Source: Lepiota brunneoincarnata (lineage: Eukaryota; Basidiomycota; Agaricomycetes; Agaricales; Agaricaceae). Taken from it: a DNA stretch of 64,000 bases. The notes under the pieces are model-generated. The model saw only the letters and a list, made by a program, of their open reading frames with translations, was not told the origin of the DNA and made no database searches. The stretch is taken from positions 62,001-126,000 of the forward strand of contig JAEBUN010000041.1 in the NCBI GenBank assembly GCA_023014365.1. Reading direction: 5' to 3'. Every line of letters starts with the position of its first letter. Position 1 is the first letter of the stretch. This document shows positions 1-64,000 of this stretch, one piece after another. The position numbers and the translations under genes are program-made.

Positions 1-5
1 GCACC

Positions 6-1777
6 ATGCCAAGAGCTCAAAACAGTGATGACAAGCCACTCAACAAGGTGCCAGCCACCCCTCCCAAGACAACACCACCTCTAGAAGACACAAAAAACCC
101 TGAAAACAATGCTAAACAAGAGCACCCCCAACATATTCACAATCCTAGCCAAAAAGCACAGCAAATCCTTGAAGGAACAGCTGTAACTATGGCAGAAGAG
201 CTAGACTGGGAGGATGTGCATGCATTGGTAGCAGAAATGGAGGAAAGAGAGGCCCTAGAGCCAACTAGCTTGGCTGAGGCAAAGAGGCAAAAGGATTGGC
301 CATCATGGGAGCATGCTATTAAGGAGGAGTTAGAGACCCTCAAAGCTGCCAAAACATGGGAACTTGTAGATGCACCACCAGGAGTGAACCAAGTTAGTTC
401 AAAATGGGTTTTTTGAGCCAAGAAAGACACTGCTGGAAATGTGGTCTGTTACAAGGCCAGGCTCATGGCACAGGGGTTCTTGCAAGTACCAGGTGTTGAC
501 TATTTCAACATGTTTGCACCAGTAGCACATTTGGGGTCCATCTGGGCAGTACTGGCCATTGCAGCTGCAAAAGACATGGAGATCCATAAAATTGACATAA
601 AAGGTGCTTACCTAAATGGCCAGCTGGGCAAAAACAGGGTCATCTACATGACTCAACCCCCTGGATATCATGATCCCACTCACCACAACAAAATCTGCCA
701 TTTACAAAAAACACTATATGGACTCAAGCAATCTGGACGATGCTAGTACCAGAGGCTATGTGAAATATTAGTCAGCAAGCTAGGATTTACACGATGCAAA
801 GTAGACCAAAGTGTTTTCTACAAACAAAACCCCCCAAACCTGACTGTAATACTTGTGCATGTCGATGACTGCACACTTGCTGCTACTGCTATCGCTCTCA
901 TAGTTTGGACCAAATCAAGAATCTCCAATTTTGTGGAAATTACAGATCTTGGTGAGCTCCATTGGCTCTTGGGCATTGAAATCAAACAAGACTATGCAAA
1001 CAAAAAAATTTTTATGTCTCAGCACTCCTACATAGATGCCTTGCTACGAAAATTTGGACTCAATAATGCCAAGCCACTCAGCGGGCCAATGGACCCCTCC
1101 ACTTGCATCACCTTTGATGCCATAATTGCTCGTATGGCACATATCCCATATCAGGAAGCAGTCAGCACCCTGATGTATGCCGCCCTAGGCACCTGCCCCA
1201 ACATTGCATATGCAGTCCAACATCTATTGCATTTCTCACAAAACCCCAGAGAGGCACACTGGGATGCTGTAAAATGTGTTCTCTGATATTTAAAGGGTAC
1301 TTGCAACCTGTGGCTCACCTATGGAGTCAAAAACCAGAAGCTTACTAGATACAGCGATGCTGATGGAAACATGGTGGAGGACTGCCAAGCCATCTCCAGT
1401 TATGTGCTCATGATAAACAGAGGTGCCATCTCTTGGAGTGCAAAACAGCAAGAGATCATCACTTTGTCTACCATGCCACCAAAGAAATACTTTGGCTTCA
1501 CTCCCTTATCACACAGATCTTTGGCACCCAGCTGCCAGCCACCACTCTGTTATGCGACAACCAATCAGCAATTGCACTTGCAAAGGATCACCAATACCAT
1601 GCAAGGACAAAACATATAGACATACACTACCACTTTATCCAGTGGATTGTTGAGGAAGGAAAACTTAAATTAATTTACTACCCCACTGAGGACATGATTG
1701 TGGATGCTCTCACCAAGGCACTTCCCTTGCCCAAAGTCAAACACTTCACTCACAAGCTCAGCCTGTCCTCAGCTTGA
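6..1777 (+). pseudogene. copia-1: Ty1/copia pol relic (RT and RNase H)
   Basis: 3' part of a Ty1/copia polyprotein; the rest lies outside the window. In one frame one reads an acidic linker, then the RVT_2 reverse transcriptase: KWVF followed by a stop, YKARLMAQGF, IDIKGAYLNG, QPPGYHD, LYGLKQ, and the catalytic VHVDD at about 855-870. LGELHWLLGIEI follows, then RNase H motifs (SWSAKQQEIITLST, CDNQSAIALAKD, KHIDIHYHFI, DALTKALP). Three in-frame stops (414-416, 744-746, 1284-1286) and a frameshift near 1475 make it non-functional; the stops replace K/R, W and R codons and fit C-to-T or G-to-A decay. HVDD in place of YVDD is common in fungal copia elements and is not taken as damage. The element was inserted into gypsy-1. 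Confidence 0.93.
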
Positions 1778-1784
1778 GGGGGAG
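1776..1784 (+). other. Polypurine tract of copia-1
   Basis: The run GAGGGGGAG lies directly after the pol stop and directly before the LTR. It is the expected plus-strand primer of a copia element. Copia-2 has the matching GAGGGGAG at 16500-16507 on the other strand. Confidence 0.75.
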
Positions 1785-2051
1785 TATCAGATTTACACAA
1801 GCTTACAGACACATTGCCCTCCCATTTTTGGGCCCAGTAGAGTATATGGACCCACTGTTTTCCCTTATGCATTTGCAATTCTCACGCCATCTGTTTGGCA
1901 CTTGTTTGTTCACTGTTAGTTAGTATACTTATGATACTAAGTAGAGTCTGCTCTCCTGAGTACTCAAACATATGTTGAGTGACTGAGGTGAGCCTTCACA
2001 TCATATATGCCTTACACCCATGCTCATCAGATGTAGATACATATTCTGACA
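1785..2051 (+). repeat. 3' LTR of copia-1
   Basis: The LTR starts TATCAG directly after the polypurine tract and ends near TTCTGACA. At about 2052 the sequence changes abruptly to gypsy-1 pol, recognisable from the undisrupted version near 47925. Length is about 267 bp, close to the copia-2 LTR (about 284 bp), with which it shares GTGACTGAGGTGAGC. The exact right end is uncertain by a few bases because the junction is A-rich. The first dinucleotide is TA in both copies rather than TG. Confidence 0.7.
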
Positions 2052-3740
2052 AAAAGACCCATAGGAGTCTTGAATGCTGCTTTCTATTGATCACCATCTT
2101 TGATTCTGACATTATTGTATCCTAGGCAGACATTGAGCTTAGTAAAGTACTTAGCTCCTTTGAGTTTATCCATGATAGTGGAAATCATGGGAATTAGATA
2201 TGCATTTTTGACAGTATGATTGTTTAGATAATGATAGTCTTGGCAGGGTTGGAGGTCTCCTCCTTTCTTGGCAACAAAGAAGAAAGGTGATGCCATAGGG
2301 GATTTTGAGGGGCAGATATACCCTTTTTGGAGGTTTTCATCTATGAATTCTTTTAGCGCTTTTTCTTTGGCAGGTGCTACTTGATAAGGTTTCATCAATT
2401 TTGCTTCAAATGTCGGTTTTAGTTCAATTTTGTGATCAAATGTTCTTGATGGTGGGAATCATTCAGAAGCTTTCTTGTTGAATATTTTAGCCCATCAGGC
2501 AAACCTTCGAGAGATCTTGGGTGGTTCCTTGTTTGATTCCAGTTGTTTTCCTTTTTGGTTTGCCAATTTTGTTGGGTTGTGTTGCTCATTGTGGAGCATT
2601 GTGGTATGTGTAGCTTTGGCATTTACTTCTAATGGGGTTAGAAGCATTGGGTTCATTTCTTTTTCTAAAGAGAAGGTGTCAAGGTCAATGTTTGAAAGGT
2701 TGACATATTCTTCTGGGTTATCCTTGGGTTGAGAGGTTTTTCCAGCCATTATGTCCATGGCAATGGAGTTGAGTTTGACAGGTCATCACAGGGTTCTGAG
2801 GAGTTTGGAGAAGTCTTTGTGATCAATCTGGGGTTTCCAAGAGAATGTTTTGGTCTTCCAGTTGATGTCGGGGTTGTATTGTTCCAATAAGGGAAATCCA
2901 ATGATGAGATCCTTCTCACTGGTGTTTGTGATGTATGCTTCTAGCATGCAATCTCTTCCATCAATGATGGTTCTGATTTTGATATATTCATGGATCTTAC
3001 CATGTTGATTGTCAGTTCTGTCAATGTTGCTGAGAGGGATTGGTTGGTCTAGCCATTTGGTTTGATAACCATGTTGTTTAATTGTTATCAGAAGTCCCCT
3101 TAAACCCCCTTATCAGAAGCCTCACCAGAAGGAACTCTTATCAGAAGCACCCAAAGTATATAAATAGATAGAAGACCTGTCATCCTGAAACCATCAGAAG
3201 TACCATCAGAACAATCTATACTTAGATAGATAAGGATATGACTCACTTACCTGGGTCCAGATATATATAGTAGGAGCACAGCCACACATAGTAGTATATA
3301 AGGATACTGTACCATACCCTTGTATCCTTATCTTAGTGTTATAAAGTTCTTGCCTCCTATACCTCTTTGCCCTTAAACTGGCTGGACTATAGTGCTCTGT
3401 TGTCTCCAAGTCACACCTAGTAGGACAGGACCAAGTCTGTATAGACATCCTGCCACGAACACCATGCTACTCAAGAGCAAACCCCTAACCTGGGTAACAT
3501 TAATGACTTTGTGGGAGATAAAGTTCCCTTGAGCTCCTGAGTCTATCAGGGCGGTGATGGCCACAGGTTTTGATGTCCATTCACTCCAAATCTTGATGGG
3601 TAGGAAAAGGGATTGTTTATTTGGGGAAAGTCGTAATTGTACAGAGTTTATTGAGAAATTATCCTTCTGGGAGTGAGAGTATGTAATGTCCTTCTGAGTT
3701 CTGGAACATGCAGGGGCACATTGATTGACAGCATTCCTTT
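2052..3740 (-). pseudogene. gypsy-1: Ty3/gypsy protease and RT relic (family A)
   Basis: Minus-strand pol of a Ty3/gypsy element, truncated at copia-1. From high to low coordinate: protease with ALIDSGAQGNF (about 3525-3560, catalytic D intact), a solo LTR inserted just after ISHKV, the protease-RT linker (2420-3077), and the N-terminal half of RT (2084-2398: [52 protein letters not shown]). The YMDD half, RNase H and integrase are missing from the window. Several stops and frame changes are present. The family is the same as gypsy-2 and gypsy-3. Confidence 0.9.
3083..3499 (+). repeat. Solo LTR, family A, with TTAAT target duplication
   Basis: A 417-bp insertion beginning TGTTATCAGAAG and ending CTGGGTAACA, with TGTTA/TAACA inverted ends. 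It is flanked by the 5-bp duplication TTAAT (3078-3082 and 3500-3504). The empty site can be read in gypsy-3 near 48950. It interrupts the protease of gypsy-1, an element of the same family, so it arrived later and lost its interior by LTR-LTR recombination. It contains TATA-like runs and the palindrome-like GTCTGTATAGAC at 3435-3446. Confidence 0.93.
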
Positions 3741-5456
3741 TTAAAAATCCTGGAATGGATGCATCTCCAGATCCTTGGCTAGCACAGAGTGGAGTTCTTG
3801 TTGTAATTTGGGATTGAGTTTGTTGACCATTTGATGCATCTGAGATATGACTTCTGCAATGGCAAGGGAATACTTGCATTGTTGGGGTTTAAAGCCAGTG
3901 TTAGGCTTATTTCCTTGGAAAGGAGGATGATTTGGGTTTCTGGCTGGGCATGGCAGATTTGTATGCATCCCTGGGAAGCATCTAGTGGGTGGTGGGTGTG
4001 GGCATTTACTGACCCAATGGTTGTTTGCTCCACATCAGAAGCATTCTTGCTTTTGGTAAGCTTTCATTCATTGTTCTGTGACAATTGCATCTATCTCTAA
4101 CAGTTCTTGTGTGGGGTCTTCTTTGGTGTATCCCAGTTGTGGAATTTTGGGGTAAGGATCTTCATATCCTTCTTCTACTATGGCATGGTCTATCTCCATA
4201 GTGTGTGGGCCTTGTGGTGTGAAATGTGGGGTATTGCTTCTTTAGTAGAACTGTGTGTAGGGTATGTTGTTGTTTAGACAGCTTGGTCTTTAGTTAGATT
4301 GATACTGATTCCTTTAAGGGAATGTGTTTCTAGGAGTGCTGTATAAGGCATTGATGTGATGAAAGTTATCATCAAGTTTATTTGCTTGGGTATACCAAGT
4401 GGTGATGGTTGTTGGAGGATTTTCCAACTTGTCAATTTTCATAGCAATTTGTCGATTGATTGCTTTATGATATAGATTGATGAGGACATGATCTTCAGTG
4501 AGTCCGGACTGGCAGACAAGTTCTTTGAATTGTGCATTAAACTCAGTCATTGGTTTACCTGCTTGGTGCAGGGTTTGAAGTTTGGTGTGCATGTATATGT
4601 GTTCATCTGCTGAGGTAAAGTCAGTTCTGAGTCAGGCAGTGAAGTTGTCCCAAGTTTCCATAGCTATGGGTTGCTCTGCTTGGGTTTGGGCATTCCTCTC
4701 ATGTAGGTATTGTCTGGCCCATGCTCGGGCATCTCCTGATTGCATTGTCAAGAGGACAAATAGGGTCCTGGTGAGGTCGGTGTTGTAAGTAGTTGTGTTA
4801 GTGAGCACATAAACTTCGCATTGGAAGATCCAATCTTTGAATAATCTTCTGGTTCCATCAAAGGTGATGAGTTTGAGGAGTCCTAACTCCTTTGGGGTTT
4901 GTGTGGTGGCTATTTGTAATTGTCCAGGTGGTGGTGATGGTAGAAGTAGTGTGGGGGTGCTGGTAGGGTTAGGGGTTGTTTATTGGGTTCTGATTTATTA
5001 TTGTCTGTAATGTAGACATCTGAATCATTGTCTACTAGGATTTTTCCTTTGTTGAATTCAACAAAAGCTTTGTGTCTTGCAAGGAGGTTTTCTTCAGAAC
5101 CTGTGAGTTCTCTTGGTTGTTGTACTGCATGTTGCAGTCTATTGAGTTCCTGGGTAGTGAGTCTGTTTGTGATGATATCACATTTTTCTTGTTCTTTGTG
5201 TTGTCTTTCAGCTAATGCAGCAGAAACACTAGATGATGTTGGGATTCTTGTGATGATTTGGGTAGATGTTGATGCACATGGGGTAAGCAAATCAAATAGG
5301 GATGGAGGATAGAACAGTGATGGTGTTTGAATGGGTCACAGTGTAAGGTTTCTTCTTAGATCAGGGTTTTGTATTCCTGGTCCTGAAATTCTGCTTCTTG
5401 ATTTGGGAGGAGGGGGTGATGGAGTTTCTCAGCCTGAGAACTTCTTTGGAGGCATG
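3741..5456 (-). pseudogene. gypsy-1 gag relic
   Basis: Gag of the minus-strand family-A element. The start ATG (complement of 5454-5456) reads MPPKKFSG and then a stop; the reading frame resumes with a proline/serine-rich N-terminus. A segment at 4910-5290 contains AALAERQ, LQHAVQQPRELTGSEENLLARHK and DSDVYITDNN. The capsid-like part lies at 4314-4900 (FEDWIFQC, AWARQYLHERNAQTQA, KLQTLHQAGKPMTEFNAQF). The CCHC region is near 4000-4060, where the first Cys codons are damaged, and the tail ends PFQDF. Multiple stops make it a pseudogene. Gypsy-2 carries the better preserved CCHC. Confidence 0.85.
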
Positions 5457-5826
5457 GTGGCAATTGTCTAGTGATCAATTATCACTAGAAGAATGAAAAA
5501 TTGAGTGGCAATGATGGATATTCCTGAATACAGGTTCCACAATCTGACAACACAGCAGTGGCAAGGGCATGTGATGCATTTGAGTTCTAGGGTGATTATT
5601 CAGTAGGCAATAAGGGTGGCAGTGGAGGTAAAGACAAAGATGAGTAAGTAAGCCAGGTCTTCTGGCAGGGAGAGGTTGAGAGACATAGCAATGGCTATAC
5701 AGAGGGGCGGTTTTCTTTCACACATTATTTTGAATGCCCAGAGTACTTCAATGTGTTCAGTACATTGGCAGAGCAGAGCAGAATAGAGGGTGAGCAAGAG
5801 ATAAGCAGCAGAGTATCTTAGTGTTT
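5457..5826 (-). other. gypsy-1 leader between 5' LTR and gag
   Basis: About 370 bp of untranslated leader, reading away from the LTR as AAACACTAAGATACTCTGC. The matching leader of gypsy-2 is 6920-7290 and of gypsy-3 is 51809-52178. I could not match the first bases after the LTR to a known tRNA primer site. Confidence 0.7.
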
Positions 5827-6220
5827 TGTTACCTGGGTGAGGGGTTTGCTCTTGAGTAGCATGGCATTTGAGGCAAGATGTCTATACAGACTTGGTCTTG
5901 TCCTACTAGGTGTGACTTAGAGATGATGGAGTACTATAGACCAGCTGGTTTAAGGGTAAAGAGGTATAGCAGGCAAGAACTGTATAACACTAAGATAAGG
6001 ATACATGGTAATGTACTGTATCCTTATATAATACTAAGTGTGGCTATGCTCCTACTATAATTGGGTGGACCCAAGTAACTATGAGTCAGAGATAAGAAAC
6101 AACAAGGCATAGGTTAAATATAGTCCTTCTGATGTACACTACTGATTGTTTCATAGTGATATTTGACATGGGAGTGTAAACTAAACATAACTGTCCTTCT
6201 GATGTGGAATTCTGATAACA
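5827..6220 (-). repeat. 5' LTR of gypsy-1 (family A)
   Basis: 394 bp, reversed: on the plus strand it begins TGTTACCTGGGT and ends TCTGATAACA. It lies directly upstream of the gypsy-1 leader. The outer flank at 6221 is a G-family LTR remnant into which gypsy-1 inserted. The partner LTR and second target duplication would lie left of the window. Confidence 0.9.
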
Positions 6221-6372
6221 AAGGCTGGGAATTGGATTTCCAAACACAAAGGGACTGGGGATTGCATTTCCAAGTGCAGGGAGGTTGGGAGTTAGATTTC
6301 CAAATGTAGGGAGTCCAGGGATCAGAATTCTGAATCTGCAGTTGTGTGCAATAACCCAGAGTTCCCCTTACA
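6221..6372 (+). repeat. Truncated G-family LTR (copy G3)
   Basis: Only the 3' part remains. It contains GATTTCC-bearing repeats of about 28-30 bp (GGATTTCCAAA, GCATTTCCAAG, AGATTTCCAAA) and ends CCCAGAGTTCCCCTTACA. The same terminal sequence ends G2 at 19445 and, reversed, starts G1 at 20482. Its left side was removed or displaced by gypsy-1. Confidence 0.75.
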
Positions 6373-6473
6373 GGAGGGGATTGTAGAGAGATATATTTAG
6401 TTTAACAAAAGTAGCTGAATGTATTCTCCCACATATAGAAAATTGGTTGGTCTCTCACTTGGGATGTGTGTTT
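6373..6473. other. Spacer between G3 and the copia-2 LTR
   Basis: About 100 bp of A/T-rich sequence without coding potential or recognised repeat. It is the old flank into which copia-2 inserted. Confidence 0.4.
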
Positions 6474-6539
6474 TGTAAGGATATATGTCTGCAAACATAA
6501 GCTCAGCATAAGTATAGTAGGGATAGGCATAAGTGCTCA
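6474..6539 (-). repeat. Distal piece of copia-2 3' LTR
   Basis: This begins TGTAAGGATATATGTCTGC on the plus strand and continues, after removal of gypsy-2, at 16282. Together the two pieces give about 284 bp, matching the copia-1 LTR in length and in the motif around GACTGAGGTGAGC. The last five bases, GCTCA, are the left target duplication of gypsy-2. Confidence 0.7.
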
Positions 6540-6919
6540 TGTTATCAGAATCTACATCAGAAGGATGGTTATTTTTAGTTAGAATTCCCATGTCATATGT
6601 CACTCTGAAACGATCAGTAGTGCACATTAGAAGGACTATATTTAACTCTCTTATCTCTGACTCATTAGTTACTCAGGTCCAAACATTTATAGTAGGAGCA
6701 TAGCCATACCTAGCAGTACATCAGGATACAGTATATTACCATGTATCCTTATCTTAGTGTTATAAAGTTCTTGCCTCCTATACCTCTTTGTCATAATCAG
6801 CTGGACTTATAGTGCTCCATTGTCTCCAAGTCACACCCAGTAGGACAAGACCAAGTCTGTACAGACATCTTGCCTTGAACACCATGCTACTCAAGAGCAA
6901 ACCCCTAACTTGGGTTACA
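6540..6919 (+). repeat. 5' LTR of gypsy-2
   Basis: 380 bp from TGTTATCAGAATC to TTGGGTTACA. It contains the palindrome GTCTGTACAGAC at 6855-6866 and TATAGTAGGAGC. It is very similar to the 3' LTR at 15906-16276, with scattered transitions and a small indel near 6585, which indicates an old insertion. Confidence 0.92.
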
Positions 6920-7290
6920 AAGCACTAAGATACTCTGCTGCTTATCTCTTGCTCGCCCTCTACTCTGCTCTGCTCTGCCAATGTACTGAATGCATTGAGG
7001 TACTCTGGTCATCCAAAACAATGTGCAAAAGAAAACTGCCCCTCTGTATAGCCATTGCTACATCCCTGAACCTCTCCCTACCAGAAGACCTGGCTTACCT
7101 ACTCATCTTCATCTTTACCTCCACTGCTACCCTCATTGCCTACCAAATAATTACCCTAGAACTCAAATACATCATGTGCCCCTGTTACTGTTGTGTCATC
7201 AGATTGTGGAACCTATACTCTGGGATATCCATCATCACCACCTAATTTTTCATCCTTCTAGTGATAATCAACTGCTAGACAATCACCACC
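6920..7290 (+). other. gypsy-2 leader between LTR and gag
   Basis: About 370 bp of untranslated leader homologous to 5457-5826 (reversed). ORFs in this stretch are not conserved in frame with the other two family-A leaders and are not called. Confidence 0.6.
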
Positions 7291-7551
7291 ATGCCTTCCA
7301 AGAAGTTCTCAGCTTGAGGAACTCCATCACCACCTCCTCCCAAATCAAGAAACAGAATCTCAGGACCAGGAATCCAGAACCCTGATCCAAGAAGAAATCC
7401 TATACCTACTCAAACACCATCGCTGTTCTACCCCCCATCCCCATTCAATTCATCTGCTCCACATGCATCAACATCATCAAGTGTTTCAGCTACATTAGCT
7501 GAAAGACAAAAACAACATGAAGAACAAGAACTACAAGAGCTTCTAGAATGG

Positions 7552-8844
7552 TGAAAAGGTGGAAATGTTTGTGGATTTTAATATAGATAGAGGGCTTGTT
7601 TCCACTAAGCTTAGCTGAAATTTGATAAGCTTAAGCTTATACAAGTGGTATGAGATAGATAATGAACAGTTTCATCTTTTGGGGTGTTCTGGGGGTGTGT
7701 TCTGACAGCAAAATTCAAGAGAGTAGTGTTTTAGAGGTTAATGAACAGCTGTTGAAGTTATCTTAGCTATATAGTGCAACAATGAAAGGACAATCCCTGT
7801 CAATTCAAAGCGCAGGGTTTCTAGTCTCTGGTCTCTGGTCTCTGAACTCTGTTCTCTGTCTCTGTCTCTAGCACTCTGGAACTCTAAACTCTGTTCTCTG
7901 TTCTCTGTCTCTGTCTCTGGGTTGGTCAATGACTGAAGAAATCACACTTAAATATGCACACTAAATAGTCCTCTGAAACCATTCTTGATCATGGCTTGCA
8001 GACTTGCATGTGGAAGCAGGGGTGAGACCTCTTGCTTCTCCACAAACAAGTGCAACCATATTTATATTGTTTAGATACATATGAGAGATAGTAAATATGA
8101 AATAGAAAACAATAAGCTTAATTGTTACAGGTACTGCAGAATATTTTGGAAGGTTTGGCAGCATTTCTACCTTGCCCTGGGTTATGGGTTTTTCGCTGAT
8201 TGACAAATGGCAATCCAGCCAGATGTGTTCCATGCTTGTCTGCATTATTTTGCATCCACACAAGTATGTTAAGCCTCCAGATCAATTATGATCAGAATGT
8301 ATAGTGGATGGACAATCCCTTGATCCATTGTAATTATTCTCAGTTAAGCAGTATGCCAAGGTGCTAGGACCCACAAAGCACTTGTTAATTATGAGTCTTT
8401 GATATTTCTAGGGTTTTGGGCATCAGGTGTCACCTCCCAAACATTGGACATTCCATTCTGTGGTCTGGTCATCATTATTGGGCTTGTTATAGGTGTGATA
8501 CACCTGTGACAGCTGCTATGTACATTCTTTGGGTTCAAATGAATCTGAGTTCATCAGAAAACTGCTCATAAGGTCCCTTGATGTGACCAGAGTATACATG
8601 ATAGGCTATGTAGAGTCCTGAATTCCTCCGGAGAGTGTTTTGATAGCTTGGTTCACTAAGCTTAGTGATAATGAACTGGTTTGAACACTTCTGAGGCTCA
8701 AATATCCTCAATTTGGTCAAACTGGCTACTATGGGATATAGTACCAATCCTCTATAGAGTTCTTTAATGATATAGCCAATGATTCTATGTAGAGAATTGT
8801 TCCAGAGTATGGAATTCATGTATAGGTGTGAAATTAGCATATCA
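7552..8844 (+). repeat. Family-C insertion, 1.3 kb, TG...CA ends, ATGG duplication
   Basis: A 1293-bp block that interrupts gypsy-2 gag. It starts TGAAAAGGTGG, ends GCATATCA, and is flanked by ATGG (7548-7551 and 8845-8848). The second copy, at 49998-51634 in reverse, lands at a different gag position with flanks ACGT/ATGT, so both ends are defined independently. It contains a GTCTCT-rich stretch (about 7828-7920). Short ORFs such as 7961-8263 (-) are not convincing genes. TG/CA ends with a short duplication suggest a long solo LTR; a non-autonomous element of another class is not excluded. Confidence 0.8.
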
Positions 8845-9565
8845 ATGGGAAGAAAGAGAATGCATAGAAGCTGAAGAATACCATGCAAAAGCATATTCCC
8901 TAAACAACTACAAACTGGCTAGACTGGAATATGTTCTCAAACAACCTAGAGAACTTACCAAATCAGAAGAAGATTTACTTACATGCCACAAATTCACAGT
9001 AAATCAAGGAAGAACCCCACCAGTAGACAACAACTCAGATGTCTACATCACAGACAACAATGAATCAGAATCTGATCCACAACCACCTGCACTACCTGCA
9101 CCAACACAACCCTTAGCCCTACTGGTACCACCCGTACAACTACTGCAACCTCCAGCACCAGCACCAGCATCACCTCCTGGACAAATACAGATAGCTGCAC
9201 AAACCCCAAAAGAATTAGGACTCCTTAAACCCATCACCTTTGATGGAACCAGAAGATTGTTTGAAGATTGGATCTTCCAATGTAATCAGGAGATGCCCAA
9301 GCCTGGGCCAGACAGTACCTTCACAAAAGGAATGCCCTAACACAAGCAGGACAACCCTTGGCTATGGAGTCATGGGATAACTTTACAACCTGCTTAAGGA
9401 CTGACTTCACCCCAGTGGATGAACAAGCTTACACCCACACAAGACTCCAAACCCTGCACCAAGCAGGCAAACCAATGACCAAATTCAATGCCCAATTCAA
9501 AGAACTTGTCTGATAATCTGGACTCACAGAAAATTAAGCTCTCATCAATCTATATCAAAAAGCAA

Positions 9566-9650
9566 TCAAGCTAATTTAGGATATTTCGTTTCTAAATCTA
9601 AAAATGTAATTAATTTATCTCCAAAGATTGCAAAGGTATTGTTGCATCAC
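9566..9650. repeat. Small A/T-rich insertion in gypsy-2 gag
   Basis: Compared with gypsy-1, where the frame runs straight through KAINRQIAMKID, gypsy-2 has roughly 80 extra A/T-rich bases between AAAGCAATCAA and AATGAAGATAG. No clear inverted ends or duplication were seen. It could be a MITE scrap or filler. Confidence 0.5.
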
Positions 9651-10353
9651 AATGAAGATAGATGAATCTGAGAACACCCCAACAACCATTGCTGATTGGT
9701 ACACACAAGCCAATAAGCTTGATGATAACTTCTGCCAAATCAACACTCTATATGGCACCCCTAGAAACATGTTCCCCCAAAGGAATTAGTATCAACCAAA
9801 TCACAGACCAAGTCACCCCAACAACAATGTGCCATATGCACAATTTTACTAAAGGAGCAATACTCCCAAATTCACACCATGTGACCCCCACACTATGGAA
9901 ATAGACCATGCATTGATGGAAGAGGGATACAAGGATCCTTACCCCAAAATACCACAACCAGAGTACACTGAAGAAGATATTGTTCAAGAACCATTGGAAC
10001 TAGATGCAGTTGTCACTGGACAATAGATGAAAGCCTATCAGAAGCAAGAATGCTTCCAATGTGGAGCAAACAACCATTGGGTTAGTAAATGCCCACATCT
10101 GCCACCCACCAGATGCTTCCCAGGAATGCATACCAATCCACCATGCCCAGCCAGAAACCCAAATTGTCCCTCTTTCCAAGGAAATAAGCCTAACCTTGGC
10201 TTCAAACCCAAACAATGCAAGTACTCCCTTGCTGGTGCAGAAGTCACATCCCAAATACATCAAATGGTTGATGAACTTGACCTTGAACTACAACAAGAAC
10301 TCCACTCCATGCTAGCCAAGGATCTGAGGATGTGTCCATTCCAGGATTTTTAA

Positions 10354-13300
10354 AACAGAATACTGTTGATTGATGTGCCCCTGCATATTCCAGAACTCAG
10401 AAGGACTTTATGTACTCTCACTCCCAGAAGGACAATTTCTCAATGAACTCTGTACAATTATGACTTTCCCTGAATAAATGATCCCTTTTCCTACCCATCA
10501 AGATTTGGAGTGAACGGACATCAAAACCCATAGCCATCACTGCCCTGATAAACTCAGGAGCCCAAGGGAACTTCATCTCCCACAAAGTCATTGAATGACA
10601 TGATTATCAAACCAAACAGCTAGACCAACCAATTCCTCTCAGCAATGTTGATAGAACTGACAACCAACATGGCAAGATCCATGAATATATCAAAATCAAA
10701 ACCATCATCAATGGAAGAGATTGCATGCTAGAAGCATATGCCACAAACACTGGTAAAAAAGACCTTATTATTGGATTTCCCTGGTTGGAACAATACAACT
10801 CCAATATCAACTGGAAAACCAAAACATTCTCTTGGAAACCCCAAATTGACCACCAAGACTTTTCCAAACTCCTCAGAACCCTATGACAACCTGTCAACCT
10901 TAACTCTATCACCATGGACATAATGGCTGGAAAGACCTTTCAACCCGAAGACAACCCAGAAGAATATGTTAACCTTTTAAATGTTGACCTTGACACCTTC
11001 TCTTTAGAAAGAGAAATGAGCCCAATGCTTCTAACCCCATTAGAAGTAAATGCCAAAGCCACACATGCCACAATGCTCCACAATGAGCAATACAACCCAA
11101 GAAAATTCAGCAAACCAGAAAGGAAAACAACTAGAATCAAACAAGGAACCACCCAAGATTCCTCAGAGATTTGCCCAATGGGCTAAAATATTCAACAAGA
11201 AAGCCTCCAAATAATTCCCACCATCAAGAATGTTTGACCATGAAATCAAACTAAAACCAACATTTGAAGCAAAATCAATGAAACCTTATCAAGTGGCACC
11301 TGCCAAAGAAAAAGCACTCAAAGAATTTATAGACAAAAACCTCTGAAAAAGGTACATCTGCCCCTCAAAATCCCCTATAGCATCACCCTTTTTCTTCATT
11401 GCCAAGAAAGGAGGAGACCTCCAACCCTGCCAAGACTATTGTTATTTCAACAATCATACTGTCAAAATTGCCTACCCAATCTGTTAGCAGAAGTTAAGAG
11501 TGCCAGAACCAAGTTGATATTTGGGTGGCAAATACAATTGACACCCACACTACTTATATACATAGAGGTCTGTGCACAGACTGGGTAGCCAAGCACTATG
11601 TAGCCACTAGAATATAATGTATGCAAACAATATACAAACAATGTTAGTTGTATGTGGATCAGACTCAGGGATGGGGGTGGCTGAAGGCTGAGACCAGGCT
11701 TAGACATCAGGCATTGGCTAGAGAGGTCAAGTCTGGACACCCAACCACAGACCCCTAGACATACCTTGTGTAAGGGGGTGCATACATGCTAGTCCCCTTA
11801 CACAATCCCCATGATCTCCTCTATCATGGATAAACTCAAAGGAGCTAAATACTTCACTAAGCTCAATGTTCACCTAGGATACAATAACATCAGAATCAAA
11901 GATGGCAACCAATGGAAAGTAGTGTTCAAGACTCCTATGGGTCTTTTTGAGCCAACTGTAATATTTTTCAGACTTTGCAACAGTCCCACAACATTCCAAC
12001 ACATGATGGATACATTATTCTCTGAAAATTGGAGAAAGGAGGAATCATCATCTACATGGATGACATCCTAATCTATGGAAAGACACAAGAAGAAACCAAC
12101 AGACTCACAGAAAAAGTACTGCAAATCCTGCAGGAGAATGACCTATATCTCAAAACAGAGAAATGCAAGTTCAACAAACAACAACTCAAATATCTTGGCA
12201 TGATTATCATGCCAGATGAAATTAAAATGGACCCTGGAAAACTCAAGGGAATAGAAGACTGGCCATGCCAAAAACTGTCTGACAAATTCAGAAATTTATC
12301 AGATTCTGCAACTTCTACCAGAAGTTCATCTGCAGTTATGCCCACCACACCAAACCCCTTAACCAACTCCTATCCAAATCAACCAAATTTGAATGGAAAG
12401 ATGAACAACAAAAAGTATTTGAAACACTCAAAAATGATTTCTTAAAGGAACTGGTACTCCTCATGCCTGACTCCACAAAACCCTTCAAAATAGAAGCTGA
12501 TGCTTCCAAATTTGCATCAAGAGCTGTCCTGTATCAACATGACATCAACAGAATATGGAAACCCATATTGTTCTATTCAAAGACATTCAGACTAGTGGAA
12601 TGCAATTATAATATCTATGACAGAGAACTCCTCACTATTATCCGAGCTCTCAAAGAATGGCACCACTATCTCCTTGGCAGTCCCCACACTGTCTGTATCA
12701 GAACAGACCATCAAAACCTTACATACTGGCACAAACCCCAGAAAATCAACTGCTGACAAGCACAATGGGTCCAAACCCTTGCTGATTATAACTTCAAATT
12801 AGAACATGTCCCAGGATCAAAGATCCCTGCACCAGATGCCCTATCAAGACATCCAGACCACGTCCCTGATGAGGATAATGATAACAAGGATATTACCATG
12901 CTTCCAGACAGCCTCTTTGTCACTGCAACCAATGTAGAAGATCAAAACATGATCACAGTACTCCAAGAACACCTCTTTATTGCCACCATCAATATGGAAC
13001 TCCAAGATAAAATCACAAAGTCACCCAAATATGATGCTAGAACTACTGAAGCATTCAAACTGCTCAAGGAATCACATCCTAATGCCAACAATAAAGACTT
13101 CAGTACAGTCCCAACCCCGAATGGTCCACTCCTCACATTCCAAGAACATGTCATCATTCTAGAAGACCTCCAACTCAGACATGATGTCATTGCAAGATAC
13201 CATGACCACCCTACACATAGCCATCCTGGAGAACAGGAAACATATCACCTTGCCAAGAAAGAAGTGTATTGGCCAGGAATGTCAACATTCATAAAGAACT

Positions 13301-14487
13301 ATGTCAAAGGCTGTCCAGAGTGTCAGCAACACAAGATCATCTGATGACCGGATTATGCCCCAATCCAACCAATTCAATTGGCATCTTCCTTACACCCATT
13401 TAGCCAGATCTCCTGGGATCTAATCACTGGTCTCCCACCATCCATGGGAAACAATGCCATATTGTCCATGGTGGACCACAGCCTTATGAAGGGGGTAATT
13501 TTCATTCCCATATCAGAAAATGCCACAGCCAACAACATCAGAAGACTCCTTATTGAAAAAGTGTTCATAAGATATGGCCTCCCTGACAGAATTATATCAG
13601 ACAGATATCCTAGATTTGCTGCCCAATCCCTCAGACAACTAGCAAAATGACTAAACATCAAACAAGCCTTCTCTACGGGCTACCACCCACAAACAGATGG
13701 AACAACAGAATGATCCAACCAGGAAATAGAAACCTATCTATCCATCTACTGCACCAGAAACCCCCACAAATAGTCAGAAACCCTCCCAATCCTTGAATTC
13801 TCCCATAACTCCAAGACACATGCCATAAATCAGAAATCCACATTTGAACTCATCATGGGATACAACCCCCTGGCAATCCCCACTATCATGGAAACATTGA
13901 ACTTCCCATCAGTAGATGATCACATTAGACTTCTAGATGACACCCAAAAAGAAGCACACACTGCCCATCAAATATCTGCTGATTTTATGAAACAAAGAAG
14001 CAGAAGAACTGCCAAACTCCTTGAAACACATCAGAAAATATGACTAGAAGCCAAGAACCTCAAACTTCCATTTCAATCATGAAAAATATCCCCAAAAAGA
14101 CTAGGACCACTTACCATCACAGAAGTCCTGTCACCAATGACATACAAACTCCAACTTCCAATCAAATGGAAGATACACCCAGTATTTCACTGAAACCTTC
14201 TTACCTCATTTAATGAAACAGAAGTATATGGATCCTATCTGATACCACCACCACCTGACATCATCAATGATGAAGAAGAGTATGAAATTGAAGCCATCCT
14301 TAATCACTACCAACATCATGGAAAACCCCAATACTATGTCAAATGGAAAGGATACTCCCACACAGAGAATGAATGGATCACTGAAGAAACACTTCACACA
14401 AATGCCAAGGAATACTTAACTGAGTATAAAAAAGCCCATAAAATTCCCCAGAAAGATCAGGAACCCACCAGAACCTACCAACAATGA
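10354..14487 (+). pseudogene. gypsy-2 pol relic: PR-RT-RH-IN-chromodomain
   Basis: Domains in order: protease at 10495-10600, reading ALINSGAQGNF with the catalytic D changed to N; linker 10900-11200; RT 11280-12300 with VAPAKEKALKEF, KLNVHLGYNNIRI and the catalytic IIIYMDDILIYG at about 12045; RNase H 12463-12840 (FKIEADASKF, RTDHQNLTYW, PDALSRHPD); integrase zinc finger 12898-13344 (HSHPGEQE, CPECQQHK); integrase core 13378-13780 (ISWDLITGLP, YGLPDRIISD, YHPQTDGTTE); a GPF-type module; and a chromodomain at 14250-14440 (EEYEIEAILNH, YYVKWKGYSHTENEWI). It is interrupted by a solo LTR at 11482-11802 and by at least eight stops or frameshifts. The chromodomain places the family among chromoviruses. 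Confidence 0.93.
11482..11802 (+). repeat. Solo LTR, family B (copy B1), CAATC duplication
   Basis: 321 bp from TGTTAGCAGAAG to AGTCCCCTTACA, flanked by CAATC at 11477-11481 and 11803-11807. It splits the RT of gypsy-2. It contains TTATATACATAG and the perfect palindrome GTCTGTGCACAGAC at 11568-11581. B2 (18554-18871) and B3 (50168-50497) share this architecture. No internal region of family B occurs in the window. Confidence 0.92.
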
Positions 14488-15623
14488 CTTTGCTCCCACA
14501 CCAAACACACTTAAAAACCATGCCCATAAACCTCAACCTCGCTTGTCCCCAAACCACTCTCCCCTTCTCCACCACACCCTCTCCATCTTCCTTATCCTTA
14601 TCAATCATTATTATCAATGACTTGAGCATCAAACATACAGCACTTCAGACAACTCCTGTACTAGCCCTGTCTCCCCACACCCCTTCTCACACCTTTGCTG
14701 CTGCACACACCCCCCATAGAGACAAGACCTCTGACCTCAACACCACCCCAGAACCAACCATTGCCACAGCTGCCTCCCTTTGATTCCACACAGCTGGAGT
14801 ATGGCCATTGAGACCCAATTACTCTTCTAATAGAGATATGTGTGAGGCTGCCACCAGCTGAACCTTTACCAATAAATTGGACAACACTCCAATTTCAGAC
14901 TACAACAAACAATTGTGGAACAACTACACCCACCACATACAACAGACTAAGGCTCTTGCTGCTGCATATGATGTGCAATGTGTCTGGGCAGAATCACTCA
15001 AGGAACTTCTCATATCACAACCAAGCCTCATGTCTGAGATGTCAAAGAACCTACCCCAGCAACATGCTGTACATCCCCAGAAGTCTCCCACCACAACCAT
15101 CCCTCCCACCATCACCACCACCACTCCCAATAAGGGAAAGAAACCCACCAACCTTAGAAATCCATTCAGAAATATCACTCCCACCAGAAACACCACCAAC
15201 ACCATCACCAATAACAATGTCCCAGTTTGGAACTCCCCCAAACCCATTCACTCACAAACCAACTTCCAAACTACTGACAGATCAGTCTGCATTCAATGTA
15301 GACACACTGGACATTGGGCTATGGACTGCCCACAATTTGCCTGTCTTGGATGCAAGCAATATGCTCCAAGACATTATTCATACAACTGCATCAAATACCA
15401 ATACCCCCACTGTGCAGTTTTCCAACCCTGCCATAAACAGACTGAATACCTAGCTCAGAAGACCCGACATGCCCTTTACTCCAGAAGTTCAGCAGCCCAT
15501 CCTGTAATGACCCCCACTACCCATAATAGATACATTGACCTCACAAACAATAACTACTATGAGGAATGTTACAATGAGATTGCCAAGTCCAATATTACAG
15601 GAGAACCATGTGGTGCCTTCTGA
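14484..15623 (+). pseudogene. gypsy-2 accessory ORF3 with zinc knuckles
   Basis: An extra coding region between the chromodomain and the 3' LTR. The first part is a proline/threonine-rich, frame-broken tract (14484-14870). The second (14877-15623, 248 codons, open) has a helical piece around LWNNYTHHIQQTKALAAAYD, then a Thr/Pro-rich linker. A C-X2-C-X4-H-X4-C knuckle (CIQCRHTGHWAMDC) and a second Cys/His cluster (CLGCKQYAPRHYSYNC) follow. It looks like a second nucleic-acid-binding, Gag-like protein. Gypsy-3 retains the homologous N-terminal part at 27166-27690. The true start is unclear because the N-terminal frame is damaged. Confidence 0.7.
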
Positions 15624-15905
15624 AGAAAACACACCCAACCTCATCGAAGAATGAATAGAAAGCCCTCATTTCCAATGATTCCTGTACAACATTTTCTACC
15701 CAGGACAACCCCCATCCCCAGAAACCACCTCTGTCCTCGATCTCCACAGAACCCCCACTCCAACCTTCTCTCCTATCATTTTCTCTCACCCCAACTCTAA
15801 CAAAAATTCTTAGATCAATTACTATGAACCTTCTTACTTAGCCAAATATCCTGGAGATGGAAACGAACAAGTTGTGATGGAAAACAACTCTAAAGACAGA
15901 CCTAA
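15624..15905 (+). other. gypsy-2 3' untranslated stretch
   Basis: Pyrimidine-rich, then A-rich, without conserved coding. The bases before the LTR (AAAGACAGACCTAA) form only a weak polypurine tract. Confidence 0.4.
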
Positions 15906-16276
15906 TGTTATCAGAATCTACATCAGAAGGATGGTTATTTTTAGTTATGTTATATGTTACTCTGAAATGATCAGTAGTGCACATCAAAAGAACTATATTT
16001 AACTCTCTTATCTCTGACTCATTAGTTACTCAGGTCCAAACATTTATAGTAGGAGCATAGCCACACTTAGCAGTATATAAGGATACAGTACATTACTATG
16101 TATCCCTATCTTAGTGTTATAAAGTTCTTGCCTTCTATACCTCTTTGCCATAACCAGCTGGACTTATAGTGCTCCATTGTCTCCAAGTCATGCCCAGTAG
16201 GACAAGACCAAGTCTGTACAGACATCTTGCCTTGAACCCTGTGCTACTCAAGAGCAAACTCCTAACCTGGGTAATA
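15906..16276 (+). repeat. 3' LTR of gypsy-2
   Basis: 371 bp, TGTTATCAGAATC to GGGTAATA. The last bases TAATA replace the expected TAACA by one C-to-T change. The GCTCA duplication follows at 16277-16281. Confidence 0.9.
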
Positions 16277-16281
16277 GCTCA

Positions 16282-16499
16282 CCTCAGTCACTTGTTGTAT
16301 GCACAAGTACTGAGGAAAGCCTAGCTATGTGTCCATATACCAGGTAACCAAAATTCTACTGAATAGCAATAGAAATAAAACAGTAAACAAATCATGAGAT
16401 TGTGATTTGCACAAATAAAGGTCCATATCCAAATAAAACACTAACAAAAAGTCCAGCTGACATCACATTGACTGTCCACTGGCTTGTATAATTCCAATA
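16282..16499 (-). repeat. Proximal piece of copia-2 3' LTR
   Basis: In minus-strand reading it starts TATTGGAATTATACAAGCC directly after the polypurine tract GAGGGGAG (16500-16507) and runs to the gypsy-2 insertion point. The missing distal end is at 6474-6539. Confidence 0.8.
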
Positions 16500-17781
16500 C
16501 TCCCCTCAAGCCAAGGACAGGTTAAGTTCTTGAGTGAAATGCTTAACCTTTGGCAGTGTGAGAGCTTTTGTAAAAATGTGGGCAACCATTTCTTCAGTAG
16601 GACAATAACTAAGCCTTAATTTTCCTTCCTTGATGATCCATTGAATAAAATGATACCAGATATTAATGTGTTTCATTCTCATGTGATATTGATGGTCCTT
16701 TGTGAGCATGATTGCAGACTGGTTATTCAAAAAGAGGGTGGTGGTGGAAAGAGAAGAAATGGAAACCTACAAAATAAGAGAGTGTAGCCAAAGAATTTCT
16801 TTGGCTGCATGTGTTGCTGCTATATACTTGGATTCTGTTATTGATAGGGTAACTATCTCCTGCTGTTTTGTACTCCAGGAAACAGCCTCTCCATTAATGA
16901 TGAGCATATAGCTATGTTACCATCTGCATTGCTATAGCCTGTGAGATCTTGGTCATGGCCTCTGTAAGTGGGCCAAAATTTGCAAGTACCCCCAAGGTAG
17001 TGAAAAATGCATTTGACAGCATCCCAGTGAGTCCTACCTGGGTTCTTCAGATAGTGGGAAAGGTGTTGAACAGTATATGCAATATCAGGATGGGTACTCA
17101 GAGCAGTGTACATAAAGGTGCCCACAGCTTCCTGAAAAGAGCCCTGTGCCATCCAAGCAATTTTGGCTGTTGATTTTGGTGCTGCATTGACCATAATGTG
17201 GGTGGATGGGTCCAGATGAATGCTGAGTAGTTTGGCATCCTCCAGACCAAAGTGACAAAGTGAGGTGTTGATGTAGGAGTATTGGGATATATAAATTTTT
17301 TGGTTTGCATGGTCTTATTTGATCTTGATGCCTAAAAGCCAGTGCAGCTCTCCTAGGTCCAAAATTTTAATAAAGCCAGATATTTCAGACTTTGTCCAGG
17401 CCACCCAAGTGATGGTAATGGCTGCCAGTGTATAGTCATTGATACAAACTAAGATAATGGTGAGATTGGGGGATGTATCTTTGAAAAACATACTCTGATT
17501 GACTTCACATTTTGTGAAGCTGAGATTATCTATCAGGATCTTGCATAGCTTTTGGTACCATTGTCAGCTGGATTGCTTGAGTCCATAAAGAGTTTTTTGA
17601 AGGTGGCAGAGCTTGTGAGGATGTGGTAACTGGGAGGCTGTGACATGTAAATGACTTCATTGTCATTCAGCTGACTATTTAGGTAAGCACCCTTTATATC
17701 TATTTAGTACAACTCCATGTCCCTTGCTGCTGCAATGGCCAATACTACTTAGATTGATGCCAGATGTGTTACTAGAACAAA
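16500..17781 (-). pseudogene. copia-2: Ty1/copia RT and RNase H relic
   Basis: Minus-strand copia pol. RNase H and the C-terminus are at 16506-16730 (NNQSAIMLTKDHQYH, KHINIWYHFIQWI, FTKALTLPKVKHF). Upstream are the QEAVGTFMYTALSTHPDIAY and HYLGGTCKFW blocks (16853-17194) and the palm region up to about 17781, with a damaged INDYTLAA region. It is closely related to copia-1 but independently decayed, with many stops. The 5' side is cut at 17781 by an F-family fragment. Confidence 0.9.
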
Positions 17782-17889
17782 TGTTATGATCTTTGCTCCT
17801 TCTGTATCCAAAGATAACTGGAGCAGGCCTTCAATCACTTTACAAGGTGTCTGAGATAGTTGGCCTTGCAAAGCTTAGTGGATTGCACT
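17782..17889 (+). repeat. F-family element fragment (F3)
   Basis: Begins TGTTATGATCTTTGCTCC and follows the first 108 bp of F1 (21114) and F2 (23194) almost base for base, then ends abruptly at GGATTGCACTG. It joins copia-2 to a gypsy gag relic. The family start TGTTATGATC is preserved. Confidence 0.8.
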
Positions 17890-18553
17890 GAAGTATTTAG
17901 TGCATTGGCTTTTGCATTGACAGGGAAAAACTGACCCTTGAATTGTTTGGTGAAGTTCCAGTCCAGAAAGGGAAACCCACCAATGCTAGTTTCCAAGCAG
18001 AACAGCTCATCAGCCCACTGCACTACACACCCAACTTCATGTAAGAGAGAGTCTACAGTATTTTCTGTTCATCAGAACAGAATTGATCCACTGAGAGCCT
18101 GATGTAGAGCTGGCATGCATTCAGAAATACACAACCCTTGGCATGTTCTCCATCAAATTCAGGTGGGGTTGCCACCTTGGCCTTAGTGAAGGTGCATGGC
18201 AGAGGTGATGGTGGACAGGGGTGAAGAGTGAGAAAGGGGGATTCATGGGCAGTAGCTCAGAACTTGTACTCTCCTCTGTTGAGGGGCATGGCTGAGATGG
18301 AGGGGGGGGTGTTGGGATGCTGATGTCCTATTGAGTCCATGAGGTTTCAGAGTATATCACATATGTCATTCACAGTATCTGTCATGTTTTATTCAGCTTC
18401 AGCTTGTCAGGCCTGTACTGCTGCCATATCTATGAGTAGTGAGCCTATGGCCTTCTCAATAGTCATTTGAGTTGGTAGTTGCTGCTGCTGCTCTTGGAAC
18501 ATTTGGTGAGGGCACTGGGAGGTAGAGGAAGGGTGTAGTTGGCATGGGAGAAG
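17890..18553 (-). pseudogene. Gypsy-type gag relic of another family
   Basis: In minus-strand reading: an N-terminal Gln-rich part (QEQQQQLPTQMTIEKAIGSL, about 18407-18510), then VATPPEFDGEHAKGC, VFLNACQLYIRLSVDQF, KIL followed by a stop, LSYMKLGVVQWADELFCLE, and WNFTKQFKGQFFPVNAKANA (about 17890-18180). These blocks are typical of the capsid part of fungal Ty3/gypsy Gag proteins. The family differs from A and D. Stops and truncation on both sides make it a relic. Confidence 0.75.
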
Positions 18554-18871
18554 TGTTATGGGAGTAAGAGGCCAGAACCAATTTAATATTTGAGTGCTAA
18601 TCGTAATTGGCATACATGCTACTTAAGTACAGCAACAGTCTGCACACAGACTGGGTAACCAAATACTACATAGACTACCAGAAATAACATGTGCAAACAA
18701 CATACAACAATATAGACTGTATGCAGGATCAGACTTAGGGATGGGAGTGGCCAAAGGATGAGGCTGGGTTTGGTGTCGGGCATCAGCTAGGGTGGCTGAA
18801 CCCAGACACTTTACCACAGACCCCTAGATGTACCTTGCATAAGGGGGAGCAAACCTGCCAGTCCCCTTATA
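18554..18871 (+). repeat. Solo LTR, family B (copy B2), AGAAG duplication
   Basis: 318 bp from TGTTATGGGAGTAAG to GTCCCCTTATA (the end is TATA where TACA is expected), flanked by AGAAG at 18549-18553 and 18872-18876. It lies upstream of the gag relic. Its internal sequence follows B1, including GTCTGCACACAGAC. Confidence 0.92.
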
Positions 18872-18936
18872 AGAAGTGATGTAACTTGTTTGGGCATTGT
18901 CAACAGCCAGTCCTCTGGGAATAGACTTGATTCTTC

Positions 18937-19445
18937 TGTAGAGGTGACCTGATGGCCATGTTACATTGGCTAAGCAGGGGGAAACCTTAGAGAGTCAAGT
19001 AAGGTTTCTCTAAGCTTGCCTACATTATTTATACTACCTGCCATAAGGTCTAAGTTGAGTAATCTACTCTACATAAATGACAATGAGGTATCAGAGATGC
19101 CTAAAGTGAGTATAGTTGGGAATTGGCTTGGGATAGGGTCATATGCACCAGTGAGGGTTTGCATCTGCATTGGAGGGATGTAGGAGGGAATTCTGAGCAC
19201 TGGGGTGCTGAGAGACAGATTTCTGGACCTAAGGAGGCTGGAAATTGGATTTCCAGATGCAAGAGGGCTGGGAGTCAGATTTCCAAGCATATGGAGACTA
19301 GAAATTGGATTTCCAAACTCAGAGGGCCTAGGGATTGGATTTCCAAGTGCAGGAAGGTGAAGGGTTAGATTTCCAAATGTAAGGAGTCTGGGGATCAGAA
19401 TTCTGAATCTGGGATTGTGATTGATGACCCAGAGTTCCTCATACA
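18937..19445 (+). repeat. G-family LTR (copy G2)
   Basis: About 509 bp. It starts TGTAGAGGTGACCTG and ends CCCAGAGTTCCTCATACA, equivalent to G1 read in reverse. The second half (about 19200-19400) is a minisatellite of roughly 28-30 bp units built around GGATTTCCAAGTGCAGGAGG. No flanking duplication was found (TCTTC left, CTATG right), so it may be the 5' LTR of an element whose other end is lost. Confidence 0.75.
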
Positions 19446-19738
19446 CTATGTCCTTCCCTCTTGATCTCAAGCTTGATAGCATTTATGAGACATGTCCTGA
19501 GTTAGCTGATCAGGTTTGGCACTTAGTGACCAAACTCAAGCAGCAAGACCAGATGCAGTTGCCCACTGTAATCTTGCCTAGCCCTTCAAAGAAAAACATG
19601 GGGGGGTCACAAGATGAGGATAATAACAAGGGGGATGCAGTGGGTGTGGTGGGTAGGGCAGGGCAGCAAGGTAGGGAGGAACAGGAGCAGAGAAGAAAAA
19701 TGGGGAGGGCAACTCTTGTGTTTGGTGTCTTACACTGA
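19421..19738 (+). CDS. Hypothetical 105-aa ORF downstream of LTR G2
   Basis: It reads MMTQSSSYTMSFPLDLKLDS, then a helical TCPELADQVWHLVTKLKQQD, an acidic/Gly stretch and REEQEQRRKMGR. It starts inside the end of LTR G2 and may be the decayed N-terminus of a Gag-like protein of the G family. No family was recognised. A second acidic fragment occurs at 20067-20252. Neither is strongly supported. Confidence 0.3.
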   Translation: MMTQSSSYTMSFPLDLKLDSIYETCPELADQVWHLVTKLKQQDQMQLPTVILPSPSKKNMGGSQDEDNNKGDAVGVVGRAGQQGREEQEQRRKMGRATLVFGVLH

Positions 19739-20476
19739 AGCAGCCATGCCACCCATCTGACAGTAGGTATATGCACTCTGGACAGATCATATGGCTTACA
19801 AGTTTACAGGGTGTGGCATGACAAGGCACATTTCATGTGTATAAGCAAAAAGAAAGTGTGAATCTGCAATGGACTTCAGGTCAGAAGATCAAATGGCTGA
19901 GGCTGTCTCAATTGGATCCCTCAGTACTGGCCAAAACCCTCACTTTTGGCTCCTGCAGAAGCTTCCACCACCAAATCAGAACTTGGTATTGCAGGAGAAA
20001 TGGAAGGTGTTCTAAGTTAGAGGGTGAACAATTACAAACTTGGGGGTAAGCTAACTCAAGAGGCTAGTGAGTAAAAATCTCAGGTCATGTATTACGAAAA
20101 ATATAATACAAAGGTCTGAAGATACTGTTCAGGACAATGACTCTGAAAGGATTGAGCTATCTGAGGAGTACTTTAGGTATCAGATGGCTCTTGAAGAGTA
20201 CTGCTTGAGTGACCAGAGGCTCTATGAAGTTTTATCTGGTACTGAATTGTAATATCACCTATAGTCTTGGTTGGCCCATTCTTTCAGAAGTCAACTGTGT
20301 GAAGTAAGCAATCAGTAGCTAAAGAAATAAGTGAATATGAAAGTCATAAAGGTATATCAAGAGAGTCAAGCAATTGACTTGCAAGTATTCTCTTCAGAAT
20401 ATATCTTATACATGGATGTGTGAAGTCATCCAGCTACTTGACTGACTAAATAATAACTGAATAGTCAAGAAAGGTC
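19739..20476. other. Unassigned sequence between LTRs G2 and G1
   Basis: About 740 bp, possibly the interior of a G-family element. It contains a 61-codon acidic ORF (20067-20252, QDNDSERIELSEEYFRYQMA) and, at 20412-20478, one copy of a direct repeat whose other copy is split by the F1 element (21093-21113 plus 21825-21880). No known domain was seen. Confidence 0.4.
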
Positions 20477-20481
20477 AGTGG

Positions 20482-21013
20482 TGTAAGGGGAACTCCAGGT
20501 CAATACCCACAACTGCAAATTTGGAATTCCGATCCCCAGACTCCCTACCTTTAAAAATCTAATCCCCGATCTCCCTGCACTCAGAAATGCAATTCCCAGC
20601 CTCCCAATGCTCAGAAATCTGACATCCAGCCCTCCTGCACTCGGAAATAAGATTTCCAGCCTTCCTGGGCCCAGAAATCTGTCCCCCCACACCCCAGCAC
20701 TCAGAATTCCCTCCTACACCCCTCTGATGCAGATGCAAACCCTCACTGGCATGCATGACCCTAACCTGAGCCCATTCCCAACTATACTTACTTTAGGCAT
20801 CCCTGACACCTCACAGCCATTTATGTAGAGTAGATTACTCAACTTGGACCTTATAGCAGGAAGTATAAGTAGTGAAGGTGAGCTCAGAGAAACCTTACTC
20901 AATTCTCTAAAGTTTCTTCCTGCTCAAGTATGTACTTAGTAGAAGTCCAGGAAATGATACTAAGGTTTCTCCCTGCTCAGCTGATGCAATGTGGCAACCA
21001 GGTCACCCTTACA
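20482..21013 (-). repeat. Solo LTR, family G (copy G1), AGTGG duplication
   Basis: 532 bp with perfect 8-bp inverted ends (TGTAAGGG/CCCTTACA), flanked by AGTGG at 20477-20481 and 21014-21018. It lies in inverse orientation to G2 and contains the same GATTTCC minisatellite (about 20540-20680 on this strand). Its own duplication shows it is a separate insertion, not the second arm of a foldback element with G2. Confidence 0.92.
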
Positions 21014-21113
21014 AGTGGTGGCTCAACCAGGTGAACAGTGCCTGGAACACTGAGGAAATTCAAGTCATTGGACTAGTAGAATATATCTATATGTGCATGT
21101 GTGAAGTCATCCA

Positions 21114-21824
21114 TGTTATGATCCTTGCTCCTTCTGCATCCGAAGATAACTGGAGAAGGCCTTCAATCACTCTACAAGGTATCCAAGATGGTTGGCCTTG
21201 CAGAGCTTAGTGGATCGTGCTCAATGAGATAATGAGGGGACACACCAAGTTAAGGTAGAGAGAGGTTAACAACTGCTGTTAACAAGATTAAAGCTTAAGG
21301 CTTTAATCTCTACTTGTACAGGCCTTTATATACCTACAAGATGCTATATACTCATTATAGGTTATTGGGCTGTTCTACTTGTCCTGCACAGTCTTGACCA
21401 TGATGCACATCCTAGCTGATGGCATCCTACTGTTATTTATATCTTACAATGAGTCAGTGTCCTTGTTCTCTATTCCACTGCTGTGCAATGTTCCATTGCT
21501 TTCCTCTGACTCATAATCCTCTTCTCCCAATCCTATCTCCATGGATTCTCCTCCATTCTCATTTTCCATTCTCTTGGTGCTTCCATCTGCATTGGAGGTT
21601 GGATCAGTTGATCCATGGCTATCTTTTTTATCCTCAGGGTATTCCAGAATATCCTCCAGGGTTATTCCATTCCTGCTTCTCTCGCCAGGTCCCACATGGT
21701 GTTGTAGTATTCCCCTTCTTTGTCTTCATATTCCTGTGCTTGTAGTTGGTCTGTGGTCTCCTGTACCCATCTTGTAAAGTCGAATAGTTGTTCTTGTTCC
21801 TCTTGATCTAGACTGTTCATAACA
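21114..21824 (-). mobile_element. F-family element F1, 711 bp, ATCCA duplication
   Basis: Ends TGTTATGA/TCATAACA are perfect 8-bp inverted repeats. The flanking 5-bp duplication is ATCCA (21109-21113 and 21825-21829). The plus strand contains the shared GATAACTGGAG and CCTTCAATCACTCTACAAGG. In minus-strand reading an ATG lies six bases inside the end (21820) and opens a 52-codon ORF (21662-21820) rich in E and Q; an overlapping acidic ORF (21444-21695) follows. TG/CA ends and a 5-bp duplication fit an LTR, but the coding potential is unusual for a solo LTR, so a miniature LTR element is possible. Confidence 0.8.
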
Positions 21825-22324
21825 ATCCAGCTGCTTGACTGACTGAATGGCAGCTAAATAGTTATAAAAGGTCAGCAGCAGCTGAAATGGTCAAGAAATT
21901 CAAGTCATTTGAATAGCAGCATATGTATACTTGAATTCTCTACTGTTGCAGCCACTATTTGCCTGGTTGAGCTGCCACTGACATTTCATGACTATTCAAC
22001 TACTATTCATTCAATTAAGCCACTGCATGATTTCACACATTGACCTGAGTTAGTTAGAGCCTGTTAGATTTTGTAGCTTTTTTTTCAAGTTTTCCTGTGC
22101 TACTGATTAAGCCACCACCTTTATTTTTGTGCATTGGTTGGGGCTCTTGAATTTTGTAGTAATTTCTTTAGTTTATCTATGTCTCTGGTTGAACCACTGC
22201 TATTTCCCAGAGTGTTGCCCAGTTGTTGTACACCCTTCCCTAGGGGATGTCAATTGGTGGACACTAACTTTCATATCTTACATCCAATTTGAGATATCTG
22301 GACCAAGCAAGTCAGTTTTCCTAT

Positions 22325-22655
22325 TATATGAAGGGAAAGCATGAACAGGCAGTCAGGCTAAGTGCACTGACTGGTCAAGTAGGCAAGTACTTTCATTTTG
22401 GGAATTAGGGAGGTTGAACACTGGGACCATTTGTAACCTTGTCTAGTATGCCTCCTGATAGCTAAGGGACTCACTGTCTTGGGATAAGCCAGCATTGCTG
22501 CTATATGAAAGGGAAGCATGAACAGGCAGTCAGGCCAAGTGCACTGACTGGTCAAGTAAGCAAGCACCTTTGTTTTGGGAAGTAGGGGAGTTGAACACTG
22601 GGACTATTTGTGACCCTGTCTAGTATGCTTCTTGATAGCTGGGGGAAGACTGGTA
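22325..22655 (+). repeat. Two-copy tandem duplication, unit about 177 bp
   Basis: TATATGAAGGGAAAGCATG at about 22325 recurs as TATATGAAAGGGAAGCATG at about 22502. The following GAACAGGCAGTCAGGC, GTGCACTGACTGGTCAAGTA and GTTGAACACTGGGAC blocks recur in the same order. No coding. It lies directly upstream of the 18S-like stretch, and I could not match it to a ribosomal spacer. Confidence 0.85.
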
Positions 22656-22686
22656 TGTCCTGAACCTAGTCATTCATGCTCCTGTT

Positions 22687-23155
22687 ATAATTAATGGAAT
22701 AGTTTGGGGGACATTGGTATTGAGTCACTAGAGGTGAAATTCTTGGATTGACTCAAGACTGACTATTATGAAAGCATTTTCCAATGATTTTTTCATTAAT
22801 TAAGAATAAAGGTTAGGGGATCAAAAATGATCAGATACTGGTGTGGCCTTAACAGTGAACTATGCTGACTAGGGATCAGGCAACCTCAAATTTGATGTAT
22901 CACCTACCACCTTACAAGAAAGCAAAGTCTTTGGGTTCTGGAGGGAGTATTGTTATAAGGCTGAAACTTACAGGAATTGACAGAAGGGCACCACCAGGTA
23001 TAAAGCCTGTGGCTTAATTTGACTCAGCTCAGGGAATACCTAGTAAGTGTGAGTCATTTGCTACTACTGATTGAATGGTGTAGTGAGGTCTCCAGATTAG
23101 CTTTGGGGAGCTTACAACAGCATCATACTGCTAAGAAGCTGATAAAATCTCATCC
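22687..23155 (+). pseudogene. Decayed 18S rRNA fragment
   Basis: Universally conserved small-subunit landmarks appear in correct order: GAGGTGAAATTCTTGGAT (22731-22748, exact), AAGCATTTTCCAA, GGGGATCAAAAATGATCAGA, AACTATGCTGACTAGGGATC, AAGTCTTTGGGTTCTGG (22925-22941), GAATTGACAGAAGGGCACCA (22976-22995), GGCTTAATTTGACTCA, then near the gene end CTACTACTGATTGAATGG (23061-23078) and GCTAAGAAGCTGATAAA. Two internal deletions (after 23040 and near 23058) remove several hundred bases of the 3' domain. Most mismatches to the expected sequence are C-to-T or G-to-A at former CpG sites, for example GACGGAAG to GACAGAAG. It is not a working rRNA gene. Confidence 0.93.
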
Positions 23156-23193
23156 ATGAGTTAGTTAGAGCTTATTCTCCCTGTGTTACTAGT

Positions 23194-23695
23194 TGTTATG
23201 ATCCGTGCTCCTTCTGTACCCGAGGATAACTGGAGACGGCCTTCAATCACTCTACAAGGTGTCCGAGACGGTTGGCCTTATAGAGCTTAGTGGATCGCGC
23301 TCAATGAGATAACGAGGGAAGACGCCAAGTTAAGGCAGAGAGGTAAACGACCGCTGTTAACAAGATTAAAGCTTAGGGCTTTAATCTCTACTTGTACAGG
23401 CCTTATATACCTATGAGGTGCTATATACTCGTTATAGGTTACTTGGCTGTTCTACTGGTCGTGCGCAGTCCTGATCATGATGCACATCCTGGCTGATGGC
23501 ATCCTAGTGTTATTTATATTACAATGAGTCAGTACTCTTGCTACTGCTGTGCGATGTTCCATTGCTTTCCTCTGACTCATAATCTTCTTCTCCCGATTGT
23601 ATCTCCATGGAGTCCTCTCCATTCTCGCTTTCCATTCTCTCGGTGCTTCCATCCGTATCAGAGGTTGGGTCGGTTGATCCATGTTTATCTTCCTA
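23194..23695 (+). repeat. F-family element, truncated copy F2
   Basis: It follows F1 from TGTTATGATCCGTGCTCC to about GGTTGATCCATGTTTATC and then stops, lacking the last 200 bp of F1. It retains far more CpG than F1 (GAGACGG, GATCGCGCTC, GACGACC-like positions), so it decayed less or is younger. No target duplication was found because the far end is missing. Confidence 0.8.
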
Positions 23696-25385
23696 TAGTT
23701 GAGTTACTGTTATTTGTCCATTGAATTTTGTAACCTTTTCTCCACTGCCATTCAACCTTTGTAAATTGCTTAGAGCCTAAAACCTGCTTGGAATATAGGC
23801 TGGGCCTTTTACAAGGGTTTAGGGCAAGCCCTGGCTAGCTTAGGGCCAGGCTCAATTTTTGCCACTTTACTGCACATTACCACCACTTTACTGTGATACT
23901 AGTGCAGTAGGGTGTGGTAATAGTGGTGGTAAATCAACTATGCCCCTTACTTAGCAATACTGTTTCCTTTCCAAGGACATACCAGTAATAGCTCATTTCC
24001 AAGCAGCATGAATGCCGAAACCAGAAGCGTTACTCATAGCAAAAGGCATTGTAGGGCTCTCCTCCCTTGCAGGGCTGGGCCTAAAGCTCCAGCCAAACCC
24101 TTCAGCTTATTGGTACTGAAGGGCATAGGCAAACCTAGGCCATATCCTGCTATCCATACTGTTACCACCATGTCCACAACTGTGTAGATGAGGCAGCCCC
24201 AGAAATAGCAAAACTATGCCATGTTCTCTCTAGCTATGTCTAAAGATGTAATAATTGCACCTCCTTTACCAGAGCTTGTCTTAGCCTGCATCCCAAAAGG
24301 CAGCAGGGAACTGATATTAGTGCATGCTTCAGGTACTCAAATTGTGCCTTACTATAAATCACACCTGATTGCAGGGATGTGAGATGATAGATGGAGGGGC
24401 CAGTGGGGTAATAGTTGGATGGAGGTTCCAGTAACTAAAGCTAGCATTTAAGTCTACCTCCATGAAGTACACTGCATCTGTCTTAACAACACCAAGAGGC
24501 CATAAAGAAGTGCATTTGGTGCACCACCCTCCCAATTTGTATGGACAGTAAGTCCAGCCCAATCCTAGTCAATGCACTAGATACCCCATGCTGTGGTCTT
24601 GTGATGAAGCCAAGCAGTTTGGTAAATCATATAATATCACATTTGGGATCCAAGGGCCAACCAAATCCTCTAGCAGTCCAGTGCTGCAACTGTAGAGATT
24701 GCCAATTGGCTACTTGTGGAAATGGCAACCTTTCACAATCTTGCAATTACCATCACTTCAGATCAGTAACAACCTCAGATCAGATAGAGAGTGAGTCTAT
24801 GCATGTCATTTTGTGGCTTTACTGATGAGGTAGTTACAGCACTTGTGGCCAGTATGTTCAAGATGTAGTATATAGTTCATACTTGGAATACCAAACAAAC
24901 TTTTATAGGCATTTACAGGACCAGAAAAAAACCCTGAAGAATTGAAAAAAACAGAGCACAACCAAATATGTAGTAGGGAAGAAAGCTACCCAGGCTGGGT
25001 AGGTGTAAGAACAATTGTAAAAGTTCATAAAGGCCAAGGTAGGGCAACAAATTTAGTGCTGTTGGACTGGGTGTTATGAATATACTGTATATAGGCCACT
25101 ATAAAGGGAATCAAGAGCCATGTTGATGAGGCTCATGGATTTAAGAGATTATCTGCTGAAGCTTCCATGGAGTGTGAGTAGGGTGGTAAGAAGGAAAAAC
25201 AGACATTCAGTATGAGGGAGTCAAACACTTCAGCCTGATAAAGCACATCAGCAGCCATTTGCACTTAGAAGGCCAGCCATCACCATTCCTCAAACATTCA
25301 TTTTGCTGTAGAGGAAAGCTCTATGTTTTGTGAGGTAGTGCTCATCTCCACCAGTAATTTATACTCCTCCCCAGGTGTTCAAGTG
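23696..25385. other. Long unassigned stretch
   Basis: About 1.7 kb with no ORF I can support and no recognised transposon motif. Inverted GGGCCAGG/CCTGGCCC-like words near 23840 and 24070 hint at a decayed terminal-inverted-repeat element. A short Cys-rich ORF at 24541-24825 (CCNCRDCQLATCGN) is probably chance. Confidence 0.35.
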
Positions 25386-25570
25386 AGTCTACATGGATTT
25401 GTATAGATCTATGTATATCTATATGGATCTGTGTGGACCTGTATGGATCTGCATAGATCTGTATGGATTCATGTGGATCTATATGGATCTATATGGATCT
25501 GTATTGATCTATGTGGATCTATATAGATCTGCATGGATCTTTATGAATCTATGTGGATCCATGTAGACTT
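25386..25570. repeat. GGATCT minisatellite
   Basis: About 185 bp of imperfect 10-12 bp units such as GTGGATCTATAT and ATGGATCTGTAT, around fifteen units. No coding. It lies about 100 bp beyond the stop of the minus-strand orphan ORF (25667). Confidence 0.85.
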
Positions 25571-25666
25571 TATACAGTTTATGAACTTAGAAACCAAACT
25601 AGTGATCTACCATGTATATAATATCTAAGATAAATTACATGGGTCTGTATTAGTCCACATATATCA

Positions 25667-26653
25667 CTATGAGATGTTTAGCTTATTGGCGATGATTTCT
25701 TTGACCTTGGAGATGTCCCACTCATTTGGCCACCAGTTGTCTGTTGCATCATAGAAGGCTTCTGGTTGGTCATGCCTTCTTGGTCTCCATGCATATGGAT
25801 CTTCTCCTGCCTCTGCCTTGATGAGTTTGGGTTCATACCCTAGTTCATTGCCTGAATCGTCATCCTCCCATAGGTTTTTGGATTTCTTGACCACTTGGCT
25901 CCAGTTGGTCAGTTTCTCTACTGTTACCATCTCCGTTTCTCCTGATATAGCCCCTGCCAGGTTTTGGGCAAAGATCTTTTGTTTCATTTCCCTAGGCTTG
26001 TCGCTTGGGATTTTGATTTCTGTTTCTGTGCATTTTGCCTTTTTATTTGGAGGGGGTTTGTGTGCTTTCATCACCTCTGATAGTTTGGACCCTGGATATT
26101 TCTGGGCCTTCGACCCTGTTAGTGGGGTCGTCTTTCTCTGGGTTGGCAACGTCCCCATTTGTGCCTTTGGTGTTTTGCCTTTCCCTGCTAGGCTTTTCCT
26201 TGTTATTCTTGGTCTGCCTGCCAGGGGGCCTCCCATTTCCTCTATTGTAATGCTGTCTGGGACATATGGGTCTTCATCCATAGGCTTTGCCACTGATTTT
26301 CTTTTTACCACTTTTCTTATTGTGTGTTTTGGGGAGGGTAGTTTCAGGGTTTCCTCTTTCTCATCAATGTCCATCTCAATTGTTAGTTGTCCAAGGTCAT
26401 CTATGTCTCCCATATCCTCTTTATCTGATATTTCTATATCAGCCTCCTTTTCTTTTTCGCTCTCCTCATCTGATGTCCCAATTTCCAAAGATGAGGATGT
26501 TGCTAGTTCCTCTTGGGGGAGGCATTTTCTTTTCTGAGTGGTTTCAGTTTTTGGAGTGGACATGATGGTGTAGTGTTTCGGGGTTTTTAAGCTTTGTCTG
26601 CTTTTAGCATTTTTCTTATTGGTTCTCACAGGGGCTAGCAACTTGGTTGCCAC
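25667..26653 (-). CDS. Orphan 328-aa basic/acidic protein, unknown
   Basis: A single uninterrupted ORF starting MATKLLAPVRTNKKNAKSRQ. The N-terminal third is Lys/Thr-rich with an acidic Ser/Glu/Asp block (about residues 50-110). The middle is Pro/Lys-rich with RKSVAKPMDEDPYVPDS and NKKAKC. The C-terminus is Trp-containing and well ordered in appearance (NWSQVVKKSKNLWEDDDSG, AWRPRRHDQP, WWPNEWDISKVKEIIANKLN). I recognise no family. An open frame of this length amid ruined elements suggests recent coding. It could be a host gene, a capsid-like ORF of an unrecognised retroelement, or a captured gene. The plus-strand ORF at 25818-26537 is its shadow. Confidence 0.5.
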   Translation of the reverse strand: MATKLLAPVRTNKKNAKSRQSLKTPKHYTIMSTPKTETTQKRKCLPQEELATSSSLEIGTSDEESEKEKEADIEISDKEDMGDIDDLGQLTIEMDIDEKEETLKLPSPKHTIRKVVKRKSVAKPMDEDPYVPDSITIEEMGGPLAGRPRITRKSLAGKGKTPKAQMGTLPTQRKTTPLTGSKAQKYPGSKLSEVMKAHKPPPNKKAKCTETEIKIPSDKPREMKQKIFAQNLAGAISGETEMVTVEKLTNWSQVVKKSKNLWEDDDSGNELGYEPKLIKAEAGEDPYAWRPRRHDQPEAFYDATDNWWPNEWDISKVKEIIANKLNIS

Positions 26654-27165
26654 CTAGTTTTTACTTGGTTTATTTCTCGTTTACTTTTACTTTTAGGTGT
26701 TTCTTATTTTGAGGTGGTCTGTTATCACTTTAATTTTGATCATCTGTCTCTTAGTTTCCTCTTTTACGGTTTTCTACTTTGTATTGGTCTAGGGTCTAGG
26801 GTCTTTGTTTTATTTTATGGTCTATGGTTTTCTTTTTCATTATTCTATACTCCTTCATCTTTTGACTTAGGTTGTTCTGTGTCTTTTCTGTCCCCCTATC
26901 TCTTAATGCTATAGGTGGTTCTGTATCAGGATGCTTTTAAGAGTTCCCCATTTTGTTCTGTTCCATCAGTTCCTGTTTTGTTATTTTTTGTCTTGTCTTT
27001 TCTACCCGCTGCCAGTAGAGCTTCTTAACTCAGTAGCTCTTGGTGCTGGACTAGATCTAAAGAAATCGTTTTCCTCTTTCCCTTTGGTTATTTTGTGCTT
27101 TGGTTTCTCCTCAGAATAAGGGTACTCAGCCCAGGGCCTGCGACAAGGGACACAGGGTTTGGGTA
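26654..27165. other. Pyrimidine-rich stretch upstream of the orphan ORF
   Basis: The plus strand is strongly T/C-rich (26690-27010), so the minus strand upstream of the orphan ORF is purine-rich. Short tandem words TAGGGTC occur near 26790. It contains no conserved coding. It may be the promoter/leader of the orphan ORF. Homology to gypsy-3 ORF3 ends at about 27165. Confidence 0.4.
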
Positions 27166-27699
27166 TATTCTTTGACACCCTGGACATGAGACTTGATTGT
27201 GTTCTGAGTAGTTCCTTGAGTGATTCTACCCAGGCTCATTGCATATTGTATGCAGCAGCAAGAGCCTTAGTCTGTCGTATGTGGTGGGTATAATCAGCCC
27301 AGAGTTGTTGGTCGTATCCTGAAATTGGAGATTGTTCCAATCTATTAGTAAAGGTTTGGCTGGTGGCAGCCTCACACAGATCTCTGTTAGATGGGTGATC
27401 TGATCTCAGTGGTCATACTCCAGCTGAGTGGAATCTAAGGGAGGCAGCTGGGGCAGCTGTGGGTTCTGGGGTGGCATTGGGGTCAGGGATCTCATCTCTA
27501 TCAGAGGCATAGGTAGTGGCAAAGGTGTGAGAGGGGGTGTTGGGAGATGGAGCCAGAATGGGAGTTGTTTAAAGTGCTGTATGTTCGATGTCCTGGTCAT
27601 TGATAATGATAATTGAAGATGATGAGGAGGTAGGGGAAGGTGTTGTGGAAAAGGGGGGAGTAGTTTGGGGACAAGTGAGGTTGAGGTTCATGGGCATTT
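27166..27699 (-). pseudogene. gypsy-3 ORF3 fragment
   Basis: Homologous to the N-terminal part of the accessory ORF of gypsy-2, with a LDSTQLEYDH-like Pro-rich tract (27406-27600) and then DYTHHIRQTKALAAAY and ESLKELLRTQSSLMSRVSKN. The zinc-knuckle half is missing, because the sequence diverges at about 27165. Stops are present. Confidence 0.7.
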
Positions 27700-29227
27700 T
27701 TAAGTTGTTTTGGTGTGGGAGTGAAGTTGTTTCTGGTAGGTTCTGGTGGGTTCCTGATCTTTCTGGGGAATTCCATAGGCTTCTTTATACTCAGTTAGGT
27801 ATTCTTTGGCATTTGTACAGAGTGTTTCATCAGTGATCCATTCGTTCTCTGTGTGGAAGTATCCTTTCCATTTGATGTAGTATTGGAGTTTTCCACAATA
27901 TTGGCAGTGATTGAGAATAGTTTCAATTTTGTATTCTTCTTCTTCATTGATGATGTCAGGTGGTGGTGGTATTGGATAAGATCCATATACTTCTGTTTCA
28001 TTGAATGGGGTGAGAAGGTTTTGATGGAATACTGGGTGTATCTTCCATTTGATCAGAAGTTGGAGTTTGTATGTCATTGGTGACAGAACTTCTTTAATGA
28101 TGAATGGTCCTAGTCATTTTGGGGATATTTTTCATGATTGGAATGGAAGTTTGAGGTTTTTGGCTTCTAACCATACTTTCTGATGTGTTTCAAGGGGTTT
28201 GGCAGTTCTTCTGCTTCTTTGTTTCATAATGTCGGCAGCTATTTGGTGGGTGGTGTGTGCTTCTTTTCAGGCATTGTCTAGAAGTCTGATGTGATCATCT
28301 ATTGATGGGAAGTTTGATGTTTCCATGATGGTGGGGATTGCTGGAAGGTTGTATCCCATGATGAGTTCAAATGGAGATTTTTGATTTTTGGCATGTGTCT
28401 TGGAGTTGTGGGAGAATTCAAGGATTGGGAGTGTTTCTGACCATTTGTGAGGGTTCCTGGTGCAATATATGGATAGGTAGGTTTTTATCTCTTGATTGTA
28501 TTGTTCAGTTGTTCCATCTGTTTGTGGATGATAGGCAGTGGAGAAGGCTTGTTTGATGTTCAGTCATTTTGCTAGTTGCCTGAGGGATTGGGCAGCAAAT
28601 CTAGGGTCTCTGTCTGATATGATTTTGTCAGAAAGACCATATCTTGTGAATACTTTCTCAATAAGAAGTCTTCCAATAACGTTAGCTATGGTGTTTTCTG
28701 ATGTAGGAACGAAAATTACCCCTTTTGTAAGGCTGTGGTCCACCATGGACAATATGGCATTATTTCCCATGGATGGTGGAAGACCAGTGATTAGATCCCA
28801 AGAGATCTGACTGAATGGGCATAACAAAGATGCTGGTTGGATAGATTGAATCAGGGCATGATCTGGTTGTCAGATGATTTTGTGTTGCTGACACTCTGGA
28901 CAGCCTTTGATGTAATTCTTTATGAATGTTGACATCCCTGGCCAATACACTTCTTTTTTGGTGAGGCAGTATGTTTCCTGTTCTCCAGGGTGGCCACATG
29001 TAGGGTGGTTGTGGTATCTTGCAATGACATTGTGTCTGAGTTGGAGGTCTTCTGGAATGATGACATGTTCTTGCAATGTGAGGAGTGGACTGTTTGGGGT
29101 CGGGACTGTTCTGAAGTCCTTATCGGCCGCATTAGGGTGGGATTCTTTGAGGAGTTTGAATGCTTTAGTGGTTTTAGCATTGTATTTGGGTGATTCTGTG
29201 ATTCCTTCTTGGAGTTCCATATCAATG
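27700..29227 (-). pseudogene. gypsy-3 integrase and chromodomain relic
   Basis: Blocks in minus orientation: the integrase zinc finger at 28870-29227 (HPTCGHPGEQETY, KEVYWPGMSTFIK, CPECQQHK); the catalytic core at 28564-28827 (ISWDLITGLPPSMGNNAILS, YGLSDKIISDRDPRFA) continuing with YHPQTDGTTE-like sequence near 28520; the GPF-like module and chromodomain at 27700-28077 (KWKIHPVFHQNLL, EEEYKIETILNH, YIKWKGYFHTENEWI). Fewer stops than in gypsy-2. The upstream RNase H half lies at 39049-39966, beyond element E. Confidence 0.9.
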
Positions 29228-29469
29228 TTGTTGCGCTGCAAAATCATTTCATTTGTGAAATTACTAGCTAATAAAGTAACTAACTTTCCAATACCAAATA
29301 ATATCAGTATATGGCCATGGTCAGACACTGGGGTGTGAGAGATTAAGAATACTATCTAAAATATGTGAAGGCAGACATCTCAGAAACAGAACCAGAACAC
29401 CCAGACAAGTAAAAATGTGCTGTTAACTAACTTATTAGTGATAAGGCTATGGAAGAATGACTCTGGTAT

Positions 29470-30132
29470 TGTTAGAGCCGGTGCGGGTCGGGACCGAAAC
29501 GGAGGGTTGGGGTGGTATCCTTGGTATAAGGTAACCGGGGGACAGGGCGAAGTCAGTACGTAGACTTCGGGACCGAGGCGGAGTACGTCGGGCGGGGGGT
29601 TGGACTTGCGGCCTCAGCTTATGTGCTGTGCCCTCCTACTGTCCTAGTCCGTATTTCAGGAAGTCGGAGCCGAAGCGGAGCGAGGCAGAAGAGAGGAGAG
29701 GATATGGAACAGGGAGCTGGTCCGCTGCTCGATTCGATTATCAGACTGAGGAGTACAAGCCAAGTGCCTACGGTATATATACTACTAGCTCGACGAATGA
29801 TGACTCGTACTGACTACGTGCGGAGCGAAGCGGAGACCCATATGGTTACAAGCGGATTACAAATAATTTCGAATGGAATGGAGACCGGTACGGGTATGGA
29901 GACTGGTAACGTATTCTGATTACGGACGGAGAATGGAGAACTGGACAATGGGAGCACCGAGGGTCAGGTGGTCGTGGCACGTGTAGAGGTAGGTCGCGTG
30001 ATCGGGGCGAAGGGTTGCGGTCGGAGCCAGTCGGGGCCGAGTCGGAGGGCATAGGGTTGTCGTGTGGAGCACACGTGGAGTTGAGAAGCCGAAGCCTAAT
30101 GGTTAAGCTCTAGGTTTGGTGTGGATATGACA
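29470..30132 (-). repeat. 3' LTR of gypsy D1
   Basis: 663 bp. In element orientation it begins TGTCATATCCACACC and ends CGGCTCTAACA. It holds one copy of the GGGACCGAAACGGAGGG unit, where the 5' LTR has five. It also contains short direct-repeat words GAAGCGGAG. Confidence 0.95.
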
Positions 30133-30146
30133 GTGCCCCCCCTTTA
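30133..30146 (-). other. Polypurine tract of D1
   Basis: In minus reading TAAAGGGGGGGCAC directly precedes the 3' LTR start TGTCAT. D2 has the same tract at 47126-47139. It is the expected plus-strand primer. Confidence 0.85.
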
Positions 30147-30207
30147 GGGCCGAGCCTCGAGGCCCAAGGCGGTCTAGACCGGGGCCCACCGGAAAATTCC
30201 ACGAGGG

Positions 30208-30218
30208 TATAAAAAAAA
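30208..30218 (+). promoter_or_regulatory. TATA box of the D1 antisense gene
   Basis: TATAAAAAAAA lies about 58 bp upstream of the antisense ATG (30267), outside the LTR. D2 keeps TATAAAAA at the same relative place (47056-47063, minus strand). The interval from the LTR to the TATA box contains conserved palindromic words (CCTCGAGG, GGTCTAGACC) that could be operator sites; this is inference. Confidence 0.7.
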
Positions 30219-30266
30219 GGTGAACTGATTCGAATTTGAGAGGACACAACTTGACCTCCTACCCCC

Positions 30267-31352
30267 ATGAGCAGACAACCATCCCGTCAACCGACCGCTA
30301 CGGAGCGCAAGGCGCGATTACTGAGAGAGAAGGCGGAGCGAGAGGAACGAGAGCGGCTCGAAATCGAGAGGCTAGAAGAAGAGGAACGGCGAGAGGAGGA
30401 GGAGCGGTGGCTGGCAATAGAACGCCAAGAGGAGGAGCGACGGCGGCTCATAGAGCTGCGCCAGCGACAAGCGGAAGAGCGCGCGAAGGAGCAATATGCG
30501 GAGGAGATCAGGAGGCAGCAAGAGGAAACCGCCGAGGCAGAGCGTCGGGCGATTCGGGCCCGACTCGTTGCGACGACCACAGGGGCCTCATCGAGCCGCC
30601 TGTCGGAAGACCCGATGCAAGTAGATACGGAGGAGTCGGATTCCGAATATACGGATAGGGATGAGGCGAGGGACGAGGAGGAAGAGGGGGAGGAGGACTC
30701 CGGGGATTCAGGGGGTAAGGGTAAGGGGAAGGCAAAGGCGAGGGCGGCCCCGCGACGGGGCCATGCGCACGTATTCGGGGGCGAGAATCCCTGCTGGAGG
30801 TGCCAGCGAGACGGGGCCCCATGTGAGGTGGCCGGCGGGTAAGTCATTTTGGAGGATTTCCGGACTACATACTGATAGTTTCTTAGTAACACCAGGAGTT
30901 GCCGTTGGTGCAGCAAAATGAAAAAACGGTGCGGGGGTCAAGAGGAGACGGAGCCGAGCGGGGCCGGTGGTTTGTCGGGCCAGCAATTCGAAGGTGAGTA
31001 AGGAATCCTGTATTATGATGGATGCCAATTGATGGACCTTGTAGAGTTGAAACGGCTCATCGAAGAAAGGCACCAGGAGACCGTCAAGAAAATCTACACC
31101 CTGGAGGTGCGAATTGAGCGGTCCATCGCTCGGTTGGGGGAAAAGGTCGACAAGATGGGGTCGCTTGCTGGCCGCTACGAGCAACTACGGCGTTGGGAGG
31201 CTCAGGTGGACAGAAATTGGTCGAGTGGAAATTTTTCGGAGACGGAGGGTTCGGAGGGGAGTGTCGGGCCCGCTTCGGAGGAGGAGGTGCAGGATTTGAT
31301 GGAAGAAGTGAATGGGTCGCCCAGGCTCTCTGGAGACGACACCGATAGGTAG
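30267..31352 (+). CDS. D1 antisense gene: Zn2Cys6-like coiled-coil protein, three exons
   Basis: Exons 30267-30838, 30896-30993 and 31045-31352, joined by GT-AG introns of 57 and 51 nt, give 325 aa. Residues 10-105 are an Arg/Glu-rich coiled coil (EREERERLEIERLEEEE), 115-150 are acidic, and 150-165 are basic (KGKGKAKARAAPRRG). Six cysteines at 176, 179, 186, 193, 196 and 203 follow C-X2-C-X6-C-X6-C-X2-C-X6-C, the spacing of fungal Zn2Cys6 clusters; intron 1 falls inside the middle loop. Exon 3 is another coiled coil (ELKRLIEERHQETVKK) with an acidic tail. It is convergent with pol (69-bp gap). D2 carries an open homologue with identical intron phases. A DNA- or protein-binding regulator is plausible; the function is unknown. 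Confidence 0.85.
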
Positions 31353-31421
31353 TTGTACGGGGTTGTTTTTTTGGTTTGTTTAATACATGGTTGTTTCTTG
31401 GTGCAATGTGTGGTCAGTAAC

Positions 31422-34400
31422 TCAAAGTGAGTGAAGAGGACCAGGCTTTGCAGGGTAAGAGGAATGAAAAGCCTCTACGAGATCTATAGCATGTTCAAGC
31501 TCGGTGGCTGGCAACCACGAGGACTCTTCTTCAGTGTCTTCGTAACCTAACCAGATGACTTTATAGAGGAGCTTGCACGCGCGGCGCCGATCGATCTTAG
31601 AGTCGACGATGCGGGCAATCTCGTATTCTGGTTCACCGTCAATGGAAACCGGCGCGGGCGGCGGATCCGATCGGGCGGGTATGGTGTTAGGTGTGGCTGG
31701 TTCGAGCATGGAAACATGGAAGACTGGGTGTACTCCACGCATGGAGTCGGGAAGTCGGAGTGTAAGGGAGTGAGTACCTGCTTGTGCAATGATCTCATAA
31801 GGCCCAAGGTACTTTTCGGAGAGTTTTTTGGAGGGACGGGTGGTGCGGAAGAATTGGGCTTTCACGAATACCTTTTGTCCAACCTTGAAGTCCGGGGTGG
31901 GGAGTCGGCGGGCGTCGGCGGAGGTCTGATAATGTTGCTGGGCTAGCGCTATTTCGGACTTCAGGGTGGTATGTAGGTCGTCGAGATCAATAGCAAAATG
32001 GCGGGCCCGGGCGGAGGCAAGATCGCGTTCAGGATGAACTGTGATGTTCGGATGGTATCCTTTATTAGCAAAGAATGGGGAGATACCGGTGGTGGCACTA
32101 GGAGCGTTGTTGTAAGCAAACTCAGCCAGGGGTAGTAATTCGGACCAATTGTCCTGTTGGTAGTTACAATAGACCCGAAGGTATTGTTCGAGGGTCTGGT
32201 TGGTGCGTTCCGTTTGTCCGTCGCCTTCTGGATGGTAACCCGAGGTGAAATGTAGCTTCATGTCAAGGGCTTGTCCCAATGAGCGGAAGAAGTGGGAGAC
32301 GAATTCGGAGCCGCGGTCGGAGGTAACATGTTCGGGTACGCCGTGCTTGGAGAAGACGTGGAGGACGAATAGGTGGGCGAGGTCGGAGGAGGTGACGGTA
32401 TCATAAGTCGGGATGAAGAGGGATTGCTTGGTGAGTCTGTCAACGATTACCAGGATGGCGTCATAGCCGGAGGAGGCGGGAAGTTTTTCGATGAAGTCCA
32501 TGGAGATTGAATTCCAAGGGCGTTCGGGGATGGGGAGTTGCTTAAGGAGACCGTAGGGGCGATGGCGCTGGGGTTTAGACCTCATACAGGTGACGCAAGA
32601 CTTACAGAAATCCTTGACGAAGGTGCGGACGCTAGGCCAGGTGTATTCGCGCCGGATGAGTTCCAGCGTTTTATTCTGACCGAAGTGGCCGGCTAGGACG
32701 TGATCATGCTTGTACTGGAGGACCCGAAGTCGGAGATTGTCGGTGTCAGGGACGTAGATTCTGTCGTCTAAGAGGAGGAAACCTTTATCATTAACTGACC
32801 AACGGCCTTCTGGGCTGGCAAGATGGGTGGAAGCGGTCGGATCCGCTGGTAGGGGCGGCGAGAATATCGCGGTGTAGCTGATCGAGGTCCATGACTACAG
32901 CTGCGCGAAGGGAAGGGGCGTAAAGAGTGGTGGCACGGACGGAGGCCGCGAGCTGTTCGTGAGTGAACACAGGCCGGAAGTTGTGCGGGTTGACTGATGC
33001 ATAGTCGCTATTCCCCCCTTTAGGGTAGACGTCCCATCGTCTAGTTAGGGCGTCAGGCTTGGTGCCGAGGCGGCCGGGTCGGAAACGGATGACGAGGTGG
33101 AATTGGGATAGGAACTCGGACCAACGAGCTTGGCGGCGAGTCAGGATCTTGGTGGTGCAGAAGTATTCGAGGTTCTTGTGGTCAGTGACCACATCAATAG
33201 CAAGGGGGGCACCTTCGAGATAGTGCCGCCAGATGCGAAAGGCTTCGAATATCGCCAGGAGTTCCTTGTCGTGAGTGTCATAGTTGAGTTCGGCCGTGTT
33301 AAAGGTGCGGGAATGGAATGCAACGGGATGGACCTCCCCATCGTCGGTGACGATAGAGAGGATTGCCGCAAGGGCGTAGTCGGAGGCGTCGGTCTCGACA
33401 ATGATCTGAGCGTCGGGGACCCAAGGAGTGAGGACGGGGGCGGAGATAAATGCTTCCTTCAGGGAGTTAAAGGCCTCGCGACAATCATCAGTAAAATTCC
33501 ACTTCACGTCTTTGCGGGTGAGGCGAGTGAGCGGAACGACGATGTCGGAGTATCCGTGAATGAAGCGACGGTAGAAATTGGCGAAGCCTAGGAAGGACTG
33601 GATGTCCTTGACTTTCTTAGGCTCAGGCCACTCCTGGATGGTCTTGACCTTAGATTGGTCCATTCGGAGGCCGTCGGGGGAGAGAATGTAGCCGAGATAT
33701 TCCACTGTGTCAGAGTGGAACTGGCATTTGTCAGGGCGGGCGTATAGACCGTGTTGGCGGAGCCGCTTGAGGACCTCCTTGACTTGGTCACGATGGATAC
33801 TATGGTTGTCGGAGTATATCAGAATGTCATCAAGGTAGATAGTAACGCAGACGTTGAGCATGTCCTTGAATATATCGTTCATGAACCGCTGGAAGGTGGC
33901 GGGGGCATTGGTGAGGCCGAAAGGCATGACCATCCATTCGAAGGAGCCGTAGCGGGTCCGAAAGGCGGTCTTCCATTCGTCGCCGTCAGCAACGCGGACA
34001 AGATGGTAGGCGTGGCAGAGGTCGATCTTGGTATATACGCAAGCTTTGCGAGGGGAGTCTAAGAGGTCGGAGATGAGCGGAAGGGGATAGCGGTCCTTCT
34101 TGGTGATACGGTTGAGACCTCTAAAATCAACGCATAAGCGGAGGGAGCCGTCCTTTTTCTTGACGAAGAGGACCGGGGCTCCATGAGGGGAAGTGGAGGG
34201 GCGGATGAAACCAATAGATAAATGTTCGTCAATAAAATCACGTAGAGCTCCAAGCTCCGATTGTGAAAGGGAGTAAATGGTACCGACCGGAGGCTGACCG
34301 CCATCCTCTAGGTTAATCTGGAGGTCGTAAGGGCGGTGTGGAGCAAGTGTGTCAGCACGCGATTTACTGAAAACGTCAGCGAACTCGTGGTATTCCTCGG

Positions 34401-35230
34401 GGATAGACGAGAGGTCAGGCGGTTCCTCGGAGACAGAAGAGGACGCGGCCGATGCGGAGGCGGCGGAAAGATTTATTCGGAATTGTTGGGAGCCAGGGAG
34501 CTTGGCAGCGCGGATAAAGGCAGGAGCGTTTATCAAGGAGATGTGCGGTTTCGCAAGGGGGACAGATTGGGACGAGGTCCCGGACAGGGGTGGTGAACCT
34601 AGGTCAGGAGAGTCAGGGGCGGCCATAGGCGGAGCCGATGCGGGTGCGACGCAGGTAGAGACGGAAGCAGGATTCTCAAGTAGGGATGGCCGGAAAGTAA
34701 TACTGCCCAAAGCCCAGTCAATCAATGGATTGTAGCGGGTGAGCCAGTTGTGTCCTAAGACCACAGAACAGGAAGAGTCGAGCCGGGTGACATAAGTGTC
34801 CAAAATGATAGATTCACCGGAGGGGAAAGATACAGGCAGTTGCGCAAGCTCCGTAATGTAGGCATTTGAGGTCCCATCAAATAACCGAAGTTCAATAGCC
34901 GGAATGGACGAGGTTGGAATACTATGAGAACGAACAAAAGATGAGTCCACAAAACAGTGAGTAGAACCACTATCAACAAGGGCTTTGAAAGGAGAAAGAG
35001 AAGAGAAATCAGAACTAACTACATTGTCCGTTGTAGAAATCGGGTCCGAAGCGGAGAGTACGGAAGCGGAGACAGAAGATACAGAAGTAATTAAAGGAGA
35101 AGTTAATGTGATATGAAAGGAGTTCGGGTCGGAAAGAGCGGACGCATTGAGACGGAAACTCTCTGGAGCACAGCAGAGTTCAATGCGATCCTCAGTCTGT
35201 GCAGAGGCCTGAGGACCGCCGACTATTTTT
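31422..35230 (-). CDS. D1 pol: PR-RT-RH-IN-chromodomain, one frameshift
   Basis: In minus reading pol lies in the -1 frame relative to gag and overlaps its end at the A5 run 35226-35230. Order: protease ALVDSGSTHCF (about 34965-34995); RT with LRLCVDFRGLN, PLPLISDLL, MPFGLTNAPATFQ and the catalytic TIYLDDILIYSDN (near 33830); RNase H ETDASDYALAAIL, HDKELLAIFEAF, TDHKNLEYF; integrase zinc finger (HVLAGHFGQ, FCKSCVTC); core DDE (SMDFIEKLPAS, TSDRGSEFVSHF, GYHPEGDGQTERTNQTLEQY); GPY module (YLGPYEIIAQAGTHS, HPVFHVSMLEP); and a chromodomain near 31560-31650 (EYEIARIVDSK, YKVIWLGYEDTEEESSW). One extra C in the run at 32852-32855 shifts the frame between RNase H and integrase; D2 lacks it. Otherwise intact, about 1270 codons. 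Confidence 0.95.
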
Positions 35231-36623
35231 CTGAGCTTGGGAGAGTTGGCGCATCTGTCTCGGGGAGCTGAGCCTGTCGGCCTTTAGCCTTGGCATCAGG
35301 GAATTTTTTCTTGTCGCAGTTAGCAGCCCTGTGATTGGGATCTGCGCAGACAAGGCAGAGGTTATTGTCGAAACGTCGTTGACGTTCCTCGGGGGTTAAT
35401 TTACCGTCCTTACCAAGTTTACTAGTAAGGTCGGATTTGGGCGGGGCCGATTTCTGACCGGCGGACGGGTTGGGCGGATTGCCCTTGAGGCTGGTGTTGG
35501 GCGTGCTGCCTCTGTTATTATTGGCAGGCTTGGCGGCAGGTTGCGGGTTGGTCGAGGTGGAAGGGGATGGGTTACCTCCAGGTTTCCTAGAGGCGGTCGG
35601 GTCCGAAACGGATTTGGCGCGGGCCTTCTCGCGTTGGCGTTCCCAGTAGCGAGCGTCGATCTTCATCGCTGCTGCTCGCATTTCGATGAAGGTGTCGGGC
35701 TTGCCGTCGGGCCGATTGGACAGAATGTCCTGGATGCGGTCGGGGAGGCCTTTGTAGTAGCGGTGACAGAATACTTCGTCACCCCAGCGGAGTTGGCCAG
35801 CTAGACGGAGGAAATCGACGTTGTAGACGGCGATCTTCTCGTTGTAGCGCATTCGGAGGGAGTCAAGCTGCTCAGCAGCTTCTCCGGTCGGATCCGCGGG
35901 ACCGAAATTGGTCTGCAGTTCCAGGGTGAACTGGTCCCAGTCCTCGATCCAGTCGTGTATTATTCCGTGGTTGTCGGCCTCGTCGAGGCCGATTTCGAAG
36001 TGTTGCTGTGCCACGCCTGTGAGGTATGTCAACGCGAAGTTGACCTTGGTGGCGGGGATAGCGAACTGGGCCGGGTTAGTACGGAAATAGAGCCGACATT
36101 GGAAGAGGAAGGGTTTGAGTTTGGCGGGGTCGGAACCTGTAAAGATGTCAGGTTCGCGAGCTTTGGTACGGGGAGATCGAGGAGGCTGTGGGGCTTGAGA
36201 GTTCCCACAGCCGTCCATTTGGTCGGCTATGCATTGGAAAACTCGGAGTATGAGTCTATCATGGTCGTCTCGGGTGTTGCCAGGTGGGATGTTGTTGTTG
36301 TTGTCGCCGTTGTCTGATGGTTCGTCGTCGCCCAGGGGCCCGTCCCCATTGTCAGGGTAGTCGTCGGGATCACTAGGGTCGCTGGGATCAGGATTGGGGT
36401 CGGGGCCGTCGTCGGGGCCGTCGGGAGTCCGGAATACTGAAGGTTGTATATCTTCAGAGAAACGGTCTGGGGTCGAGGGTGCGATCGATTGTTGGTGAGA
36501 GCGAGAAGCCCTCGGGGAGTCGGGTTGCAGTTCCTCGGAAGGAGGTTGTCGAGTGATGCGTTTGCTACGGCGAGCGGCTGGAGTTACCAGAGTGCGAGTA
36601 CGGGTAACTGTTCGAGAGACCAT
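35223..36623 (-). CDS. D1 gag, 466 aa, intact
   Basis: ATG at 36623, 54 bp after the 5' LTR. The N-terminus is basic (TRTRTLVTPAARRSKRITRQ), followed by a Pro/Asp/Gly-rich low-complexity region (about 60-110). The capsid domain (about 150-340) includes REPDIFTGSDPAKLKPFLFQ, CRLYFRTNPAQF, HFEIGLDEADNH and LRWGDEVFCHRYYKGLP. A linker and one C-X2-C-X4-H-X4-C knuckle (CLVCADPNHRAANC) follow. It forms the virus-like particle and packages RNA. The stop at 35223-35225 follows an A5 run that could let ribosomes slip -1 into pol. Confidence 0.95.
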   Translation of the reverse strand: MVSRTVTRTRTLVTPAARRSKRITRQPPSEELQPDSPRASRSHQQSIAPSTPDRFSEDIQPSVFRTPDGPDDGPDPNPDPSDPSDPDDYPDNGDGPLGDDEPSDNGDNNNNIPPGNTRDDHDRLILRVFQCIADQMDGCGNSQAPQPPRSPRTKAREPDIFTGSDPAKLKPFLFQCRLYFRTNPAQFAIPATKVNFALTYLTGVAQQHFEIGLDEADNHGIIHDWIEDWDQFTLELQTNFGPADPTGEAAEQLDSLRMRYNEKIAVYNVDFLRLAGQLRWGDEVFCHRYYKGLPDRIQDILSNRPDGKPDTFIEMRAAAMKIDARYWERQREKARAKSVSDPTASRKPGGNPSPSTSTNPQPAAKPANNNRGSTPNTSLKGNPPNPSAGQKSAPPKSDLTSKLGKDGKLTPEERQRRFDNNLCLVCADPNHRAANCDKKKFPDAKAKGRQAQLPETDAPTLPSSEK

Positions 36624-36677
36624 GGTTAGAAAAATTCAGAGTGTGGTGGACAGGAGGAGTTTGAGTCTGATAATACT

Positions 36678-37415
36678 GTTAGAGCCGGTGCGGGTCGGGA
36701 CCGAAACGGAGGGTCGGGACCGAAACGGAGGGTCGGGACCGAAACGGAGGGTCGGGACCGAAACGGAGGGTCGGGACCGAAACGGAGGGTCGGGGTGGTA
36801 TCCTTGGTATAAGGTAACCGGGGGACAGGGCGAAGTCAGTACGTAGACTTCGGGACCGAGGCGGAGTACGTCGGGCGGGGGGTTGGACTTGCGGCCTCAG
36901 CTTATGTGCTGTGCCCTCCTACTGTCCTAGTCCGTATTTCAGGAAGTCGGAGCCGAAGCGGAGCGAGGCAGAAGAGAGGAGAGGATATGGAACAGGGAGC
37001 TGGTCCGCTGCTCGATTCGATTATCAGACTGAGGAGTACAAGCCAAGTGCCTACGGTATATATACTACTAGCTCGACGAATGATGACTCGTACTGACTAC
37101 GTGCGGAGCGAAGCGGAGACCCATATGGTTACAAGCGGATTACAAATAATTTCGAATGGAATGGAGACCGGTACGGGTATGGAGACTGGTAACGTATTCT
37201 GATTACGGACGGAGAATGGAGAACTGGACAATGGGAGCACCGAGGGTCAGGTGGTCGTGGCACGTGTAGAGGTAGGTCGCGTGATCGGGGCGAAGGGTTG
37301 CGGTTGGAGCCAGTCGGGGCCGAGTCGGAGGGCATAGGGTTGTCGTGTGGAGCACACGTGGAGTCGAGAAGCCGAAGCCTAATGGTTAAGCTCTAGGTTT
37401 GGTGTGGATATGACA
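36678..37415 (-). repeat. 5' LTR of gypsy D1 with expanded 19-bp repeat
   Basis: 738 bp, about 75 bp longer than the 3' LTR because the GGGACCGAAACGGAGGGTC unit is present five times (about 36694-36790) instead of once. Otherwise nearly identical to 29470-30132. The repeat lies near the downstream (gag-proximal) end of the LTR. Confidence 0.95.
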
Positions 37416-37420
37416 GGTAT

Positions 37421-38450
37421 GAATGTACCCAAGTGTTGTATCTGATACCATGTTAACTAAGATATTAGTTAAGATACTCATGACTACACAAAAGACCCAT
37501 TTCTTTGCCTCTGCCCTAGAAAGCAGACAAGTTGTAATGCTTATGACCTTCAGATGGTACCTAGCCATAGTAACAGGTTCTGGAATTGAATCTTGACAAG
37601 AGAATCTAGAAATTAGCTAATTTCCTGGTAAGGATGTTCCCTTGGAATAGCTCTGATGGTATTGAAAGATAAAAAATCAGATGGGGGTATCCAAGAGGGT
37701 ACTCAGGGACAGATGCTCCCTCCTAGTAATGAAAGAGACCAGAAATGATGGACTAGAAAATAAAGATTGATAAGAATGAAACAAGCTAATTAAATTCTAA
37801 TATTAGTTTACTGCCTAAAGGCTATGGAAGTGAACTTTTAGGACATTAGGGTTGAGAACTCAGGTGTGGAGAATCCAAGAAAGAGATAAAAAACCCTTAG
37901 ATAAGAGCTAGCAAGGAAACTTGCTAACCCAATTGGCTGTGATATAAATAACCAGGCACTTAGGGAGCAAGTTCCTGGGAGCGAATTATGTCACTGATAT
38001 CAGAACTCCTAGAATAATGCTCCTAAATGATGAAGAGACAATCAAATGATGAAGCTGAAGGCTTGTTTCAGGTATACCCATAAGTTAATTGTATATTGTT
38101 ATAAAAACTCATCTGTAAATTACATGGGAGGCAAGAAACCGCTTGCCTATTCCCCCCCCCTGATTGTATGGTCGATTAGGATAGGAATATCAAGCAATTT
38201 TACATGATTTTCTCCGGTCATAGACTACCAGAAACTTAAAGAGTTATACTCTTTAAAACCAGACCCTTTGAAGCGATGGAGATATTGACAGACTCTTCTG
38301 CTTGACTCAAGAACTGAATACAAGTTGCTACAACTCTTCTGTTCTTAAGTAGAAAGTTCACTAACTTCCATTTCTTTGGGTTCCTCTTAGAGGCCTTGCC
38401 TCAGAAGTATACTATTGAATTGTAGAGCTGTTTAATTGAGAAGTGAACAT
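37421..38450. other. Element E, right part, noncoding
   Basis: A/T-rich sequence with no supported ORF. Short palindromic words TTAACTAAGATATTAGTTAA occur at 37454-37473. A C9 run lies at about 38152-38160. It was considered as mitochondrial or group I intron DNA but no diagnostic core was found. Confidence 0.4.
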
Positions 38451-38451
38451 A

Positions 38452-38800
38452 GTATGCTAGAGCCTGTTAAAAACGCTGTCCACTAGGTCTATCTAGTTTA
38501 AAGATACTTACTGTAGGAGCTCACAAGAAGCCTGTCTCGCTGAGTAGTATGAAGTTTTATTGCATTGTTCAGAAGCTGAAGTGTGCTAGGGCCCATTAGA
38601 TAATGCTGTCTGCTAGGCCTACTAGCTTAAAGACACTTACTGCAGGAGCTTGTCAAAAGCTTGTCTCACTGGGTAGTGTAAATTTATAGTATTGTCAAGA
38701 GAAAAGGATGTAGTACTCTAGGGCCTGTTAGAACACATTGTCTGCTAGGTCTACAGAGGTTCACTGATTGCAAAAGCTTGCATTTTGCCTGACTTATCAA
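38452..38800 (-). repeat. Tandem repeat, unit about 128 bp, 2.7 copies
   Basis: Units start at about 38452 (GTATGCTAGAGCCTGTTA), 38581 (GTGTGCTAGGGCCCATTA) and 38709 (TGTAGTACTCTAGGGCCTG). They share CTGCTAGGTCTA, AAAGATACTTACTGTAGGAG and AGCCTGTCTCGCTGAGTAG. The third unit is partial. Noncoding, inside element E. Confidence 0.85.
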
Positions 38801-39048
38801 ATTGTGAAGATATTAGTTAACATGTTATATAGTAATGACCATCAAGGTTCCCCTTGTATTCAGATAGGACAACTGTCTGTCTAGTTGGAGACTGGGAGAA
38901 TACCTTACCAAAACCCTAAAAACATTAGAATTGAATATATTTCTGGAGATCTGCAACAACCTCTCCCCCACGAACTTGTAAAGTCAGAATTAGCAAACTT
39001 GTTAACAAACTTTGTTTTTGATATCGTAAAGTAATCTGCATTTCAACA

Positions 39049-39966
39049 TTAGCGATAAAAAGGTGTTCTGGAAGTACTGTGATTAAGTTTTGGTCTCCTA
39101 AGTTGTTTGAGGCAACAAAGAGATTGTCTGGAAGGATGGTGATGTCTTCATTGCTGTTATCCTCATCAGAGATGTGGTCTAGACATCTTAATAGAGTGTC
39201 TGGTGCCAGGATCTTTGATCCTGGGACATGTTCTAGTTTGAAGCTGTAGTCAGCGAGGGTCTGGACCCATTGTGCTTGTCAGCAGTTGATTTTCTGGGGT
39301 TTATGCTAGTATGTGAGGTTTTGGTAATCCGTTCTGATATGGATAGTATGGGGGCTGCCAAGGAGGTAGTGGCACCATTCTTTGAGGGCTCAGATAATAG
39401 CAAGGAGTTCCCTGTCATAGATGTCATAATTGTGTTCCACTGGTCTGAATGTTTTTGAATAGAATGATATGGGTTTTCATATTCCATTGATGTTGTGTTG
39501 ATATAAGACAGCCCCTGATGCAAATTTGGAAGCATTGGCTTCTATTTTGAAGGGTTTTGTGGAGTCAGGCATGAGGAGTACCAGTTCCTTTAAGGATTTG
39601 TTCTTGAGTGTTTCAAATGCTTTTTGTTGTTCTTCTTTCCATTCAAATTTGTTTGATTTGGACAGGAGTTGATTAAGGGGTTTGGTATGGTAGGAGTAGC
39701 TACGGATGAACTTCCAGTAGAAGTTACAGAATCCGATGAATTTGCAAACATGTTGGACTGTTTTCAGCACTGGCCAGTCTTCTATTCCTTTGAGTTTTCC
39801 AGGGTCTATTTTTATTTCATCTAGCTTGATGATCATGCCTAGGTATTTGAGTTGTTGTTTGTTGAACTTGCATTTCTCTGTTTTGAGGTAGAGGTTGTTT
39901 TCCTGCAGGATTTGCAGTACTTTTTCTGTAAGTCAGTCGGTTTCTTCTTGGGTTTTACTGTAGATT
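39049..39966 (-). pseudogene. gypsy-3 RT C-terminus and RNase H relic
   Basis: A minus-strand continuation of the RT at 47801: thumb/connection at 39477-39836 (EIKIDPGKLKGIEDWPVLKT, FIGFCNFYWKFIRSYSYHTK, KPFKIEANASKFASGAVLYQ) and RNase H at 39233-39480 (RELLAIIxALKEW-like, RTDYQNLTY-like). It ends at the integrase N-terminus, where element E cuts it. The last five bases, 39962-39966 (AGATT on plus), are one copy of the D2 target duplication. Confidence 0.88.
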
Positions 39967-40627
39967 TGTCATATCCATGCCAAACCCAGAGCTTAACCAT
40001 TATACTTCGGCTTCTCGACTCCACGTGCGCTCCACATAACAACCCTCTGCCCTCCGACTCGGCCCCGACCTGCTCCGACCGCAACCCACTGCCCCGATCA
40101 CGTGACCACCCCCACACATGCCATGGTCACCTGACCCTCGGTGTCTCATACCCCTGTCTCCATTTCCCGTCCGTAGTCAAGATACGTTATTAGTCTCCAT
40201 ACCTGTACCCGTTTCCATTCCATTCATAATCCGTTTGTAATCCGTTTGTAACTAGATCGGTCTCCGCTTCACTCCGCACGTAGTCAGTACAAGTCATAGT
40301 TCGTAAGGCCAGTAGTATATATACCATAGGTACTTGGCTTGTACTCCTCAGTCTGATAATCAAATCGAGCAGCAGACCAGCTCCCTGTTCTCTATCCTCT
40401 TCTCTCTTCTGCCTCGCTCCGCTTTGGCCCCAACTTCCTGAAATACGGACTAGGACAGTGGGAGGGCACAGCACATACGCTGAGGCCGCAAGTCCAACCC
40501 CCCACCCGACGTACTCCACCTCGGTCCCGAAGTCTATGTACTGACTTCGCCCTGTCCCCCGGTTACCTTATATCAAGGATACCACCCCAACCCTCCGCTT
40601 CGGTCCCGACCCGCACCGGCTCTAACA
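39967..40627 (+). repeat. 5' LTR of gypsy D2
   Basis: 661 bp, TGTCATATCCATGCC to CACCGGCTCTAACA. It contains a single copy of the repeat that is expanded in D1. GTATTATCAGACTG follows, where a primer site would be; I could not assign it to a tRNA. Confidence 0.95.
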
Positions 40628-40680
40628 GTATTATCAGACTGAAACTCCTCCTGTCCACCACACTCTGAATTTTTCTAACC

Positions 40681-42075
40681 ATGGTCTCTTGAACAGTTAC
40701 CCGTACTCACACTCTGGTAACTCCAGCTGTTTGCCGTAGTAGACGTGTCACTCGACAACCCCTTTCCAAAGAACTGCAACCCGACTCCCCGAGGGCTCCT
40801 CGCTCTTGTCTACAATCGGTCGTACCATTGACTCCCGACCACTTCTCTGAAGATATACAACCTTCAGTATTCTGGACTCCCGACGGCCCTGACGAAGGCC
40901 CCGACCCCAATCCTGATCCCAGTGACCCTGGTGATCCCAACGACAATCCTGACAATGGGGACGGGCCCCTGGGCGACGACAAACCATCAGACAACGGCGA
41001 CAACAACAACAACATCCCACCTGGCAACACCTGAGACAACCATGATAGACTCATACTCTGAGTTTTCCAACGCATAGCCGACCAAATGGATGGCCGTGGG
41101 AACTCTCAAGCCCCACAGCCTCCTCGATCTCCCCGTACCAAAGCTCGCAAACCTGACATCTTTACAGGTTCCGACCCTGCCAAACTCAAACCCTTCCTCT
41201 TCCAATGTCGGCTCTATTTCCGTACTAACCCAGCCCAGTTCGCTATCCCCGCCACCAAGGTCAACTTTGCGTTGACATACCTCACAGGCGTGGCACAGCA
41301 ACACTTCGAAATCGGCCTCAATGAGGCCGACAACCACAGAATAATACATGACTGGATCGAGGACTGGGACCAGTTCACCCTGGAACTGCAGACCAATTTC
41401 GGTCCCGCGGATCCGACCGGAGAAGCTGCTGAGCAGCTCGACTCCCTCCGAATGCGCTACAACGAGAAGATCGCCATCTACAATGTCGACTTTCTCCGCC
41501 TAGCTGGCCAACTCCGCTGGGGTGACAAAGTATTTTGTCACTGCTACTACAAAGGCCTCCCCGACCGCATCCAGGACATTCTGTCCAATTGGCCCGATGG
41601 CAAGCCCGACACCTTCATCGAAATGCGAGCAGCAGCGATGAAGATCGACGCTCGCTACTGGGAACGCGAGAAGGCCCGCGCTAAAGCCGCTTCGGACCCG
41701 ACCACCTCTAGGAAACCTGGAGGTAACCCATCCCCTTCCACCTCGACCAACCCGCAACCTGCCGCCAAGCCTGCCAATAATAACAGAGGCAGCATGCCCA
41801 ACACCAGCTTCAAGGGCAATCCGCCCAACCCATCCGCCGGTCAGAAATCGGCCCCGCCCAAATCCGACCTTACTAGTAAACTTGGTAAGGACGGTAAATT
41901 AACCCCCGAGGAACGTCAACGACGTTTTGACAATAACCTCTGCCTTGTCTGCGCAGATCCCAATCACAGGGCTGCCAACTGCGACAAGAAGAAATTCCCT
42001 GATGCCAAGGCTAAAGGCCGACAGGCTCAGCTCCCCGAGACAGATGCGCCAACTCTCCCAAGCTCAGAAAAATAG
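40681..42075 (+). pseudogene. D2 gag with three CGA-to-TGA stops
   Basis: Aligned to intact D1 gag it has stops at codon 4 (40690-40692), at about 41032-41034 and at about 41059-41061. Each is TGA where D1 has CGA (Arg). From 41086 the frame is open for 329 codons through the capsid and the CLVCADPNHRAANC knuckle to the stop at 42073-42075 after the A5 run 42068-42072. Confidence 0.93.
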
Positions 42076-45000
42076 TCGGCGGTCCTCAGGCCTCTGCACA
42101 GACTGAGGATCGCATTGAACTCTGCTGTGCTCCAGAGAGTTTCCATCTCAATGCGTCTGCTCTTTCCGACCCGAACTCTTTTCATATTACATTAACTTCC
42201 CCTTTAGTTACTTCTTTATCTCCTGTTTCCGCTTCTGTACTCTCCGCTTCAGACCTGCTTTCTGCAACGGACAATGTAGTTAGTTCTGTTTTCTCTTCTC
42301 TTTCTCCTTTCAAAGCTCTTGTTGATAGTGGTTCTACTCACTGTTTTGTGGACTCATCTTTTGTTCGTTCTCATAGTATTCCAACCTCGTCCATCCCGGC
42401 TATTGAACTTCGGTTATTTGACGGGACCTCAAATGCCTATATTACGGAGCTTGCGCAACTGCCTGTATCTTTCCCCTCCAGTGAATCTATCATTTTGGAC
42501 ACTTATGTCACCCGGCTCGACTCTTCCTGTTCTGTGGTCTTAGGACACAACTGGCTCACCCACTACAATCCGTTGATTGACTGGGCTTTGGGCAGTATTA
42601 CTTTCCGGCCATCCCTACTCGAGAATCCTGCTTCCGTCTCTACCTGCGTCGCACCCGCATCGGCTCCGCCTATGGCCGCCCCTGACTCTCCTGACCTAGG
42701 TTCACCACCCCTGTCCGGGACCTCGTCCCAATCTGTCCCCCTTGCGAAACCGCACATCTCCTTGATAAACGCTCCTGCCTTTATCCGCGCTGCCAAGCTC
42801 CCTGGCTCCCAACAATTCCAAATAAATCTTTCCGCCGCCTCCGCATCGGCCGCGTCCTCTTCTGTCTCCGAGGAACCGCCTGACCTCTCGTCTATCCCCG
42901 AGGAATACCACGAGTTCGCTGACGTTTTCAGTAAATCGCGTGCTGACACACTTGCTCCACACCGCCCTTACGACCTCCAGATTAACCTAGAGGATGGCGG
43001 TCAGCCTCCAGTCGGTACCATTTACTCCCTTTCACAATCAGAGCTTGGAGCTCTGCGTGATTTCATTGACAAACATTTATCTATTGGCTTCATTCGCCCC
43101 TCCGCTTCTCCTCATGGAGCCCCGGTCCTCTTCATCAAGAAGAAGGACGGCTCCCTCCGTTTATGTGTTGATTTTAGAGGTCTCAACCATATTACCAAGA
43201 AGGATCGCTACCCCCTTCCGCTCATCTCCGACCTCTTAGACTCCCCTCACAAAGCTTGCGTATATACCAAAATCGACCTCCGTCACGCTTACCATCTAGT
43301 CCGCGTTGCTGACGGCGACGAATGGAAGACCGCCTTTCAGACCCACTACGGCTCCTTCGAATGGATGGTTATGCCTTTCGGCCTCACCAATGCCCCCGCC
43401 ACCTTCCAGCAGTTCATGAACGATATATTCAAGGACATGCTCAACGTCTGCGTTACTATCTACCTTGACGACATTCTGATATACTCCGACAATCACAGTA
43501 TCCATCGTGACCAAGTCAAGGAGGTCCTCAAGCGGCTCCAACAACACGGTCTATATGCCTGCCCCAACAAATGCCAGTTCCACTCTGACACAGTGGAATA
43601 TCTCGGCTACATTCTTTCCCCCGACGGTCTCCGAATGGACCAATCTAAGGTCAAGACCATCCAGGAGTGGCTGGAACCCAAGAAAGTCAAGGACATCCAG
43701 TCCCTCTTAGGTTTCGCCAATTTCTACCGTCGCTTCATTCACGGTTACTCCGACATCGTCGTTCCGCTCACTCGCCTCACCCACAAAGATGTGAAATGGA
43801 ATTTCACTGACGAATGCCGTGAAGCCTTCAGTTCCCTGAAAGAAGCATTCATATCCGCCCCCGTCCTCACTCCTTGGGCCCCCGACGCTCAGATCATTGT
43901 CGAGACCGACGCCTCCGACTACGCCCTTGCAGCCATCCTCTCTATCATCATCAATGATGGTGAGGTTCACCCCATTGCATTCCATTCCTGCACCTTTAAC
44001 ACGGCCAAACTTAATTATGACACCCATGACAAGGAACTCTTGGCGATATTCGAGGCTTTTTGTATCTGGCGGCACTATCTTGAGGGTGCCCCTCTTACTA
44101 TTGACATAGTCACCGACCACAAAAACCTCAAATACTTTTGCACCACCAAAATCCTCACTCGCCGCCAAGCTCGTTGGTCCGAGTTCCTATCCCAATTCCA
44201 CCTCGTCATCCAGTTCCGACCTGGCCACCTTGGCACCAAGCCTGATGCCCTAACTAGACGATGGGACGTCTACCCTAAAGGGGGGAATAGCGACTATGCA
44301 TCAGTCAACCCGCACAATTTCCGACCCGTATTCACCCACAAACAGCTCACGGCCTCCGTCCGTGCCACCACTCTTTACGCCCCTTCCCTTCGCGCAGCTG
44401 TAGTCATGGACCTCGATCAGCTACACCGAGATATCCTCACCGCCCTACCAGTGGATCCGACCGCTTCCGCCCACCTTGCCACCCCAGAAGGCCGTTGGTC
44501 AGTCAACAATAAAGGTTTCCTCCTCCTAGACAACAGAATCTATGTCCCTGACACCGACAACCTCTGACTTCGGGTCCTCCAGTACAAGCATGATCATGTC
44601 CAAGCCGGCCACTTCAGTCAGAATAAAACGCTGGAACTCATCCGGTGCGAATACACCTGGCCTAGTGTCCGCACCTTCATCAAAGATTTCTGTAAGTCTT
44701 GTGTCACCTGTATGAGGTCTAAACCCCAGCGCCACCGCCCCTACGGTCTCCTCAAGCAACTCCCCATCCCTGAACACCCTTGGAATTCAATCTCCATGGA
44801 CTTCATTGAGAAACTTCCCGCCTCCTCCGGCTACGATGCCATCCTAGTAATAGTCGACAGACTCACCAAGCAATCATTATTCATCCCCACCTACGATACC
44901 GTCACCTCCTCCGACCTCGCCCGCCTATTCGTCCTCCACATCTTCTCCAAGCACGGCATACCCGAACATGTTACCTCCGACCGCGGCTCCGAATTCGTCT

Positions 45001-45875
45001 CTCACTTCTTCCGCTCATTGGGACAAGCCCTCAACATGAAACTACACTTCACTTTGGGCTACCACCCAGAAGGTGACGGACAGACGGAACGCACCAATCA
45101 GACCCTGGAACAATATCTCCGGGTCTATTGTAACTACCAACAGGACAATTGGTCCGAATTGCTACCACTAGCTGAGTTTGCTTACAACAACGCCCCTAGT
45201 GCCACCACCAGTATCTCCCCGTTCTTCGCTAATAAAGGATACCATCCGAACATCACAGTTCATCCTGAACGCGATCTCGCCTCCGCTTGGGCCCGCCATT
45301 TTGCTGTTGATCTCGACGACTTACATACTACCTTGAAGTCTGAAATAGCGCTAGCCCAGCAACACTACCAGATCTCTGCTGACACACGCCGTCTTCCCAC
45401 CCTGGACTTCAAGGTTGGACAAAAGGTGTTCGTTAAAGCCCAATTCTTCCGCACCACCCGTCCCTCCAAAAAGCTCTCCGAAAAGTTCCTTGGACCTTAC
45501 GAGATCATTGCCCAAGCGGGTACTCACTCCTTCACACTCCGACTTCCTGATTCCATGCGTGGAGTACACCCAGTCTTCCATGTTTCCATGCTCGAACCGT
45601 CCACGCCTAACACCATACCCGCCTGATTGGACCCGCCGCCCGCGCCAGTTTCTATTGACGGCGAACCCGAATACGAGATCGCTCGCATCGTCGACTCAAA
45701 GATTGATCGGCGCCGTGCATGCAAACTCCTCTACAAAGTCATTTGGTTAGGTTATGAAGACACTGAAGAAGAGTCTTCGTGGTTACCGGCTACTGAACTT
45801 GAACATGCCATAGATCTAGTAGAGGCTTTCCATTCCTCTTACCCCGCTAAGCCTGGCCCCCTCCATTCACTCTGA
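42068..45875 (+). pseudogene. D2 pol with two CGA-to-TGA stops
   Basis: Same domain order as D1: protease ALVDSGSTHCF (about 42318-42350), RT with TIYLDDILIYSDN (near 43460), RNase H (43890-44250), integrase (44590-45480; SMDFIEKLPAS, TSDRGSEFVSHF, EGDGQTERTNQTLEQY), GPY module and chromodomain (45660-45830; EYEIARIVDSK). Stops at 44565-44567 and 45624-45626 are TGA where D1 has CGA. It lacks the extra C that breaks D1, so the two copies are damaged at different places. Confidence 0.94.
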
Positions 45876-45962
45876 GTTTCCCACTGATCACCCATCACAC
45901 CAAGAAACAACAAGATTTATCAAAACAAAAAAAAGAAAAAAACTACACAAACGACTACCAAA

Positions 45963-47006
45963 TTACTTATCGTCTCCAGAGGGGCCGGGCAACTGTGCAG
46001 CATCATCCTCCATTAAGCCCCACACCTCCTCCTCCGAGGCAGCCCCGACGCTCTCCTCCAAACCCTCCATCTCCGTAACATTTCCACTCGACCAATTACA
46101 ATCCACCTGTGCCTCCCAACGCCACAGTTGCTCATAATGGCCCGCCGTCAGCTCGACCTTGTCCACCCTCTCCCCCAATCGAGCGATGGCCTGTACGAGC
46201 CACACTTCCATGATATTGACCCGTTTGAGGGTCTCCCGTTGCCCCTCCTCGATGAGTCGCTTCAGCTCTAAAAAATCATTGGTCAGCAAACCTCGCAGTC
46301 GGAAACCCCTAATCACCTTCAAATTGTTGGCCCGATATGCCCCCGGCCCTGCTTGGCTCCGTCTCCTCTTGACCCCCGCACCGTTTTTTCATTTTGCTGC
46401 ACCGACGGCAACTCCTGGTATTACTAAAACCCTATCAGTATGTATCCTGGAAAACTTTCACACAACTCACCCACTGGCGACCTCGCACTGGACCCCATCT
46501 TGCTCGCACCTCCAGCAGGGGTTCTCACCCCCGAATATGTTCGCATGGCCCCGTCGCGGGGCCGCCCTTGCCCTTGCTTTTCCCTTACCCCCTGTGTGCC
46601 CATAGTCCTCGTCCTCGTCCTCCTCCTCCTCATTTTCCGTCTCGTCCCTATCCGTGTAATCGGATTCCGACTCCTCCGTATCTACCTCCATCGGTTCTTC
46701 CGGCAGGCGGCTCGACGAAGCCCCCACAGTAGTTGCAACGAGCCTGGCCCGAATCACCCGATGCTCTGCCTCGGCAGCCTCGTCTTGTTGCCGCCTGATC
46801 TCTTCCGCCAGGTGCTCCCTTGCCCGCTCCTCCGCTTGTCGCTGATGCAGCGCTATCAGCCGCTGCCGCTCCTCCTCCTCTTGTCGCTCCTCCTCCTCCA
46901 ACCTCTCGATTTCCAGCCGCTCCCGCTCCTCTCGCTCAGCCTTCGCCCTCAGCAGTTGTGCCTTGCGCTCCGCGGCGGTCAGTTGTCGGGATGGTTGTCT
47001 GCTCAT
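45963..47006 (-). CDS. D2 antisense gene: Zn2Cys6-like coiled-coil protein, open
   Basis: Exons (minus) 47006-46471, 46414-46317 and 46267-45963, with introns of 56 and 49 nt at the same codon phases as D1, give 312 aa. Cysteines at 164, 167, 174, 181, 184 and 191 keep the C-X2-C-X6-C-X6-C-X2-C-X6-C spacing, and SKMKKRC is identical. The N-terminal Arg/Glu coiled coil, acidic block and basic patch are conserved; exon 3 is the most diverged. The second donor is GTGATT instead of GTGAGT, possibly weakened. No stops are present although gag-pol beside it is riddled. It converges on pol (stop at 45875). The plus-strand ORF 46440-47270 is its shadow. Confidence 0.82.
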
Positions 47007-47055
47007 GGGAGTATGGGGTTAAGTTGTGCTCTCCCAACTCAAACCAGTTCACCCG

Positions 47056-47063
47056 TTTTTATA
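47056..47063 (-). promoter_or_regulatory. TATA box of the D2 antisense gene
   Basis: TATAAAAA on the minus strand, about 50-57 bp upstream of the ATG at 47006, matching the position in D1 (30208). It lies between the antisense ORF and the polypurine tract. Confidence 0.7.
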
Positions 47064-47125
47064 CCCCGGCGGAGTTTTTCCAATGGGCCCCGGTCTAGAC
47101 CACCTAGGGCCTCGAGGCTTGGCCC

Positions 47126-47139
47126 TAAAGGGGGGGCAC
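47126..47139 (+). other. Polypurine tract of D2
   Basis: TAAAGGGGGGGCAC directly before the 3' LTR start TGTCAT, identical to D1. Confidence 0.85.
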
Positions 47140-47800
47140 TGTCATATCCATGCCAAACCCAGAGCTTAACCATTATACTTCGGCTTCTCAACTCCACGTG
47201 CGCTCCACATAACAACCCTCTGCCCTCCGACTCAGCCCCGACCTGCTCCAACCGCAACCCACTGCCCTGATCACACGACCACCCCCACATGTGCCGTGGT
47301 CACCTGACCCTCGGTGTCTCATACCCCCGTCTCCATTTCCCATCCGTAGTCAAGATACGTTATTAGTCTCCATACCTGTACCCATTTCCATTCCATTCGT
47401 AATCCATTTGTAATCCGTTTGTAACTAGATCGGTCTCCGCTTCACTCCGCACGTAGTCAGTACAAGTCATAGTTCGTAAGGCCAGTAGTATATATACCGT
47501 AGGTACTTGGCTTGTACTCCTCAGTCTGATAATCGAATCGAGCAGCGGACCAGCTCCCTGTTCTCTATCCTCTTCTCTCTTCTGCCTCACTCCGCTTCGG
47601 CCCCAACTTCCTGAAATACGGACTAGGACAGTAGGAGGGCACAGCACATACGCTGAGGCCGCAAGTCCAACCCCCCACCCGACGTACTCCACCTCGGTCC
47701 CGAAGTCTACGTACTGACTTCGCCCTGTCCCCCAGTTACCTTATATCAAGGATACCACCCTGACCCTCCGCTTCGGTCCTGACCCACACCGGCTCTAACA
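47140..47800 (+). repeat. 3' LTR of gypsy D2
   Basis: 661 bp, same length as the 5' LTR. Differences from the 5' LTR include CTCGACTCC/CTCAACTCC, GACTCGGCC/GACTCAGCC, CTCCGACCG/CTCCAACCG and CCCGATCACG/CCTGATCACA, nearly all transitions in CpG context. AGATT follows. Confidence 0.95.
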
Positions 47801-48959
47801 AGATTAGGATATCATTCCTGTAGATGATGATTCCTCCTTTCTCTATTATTTCAGAGAATAATGTGTCCATCATGTGTTGGAACATTGTGGGACTATTGCA
47901 GAGTCCAAACAACATTACAGTTGGTTCAAAAAGACCCATAGGAGTCTTGAATGCTGCTTTCCACTGATTGCCATCTTTGATTCTGATGTTATTGTATCCT
48001 AGGCAGATGTCAAGCTTAGTGAAGTTACTTAGCTCCTTTGAGTTTATCCATGATAGAGGAGATCATGGAGATTGGATAGGCATTTTTAATGGTATGATCA
48101 TTTAGATAACAATACTCTTGGCAGAGTCGGAGGTCTCCTTCTTTCTTGGCAACAAAGAAAAAGGGTGATGCCATAGGGGATTTTGAGGGGTGGATGTACC
48201 CTTTTTGGAGGTTTTCATCTATGAATTCTTTTAGTGCTTTTTCTTTGGCAGGTGCCACTTGATAAAGTTTCATTGATTTCACTTTGAATGTCAGTTTTAG
48301 TTCAATTTCATGATCAAACATTCTTGATGGTGGGAATCATTTGGAGGCTTTCTTGTTGAATATTTTAGCCCATCAGGCAAATCTCCAAGGAATTTCAGGT
48401 AGTTCCTTGTTTGATTCCAGTTGTTTTCCTTTTTGGTTTGCCAATTTTGTTGGGTTGTGTTGCTCATTGTGGAGCATTGTGGCATGTGTAGCTTTGGCAT
48501 TTACTTCTAATGGGGTTAGAAGCATCAGGTTCATTTCTCTTTTTAAAGAGAAGGTGTCAAGGTCAATGTTTGAAAGGTTGACATATTCTTCTGGGTTATC
48601 CTCAGGTTGAGAGGTTTTTCCAGCCATTATGTCCATGGCAATGGAATTGAGCTCAACAGGTCATTGTAAGGTTTTGAGGAGTTTTGAGAAGTCTTTGTAG
48701 TTGATTTGGGGTTTCTAAGAGAATGTCTTGGTTTTCCAGCTGATGTCAGGGTTGTATTGTTCCAACCAGGGAAATCCAATGATGAGGTCTTTCCCACTGG
48801 TATTTGTGATGTACACTCCTAGCATGCAATCTCTTCTATCAATGATGGTTCTGATTTTGATATATTCATGGATCTTGCCATGTTGATTATCAGTTCTGTC
48901 AACATTACTGAGAGGGATTGGTTAGTCCAGCCATTTGGTTTGATAACCATGTCATTCAA
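47801..48959 (-). pseudogene. gypsy-3 protease/RT N-terminal relic
   Basis: In minus reading: linker 48297-48960 (TMDIMAGKTSQPEDNPEEYV, SNIDLDTFSLKREMN), RT fingers 48025-48290 (VAPAKEKALKEF, GYIHPSKSPMASPFFF), palm (MGLFEPTVMLFGLCNSPTMF) and the catalytic site near 47820, where family-A IIIYMDD reads IIIYRND. The protease at about 48990 reads ALIGSGAQGNF (D to G). The element is dead. Confidence 0.88.
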
Positions 48960-49997
48960 CAACTTTGTAGGAGATAAAGTTCCCTTGGGCTCCTGAGCCT
49001 ATCAGGGCAGTGATGGCCACAGGTTTTGATGTCTGTTCACTCCAAATCTTGATGGGTAGGAAAAGGGATTGTTTATTTGGGGAAAGTCATAATTGTACAG
49101 AGTTTATCCAGAAATTGTCCTTCTGAGTTCTGGAATGTGCAGGGGCACATCAATCAACAGTGTTCCATTTTAAAAATCCTGGAATGGATGCATCTCCAGA
49201 TTCTTGGCTAGCGCAGAGTGGAGTTCTTGTTGTAATTTAGGATTGAGTTTGTCAACCATTTGGTGCATCTGAGATGTGATTTCTGCAACAGCAAGGGAAT
49301 ACTTGTGTTGTTGGGGTTTAAAGCCGGGGTTAGGCTTATTTCCTTGGAAAGGGGGGTGATGAAACTGTCCCAAGTCTTCATGGCTATGGGTTGCCCTGCT
49401 TGGGTTTGGGCATTCCTCTCATGGAGGTATTGTCTGGTCCATGCTCAGGCATCTCCTGATTGCATTGTTGAGAGGACAAATAAGGTCCTAGTGAGATTGG
49501 TGTTGTAAGTGGTTGTATTAGTAAGTACATAAACTTTGCATTGGAAGATCCAGTCTTCAAATAGTCTTCTGGTTCCATCAAAAGCAATGGATTTAAGGAG
49601 TCCTAACTCCTTTGGGGTTTGTGTGGTAGCCATTTGTAGTTGTCCAGGCAGTGGTGATTGCAGAGGTGGTGTGGAGGGTGCCAGTAGGGTTAAGAGTTGT
49701 GTGTCAGGTTCTGATTTGTTATTGTCTGTGATGTAGACATCTGAATTGTTGTCTACTGGGATTTTTCCTAGGTTTAGTTCAACAAAGGCTTCATGTCTTG
49801 TAAGGAGATTTTCTTCAGATCCTGTAAGTTCTCTTGGTTGTTGTACTGTGCATTGGAGTTTTTTGAGTTTGTATTCAGTGAGTTGGTTTGCGATGATATT
49901 GCATCTTTCTTGTTCTTCATGTTATCTTTGTCTTTCAGCTAGTGCAGCAGAGACACTTGATGATGTTGAGACTATTTGGATAGATGTTGATGCACGT
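48960..49997 (-). pseudogene. gypsy-3 protease end and gag relic with internal deletion
   Basis: The order, minus strand, is gag middle 49445-49990 (QPRELTGSEENLLTRHE-like, DSDVYITDNN, TPKELGLLKSIAFDGTRRL, FEDWIFQCKVYVLTNTTTYN). A deletion of about 0.7 kb at 49366/49367, judged against gypsy-1, has removed the capsid C-terminus and the CCHC knuckle. The gag end is at 49170-49373 (QELHSALAKNLEMHPFQDF). The deletion joint has a few bases of microhomology (GGTGATGA). Confidence 0.85.
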
Positions 49998-51634
49998 TGA
50001 TACACTGATTTCACACCTATACATGAATTCCGTACTCTGGAACAATTCTCTACATAGAATTATTGGCTATATCATTAAAGAACTCTATAGAGGATTGGTA
50101 CTATGTCCCATAGTAGCCAGTTCAACCGAAATAAGGATATTTGAGCCTTGGAAGTGTTCAAACCAGTTGTTAGGGGAAGATAAGGCACCAGAACCAAGTT
50201 GATATTCAGGTGGCGATTACAATTGCCACCCATGCTATATATATACATAGTGGTCTGCGCACAGACTGGGTAACTAAATAATATGATAGCTACCAATAAT
50301 AACATACACAAACAATAGACAAACAACTAATAGTAATAAGTCGTTCGCAGATCGGGCTCAGGGATGGGGGTGGCCAAAGGCTGAGACCAGGCTCAGGCAT
50401 CAGGCATTAGCTAGGGAGGCCGAGCCCAGATGTCCAACCACAGGTCCCTAGACATACCTTGCATAAGGGGGGGGCATACACCGCCAGTCCCCTTACACCA
50501 GTTCATTATCATTAAGCCTAGTGAACCAAGCTATCAGAATGCTCTCCAGAGGGATTCAGGACTCTACATAGCCTATTGAGTGTACTCCAGTTGCATCAAG
50601 GGACCTTACAAGCAGTTTTCTGATGAACCTGAATGCTTTGGAACATAAAAAATGTACCTAGCAGCTGTCACAGGTGTATTACACCTATAGCAAGCCCAAT
50701 AATGATGACTGGACCACAGAACGGAATGTCTAACATTCAGGAGGTGACAACCAATACCCAAAACCCTAGAAATATCAAAGACTCCTAATTAGCAGGTGCT
50801 TTGTGGGTTCCAGCACCTTGGCATATTGCTTAACTGAGATTAATTACAATGGATCAAGGGATTGTCCATCCACTATACATTCCAATCATAATTGATCCAG
50901 AGGCTTAATGTGCTTGCATGGACACAGAATAATGCAGATGAGCACGGAACACATCTAGCTGGATTACCATTCATCAATCAGAGAAAAACCCATAACCCAG
51001 GGTAAGGTAGAAATGCTGCCGAACCTTCCAAAATGTTCTACAGTACCTGTAACAATTAAAGCTTATTGTTTTCTATTTCATATTTATTATCTCTTGTATG
51101 TATCTAAACAATATAAATATGGTTGCACTTGTTTGTGGAGAAGCAAGAGGTCTCACCCCCACTTCCACATGCAAGTCTGTGAGCTATGATCAAGAATGGT
51201 GTCAGAGGACTATTTAGTGTGCATCATTAAGTGTGATTTCTTTGGTTGTCAACCAACCCAGAGACAGAGACAGAGAACAGAGTCCAGAAGTTTAGAGTTC
51301 CAGAGTGCTAGAGACAGAGACAGAGACAGAGAACAGAGTTCAGAGACTAGAGACCAGAGACCAGAGACCCCATGCTTTGAATTGACAGGGATTGTCCTTT
51401 CATTGTTGCACCATATGGCTAAGATAACTTCAATGGCTGTTTGTTAACCTCTAAAACACTACTCTCTTGAATTTTGCTGTCAGAATGCACCCCCAGAACA
51501 CCCTAAAAGATGAAACTGTTCATCATCTATCTCATATTACTTGTATTAGCTTAAGCTTATCAAATTTCGGCTAAGCTTAGTGAAAACAAGCCCTCTATCT
51601 ATATTAAAAATCCATGAACATTTCTACCTTTTCA
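49998..51634 (-). repeat. Family-C insertion, second copy, interrupted by LTR B3
   Basis: This interrupts gypsy-3 gag. In plus reading it starts TGATACACTG and ends CCTTTTCA, with flanks ACGT (49994-49997) and ATGT (51635-51638), one C/T difference. After removing B3 and one duplication copy it is about 1302 bp, against 1293 bp in gypsy-2. It contains an expanded GAGACAGA tract (about 51255-51370) and small direct words. It has no credible ORF. Confidence 0.8.
50168..50497 (+). repeat. Solo LTR, family B (copy B3), CCAGT duplication
   Basis: 330 bp from TGTTAGGGGAAG to GTCCCCTTACA, flanked by CCAGT at 50163-50167 and 50498-50502. It is nested in the family-C copy; the undisturbed site is readable at about 8690. 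It contains GTCTGCGCACAGAC after TATATATATACATAG. Confidence 0.93.
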
Positions 51635-52178
51635 ATGTGGAGTGGGTGAATCAAATGGGGATGGAGGATAGAACAGTGATAGCATTTGTATGGGTGTGGA
51701 GTTTCTTCTTGGATCAGGGTTTTGGATTCCTGATCTTGAGATTCTGCTTCTTGATTTGGGAGGAGGGGGTGATGGAGTTCCTTGGGCTGAGAACTTCTTT
51801 GGAGGCATGGTGGCAGTTGTTTAGCAATCAATTATTGCTAGAAGAATGAAAATTGAGTGGCAATGATGGATATTCCTGAATACAGTTTCCACAATCTGAC
51901 AACACAGCAGTGGTAAGAGCACATGATGTGTTCAAGTTCTAGGGTGATTATTCAGTAGGTGATGAGGGTGGTGGTGGAGGTGAAGACAAAAATGAGTAGG
52001 TAAGCTAGGTCTTCTGGTAGGCAGAAGTTGAGGGATGTAGTGATGGCTACACAAAGGGGTGGTTTTCTTTCATATGTTGTATTGGATGACCAGAGTACCT
52101 CAACGTGTTCAGTATGTCAGCAGAGCAGAGCAGAGTAGAGGGTGAGCAAGAGATAAGCAGCAGAGTATTTTAGTGTTT
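51635..52178 (-). pseudogene. gypsy-3 gag start and leader
   Basis: ATG (complement of 51806-51808) reads MPPKKFSAQGTPSPPPPKSR, without the early stop seen in gypsy-1 and gypsy-2, and runs to the family-C insertion at 51634. The leader to the LTR (51809-52178) matches the other two family-A leaders. Confidence 0.85.
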
Positions 52179-52288
52179 TGTTACCCAGATTAGGGGTTCA
52201 CTCTTGAGTAGCATGGCATTCGAGGCAAGATGTCTATACAGACTTGGTCTTGTCCTACTAGGCATGACTTAGAGATGATGGAGCACTA
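52179..52288 (-). repeat. gypsy-3 5' LTR, piece 1
   Basis: On plus it starts TGTTACCCAGATTAGG and runs to the TA at 52287-52288, where the Tc1/mariner element inserted. The LTR continues at 53893-54018 and 58044-58202; the three pieces total about 395 bp, matching gypsy-1 (394 bp). Confidence 0.9.
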
Positions 52289-53892
52289 CAGTGACCCACA
52301 AAACTATTCCAATGTTTTGTACATTTGACTTAAAGTAGTAATAACTCAATGAATAAAATGGCTAAGTTTGTGAAAATATTTACAAACATAGCAAAGTATG
52401 TTGTATCTGGCCCTGCAAAGTCACGTTATGTAATACTTCCAACTTAGGTAATTATGAATTTTGTAAGCATTTTAAGTCATTGGAACAGTTTTGTCAATGA
52501 TATATTATACCAGGCCATCCTATTATTCTAGTACTTAGAGTAGTCCCTCTTGGCTTTGAGGACAGCTGCTACTCTTCTAGGCATACTTTCAATTAACTTC
52601 TGACACTCAGAAGCTGGAATAGCATCCCACTCCTTCTCTACCCTCTGCCACAACTCCTCTATACCCTTGGGAGGAGATTTATACTCTCCTAGCTTTCTCT
52701 TCACATAATCCCATAAGTGTTCAATGGGATTAAGATCAGGTGACTGTGTTGGCCAGGTTAGGAGCATAAAATGATTTTTTTGAACCATTTTTTGGCCAAT
52801 ATACTCTTGTGTTTGGGATCATTATCTTGCTAAAAGATGATATTTCAGGGTTTAAGCTTGTACCACTAGAGACTCTTCTTCAAATCCTCCTCCAAAATTT
52901 GCACAGACAACTCTGCATCCATCCTTCCATCAATCCTCATGGCATAGCCTAGGCTATCCCACAGCATACAGCCCCAAACTGTTGCTGATCCTCCTCCATA
53001 CTTTAGAGATTCCTTAACCAATCTTTCACTGAGCCCCTCTCCCTTCTTTTTCCATGCCCACTTCCTCCCATCTGACCCCAAATGATTGATTTTGGTCTCA
53101 TCAGACTATCCAACCAGCTTCCAATCCTCCACAGTCCAATGCTGGTGTATCAGAGCAAAATCCAGTCTAGCTCTCCTATGCTTGTCAGAGAGTAAAGGCT
53201 TTTGTTGCTTGACTACAGCCTTCATTCCTGCCTGTTTGAGATGCCTTGCCACATTCTGTGAAGAGACTGATGTCCCAATGATGGGAGTAAGAGATTTGGC
53301 TATATCTACAGCAGTTTCAGCCTTGCCAGCAGAGATAAGATGGATAGCATACCAGATATCAGTAGTAGAGAGTTTTGAAGGAGGTCCTCCAAGTGATTTG
53401 ATAAGGCTGGAACAATTTTTAGAGGCTAGTCTGGATATGGTACTGCACCCAACACCAGTAATTGCCTGAATTTTAGTATAGGAATGATGAGAATTTAGCA
53501 TAGAGAGGATAGTTTTCTTTAGAGTAGAAGATAATGGCTTTATGATAAGTGGGGGGGTTGAGAATGATGGGACATGGTTGTCAGCACATCTATTTATATG
53601 TCAAAGGCATATGGTCACATAATCTTGTTGATTCACAATCAATGGAGTTATGTGATTGCTTGGATTAGTATCAAAAATCACCATTGACAAAACTGTTCCA
53701 ATGGCTTAAAATGCTTACAAAATTCATGATTACCTCATTTGGAAGTATTACATAACGCGACTTTGCAGGGTCAGATACAACATATTTGGCTATGTTTGTA
53801 AATACTTTCACAAATTTAGCCATTTTAATCATTGAGCTATTACCGCTGTAAGTCAAAAGTACAAAACATTGGAACAGTTTTATGGGTCACTG
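52289..53892 (-). mobile_element. Tc1/mariner transposon with about 215-bp inverted repeats
   Basis: 1604 bp, ends CAGTGACCCA/TGGGTCACTG, target TA duplicated (52287-52288 and 53893-53894). The inverted repeats extend from 52289 to about 52503 and from about 53678 to 53892 with scattered mismatches. Each has CCAATGTTTTGTAC near the outer end and TTGGAACAGTTTTGTCAATG near the inner end, so two possible transposase sites per arm. The transposase is on the minus strand. Confidence 0.95.
52528..53555 (-). pseudogene. Tc1/mariner transposase relic (DD34E type)
   Basis: In minus reading: the N-terminal helix-turn-helix at 53350-53501 (SYTKIQAITGVGCSTISRLA), then SLTPIIGTSVSSQNVARHLK and SDKHRRARLDFALIHQHW. 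A stop comes before SDETKINHLGSDGRKWAW (first catalytic D, about 53090). Next is SATVWGCMLWDSLGYAMRID (52866-53081), then stops and a frameshift around QDNDPKHKS (second D, near 52815). The last block is SPDLNPIEHLWDYVKRKLGE (catalytic E, 52650-52740). The usual initiator region upstream of 53501 is also open but its ATG reads ATA. Not functional. Confidence 0.9.
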
Positions 53893-54018
53893 TATAAGTC
53901 CAGCCAGTTTATGGGCAAAGAGATATAGGAAGCAAGAACTGTAAAACACTAAGATAAGGATACATAGCAATGTACTGTATCCTTATATAATACTGAGTGT
54001 GGCTATGCTCCTACTATA
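53893..54018 (-). repeat. gypsy-3 5' LTR, piece 2
   Basis: Continues the LTR from the duplicated TA (53893-53894) to the TA at 54017-54018, where the pogo-like element inserted. It contains GATAAGGATACATAGCAATG, as in the other family-A LTRs. Confidence 0.88.
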
Positions 54019-57000
54019 CTATCATAGGTCACCTACTCAGCCACCCTGGGTACTCGGCCACTGCAGTATTTGATGGCCAGTTCACAAACAAATTGGGGCA
54101 CTGTGTGCTCAAATCTCTAGCATTTAGGCAAGGGAAGCGACATACAAGCGCTGGTTCTCTGGGGTTATCCCTTTTCGCGATATGATGCGATCATCTGGGG
54201 TTGTGGTGTGTTTTGGCATGTTTTCTTAAGCTGCTGATGCTACCCGATATGGTAATGTATCCATGCAACAGCCGTTTTTTGCCCCCCTCCCCTCAAACTT
54301 GCTGCATGCATGCCTCGCCTCACTCACTCAATGACCTGCCACCATTGCTTGCGTTTACCCCTGTTCAACATCCTAAGCCCTGCTGCAAGGCTGACTGACT
54401 GACCTTCTTGATGCCTGTAAACATGTGAAAGATGCCTGGCAATCGCAAGCTCGAGGGCCAACGCAGGCACTTGTGCTCAATGGTATGTTTTTGCCATACC
54501 ATTTTCATTCATTTGACACCTTGTTCTTATTTTTAGGGATTTTTTTACTTCCGGTATGTGCATGCATACATTAAACGGCTGTTTTCTGCATGTTTGCCAT
54601 CACGAATGTGTTTCCGGTGCTGAGGTGCCACTGAGGCAAGAACGGGATTCTCGGTGCGTAGTCCTGCTATTGAACTCAATCAGAACGCCTTCTCAACACA
54701 CCTGCCTCAGGTTTTTAATGTTTGCATGCTGACCTCCATGTGGCACTAGAGCGGTTGTTTCTTTCAACTTTGCCTGCATTTCAAGTATGCATACATGCAA
54801 AAAACATTCACAACGTCCCTACCATACATGCCTACCATGCATTGTTACAGTGTTTCTTGCTTCCGGATGTCCTGCAGTGTCACAGACCATAAATACACAC
54901 ATTTTCATTGAATGACCCCCCAAACTCAAACTTGAACTCAATTCCAATCCAAATCACCTTGCTGTCCTCAGTCCATCATAACTACATCATGCCAGAGTGT
55001 ACCCCATCCCTTTCCACCAACATTCTTGCACTCCCTCAGGAAGACCGCATTCAGCTCGCTATCACAGCTATCAGCGAGGCAGGCAACAAAGCTGATGGCA
55101 CACCACAGTTGTCTTTGCGTAAGGCTGCCAGCGTGTACCAAGTGCCTCATAGCACGCTTGGAGATCATCTGAAAGGCCTCCCTACACGTGCTGAAGCACA
55201 TGCAGATCAGCGAGCGCTCTCGGCAGCCGAAGAAGAGGTCCTTGTGGAATGGGTGAAGGCATTGGGCTATCGGGGAGTACTATTGACACATGCCACTCTG
55301 ACTAAATATGCTTCTGAGATATCTGGAAAGCCCATTGGTGAGTCGTGGCCAAAGAGATTCCTTGCAAGGCACCCAGATCTCAAAGTGAAGGCGACATTGA
55401 GTTTGGAGAAATGCCATGCAAAGGTGCTCAATAGGACAGCAGTTGATGGTTTCTATGATATTTTGGAGCAGGTGGTGCACAATTTTCAGATCAAGCCAGA
55501 GAACACGTGGAATATGGATGAGAAAGGTGTCCAGCTTGGCATTGGGGCAAAGGTGGCCACAATTGTTGATCGTGACCAAGCAACGGTGTATTCTGTCGAA
55601 GATGGCAATCATGAGCTTGTGACAGTCATTGAAGCAGTTTCGGCTAATGGAGTGGCACTCTTCCCATCGGTCATTTTCCAGGGAGTGCGACGCAATCCAG
55701 AATGGGGATGGCCTGAAAACAATCCAGATGCCGCTAGGTATGTAATTGGTTTGCATTCGATTGAGCAGTATTTGATGTTTTGTCTAGTGTTTCCGTCTCT
55801 CCAAAGGGGTGGACTGACCAGGAGCTTGGCTTGAAATGGCTCAAGCGGGACTTTGAGCCAAATACCAGACCAGAGACATCCCAGGAGTACCGTCTTCTGA
55901 TTCTTGATGGACACAATTCCCACTGTACCTATCAGTTTATCAAATTTTCTGCCCAGCACTGTATCATTATCATCTGCCTTCCCTCACATACTACACACAC
56001 ATTGCAGCCTTGCGATATCGGCGTATTTGGTCCACTCGCCCGTGCATGGAAGTCCCAGGTCATGCGAGCATCACAGGAAAACATAGCAATCATGAAGGAT
56101 AATCTACTGCTTTACTACCACAACGCTCGAAGTCTCACACTCAAACCAACAACAATCCAATCAGCATTCAGAAAGACAGGAATCTACCCCCTTGATTGCA
56201 ATGCAATCCCTCTATCTGCCTTTGAACCTGCAAAAAACACAACAACTCAAGCTGCACAACCAATACCAGCTCGGCTTCCATCACTACTCACACCAACACC
56301 AGATCCATCCCCTGCAGCCTCAGTGGCGATGACACAAGTGCTGGACGTGTCACCTCCTGGGAATTCTGATGCCCCTGAACCTAGGAGCACAGATGACAGC
56401 ATGCCTGAACCACCACCACCCAACAGCGAACTTGCAGCTACAGACACAGCTGACACTGAACCCAGTCAACCTACACAACGATATCATATCAAAGTACCAT
56501 GTCCACTTCCATACACAGTATCACGGTGAGCACTCTGGGAAGAGAACAAGATGTTACGAGCAATCATTGCTGAGGTCGGCGAGGTGCTGGAGCAAGACTA
56601 CGCCCAAATGAAGTTGATGGACCCTGAAAATGAGAGGTTGCATCAAAAGGCATTTGCGAAGGGCCAATGGAGGACGGCAAAGCGGAAGCTCACCTCTGGC
56701 CAGGCACACCACATGACAGCGCCTGAGATGATTGATTTGCTCGCCAGACAGACATGGGAATCAGCTATGGCTGATGTATTCAAGAAAGCCTCAGAGCAGT
56801 TCAAGGTTAGGTGAAAGGCAATCGATGACCACCATAAAGTGCTTGCAACTGAGAGGAAGTTGGCCGATCAGGAGTGGAAGGCAGCAGAGCAGCAGGCGAA
56901 GAAAGCTGAAACCGAAGCTGAGAAGGCCAGGCTACAGGCTGAGCGAATGGCAATGCGTGGGCATGGAAGAGGTAGCCAAATCACTTGCGCATGTGGCCGT

Positions 57001-58041
57001 GGTCAAGGTCAAGGTCGTGGGCGTGGGTGTGGGCGTGGGCAAGGTGGGGGCCAAGGTGGTGCAGAACTGACCATGGCAGGAAGGCATACTGACAGTGATG
57101 AGTCTGGATTTCAATTTTCAGACTCTGATTCCGTTCCAACAGATCATGAAGACGTACCAAACCCCGATGCACCACCTGAACGTTGCCTTCCACGTGAATG
57201 CAGAGCCAGAGCACCTCGATTTCTACCAAGCGATAATGAGGAGGAGGACACCCCACCTCTGGTCAACCATCCACAGCCCAGACCTCGACCGATTCATGCA
57301 CGACAACCACCAGCAGAACAGGAAACCATTTCTGCTGGCGATCTGGGAATCCTGTTTCCGAGAGATGCAGGCGGCACCGCTACAAGCCCACCACAATCAG
57401 ATCATCATGAACTCAATACAGGAGAAAAAACCATACCATTTGACACCACACCACAAGCTCCTGAGAACCCAGCTAATCCAACCATACCACACGAGCCAGG
57501 ACACCCTACGATCAATATAGGGGGTCCAAAAGTGACAGGTGGGGATGGGATTCAGTTTGACCATAACGAGGCAGGTCCTTCAATGACTTTTCTGGGCAGT
57601 GAACCAGGACCCGGGCTAATGGCTAGCAAGGATGTTGCAACTAGCGGGCCACAAGTGAGGTGTAGTAGACGACTTGCTACAAAGATAAAATAGCATATAA
57701 CGTCACTTTTCATGTAGGTTAGACTTACCACTATACATCTGAATGCATCTGAACATCAAAAACTTGGATGTTGTGCTTTGAGCAAGGTCTGAGCGAAGCT
57801 GGGTGCAACGTTGTTTTGTTTCCCACGACTGGCTGAGTTGACAGGTTTGCTCAATTTGGCACCCTCGCCGGGAAAATATTCACAGGACCTGCAACACCAA
57901 CCCTAAAATTACAAAACATACATCCACCCCTTCCAATCATCCTAGATGACCTCTAGCCAAAGTCTCAAGGCAATTTCCTGGCTATCTATCCTGTATCCAC
58001 ATCAGGAACCCTTAGGGGGTTGAGTACCCGACCTTTGATAG
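54019..58041 (+). mobile_element. Pogo/Fot1-like DNA transposon, 4.0 kb
   Basis: Ends CTATCATAGGTC and (reversed) CTATCAAAGGTC, each followed by three variable bases and TACTCA; roughly 17 of 21 terminal bases match. TA is duplicated (54017-54018 and 58042-58043). It carries one transposase gene on the plus strand. It is nested in the LTR of gypsy-3, next to the Tc1/mariner insertion. The 5' noncoding 0.9 kb contains many GCATGCAT-like words. Confidence 0.9.
54908..57693 (+). pseudogene. Pogo-like transposase (HTH-CENPB-DDE), one intron, two in-frame TGA
   Basis: Exon 1 is 54908-55737, the intron 55738-55787 (GTATGT...CTAG, 50 nt), exon 2 from 55788. Residues about 50-85 form a psq-like helix-turn-helix (LSLRKAASVYQVPHSTLGDH). 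Residues about 100-165 are a CENPB-type DNA-binding domain (ALGYRGVLLTHATLTKYA, WPKRFLARHPDLKVK). The catalytic triad is D204 (WNMDEKG), D317 (LILDGHNSH) and D353 (LQPCDIGVF), i.e. DD35D. The first stop (TGA 56527-56529) ends a 523-aa protein. The same frame continues with LWEENKMLRAIIAEVGEVLE, a second TGA (56812-56814), a Glu/Lys coiled coil, a Gly/Arg-rich stretch and an acidic Pro-rich tail to 57693. The catalytic core is intact, so loss of function is not certain. ATG 54989 is an alternative start. Confidence 0.88.
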
Positions 58042-58043
58042 TA

Positions 58044-58202
58044 AGTAGATGGACCTGAGTAATTATGAGTCAGAGATAAAGCAACAAGGCATAAGCTAAA
58101 AATAGTTCTTCTGATGTACACTACTGATTATTTCATAGTGATATTTGATGTGAGAGTGTAAACTAAACATAACTGTCCTTCTGATATAGAATTCTGATAA
58201 CA
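58044..58202 (-). repeat. gypsy-3 5' LTR, piece 3 (outer end)
   Basis: Resumes the family-A LTR after the pogo-like element and ends TTCTGATAACA at 58202. This is the outer edge of gypsy-3; the 5 bp outside (ACTTA) would be its target duplication, but the partner was not found. Confidence 0.88.
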
Positions 58203-59290
58203 ACTTATATCTAATTTCACAATTATTGAAGTTTATTGTTATATTGAAACCTGAAATCCTCTGTCTGATTCCATGAGTCTTTTCTTCTTTGTTTGCTTGC
58301 ACCTGTTCTTGGGTGTGGAGTAACAAGGAGTAACAATAGGTCAACTCAGATTTACCATTGACATAGTCATATAGCATCCACTATACTTATATTAATTGCT
58401 ACTAGATAATAAGACCAATCTGGTTTTATAAGTCATACAATTGCCTTTATCAGTCATAGAAGACACTCATCATGCAAGGCCAATTTACCTAGTAACATCT
58501 TCCTATCATTACCAAATGCATCTACTCATCCTCCTCTTTAACTCTACAAAGGTGGAGAGGTTGTCATTTATGGTGTTCATTTTATGTATGACATGTTGTA
58601 ACAAGTGTTAGAAAATTTTTAATAGGTCAGGGCCCATAACCTGTAGAATATTTAAGTCTCAGTAGCTTGTAACACAAGTACTAATATATTATATACCTGT
58701 AGAATGTGTAAGTCTACCATAGGCATAAGTATCATAGTATAAAACATGAGTACTAAGGTGTCTAACAACAGGCTGGTAGGTATATATACTACTAACAAAT
58801 GTCTATAAATAGATAAAAACATGCCTAGTATCTATAAACAAAGTACAAACAAAAGAATCCCAAACAGGATATGTCATGGAAAATAGCTCAACAACTACTG
58901 GTTACATAATGCAACCATACACCCTGAACTGGGCATCCCTGCCCCTCTACATATGAGCCCCACTCTATCCCATCAGAACATCTTTTCTGAGAAGAGAAAC
59001 CAGGAAAATCTTTTTTTGATTCAAAACAAACATAGTCATATCCATCAAATCCACCCTGCCATGCAGCCACCCATAAAGGTCTTCCCCAGGACATACCTTA
59101 ATAGTGATAGGATAACATGTGACTAGAAAACTTTGGTCAGGCTGACAGCACAAAGACCTGGGTCACAACTCCTACTCTCATATGCACTCACCAAACATAT
59201 ATTAGGGTTGTCTCCCAGACATGTCCCTGAGGCACCCCTAGCTAGCATTAGCCATCTTCCATCCTCGGATACAGCCGCGGGGAGCCCTTG
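58203..59290. other. A/T-rich flank without recognised features
   Basis: About 1.1 kb with no supported gene. It is CpG-poor like the transposon region, so the boundary to CpG-rich sequence lies near 59.3 kb rather than at the LTR edge. Confidence 0.45.
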
Positions 59291-60056
59291 AGAACTAAAA
59301 AAAAAAAAAGTTCGGGACCCGAGCAAGTAAGTCCATGCTTACGAGCCTCGAGTCACCTCGAGGCGGAAGAAAGAATTGAAACACAACAATATGTCGGGAA
59401 TCGAGTTGTCCGAGGACCACCGATATGCGAGTTCAGCGCCGACGACGATCCGGCTCGCACCACGATCCCTAACGCAAAAGAAGCCAAGGGCTTGGGAAGA
59501 AGCAGCCCCCCTCAACCATTCACCTTGCGTCGAAACAGTGGAAACAGTAAACCGAAATCAAAACTCGCCCACAAAACCTTACACCGAAGCAATCTAAACG
59601 TCTCAGGGCACACCCCTTCTCGTCATTTTTATTCGGATCCGATTTAATGAATGCCCGAGGACCCACAAATTGATAACCGAAGGGAGCCCTCAAACACTGG
59701 ATGGGTAGGGGGGGGGGGGGGGGGGGAACAAGTAGGGAGTAAAACTGGGGTGCTAGCATTGTGGACGAGCCTCTTCTCCCGTTTTCACCCGAGAGGGAGG
59801 GAGGGAGGGAGGGGGGGTAAACATAAAAACCGAAAGATTAAGGGTCATCGCTACCGCTTCAGATCATACCTGAAGATCACCGACTTCAAATTAACCGTTG
59901 AGGGTGTTGCGGACCCACAAACAATTTTGTGTGTGCACCTGTTCTATTCTCGTGCGAAATTGCTGGGGCCGTATATCCGCGCCTCCACAGGCTCCATCCA
60001 TCCATACCTATCTGCATCTGGGGCTTCACCCCCTCCACCCCCCAAACTTGACAAAC

Positions 60057-60093
<37 letters not shown>

Positions 60094-60923
60094 GTTTTTC
60101 CACCTTGCTTCTCCCACCCTACACGGGTGCACATGGTTTATTTTCAGCACCGGCACGTCAAAAACGAGGGTGGCAGGTCGTACCCAGTAGTTTGGTTAGG
60201 CCTCTGACCAATCAGCCCTTCCCACCCCCCTTCTCCTCCTCGAATAAACTCGCCTTCTCCTCGTTGGCGAAGAGGTTCCTAGAATGCAGGGTTCTGATGA
60301 TAAGATGATGATATAATATGTGGTGTTCAGATGTAAAAAAAACAGCTCTCTCGCATCATGAAAAATTTTACGGAACGCGGATTGGCTGGATGTAGACGGA
60401 GAGAGTGAAGATCAGTGACACACTGTGTAAGCAAAAAAAGGTGCAAACACGCGCCCACTTGATTTCCAACACACTCGGTTGGCGGGAGCGGAGTTGTGGA
60501 ATATGTAGTGGCGGTTGCCGCGCTTCCTGGTTCCTGATATGGTGTCTCAGTGTTCCATCCAGTCAGGGATACAGATTGAACGAATCGGAGCAAGTGGCAT
60601 CAGACCGTTGTCGACGACACAGGACACTTCCGGATGGGAGATCCTCCGCTCAAATCCAATACCATTGAGACCCGGAGAGAATCACACCCTGAAGGGGATA
60701 ACAAGTAAATGCTTTAGATCTTCCACTCTCCTTGCTTGCAAACAAGCTCGCTCACAAGGGAGCAAACATCCTAATAATGATAATATACATTATATGCACT
60801 GAGAGCCAGTTCCATCCTGAGTCGAGAGGCAAGACAGATCCAGATTAAGGGGTTCAAGGCCGCTCAGAATCCGCTCAGCACATGCTCAAACTCGCCCGCC
60901 TCTGTGGATCCAGCCTCCCCGAG
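59291..60923. other. CpG-rich intergenic stretch with simple repeats
   Basis: It contains an A13 run (about 59297), a G run of about 20 (59708-59727), a GGGA repeat (about 59793-59817) and a GA dinucleotide repeat (60059-60088). ORFs here (for example 59651-60190) read through simple repeats and are not convincing. It is downstream of the F-box gene. Confidence 0.5.
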
Positions 60924-62045
60924 TCACGATACCCCTCCCGCTGCACCTAAATCTATTTCCCAATCTACTTTTGAGTGTCCCCACCTCCGGCGGGGTTTTG
61001 TTTCGTTGTTTTCGGGCGGTAGCACAAGGATTTCGATAGGTTCCTCGTCAAGGACGCTGAACCATCGTTCCCAGTCCGGGGAATACTCCGGTTCGCGGGC
61101 ATCGAAAACTATCGAATTTGGGTATCTTGCGCGATAGGCAGCGGCTGCTTCCCAGATATCCTGAGCGCCGTTACCAATTACGTTCTCCCATTCGACACAG
61201 GGAGGGTGAGGGTCCGGAAGAATGTAAAACTTGGAGGAGGAGAGGGAGAGATTAAGATGTGTCCGCCAGGGTAGCAAAAGGCTCATGTAATGTTCATAAT
61301 CATTATTTAGAGGATTAAGAGGTGGAGGTCGGGGAAAGAACGACAAGGCGAGGACAAGCGACCGTAAATTGGGCAGAGTCTCTGGGTCGAGGAGCCATTC
61401 AAGCTTTGCAGCTATTCGACGTATGGTGTCCTCTGAGTGCTCCGCATGAGTAGCCACGGCGAGGTGGGTGAGTTTGGGGAGATCGCAGAGAGTCGACCGT
61501 CCATGAGAGTCGACACTGGAAGTATACAAGCGTGTCACGTCTGCGAAGATAGGGTCGCGCCAGTTGACTGGACGCGGGCAGCCGTGGTGGAGGAGCATGA
61601 TGTATTTTGGCCTGATGTTGTTTGCCCTCAGCCAGAATGCGTTCGAGGAGAGGTTGCGCGAAGTGATGGCGAGATGTTGGAGGCGTGAGAAGACCGAGCC
61701 AATGGTATCAAGCGCATTCTCGATGGAAGGAAGGTTGGTGGGGAGGAGGAGGGCAAGGGAGAGAACGTTGTAGGTAGAGAGGAGACGCGGAGGGTCTGGT
61801 CGTTTGTCCCTCAGTTTGTGGTGAAAGGACGGGGGTGGATGGATAGTCCGGGTGAAGGCAGCAAGGTCGGCGATGTTCTCGATGAGGAGGTGACGGAAGA
61901 CGATGGGGAGGACGAGGACATTGATGTCGCGAGAGACGAGGCGCAGCGAGCGGGCGTCGTCGGGATCGTCGAGGGCGACGAACTCGAGGATAAGGCGCTT
62001 GAGCTCGACGGGGAGGGCGGGCCAAACGATCATGGTGGAGGGCAA
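60924..62045 (-). CDS. F-box-like protein, 373 aa, probable host gene
   Basis: Uninterrupted ORF starting MPSTMIVWPALPVELKRLIL. Residues about 6-50 match an F-box: LPxEL start, LILEFVALDDPDDARSLRLV and SRDINVLVLPIVFRHLLIEN. The rest is Leu-rich with irregular LRR-like pieces (FSRLQHLAITSRNLSSN, LPKLTHLAVATHAE, LPNLRSLVLALSFF) and a C-terminal region with VEWENVIGNG and SPDWERWFSVLDEEPIEILV. F-box proteins dock substrates onto SCF ubiquitin ligases through Skp1; basidiomycetes have large families of this form. Codons are CpG-rich and undamaged. No intron is needed. The substrate is unknown. Confidence 0.85.
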   Translation of the reverse strand: MPSTMIVWPALPVELKRLILEFVALDDPDDARSLRLVSRDINVLVLPIVFRHLLIENIADLAAFTRTIHPPPSFHHKLRDKRPDPPRLLSTYNVLSLALLLPTNLPSIENALDTIGSVFSRLQHLAITSRNLSSNAFWLRANNIRPKYIMLLHHGCPRPVNWRDPIFADVTRLYTSSVDSHGRSTLCDLPKLTHLAVATHAEHSEDTIRRIAAKLEWLLDPETLPNLRSLVLALSFFPRPPPLNPLNNDYEHYMSLLLPWRTHLNLSLSSSKFYILPDPHPPCVEWENVIGNGAQDIWEAAAAYRARYPNSIVFDAREPEYSPDWERWFSVLDEEPIEILVLPPENNETKPRRRWGHSKVDWEIDLGAAGGVS

Positions 62046-64000
62046 GGCAAGGGCCGAACCACCAAATCAATCCAAGCCAGGCGAACCCATTGGCCCGGCT
62101 CAGAGTTGCCTATTCCAGCGGCTCATACCACTGTGGTGGCTCAAGCCTTCCATATCAAGGAACCCACGACGCCACACATCCGCGGAACCTTCTTCCCAAA
62201 ACTTCATTGACACGACTTTGCACACACGCATCATCTCTCCCGACAACATCCCCGCCTGTTTCTAGCCCCAGAATGCAGTCCCCTCGGTCCGGTATTATTT
62301 CTAGAACACATATCCTCTCTACGCTCGTATGTTCAGCACGCTCTTCCATTCTACTCTTGTCGACAAAGTACGTCATGACTCACGCGTAGCTTCATACTCA
62401 TCATTGACCTCTCAAATTTATCGTTTCTCGTTCCACGTTCCAGCGCCCATGGCCATCTTCACTTGATATCTTCCCCCGCGTAGTCCGAACCCTCCCCGGA
62501 ATTCGTCCCCTTTATCCGTCTGCTGCAAATAACTCCACCGACACAGACATAACCTACGCTCTACTCAGAGTCCCATGCAACTCCGAGTCGGAGGTATCAC
62601 TTGTCACTCTTTCAGCCAACCCTAAACGGATCTCGACATATTACACCCCAGCTTGTCCTGACTTGTAATTCCTTTCTTACGGAGATGAACATAGCAATCC
62701 TGTCAGTCACCGGCCAACCTTATTTGCTCCCCCCAATCGCCAATGCGGCGGCCGAGGGTTGATATTGGAGGTCACCAGGTTTTTCCTACAAGTCTTCAAA
62801 ATCAGCGGTGGCTCTGGCGCCAAGTAGAAGCCTCGCCTCTAGGCAATAGTTCAAGGAGTTTCATATCGCCCAACCCCACGCACACAACAACGTGGTCAAC
62901 GCGTGTGCACAGTGATATATAATCAGAACGTTACCTAGAATCATCTTCCTCTCCCCCTTTCCCGACCATAACTAGTGCACGAGCTATATGATTTACATCT
63001 CATATCAAGTTCGAACGCAACCTACATCTATTCTTGGCCTCCCAGCTTCCCGTACTAGAACACCCACTAAAAATCGAACCCAGCAATCGGATTCGCACCG
63101 AGGGGAGCGAACACTTAGAGAGAGAGAGAGAGCGCATAACACGGAACCTAGGCACACTCTGGAGATCCGGCCACCCCTTCAGGACGACCCCCAACTCTCT
63201 CAACCCTTCACCGACCAATCGGCCATGCGTGGGCCAAACTCAGCGCTCACCTTCACCTAAACCCCCAGGACCTGCCTATGACACAATGAAATAAATCACC
63301 CATCTGGGACAAATCGGGCACTCTGGGAACCGCTCTCGTCTATCCGAACCCACTCGAGCATAGAATCCTCTTGGCACGAGAGAAACGAAATACGCCCTAA
63401 GGCCACTAGCAGACAACCTCCGCTCTCTACTTTGAGCAAACTCATATTCAAAACCGGGGAGAGGAGGCGAGCCGAAAAGAACATAAAGCGCCGGAGAAGA
63501 TAAGAAAACTCTGGCAGAAGCACCGAACAATCTCACTCCGGACATAGTGCGTCCTTTTCGTCCTCCTCCGTCTCTCCCCCCACCCACCCACCCACTAATG
63601 AGTCCGAGTTCATCTTATCATGCTGTTACCATGATACCAACCCAATCGAGCCATCGAACCACCCTCGTTAGCTACCACTTCGAGTTCTAGTTAACATTCA
63701 TGTCCTACACTAGTGACGTTATCGAATTTTAATATATCACTGGTTGCACGCTGCTCGCGCTCTTGGTACCATGACGCTGCCGTTTTCATGTTTTCTCGAA
63801 GACTTTTTGCTTTTTAACTTGATAGCGATGGAGAGAGTTGGCTGCGAAACTTTGTTACTTAACGAAAGGAAGGGTCACTTAGAATTTCCATATTTTCGGA
63901 TTCGGAACGTTCGTTGCGAACATACACCGAGCCCGGGGCAAACAAGAAAGATCGATAGCACGATCCAACTGGCTCAATGAAGAAACATAAATAAAATAAA
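62046..64000. other. Upstream flank of the F-box gene, no gene seen
   Basis: CpG-rich host-like sequence. Short ORFs on both strands lack recognisable domains or consistent codon structure. A pyrimidine-rich patch (62943-62963) and an AG repeat (63117-63131) are the only simple features. The F-box promoter should lie in the first few hundred bases, but no clear TATA box was identified. Confidence 0.5.

Follow-up and report, generated by a model that had tools for sequence, protein, structure and literature searches.

The role of the antisense extra genes found in LTR retrotransposons has been called unknown (PMC7264820). In plant gypsy elements, antisense open reading frames located between pol and the 3' LTR are represented by gene23 of Grande, TRP28 of Retand and those of RIRE2 and PvRetro13, and the antisense gene of Grande has its own promoter and encodes a nuclear protein (PMC7264820); for Retand, the available parts of the sources mention predicted DNA binding and frequent tandem repeats (PMC7264820; PMC11963269). 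Among fungi, brtn, credited to Zhao et al. 2011, appears in the available excerpts as an antisense extra gene of the Boty element of Botrytis cinerea (PMC7264820; PMC8365987). A short motif that is dense in its own family and has been spread by tandem repeats is described, in the accessible portion of the source, for VANC of Arabidopsis VANDAL elements (PMC5735166), and agaricomycete DNA transposons with TET/JBP genes have also been proposed, in the excerpt available, to evade methylation (PMC12730594).

Here, a stretch of 64,000 nt from Lepiota brunneoincarnata (contig JAEBUN010000041.1, positions 62,001 to 126,000 of the forward strand), referred to as the window, was analysed with regard to a Ty3/gypsy element, named D1, and its relative D2. 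The corresponding features are:

29470..37415, minus strand: Ty3/gypsy element D1, from LTR ends, duplications and Pfam domains
29470..30132, minus strand: D1 3' LTR, matching the 5' LTR at 99.5% identity over 649 bp
30135..30144, minus strand: polypurine tract adjoining the D1 3' LTR, from sequence
31422..36635, minus strand: D1 gag-pol region, with ORFs 35223-36635, 32791-35283 and 31422-32894
36677..37415, minus strand: D1 5' LTR, whose extra length is a tandem array of a 19-bp unit
39967..47800, plus strand: element D2, an older D1 relative in opposite orientation, with target duplication AGATT
about 45963..47006, minus strand: copy of the antisense gene in D2, from sequence comparison with D1

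D1 is flanked at both ends by the target duplication GGTAT. Its ORFs encode Gag, protease-RT-RNase H and an integrase with chromodomain, as retrieved by a Pfam scan (RVP_2, RVT_1, RT_RNaseH, Integrase_H2C2, rve, and Chromo at 1.1e-7), and this order of gag, PR, RT, RNase H and IN, with a chromodomain on IN, is that of chromodomain Ty3/gypsy elements. In D1, pol occupies two ORFs that differ in frame; other copies have an unbroken frame of ~1286 codons. The idea of a missing nucleocapsid knuckle was rejected, a CCHC knuckle being present in the Gag of both D1 and D2. The 19-bp unit occurs ~5 times at 36692-36813 in the D1 5' LTR and once in the 3' LTR, so that the expansion affects one LTR only although the two are otherwise 99.5% identical. 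D2 shares 90% identity with D1 over 7.3 kb and sits inside an older repeat (39052-39966 and 47801-48074; also 12070-12983), an unbroken relative of which is found at 11803-12983. The protein database contains integrase relatives, the named ones being agaricomycetes, e.g. Trametes, Paxillus, Pisolithus and Scleroderma, which points to an agaricomycete as the probable host. A distant pol was used to look for a second gypsy family in the genome; each of the 59 matches scored shared 64-66% identity with this query, and most fell at D-element places or had D-element lengths, giving no clear outgroup among them.

Between the D1 3' LTR (29470-30132) and the end of the pol ORF (31422), the plus strand carries an antisense gene that begins with the ATG at 30267, ends with the stop codon at 31352 and contains two introns, with a predicted spliced product of 325 aa. 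These coordinates and this product had been put forward in a sequence-only reading of the window and were recovered when the exons were re-derived, and the LTR ends and the GGTAT duplications confirm the position that it gave the gene, inside a minus-strand element with pol on one side and the 3' LTR on the other. The gene is organised as follows:

30208..30215, plus strand: candidate TATA box TATAAAAA of the antisense gene, from sequence, in 69/71 copies
30267..30838, plus strand: exon 1, encoding the charged Arg/Glu helix, an acidic region, the basic GKGKGKAKARAAPRRG stretch and cysteines 1-3
30839..30895, plus strand: intron 1, 57 nt, GT in 70/71 copies
30896..30993, plus strand: exon 2, with cysteines 4-6 and linker, and a recombination switch point near its 3' end
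30994..31044, plus strand: intron 2, 51 nt, GT in 71/71 and AG in 71/71 copies
31045..31352, plus strand: exon 3, with probable short coiled coil, acidic tail and stop codon
30792..30932, plus strand: six-cysteine zinc-cluster-like motif, residues 176-203, divided by intron 1

The TATAAAAA sequence is found 56-65 nt before the ATG in 69/71 copies, and one of five A-rich hexamers provides a possible poly(A) signal in 70/71 (strict AATAAA in 11); scans for tRNAs and bacterial promoters were uninformative for this fungal DNA.

In position, orientation and family-wide presence, the D gene resembles the antisense additional ORFs (aORF-3R) of Grande, RIRE2, Retand and PvRetro13 (PMC7264820). It differs from them in that the available parts of the sources name no zinc cluster and mention no carpet of self-sites for the plant genes (PMC7264820; PMC11963269), and the accessible Retand text does not mention introns, whereas the D gene has two (PMC11963269). 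The brtn gene is likewise reported as antisense and additional in an LTR element of a fungus, a likeness drawn by description alone from partly accessible sources, and because it precedes the present case, the suggestion that such a gene is new for fungi was too broad. Among the records listed in open-access literature searches, none described an antisense zinc-cluster gene in an LTR element of a fungus. HBZ of HTLV-1 is, according to the part of the source at hand, likewise an antisense, 3' LTR-linked gene for a nuclear regulator (PMC11963269), but it belongs to a retrovirus and has a basic zipper instead of a zinc cluster, the likeness being one of gene position and role.

Because the introns of the antisense gene stay in the genomic RNA of the other strand, they are expected to survive retrotransposition, and the D gene would be an example from nature of introns that persist in a retrotransposon owing to antisense orientation. 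Antisense-intron reporters, used to measure retrotransposition, work by the same principle, and HBZ, which bears a leucine zipper, is itself a spliced product. A search with a joined exon 1-exon 2 query (40 of 165 candidates scored) returned no intron-less copy, none of the 79 matches listed crossing the junction ungapped, and the sole full-length row comprised 254 bases for the 198-base query. Processed gene capture was rejected on these grounds, both introns being retained.

The conservation of the gene was assessed in the 55.6-Mb assembly, which was searched with the D1 antisense protein and gave at least 284 exon-level matches (123 of 332 candidates scored). From these, the 30 best matches were taken together with 40 picked from all along the ranking, and two divergent copies were added afterwards, constituting a sample that is not random. 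One entry (L001) proved to be D1 and was removed, so that the set comprises 71 distinct copies, D1 and D2 among them, with L071 and L072 compared separately. As the copies were found by matching the gene, its presence in 71/71 says nothing on D elements without it. The splice-site dinucleotides are conserved throughout these 71 copies, donor 1 being GT in 70, donor 2 GT in 71 and the acceptors AG in 71, and the spliced frame is intact in 41 and broken in 30. All six cysteine positions are conserved in 70-71/71 copies each, and cysteine is the best-conserved residue type, with a mean of 0.995 vs 0.865 over all residues. The six-cysteine pattern, with 3-14 residues allowed between the halves, was recovered in 69/72 aligned rows, equivalent to 68/71 distinct copies; the failures are a frame shift at the motif in L037 and the loss of one cysteine each in L054 and L066.

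Among ten representatives, dN/dS ranged from 0.12 to 0.37 in 42/45 pairs, the remaining three being very close pairs (D1, L002, L012) with few changes and values of 0.37, 0.78 and 0.81. When pN/pS was pooled over 21 pairs of seven copies, exon 1 gave its lowest value of the six frames in the annotated frame (0.22, followed by an opposite-strand frame at 0.31); for exon 3 the minimum fell precisely on the splice-joined frame (0.39, followed by 0.56). Non-zero length differences, counted in cells that share ancestry, are divisible by three in 62/69 cells for exons and in 14/33 for introns. It was considered whether the antisense RNA, by forming double-stranded RNA, might be the functional product and not the protein, a notion to which the antisense position lends itself and which has been raised for plant elements (PMC7264820); the amino-acid constraint, the frame-keeping exon indels (62/69) and the conservation of the cysteines all speak against it, and we regard it as highly improbable. 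Even less credence is given to the gene being a passenger, taken up from the host not long ago and without function for the element: 30/71 aligned copies are indeed broken, but purifying constraint between subfamilies with an exon-1 dS of ~1.2 implies long selection within the element, and no close relative was retrieved from the protein database. A chance motif was rejected in view of the many copies, the frame constraint and the splice-site conservation. The survey of family D that had been suggested in the sequence-only reading found the gene in many other copies, D2 included, with splice sites and frame kept, so that the objection from absence falls away. The antisense ORF is almost certainly a real spliced gene, judging from these comparisons, which also support an antisense, intron-containing gene as typical of the D family.

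The predicted protein starts with a charged Arg/Glu helix (residues 12-100) without heptad signal (3136/5000 shuffles as good), continues with an acidic region (residues 118-150) and then with the basic GKGKGKAKARAAPRRG stretch, the cluster, a short coil (residues 222-262) whose heptad signal is weak (392/5000 shuffles as good) and an acidic tail. Two coiled coils had been claimed, the first of which is thus better described as a charged helix, while the second is only suggestive. Intron 1 falls between cysteines 3 and 4, in agreement with the claim that the motif is completed only after intron removal. The Zn2Cys6 spacing is C-x2-C-x6-C-x(5-12)-C-x2-C-x6-C, and D1 conforms to it. The more exact form claimed for residues 176-203, C-x2-C-x6-C-x6-C-x2-C-x6-C, holds for the 325-aa product, but its middle x6 depends on the acceptor used. 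Three in-frame AG acceptors, ending at 30886, 30895 and 30898, would give products of 328, 325 or 324 aa with a middle spacer of 9, 6 or 5 residues, and because each is conserved in 71/71 copies the exact x6 spacer is not settled.

In the Pfam scan of the full protein, Zn_clus (PF00172) was the sole family listed, with 13.5 bits vs a cut-off of 21; isolated motif pieces of D1 (21.3) and of the L045 type (22.2) lie above this cut-off and that of the L044 type (14.4) below, so that the HMM check proposed for the spliced protein gave a marginal match. In all three pieces, the first half (C-W-R-C-x3-G-x2-C) aligned to Zn_clus positions 15/16-31, the second half of the profile, and the basic loop SKMKKR is located in the second half of the cluster; for these two reasons the cluster halves look reversed with respect to Zn_clus, in which family the basic recognition half comes first. 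Against such a half-swap, the zinc clusters of Pho7 and Ppr1 in the PDB align collinearly with a 52-aa piece, whose only three PDB matches at E up to 10 were Pho7 twice and Ppr1, at non-significant E values of 0.28-0.35. A profile of five proteins retrieved from the PDB Pho7 twice, Ppr1 and two unrelated coils. For a 90-aa D1 piece, none of the 19 PDB sequences matched at E up to 10 bears a zinc-cluster name. Searches of the protein database with the antisense protein gave no match at E 0.001 among 1023 candidates and, in a second search, none at E 1 among 7991 candidates, and a search of viral contigs for relatives led nowhere. The D protein resembles Zn2Cys6 factors of the Pho7, Ppr1 and Gal4 type in its six-cysteine spacing and in having a cluster followed by a possible coil, but differs from them in the position of its basic residues in the second half, in its marginal Pfam score and in that its Pfam scan lists no other transcription-factor domain. 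The protein is described as Zn2Cys6-like and is not filed as a Zn2Cys6 member; it is predicted to bind zinc and DNA, for which the enrichment of CGG dyads described below offers indirect support.

Zinc-cluster dimers bind pairs of CGG triplets, CGG-triplet dyads being the site preference of Zn2Cys6 factors. The D element contains both a gene with a recognisable DNA-binding motif and a candidate target that can be counted, which makes the role of such antisense genes directly testable. In the window, CGG-N2-CCG occurs at 46 sites (32 in D1, 12 in D2 and 2 elsewhere), and all 23 composite CGG-N2-CCG-N3-CGG sites lie within D1 or D2. Those in the D1 LTRs are:

29489-29502, 29568-29581, 29665-29678 and 30032-30045, no strand: composite CGG-N2-CCG-N3-CGG sites in the D1 3' LTR, by pattern scan
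36696..36785, no strand: five composite sites within the 19-bp array that is confined to the 5' LTR, by pattern scan

The composite site at 30032-30045 is placed ~165 bp upstream of the candidate antisense TATA box.

Local nulls were used for the evaluation of these sites because whole-window shuffles are too lenient, D1 being GC-rich. In local dinucleotide shuffles, few spacings stand out in LTR and internal DNA, among them CGG-N2-CCG, CCG-N3-CGG and some direct CGG repeats. An unbiased scan of gapped trinucleotide pairs ranked CGG-N2-CCG first in gag-pol (15 observed vs 2.1 expected), fifteenth in the LTR (4 vs 0.38), where CCG-N3-CGG ranks first (6 vs 0.26), and twenty-eighth in the antisense-gene region (5 vs 0.71). 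In gag-pol, a synonymous-codon permutation, which preserves the amino-acid sequence and the codon counts, gave 15 vs 2.93 for CGG-N2-CCG and 8 vs 1.80 for CCG-N3-CGG (each 0/1000), these being the only 2 of 18 CGG-triplet spacings enriched there (next best 101/1000); both are also enriched in the D1 LTR. Should its coding DNA have been shaped by the element for regulator sites, this would represent an unusual selection on synonymous codons. A 10-kb control (54-64 kb of the window, GC 0.49) is not enriched, the counts being 2 vs 1.03 and 1 vs 1.05 for the two spacings, respectively. The pooled 45 kb outside D elements held 2 sites of each vs 0.375 and 0.125 expected.

The flanks of 24 non-redundant D1 sites are symmetric, with G/T before 22/24 and A/C after 21/24, as would be the case for a symmetric dimer, and the extended site is most likely close to TCGG-N2-CCGA, judged from these flanks. 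Genome-wide, TCGG-N2-CCGA was counted 1831 times vs 972 when read backwards, and the N3 form 886 vs 559, counts which are not used as support because the reversed-pattern control is also higher at the N2 spacing. Across 69 LTRs, dyad positions are conserved at 0.949 vs 0.950 for other CGG/CCG triplets, i.e. with no difference. The site tests rest mainly on one element and lineage, D1, related copies sharing sites by descent, as do most sites in 11 elements compared from LTR to pol; the exon 3 site is located at 31312 in a second type (L051, L060 and L039, not L036) vs 31265 in the first.

The dyads might be bound by a host zinc-cluster protein which the element exploits, the antisense protein then having another role. 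The genome contains at least 25 loci above the Zn_clus cut-off (81 candidates scored), none of those listed being an antisense gene copy analysed here; yet a 4.5-kb host stretch (GC 0.49), a small control, is not enriched (CGG-N2-CCG 1 vs 0.76, CCG-N3-CGG 1 vs 0.81) and the element itself codes a candidate of the right type, which leaves this reading improbable. A protein that does not act through CGG dyads, and instead partners Gag or integrase in the particle or integration complex and assists nuclear import, would fit the basic stretch and the charged helix as well as the reported nuclear location of the Grande antisense protein (PMC7264820). We nevertheless think it unlikely, considering that a CCHC knuckle is already provided by Gag in both elements, D1 and D2, and that the enrichment of two particular spacings would be left unexplained.

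The explanation we prefer, and to which we give somewhat better than an even chance on the sequence evidence, is that of an accessory regulator that binds DNA, probably as a dimer, and acts on the element by which it is encoded; that the antisense protein binds its own element is in itself rated as fairly probable. Weighing against this explanation are the full-length and L044-type Pfam scores below the cut-off, the 19 PDB matches without a zinc-cluster name, the protein database searches that retrieved no relative, the LTR dyads being conserved no better than other triplets, and the sites in the pooled 45 kb outside D elements. D-family elements would encode an antisense accessory protein, translated from a spliced transcript whose TATA promoter is next to the 3' LTR, and laid out as charged helix, acidic stretch, basic stretch, Zn2Cys6-like cluster and short coil. 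This protein would enter the nucleus, dimerise and bind CGG-N2-CCG in the LTRs and in gag-pol coding DNA, where it may activate transcription of the element or shield it from CpG-methylation silencing. LTR regulation had been among the functions suggested earlier, and a nuclear, LTR-regulating role is the best reading, which we infer from the motif and the site enrichment.

Activation, shielding and repression cannot be told apart by sequence, and the distribution of diversity within the gene bears on the last of these. Compared with L044, D1 is 98-99% identical over the first 300 bp of the LTR, 72-80% from 30080 to 30980, 97-100% from there to 31880 and 88-97% farther on; the pattern is reversed between L044 and L060, with 95-99% before the switch and 67-75% after it. 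These identity profiles imply independent exchange of two halves of the gene, one running from promoter to cluster and the other containing the coil, with the switch in exon 2. For the D1-L044 pair, dS amounts to 1.24 in exon 1, 0 in exon 3 and 0.11 in pol, and over 28 pairs dN/dS is 0.01-0.17 in pol vs 0.13-0.37 in the antisense gene. In mosaic copies (29470-33700 of the window; L032, L036, L044, L045 and L060), exon dS is near 1 and pol dS 0.03-0.40. The antisense gene is constrained, yet it holds much older diversity than the neighbouring sequence; template switching between co-packaged RNAs would be the simplest route to swaps of gene halves.

A self-limiting or exclusion factor, which would bind the same sites and repress transcription or block competing relatives, the half swaps reflecting competition between subfamilies, shares the site evidence with the preferred regulator. 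It would also accommodate an abrupt mosaicism largely confined to the antisense gene (between D1 and L044, 72-80% from the U3 end to exon 2, then 100%) and the contrast of dS between exon 1 (1.24) and pol (0.11). Target choice would depend on the cysteine cluster, which is however nearly identical in all subfamilies, and the family is high-copy with recent insertions, implying that any limitation is ineffective; on balance such a factor is rather unlikely.

Concerning silencing, 31 decayed copies were compared with their nearest intact relative, and transitions affected 675/6899 CpG positions vs 225/20460 other C/G positions, an 8.9-fold excess which suggests that the D family is CpG-methylated. 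The candidate CGG-N2-CCG site itself contains two CpGs. L072, which is outside the 31-copy set, has many arginine losses of the CpG-transition kind.

VANC and HBZ offer the nearest parallels in function, as the plant elements and Boty do in gene position. With VANC the likeness lies in both proteins being element-coded and DNA-binding (putatively so for the D protein) and the spread of the VANC motif by tandem repeats having its counterpart in the 19-bp array of D1. The two systems differ in that VANDAL elements are DNA transposons and that, in the available part of the VANC source, motifs are mainly non-coding, whereas those of D1 are also in coding DNA. Demethylation is shown for VANC in that text, and the D family parallel consists of a dense own motif, an array and CpG decay of copies. 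If the coding DNA has indeed been shaped to hold such sites, the D system would be a possible fungal counterpart of plant anti-silencing proteins. A net effect on the element that is positive has, in our estimate from sequence, a little less than an even chance. The fullest version of the preferred reading, in which a permuted-cluster protein counters silencing or transactivates through a symmetric target written into synonymous gag-pol positions, with the whole element as landing pad and the gene halves as cassettes, is put forward tentatively and as doubtful.

Other features of the window include a 328-codon stop-to-stop frame without Pfam match (25667-26653, minus strand), overlapped by an extreme AT skew of -0.554 at 26001-27000, an AT-rich second gypsy remnant with RNase H and integrase Pfam hits at 12283-13344, and, at 54893-56529, pieces of transposase in which HTH_psq, Tc5 DNA-binding and DDE_1 domains are recognised.
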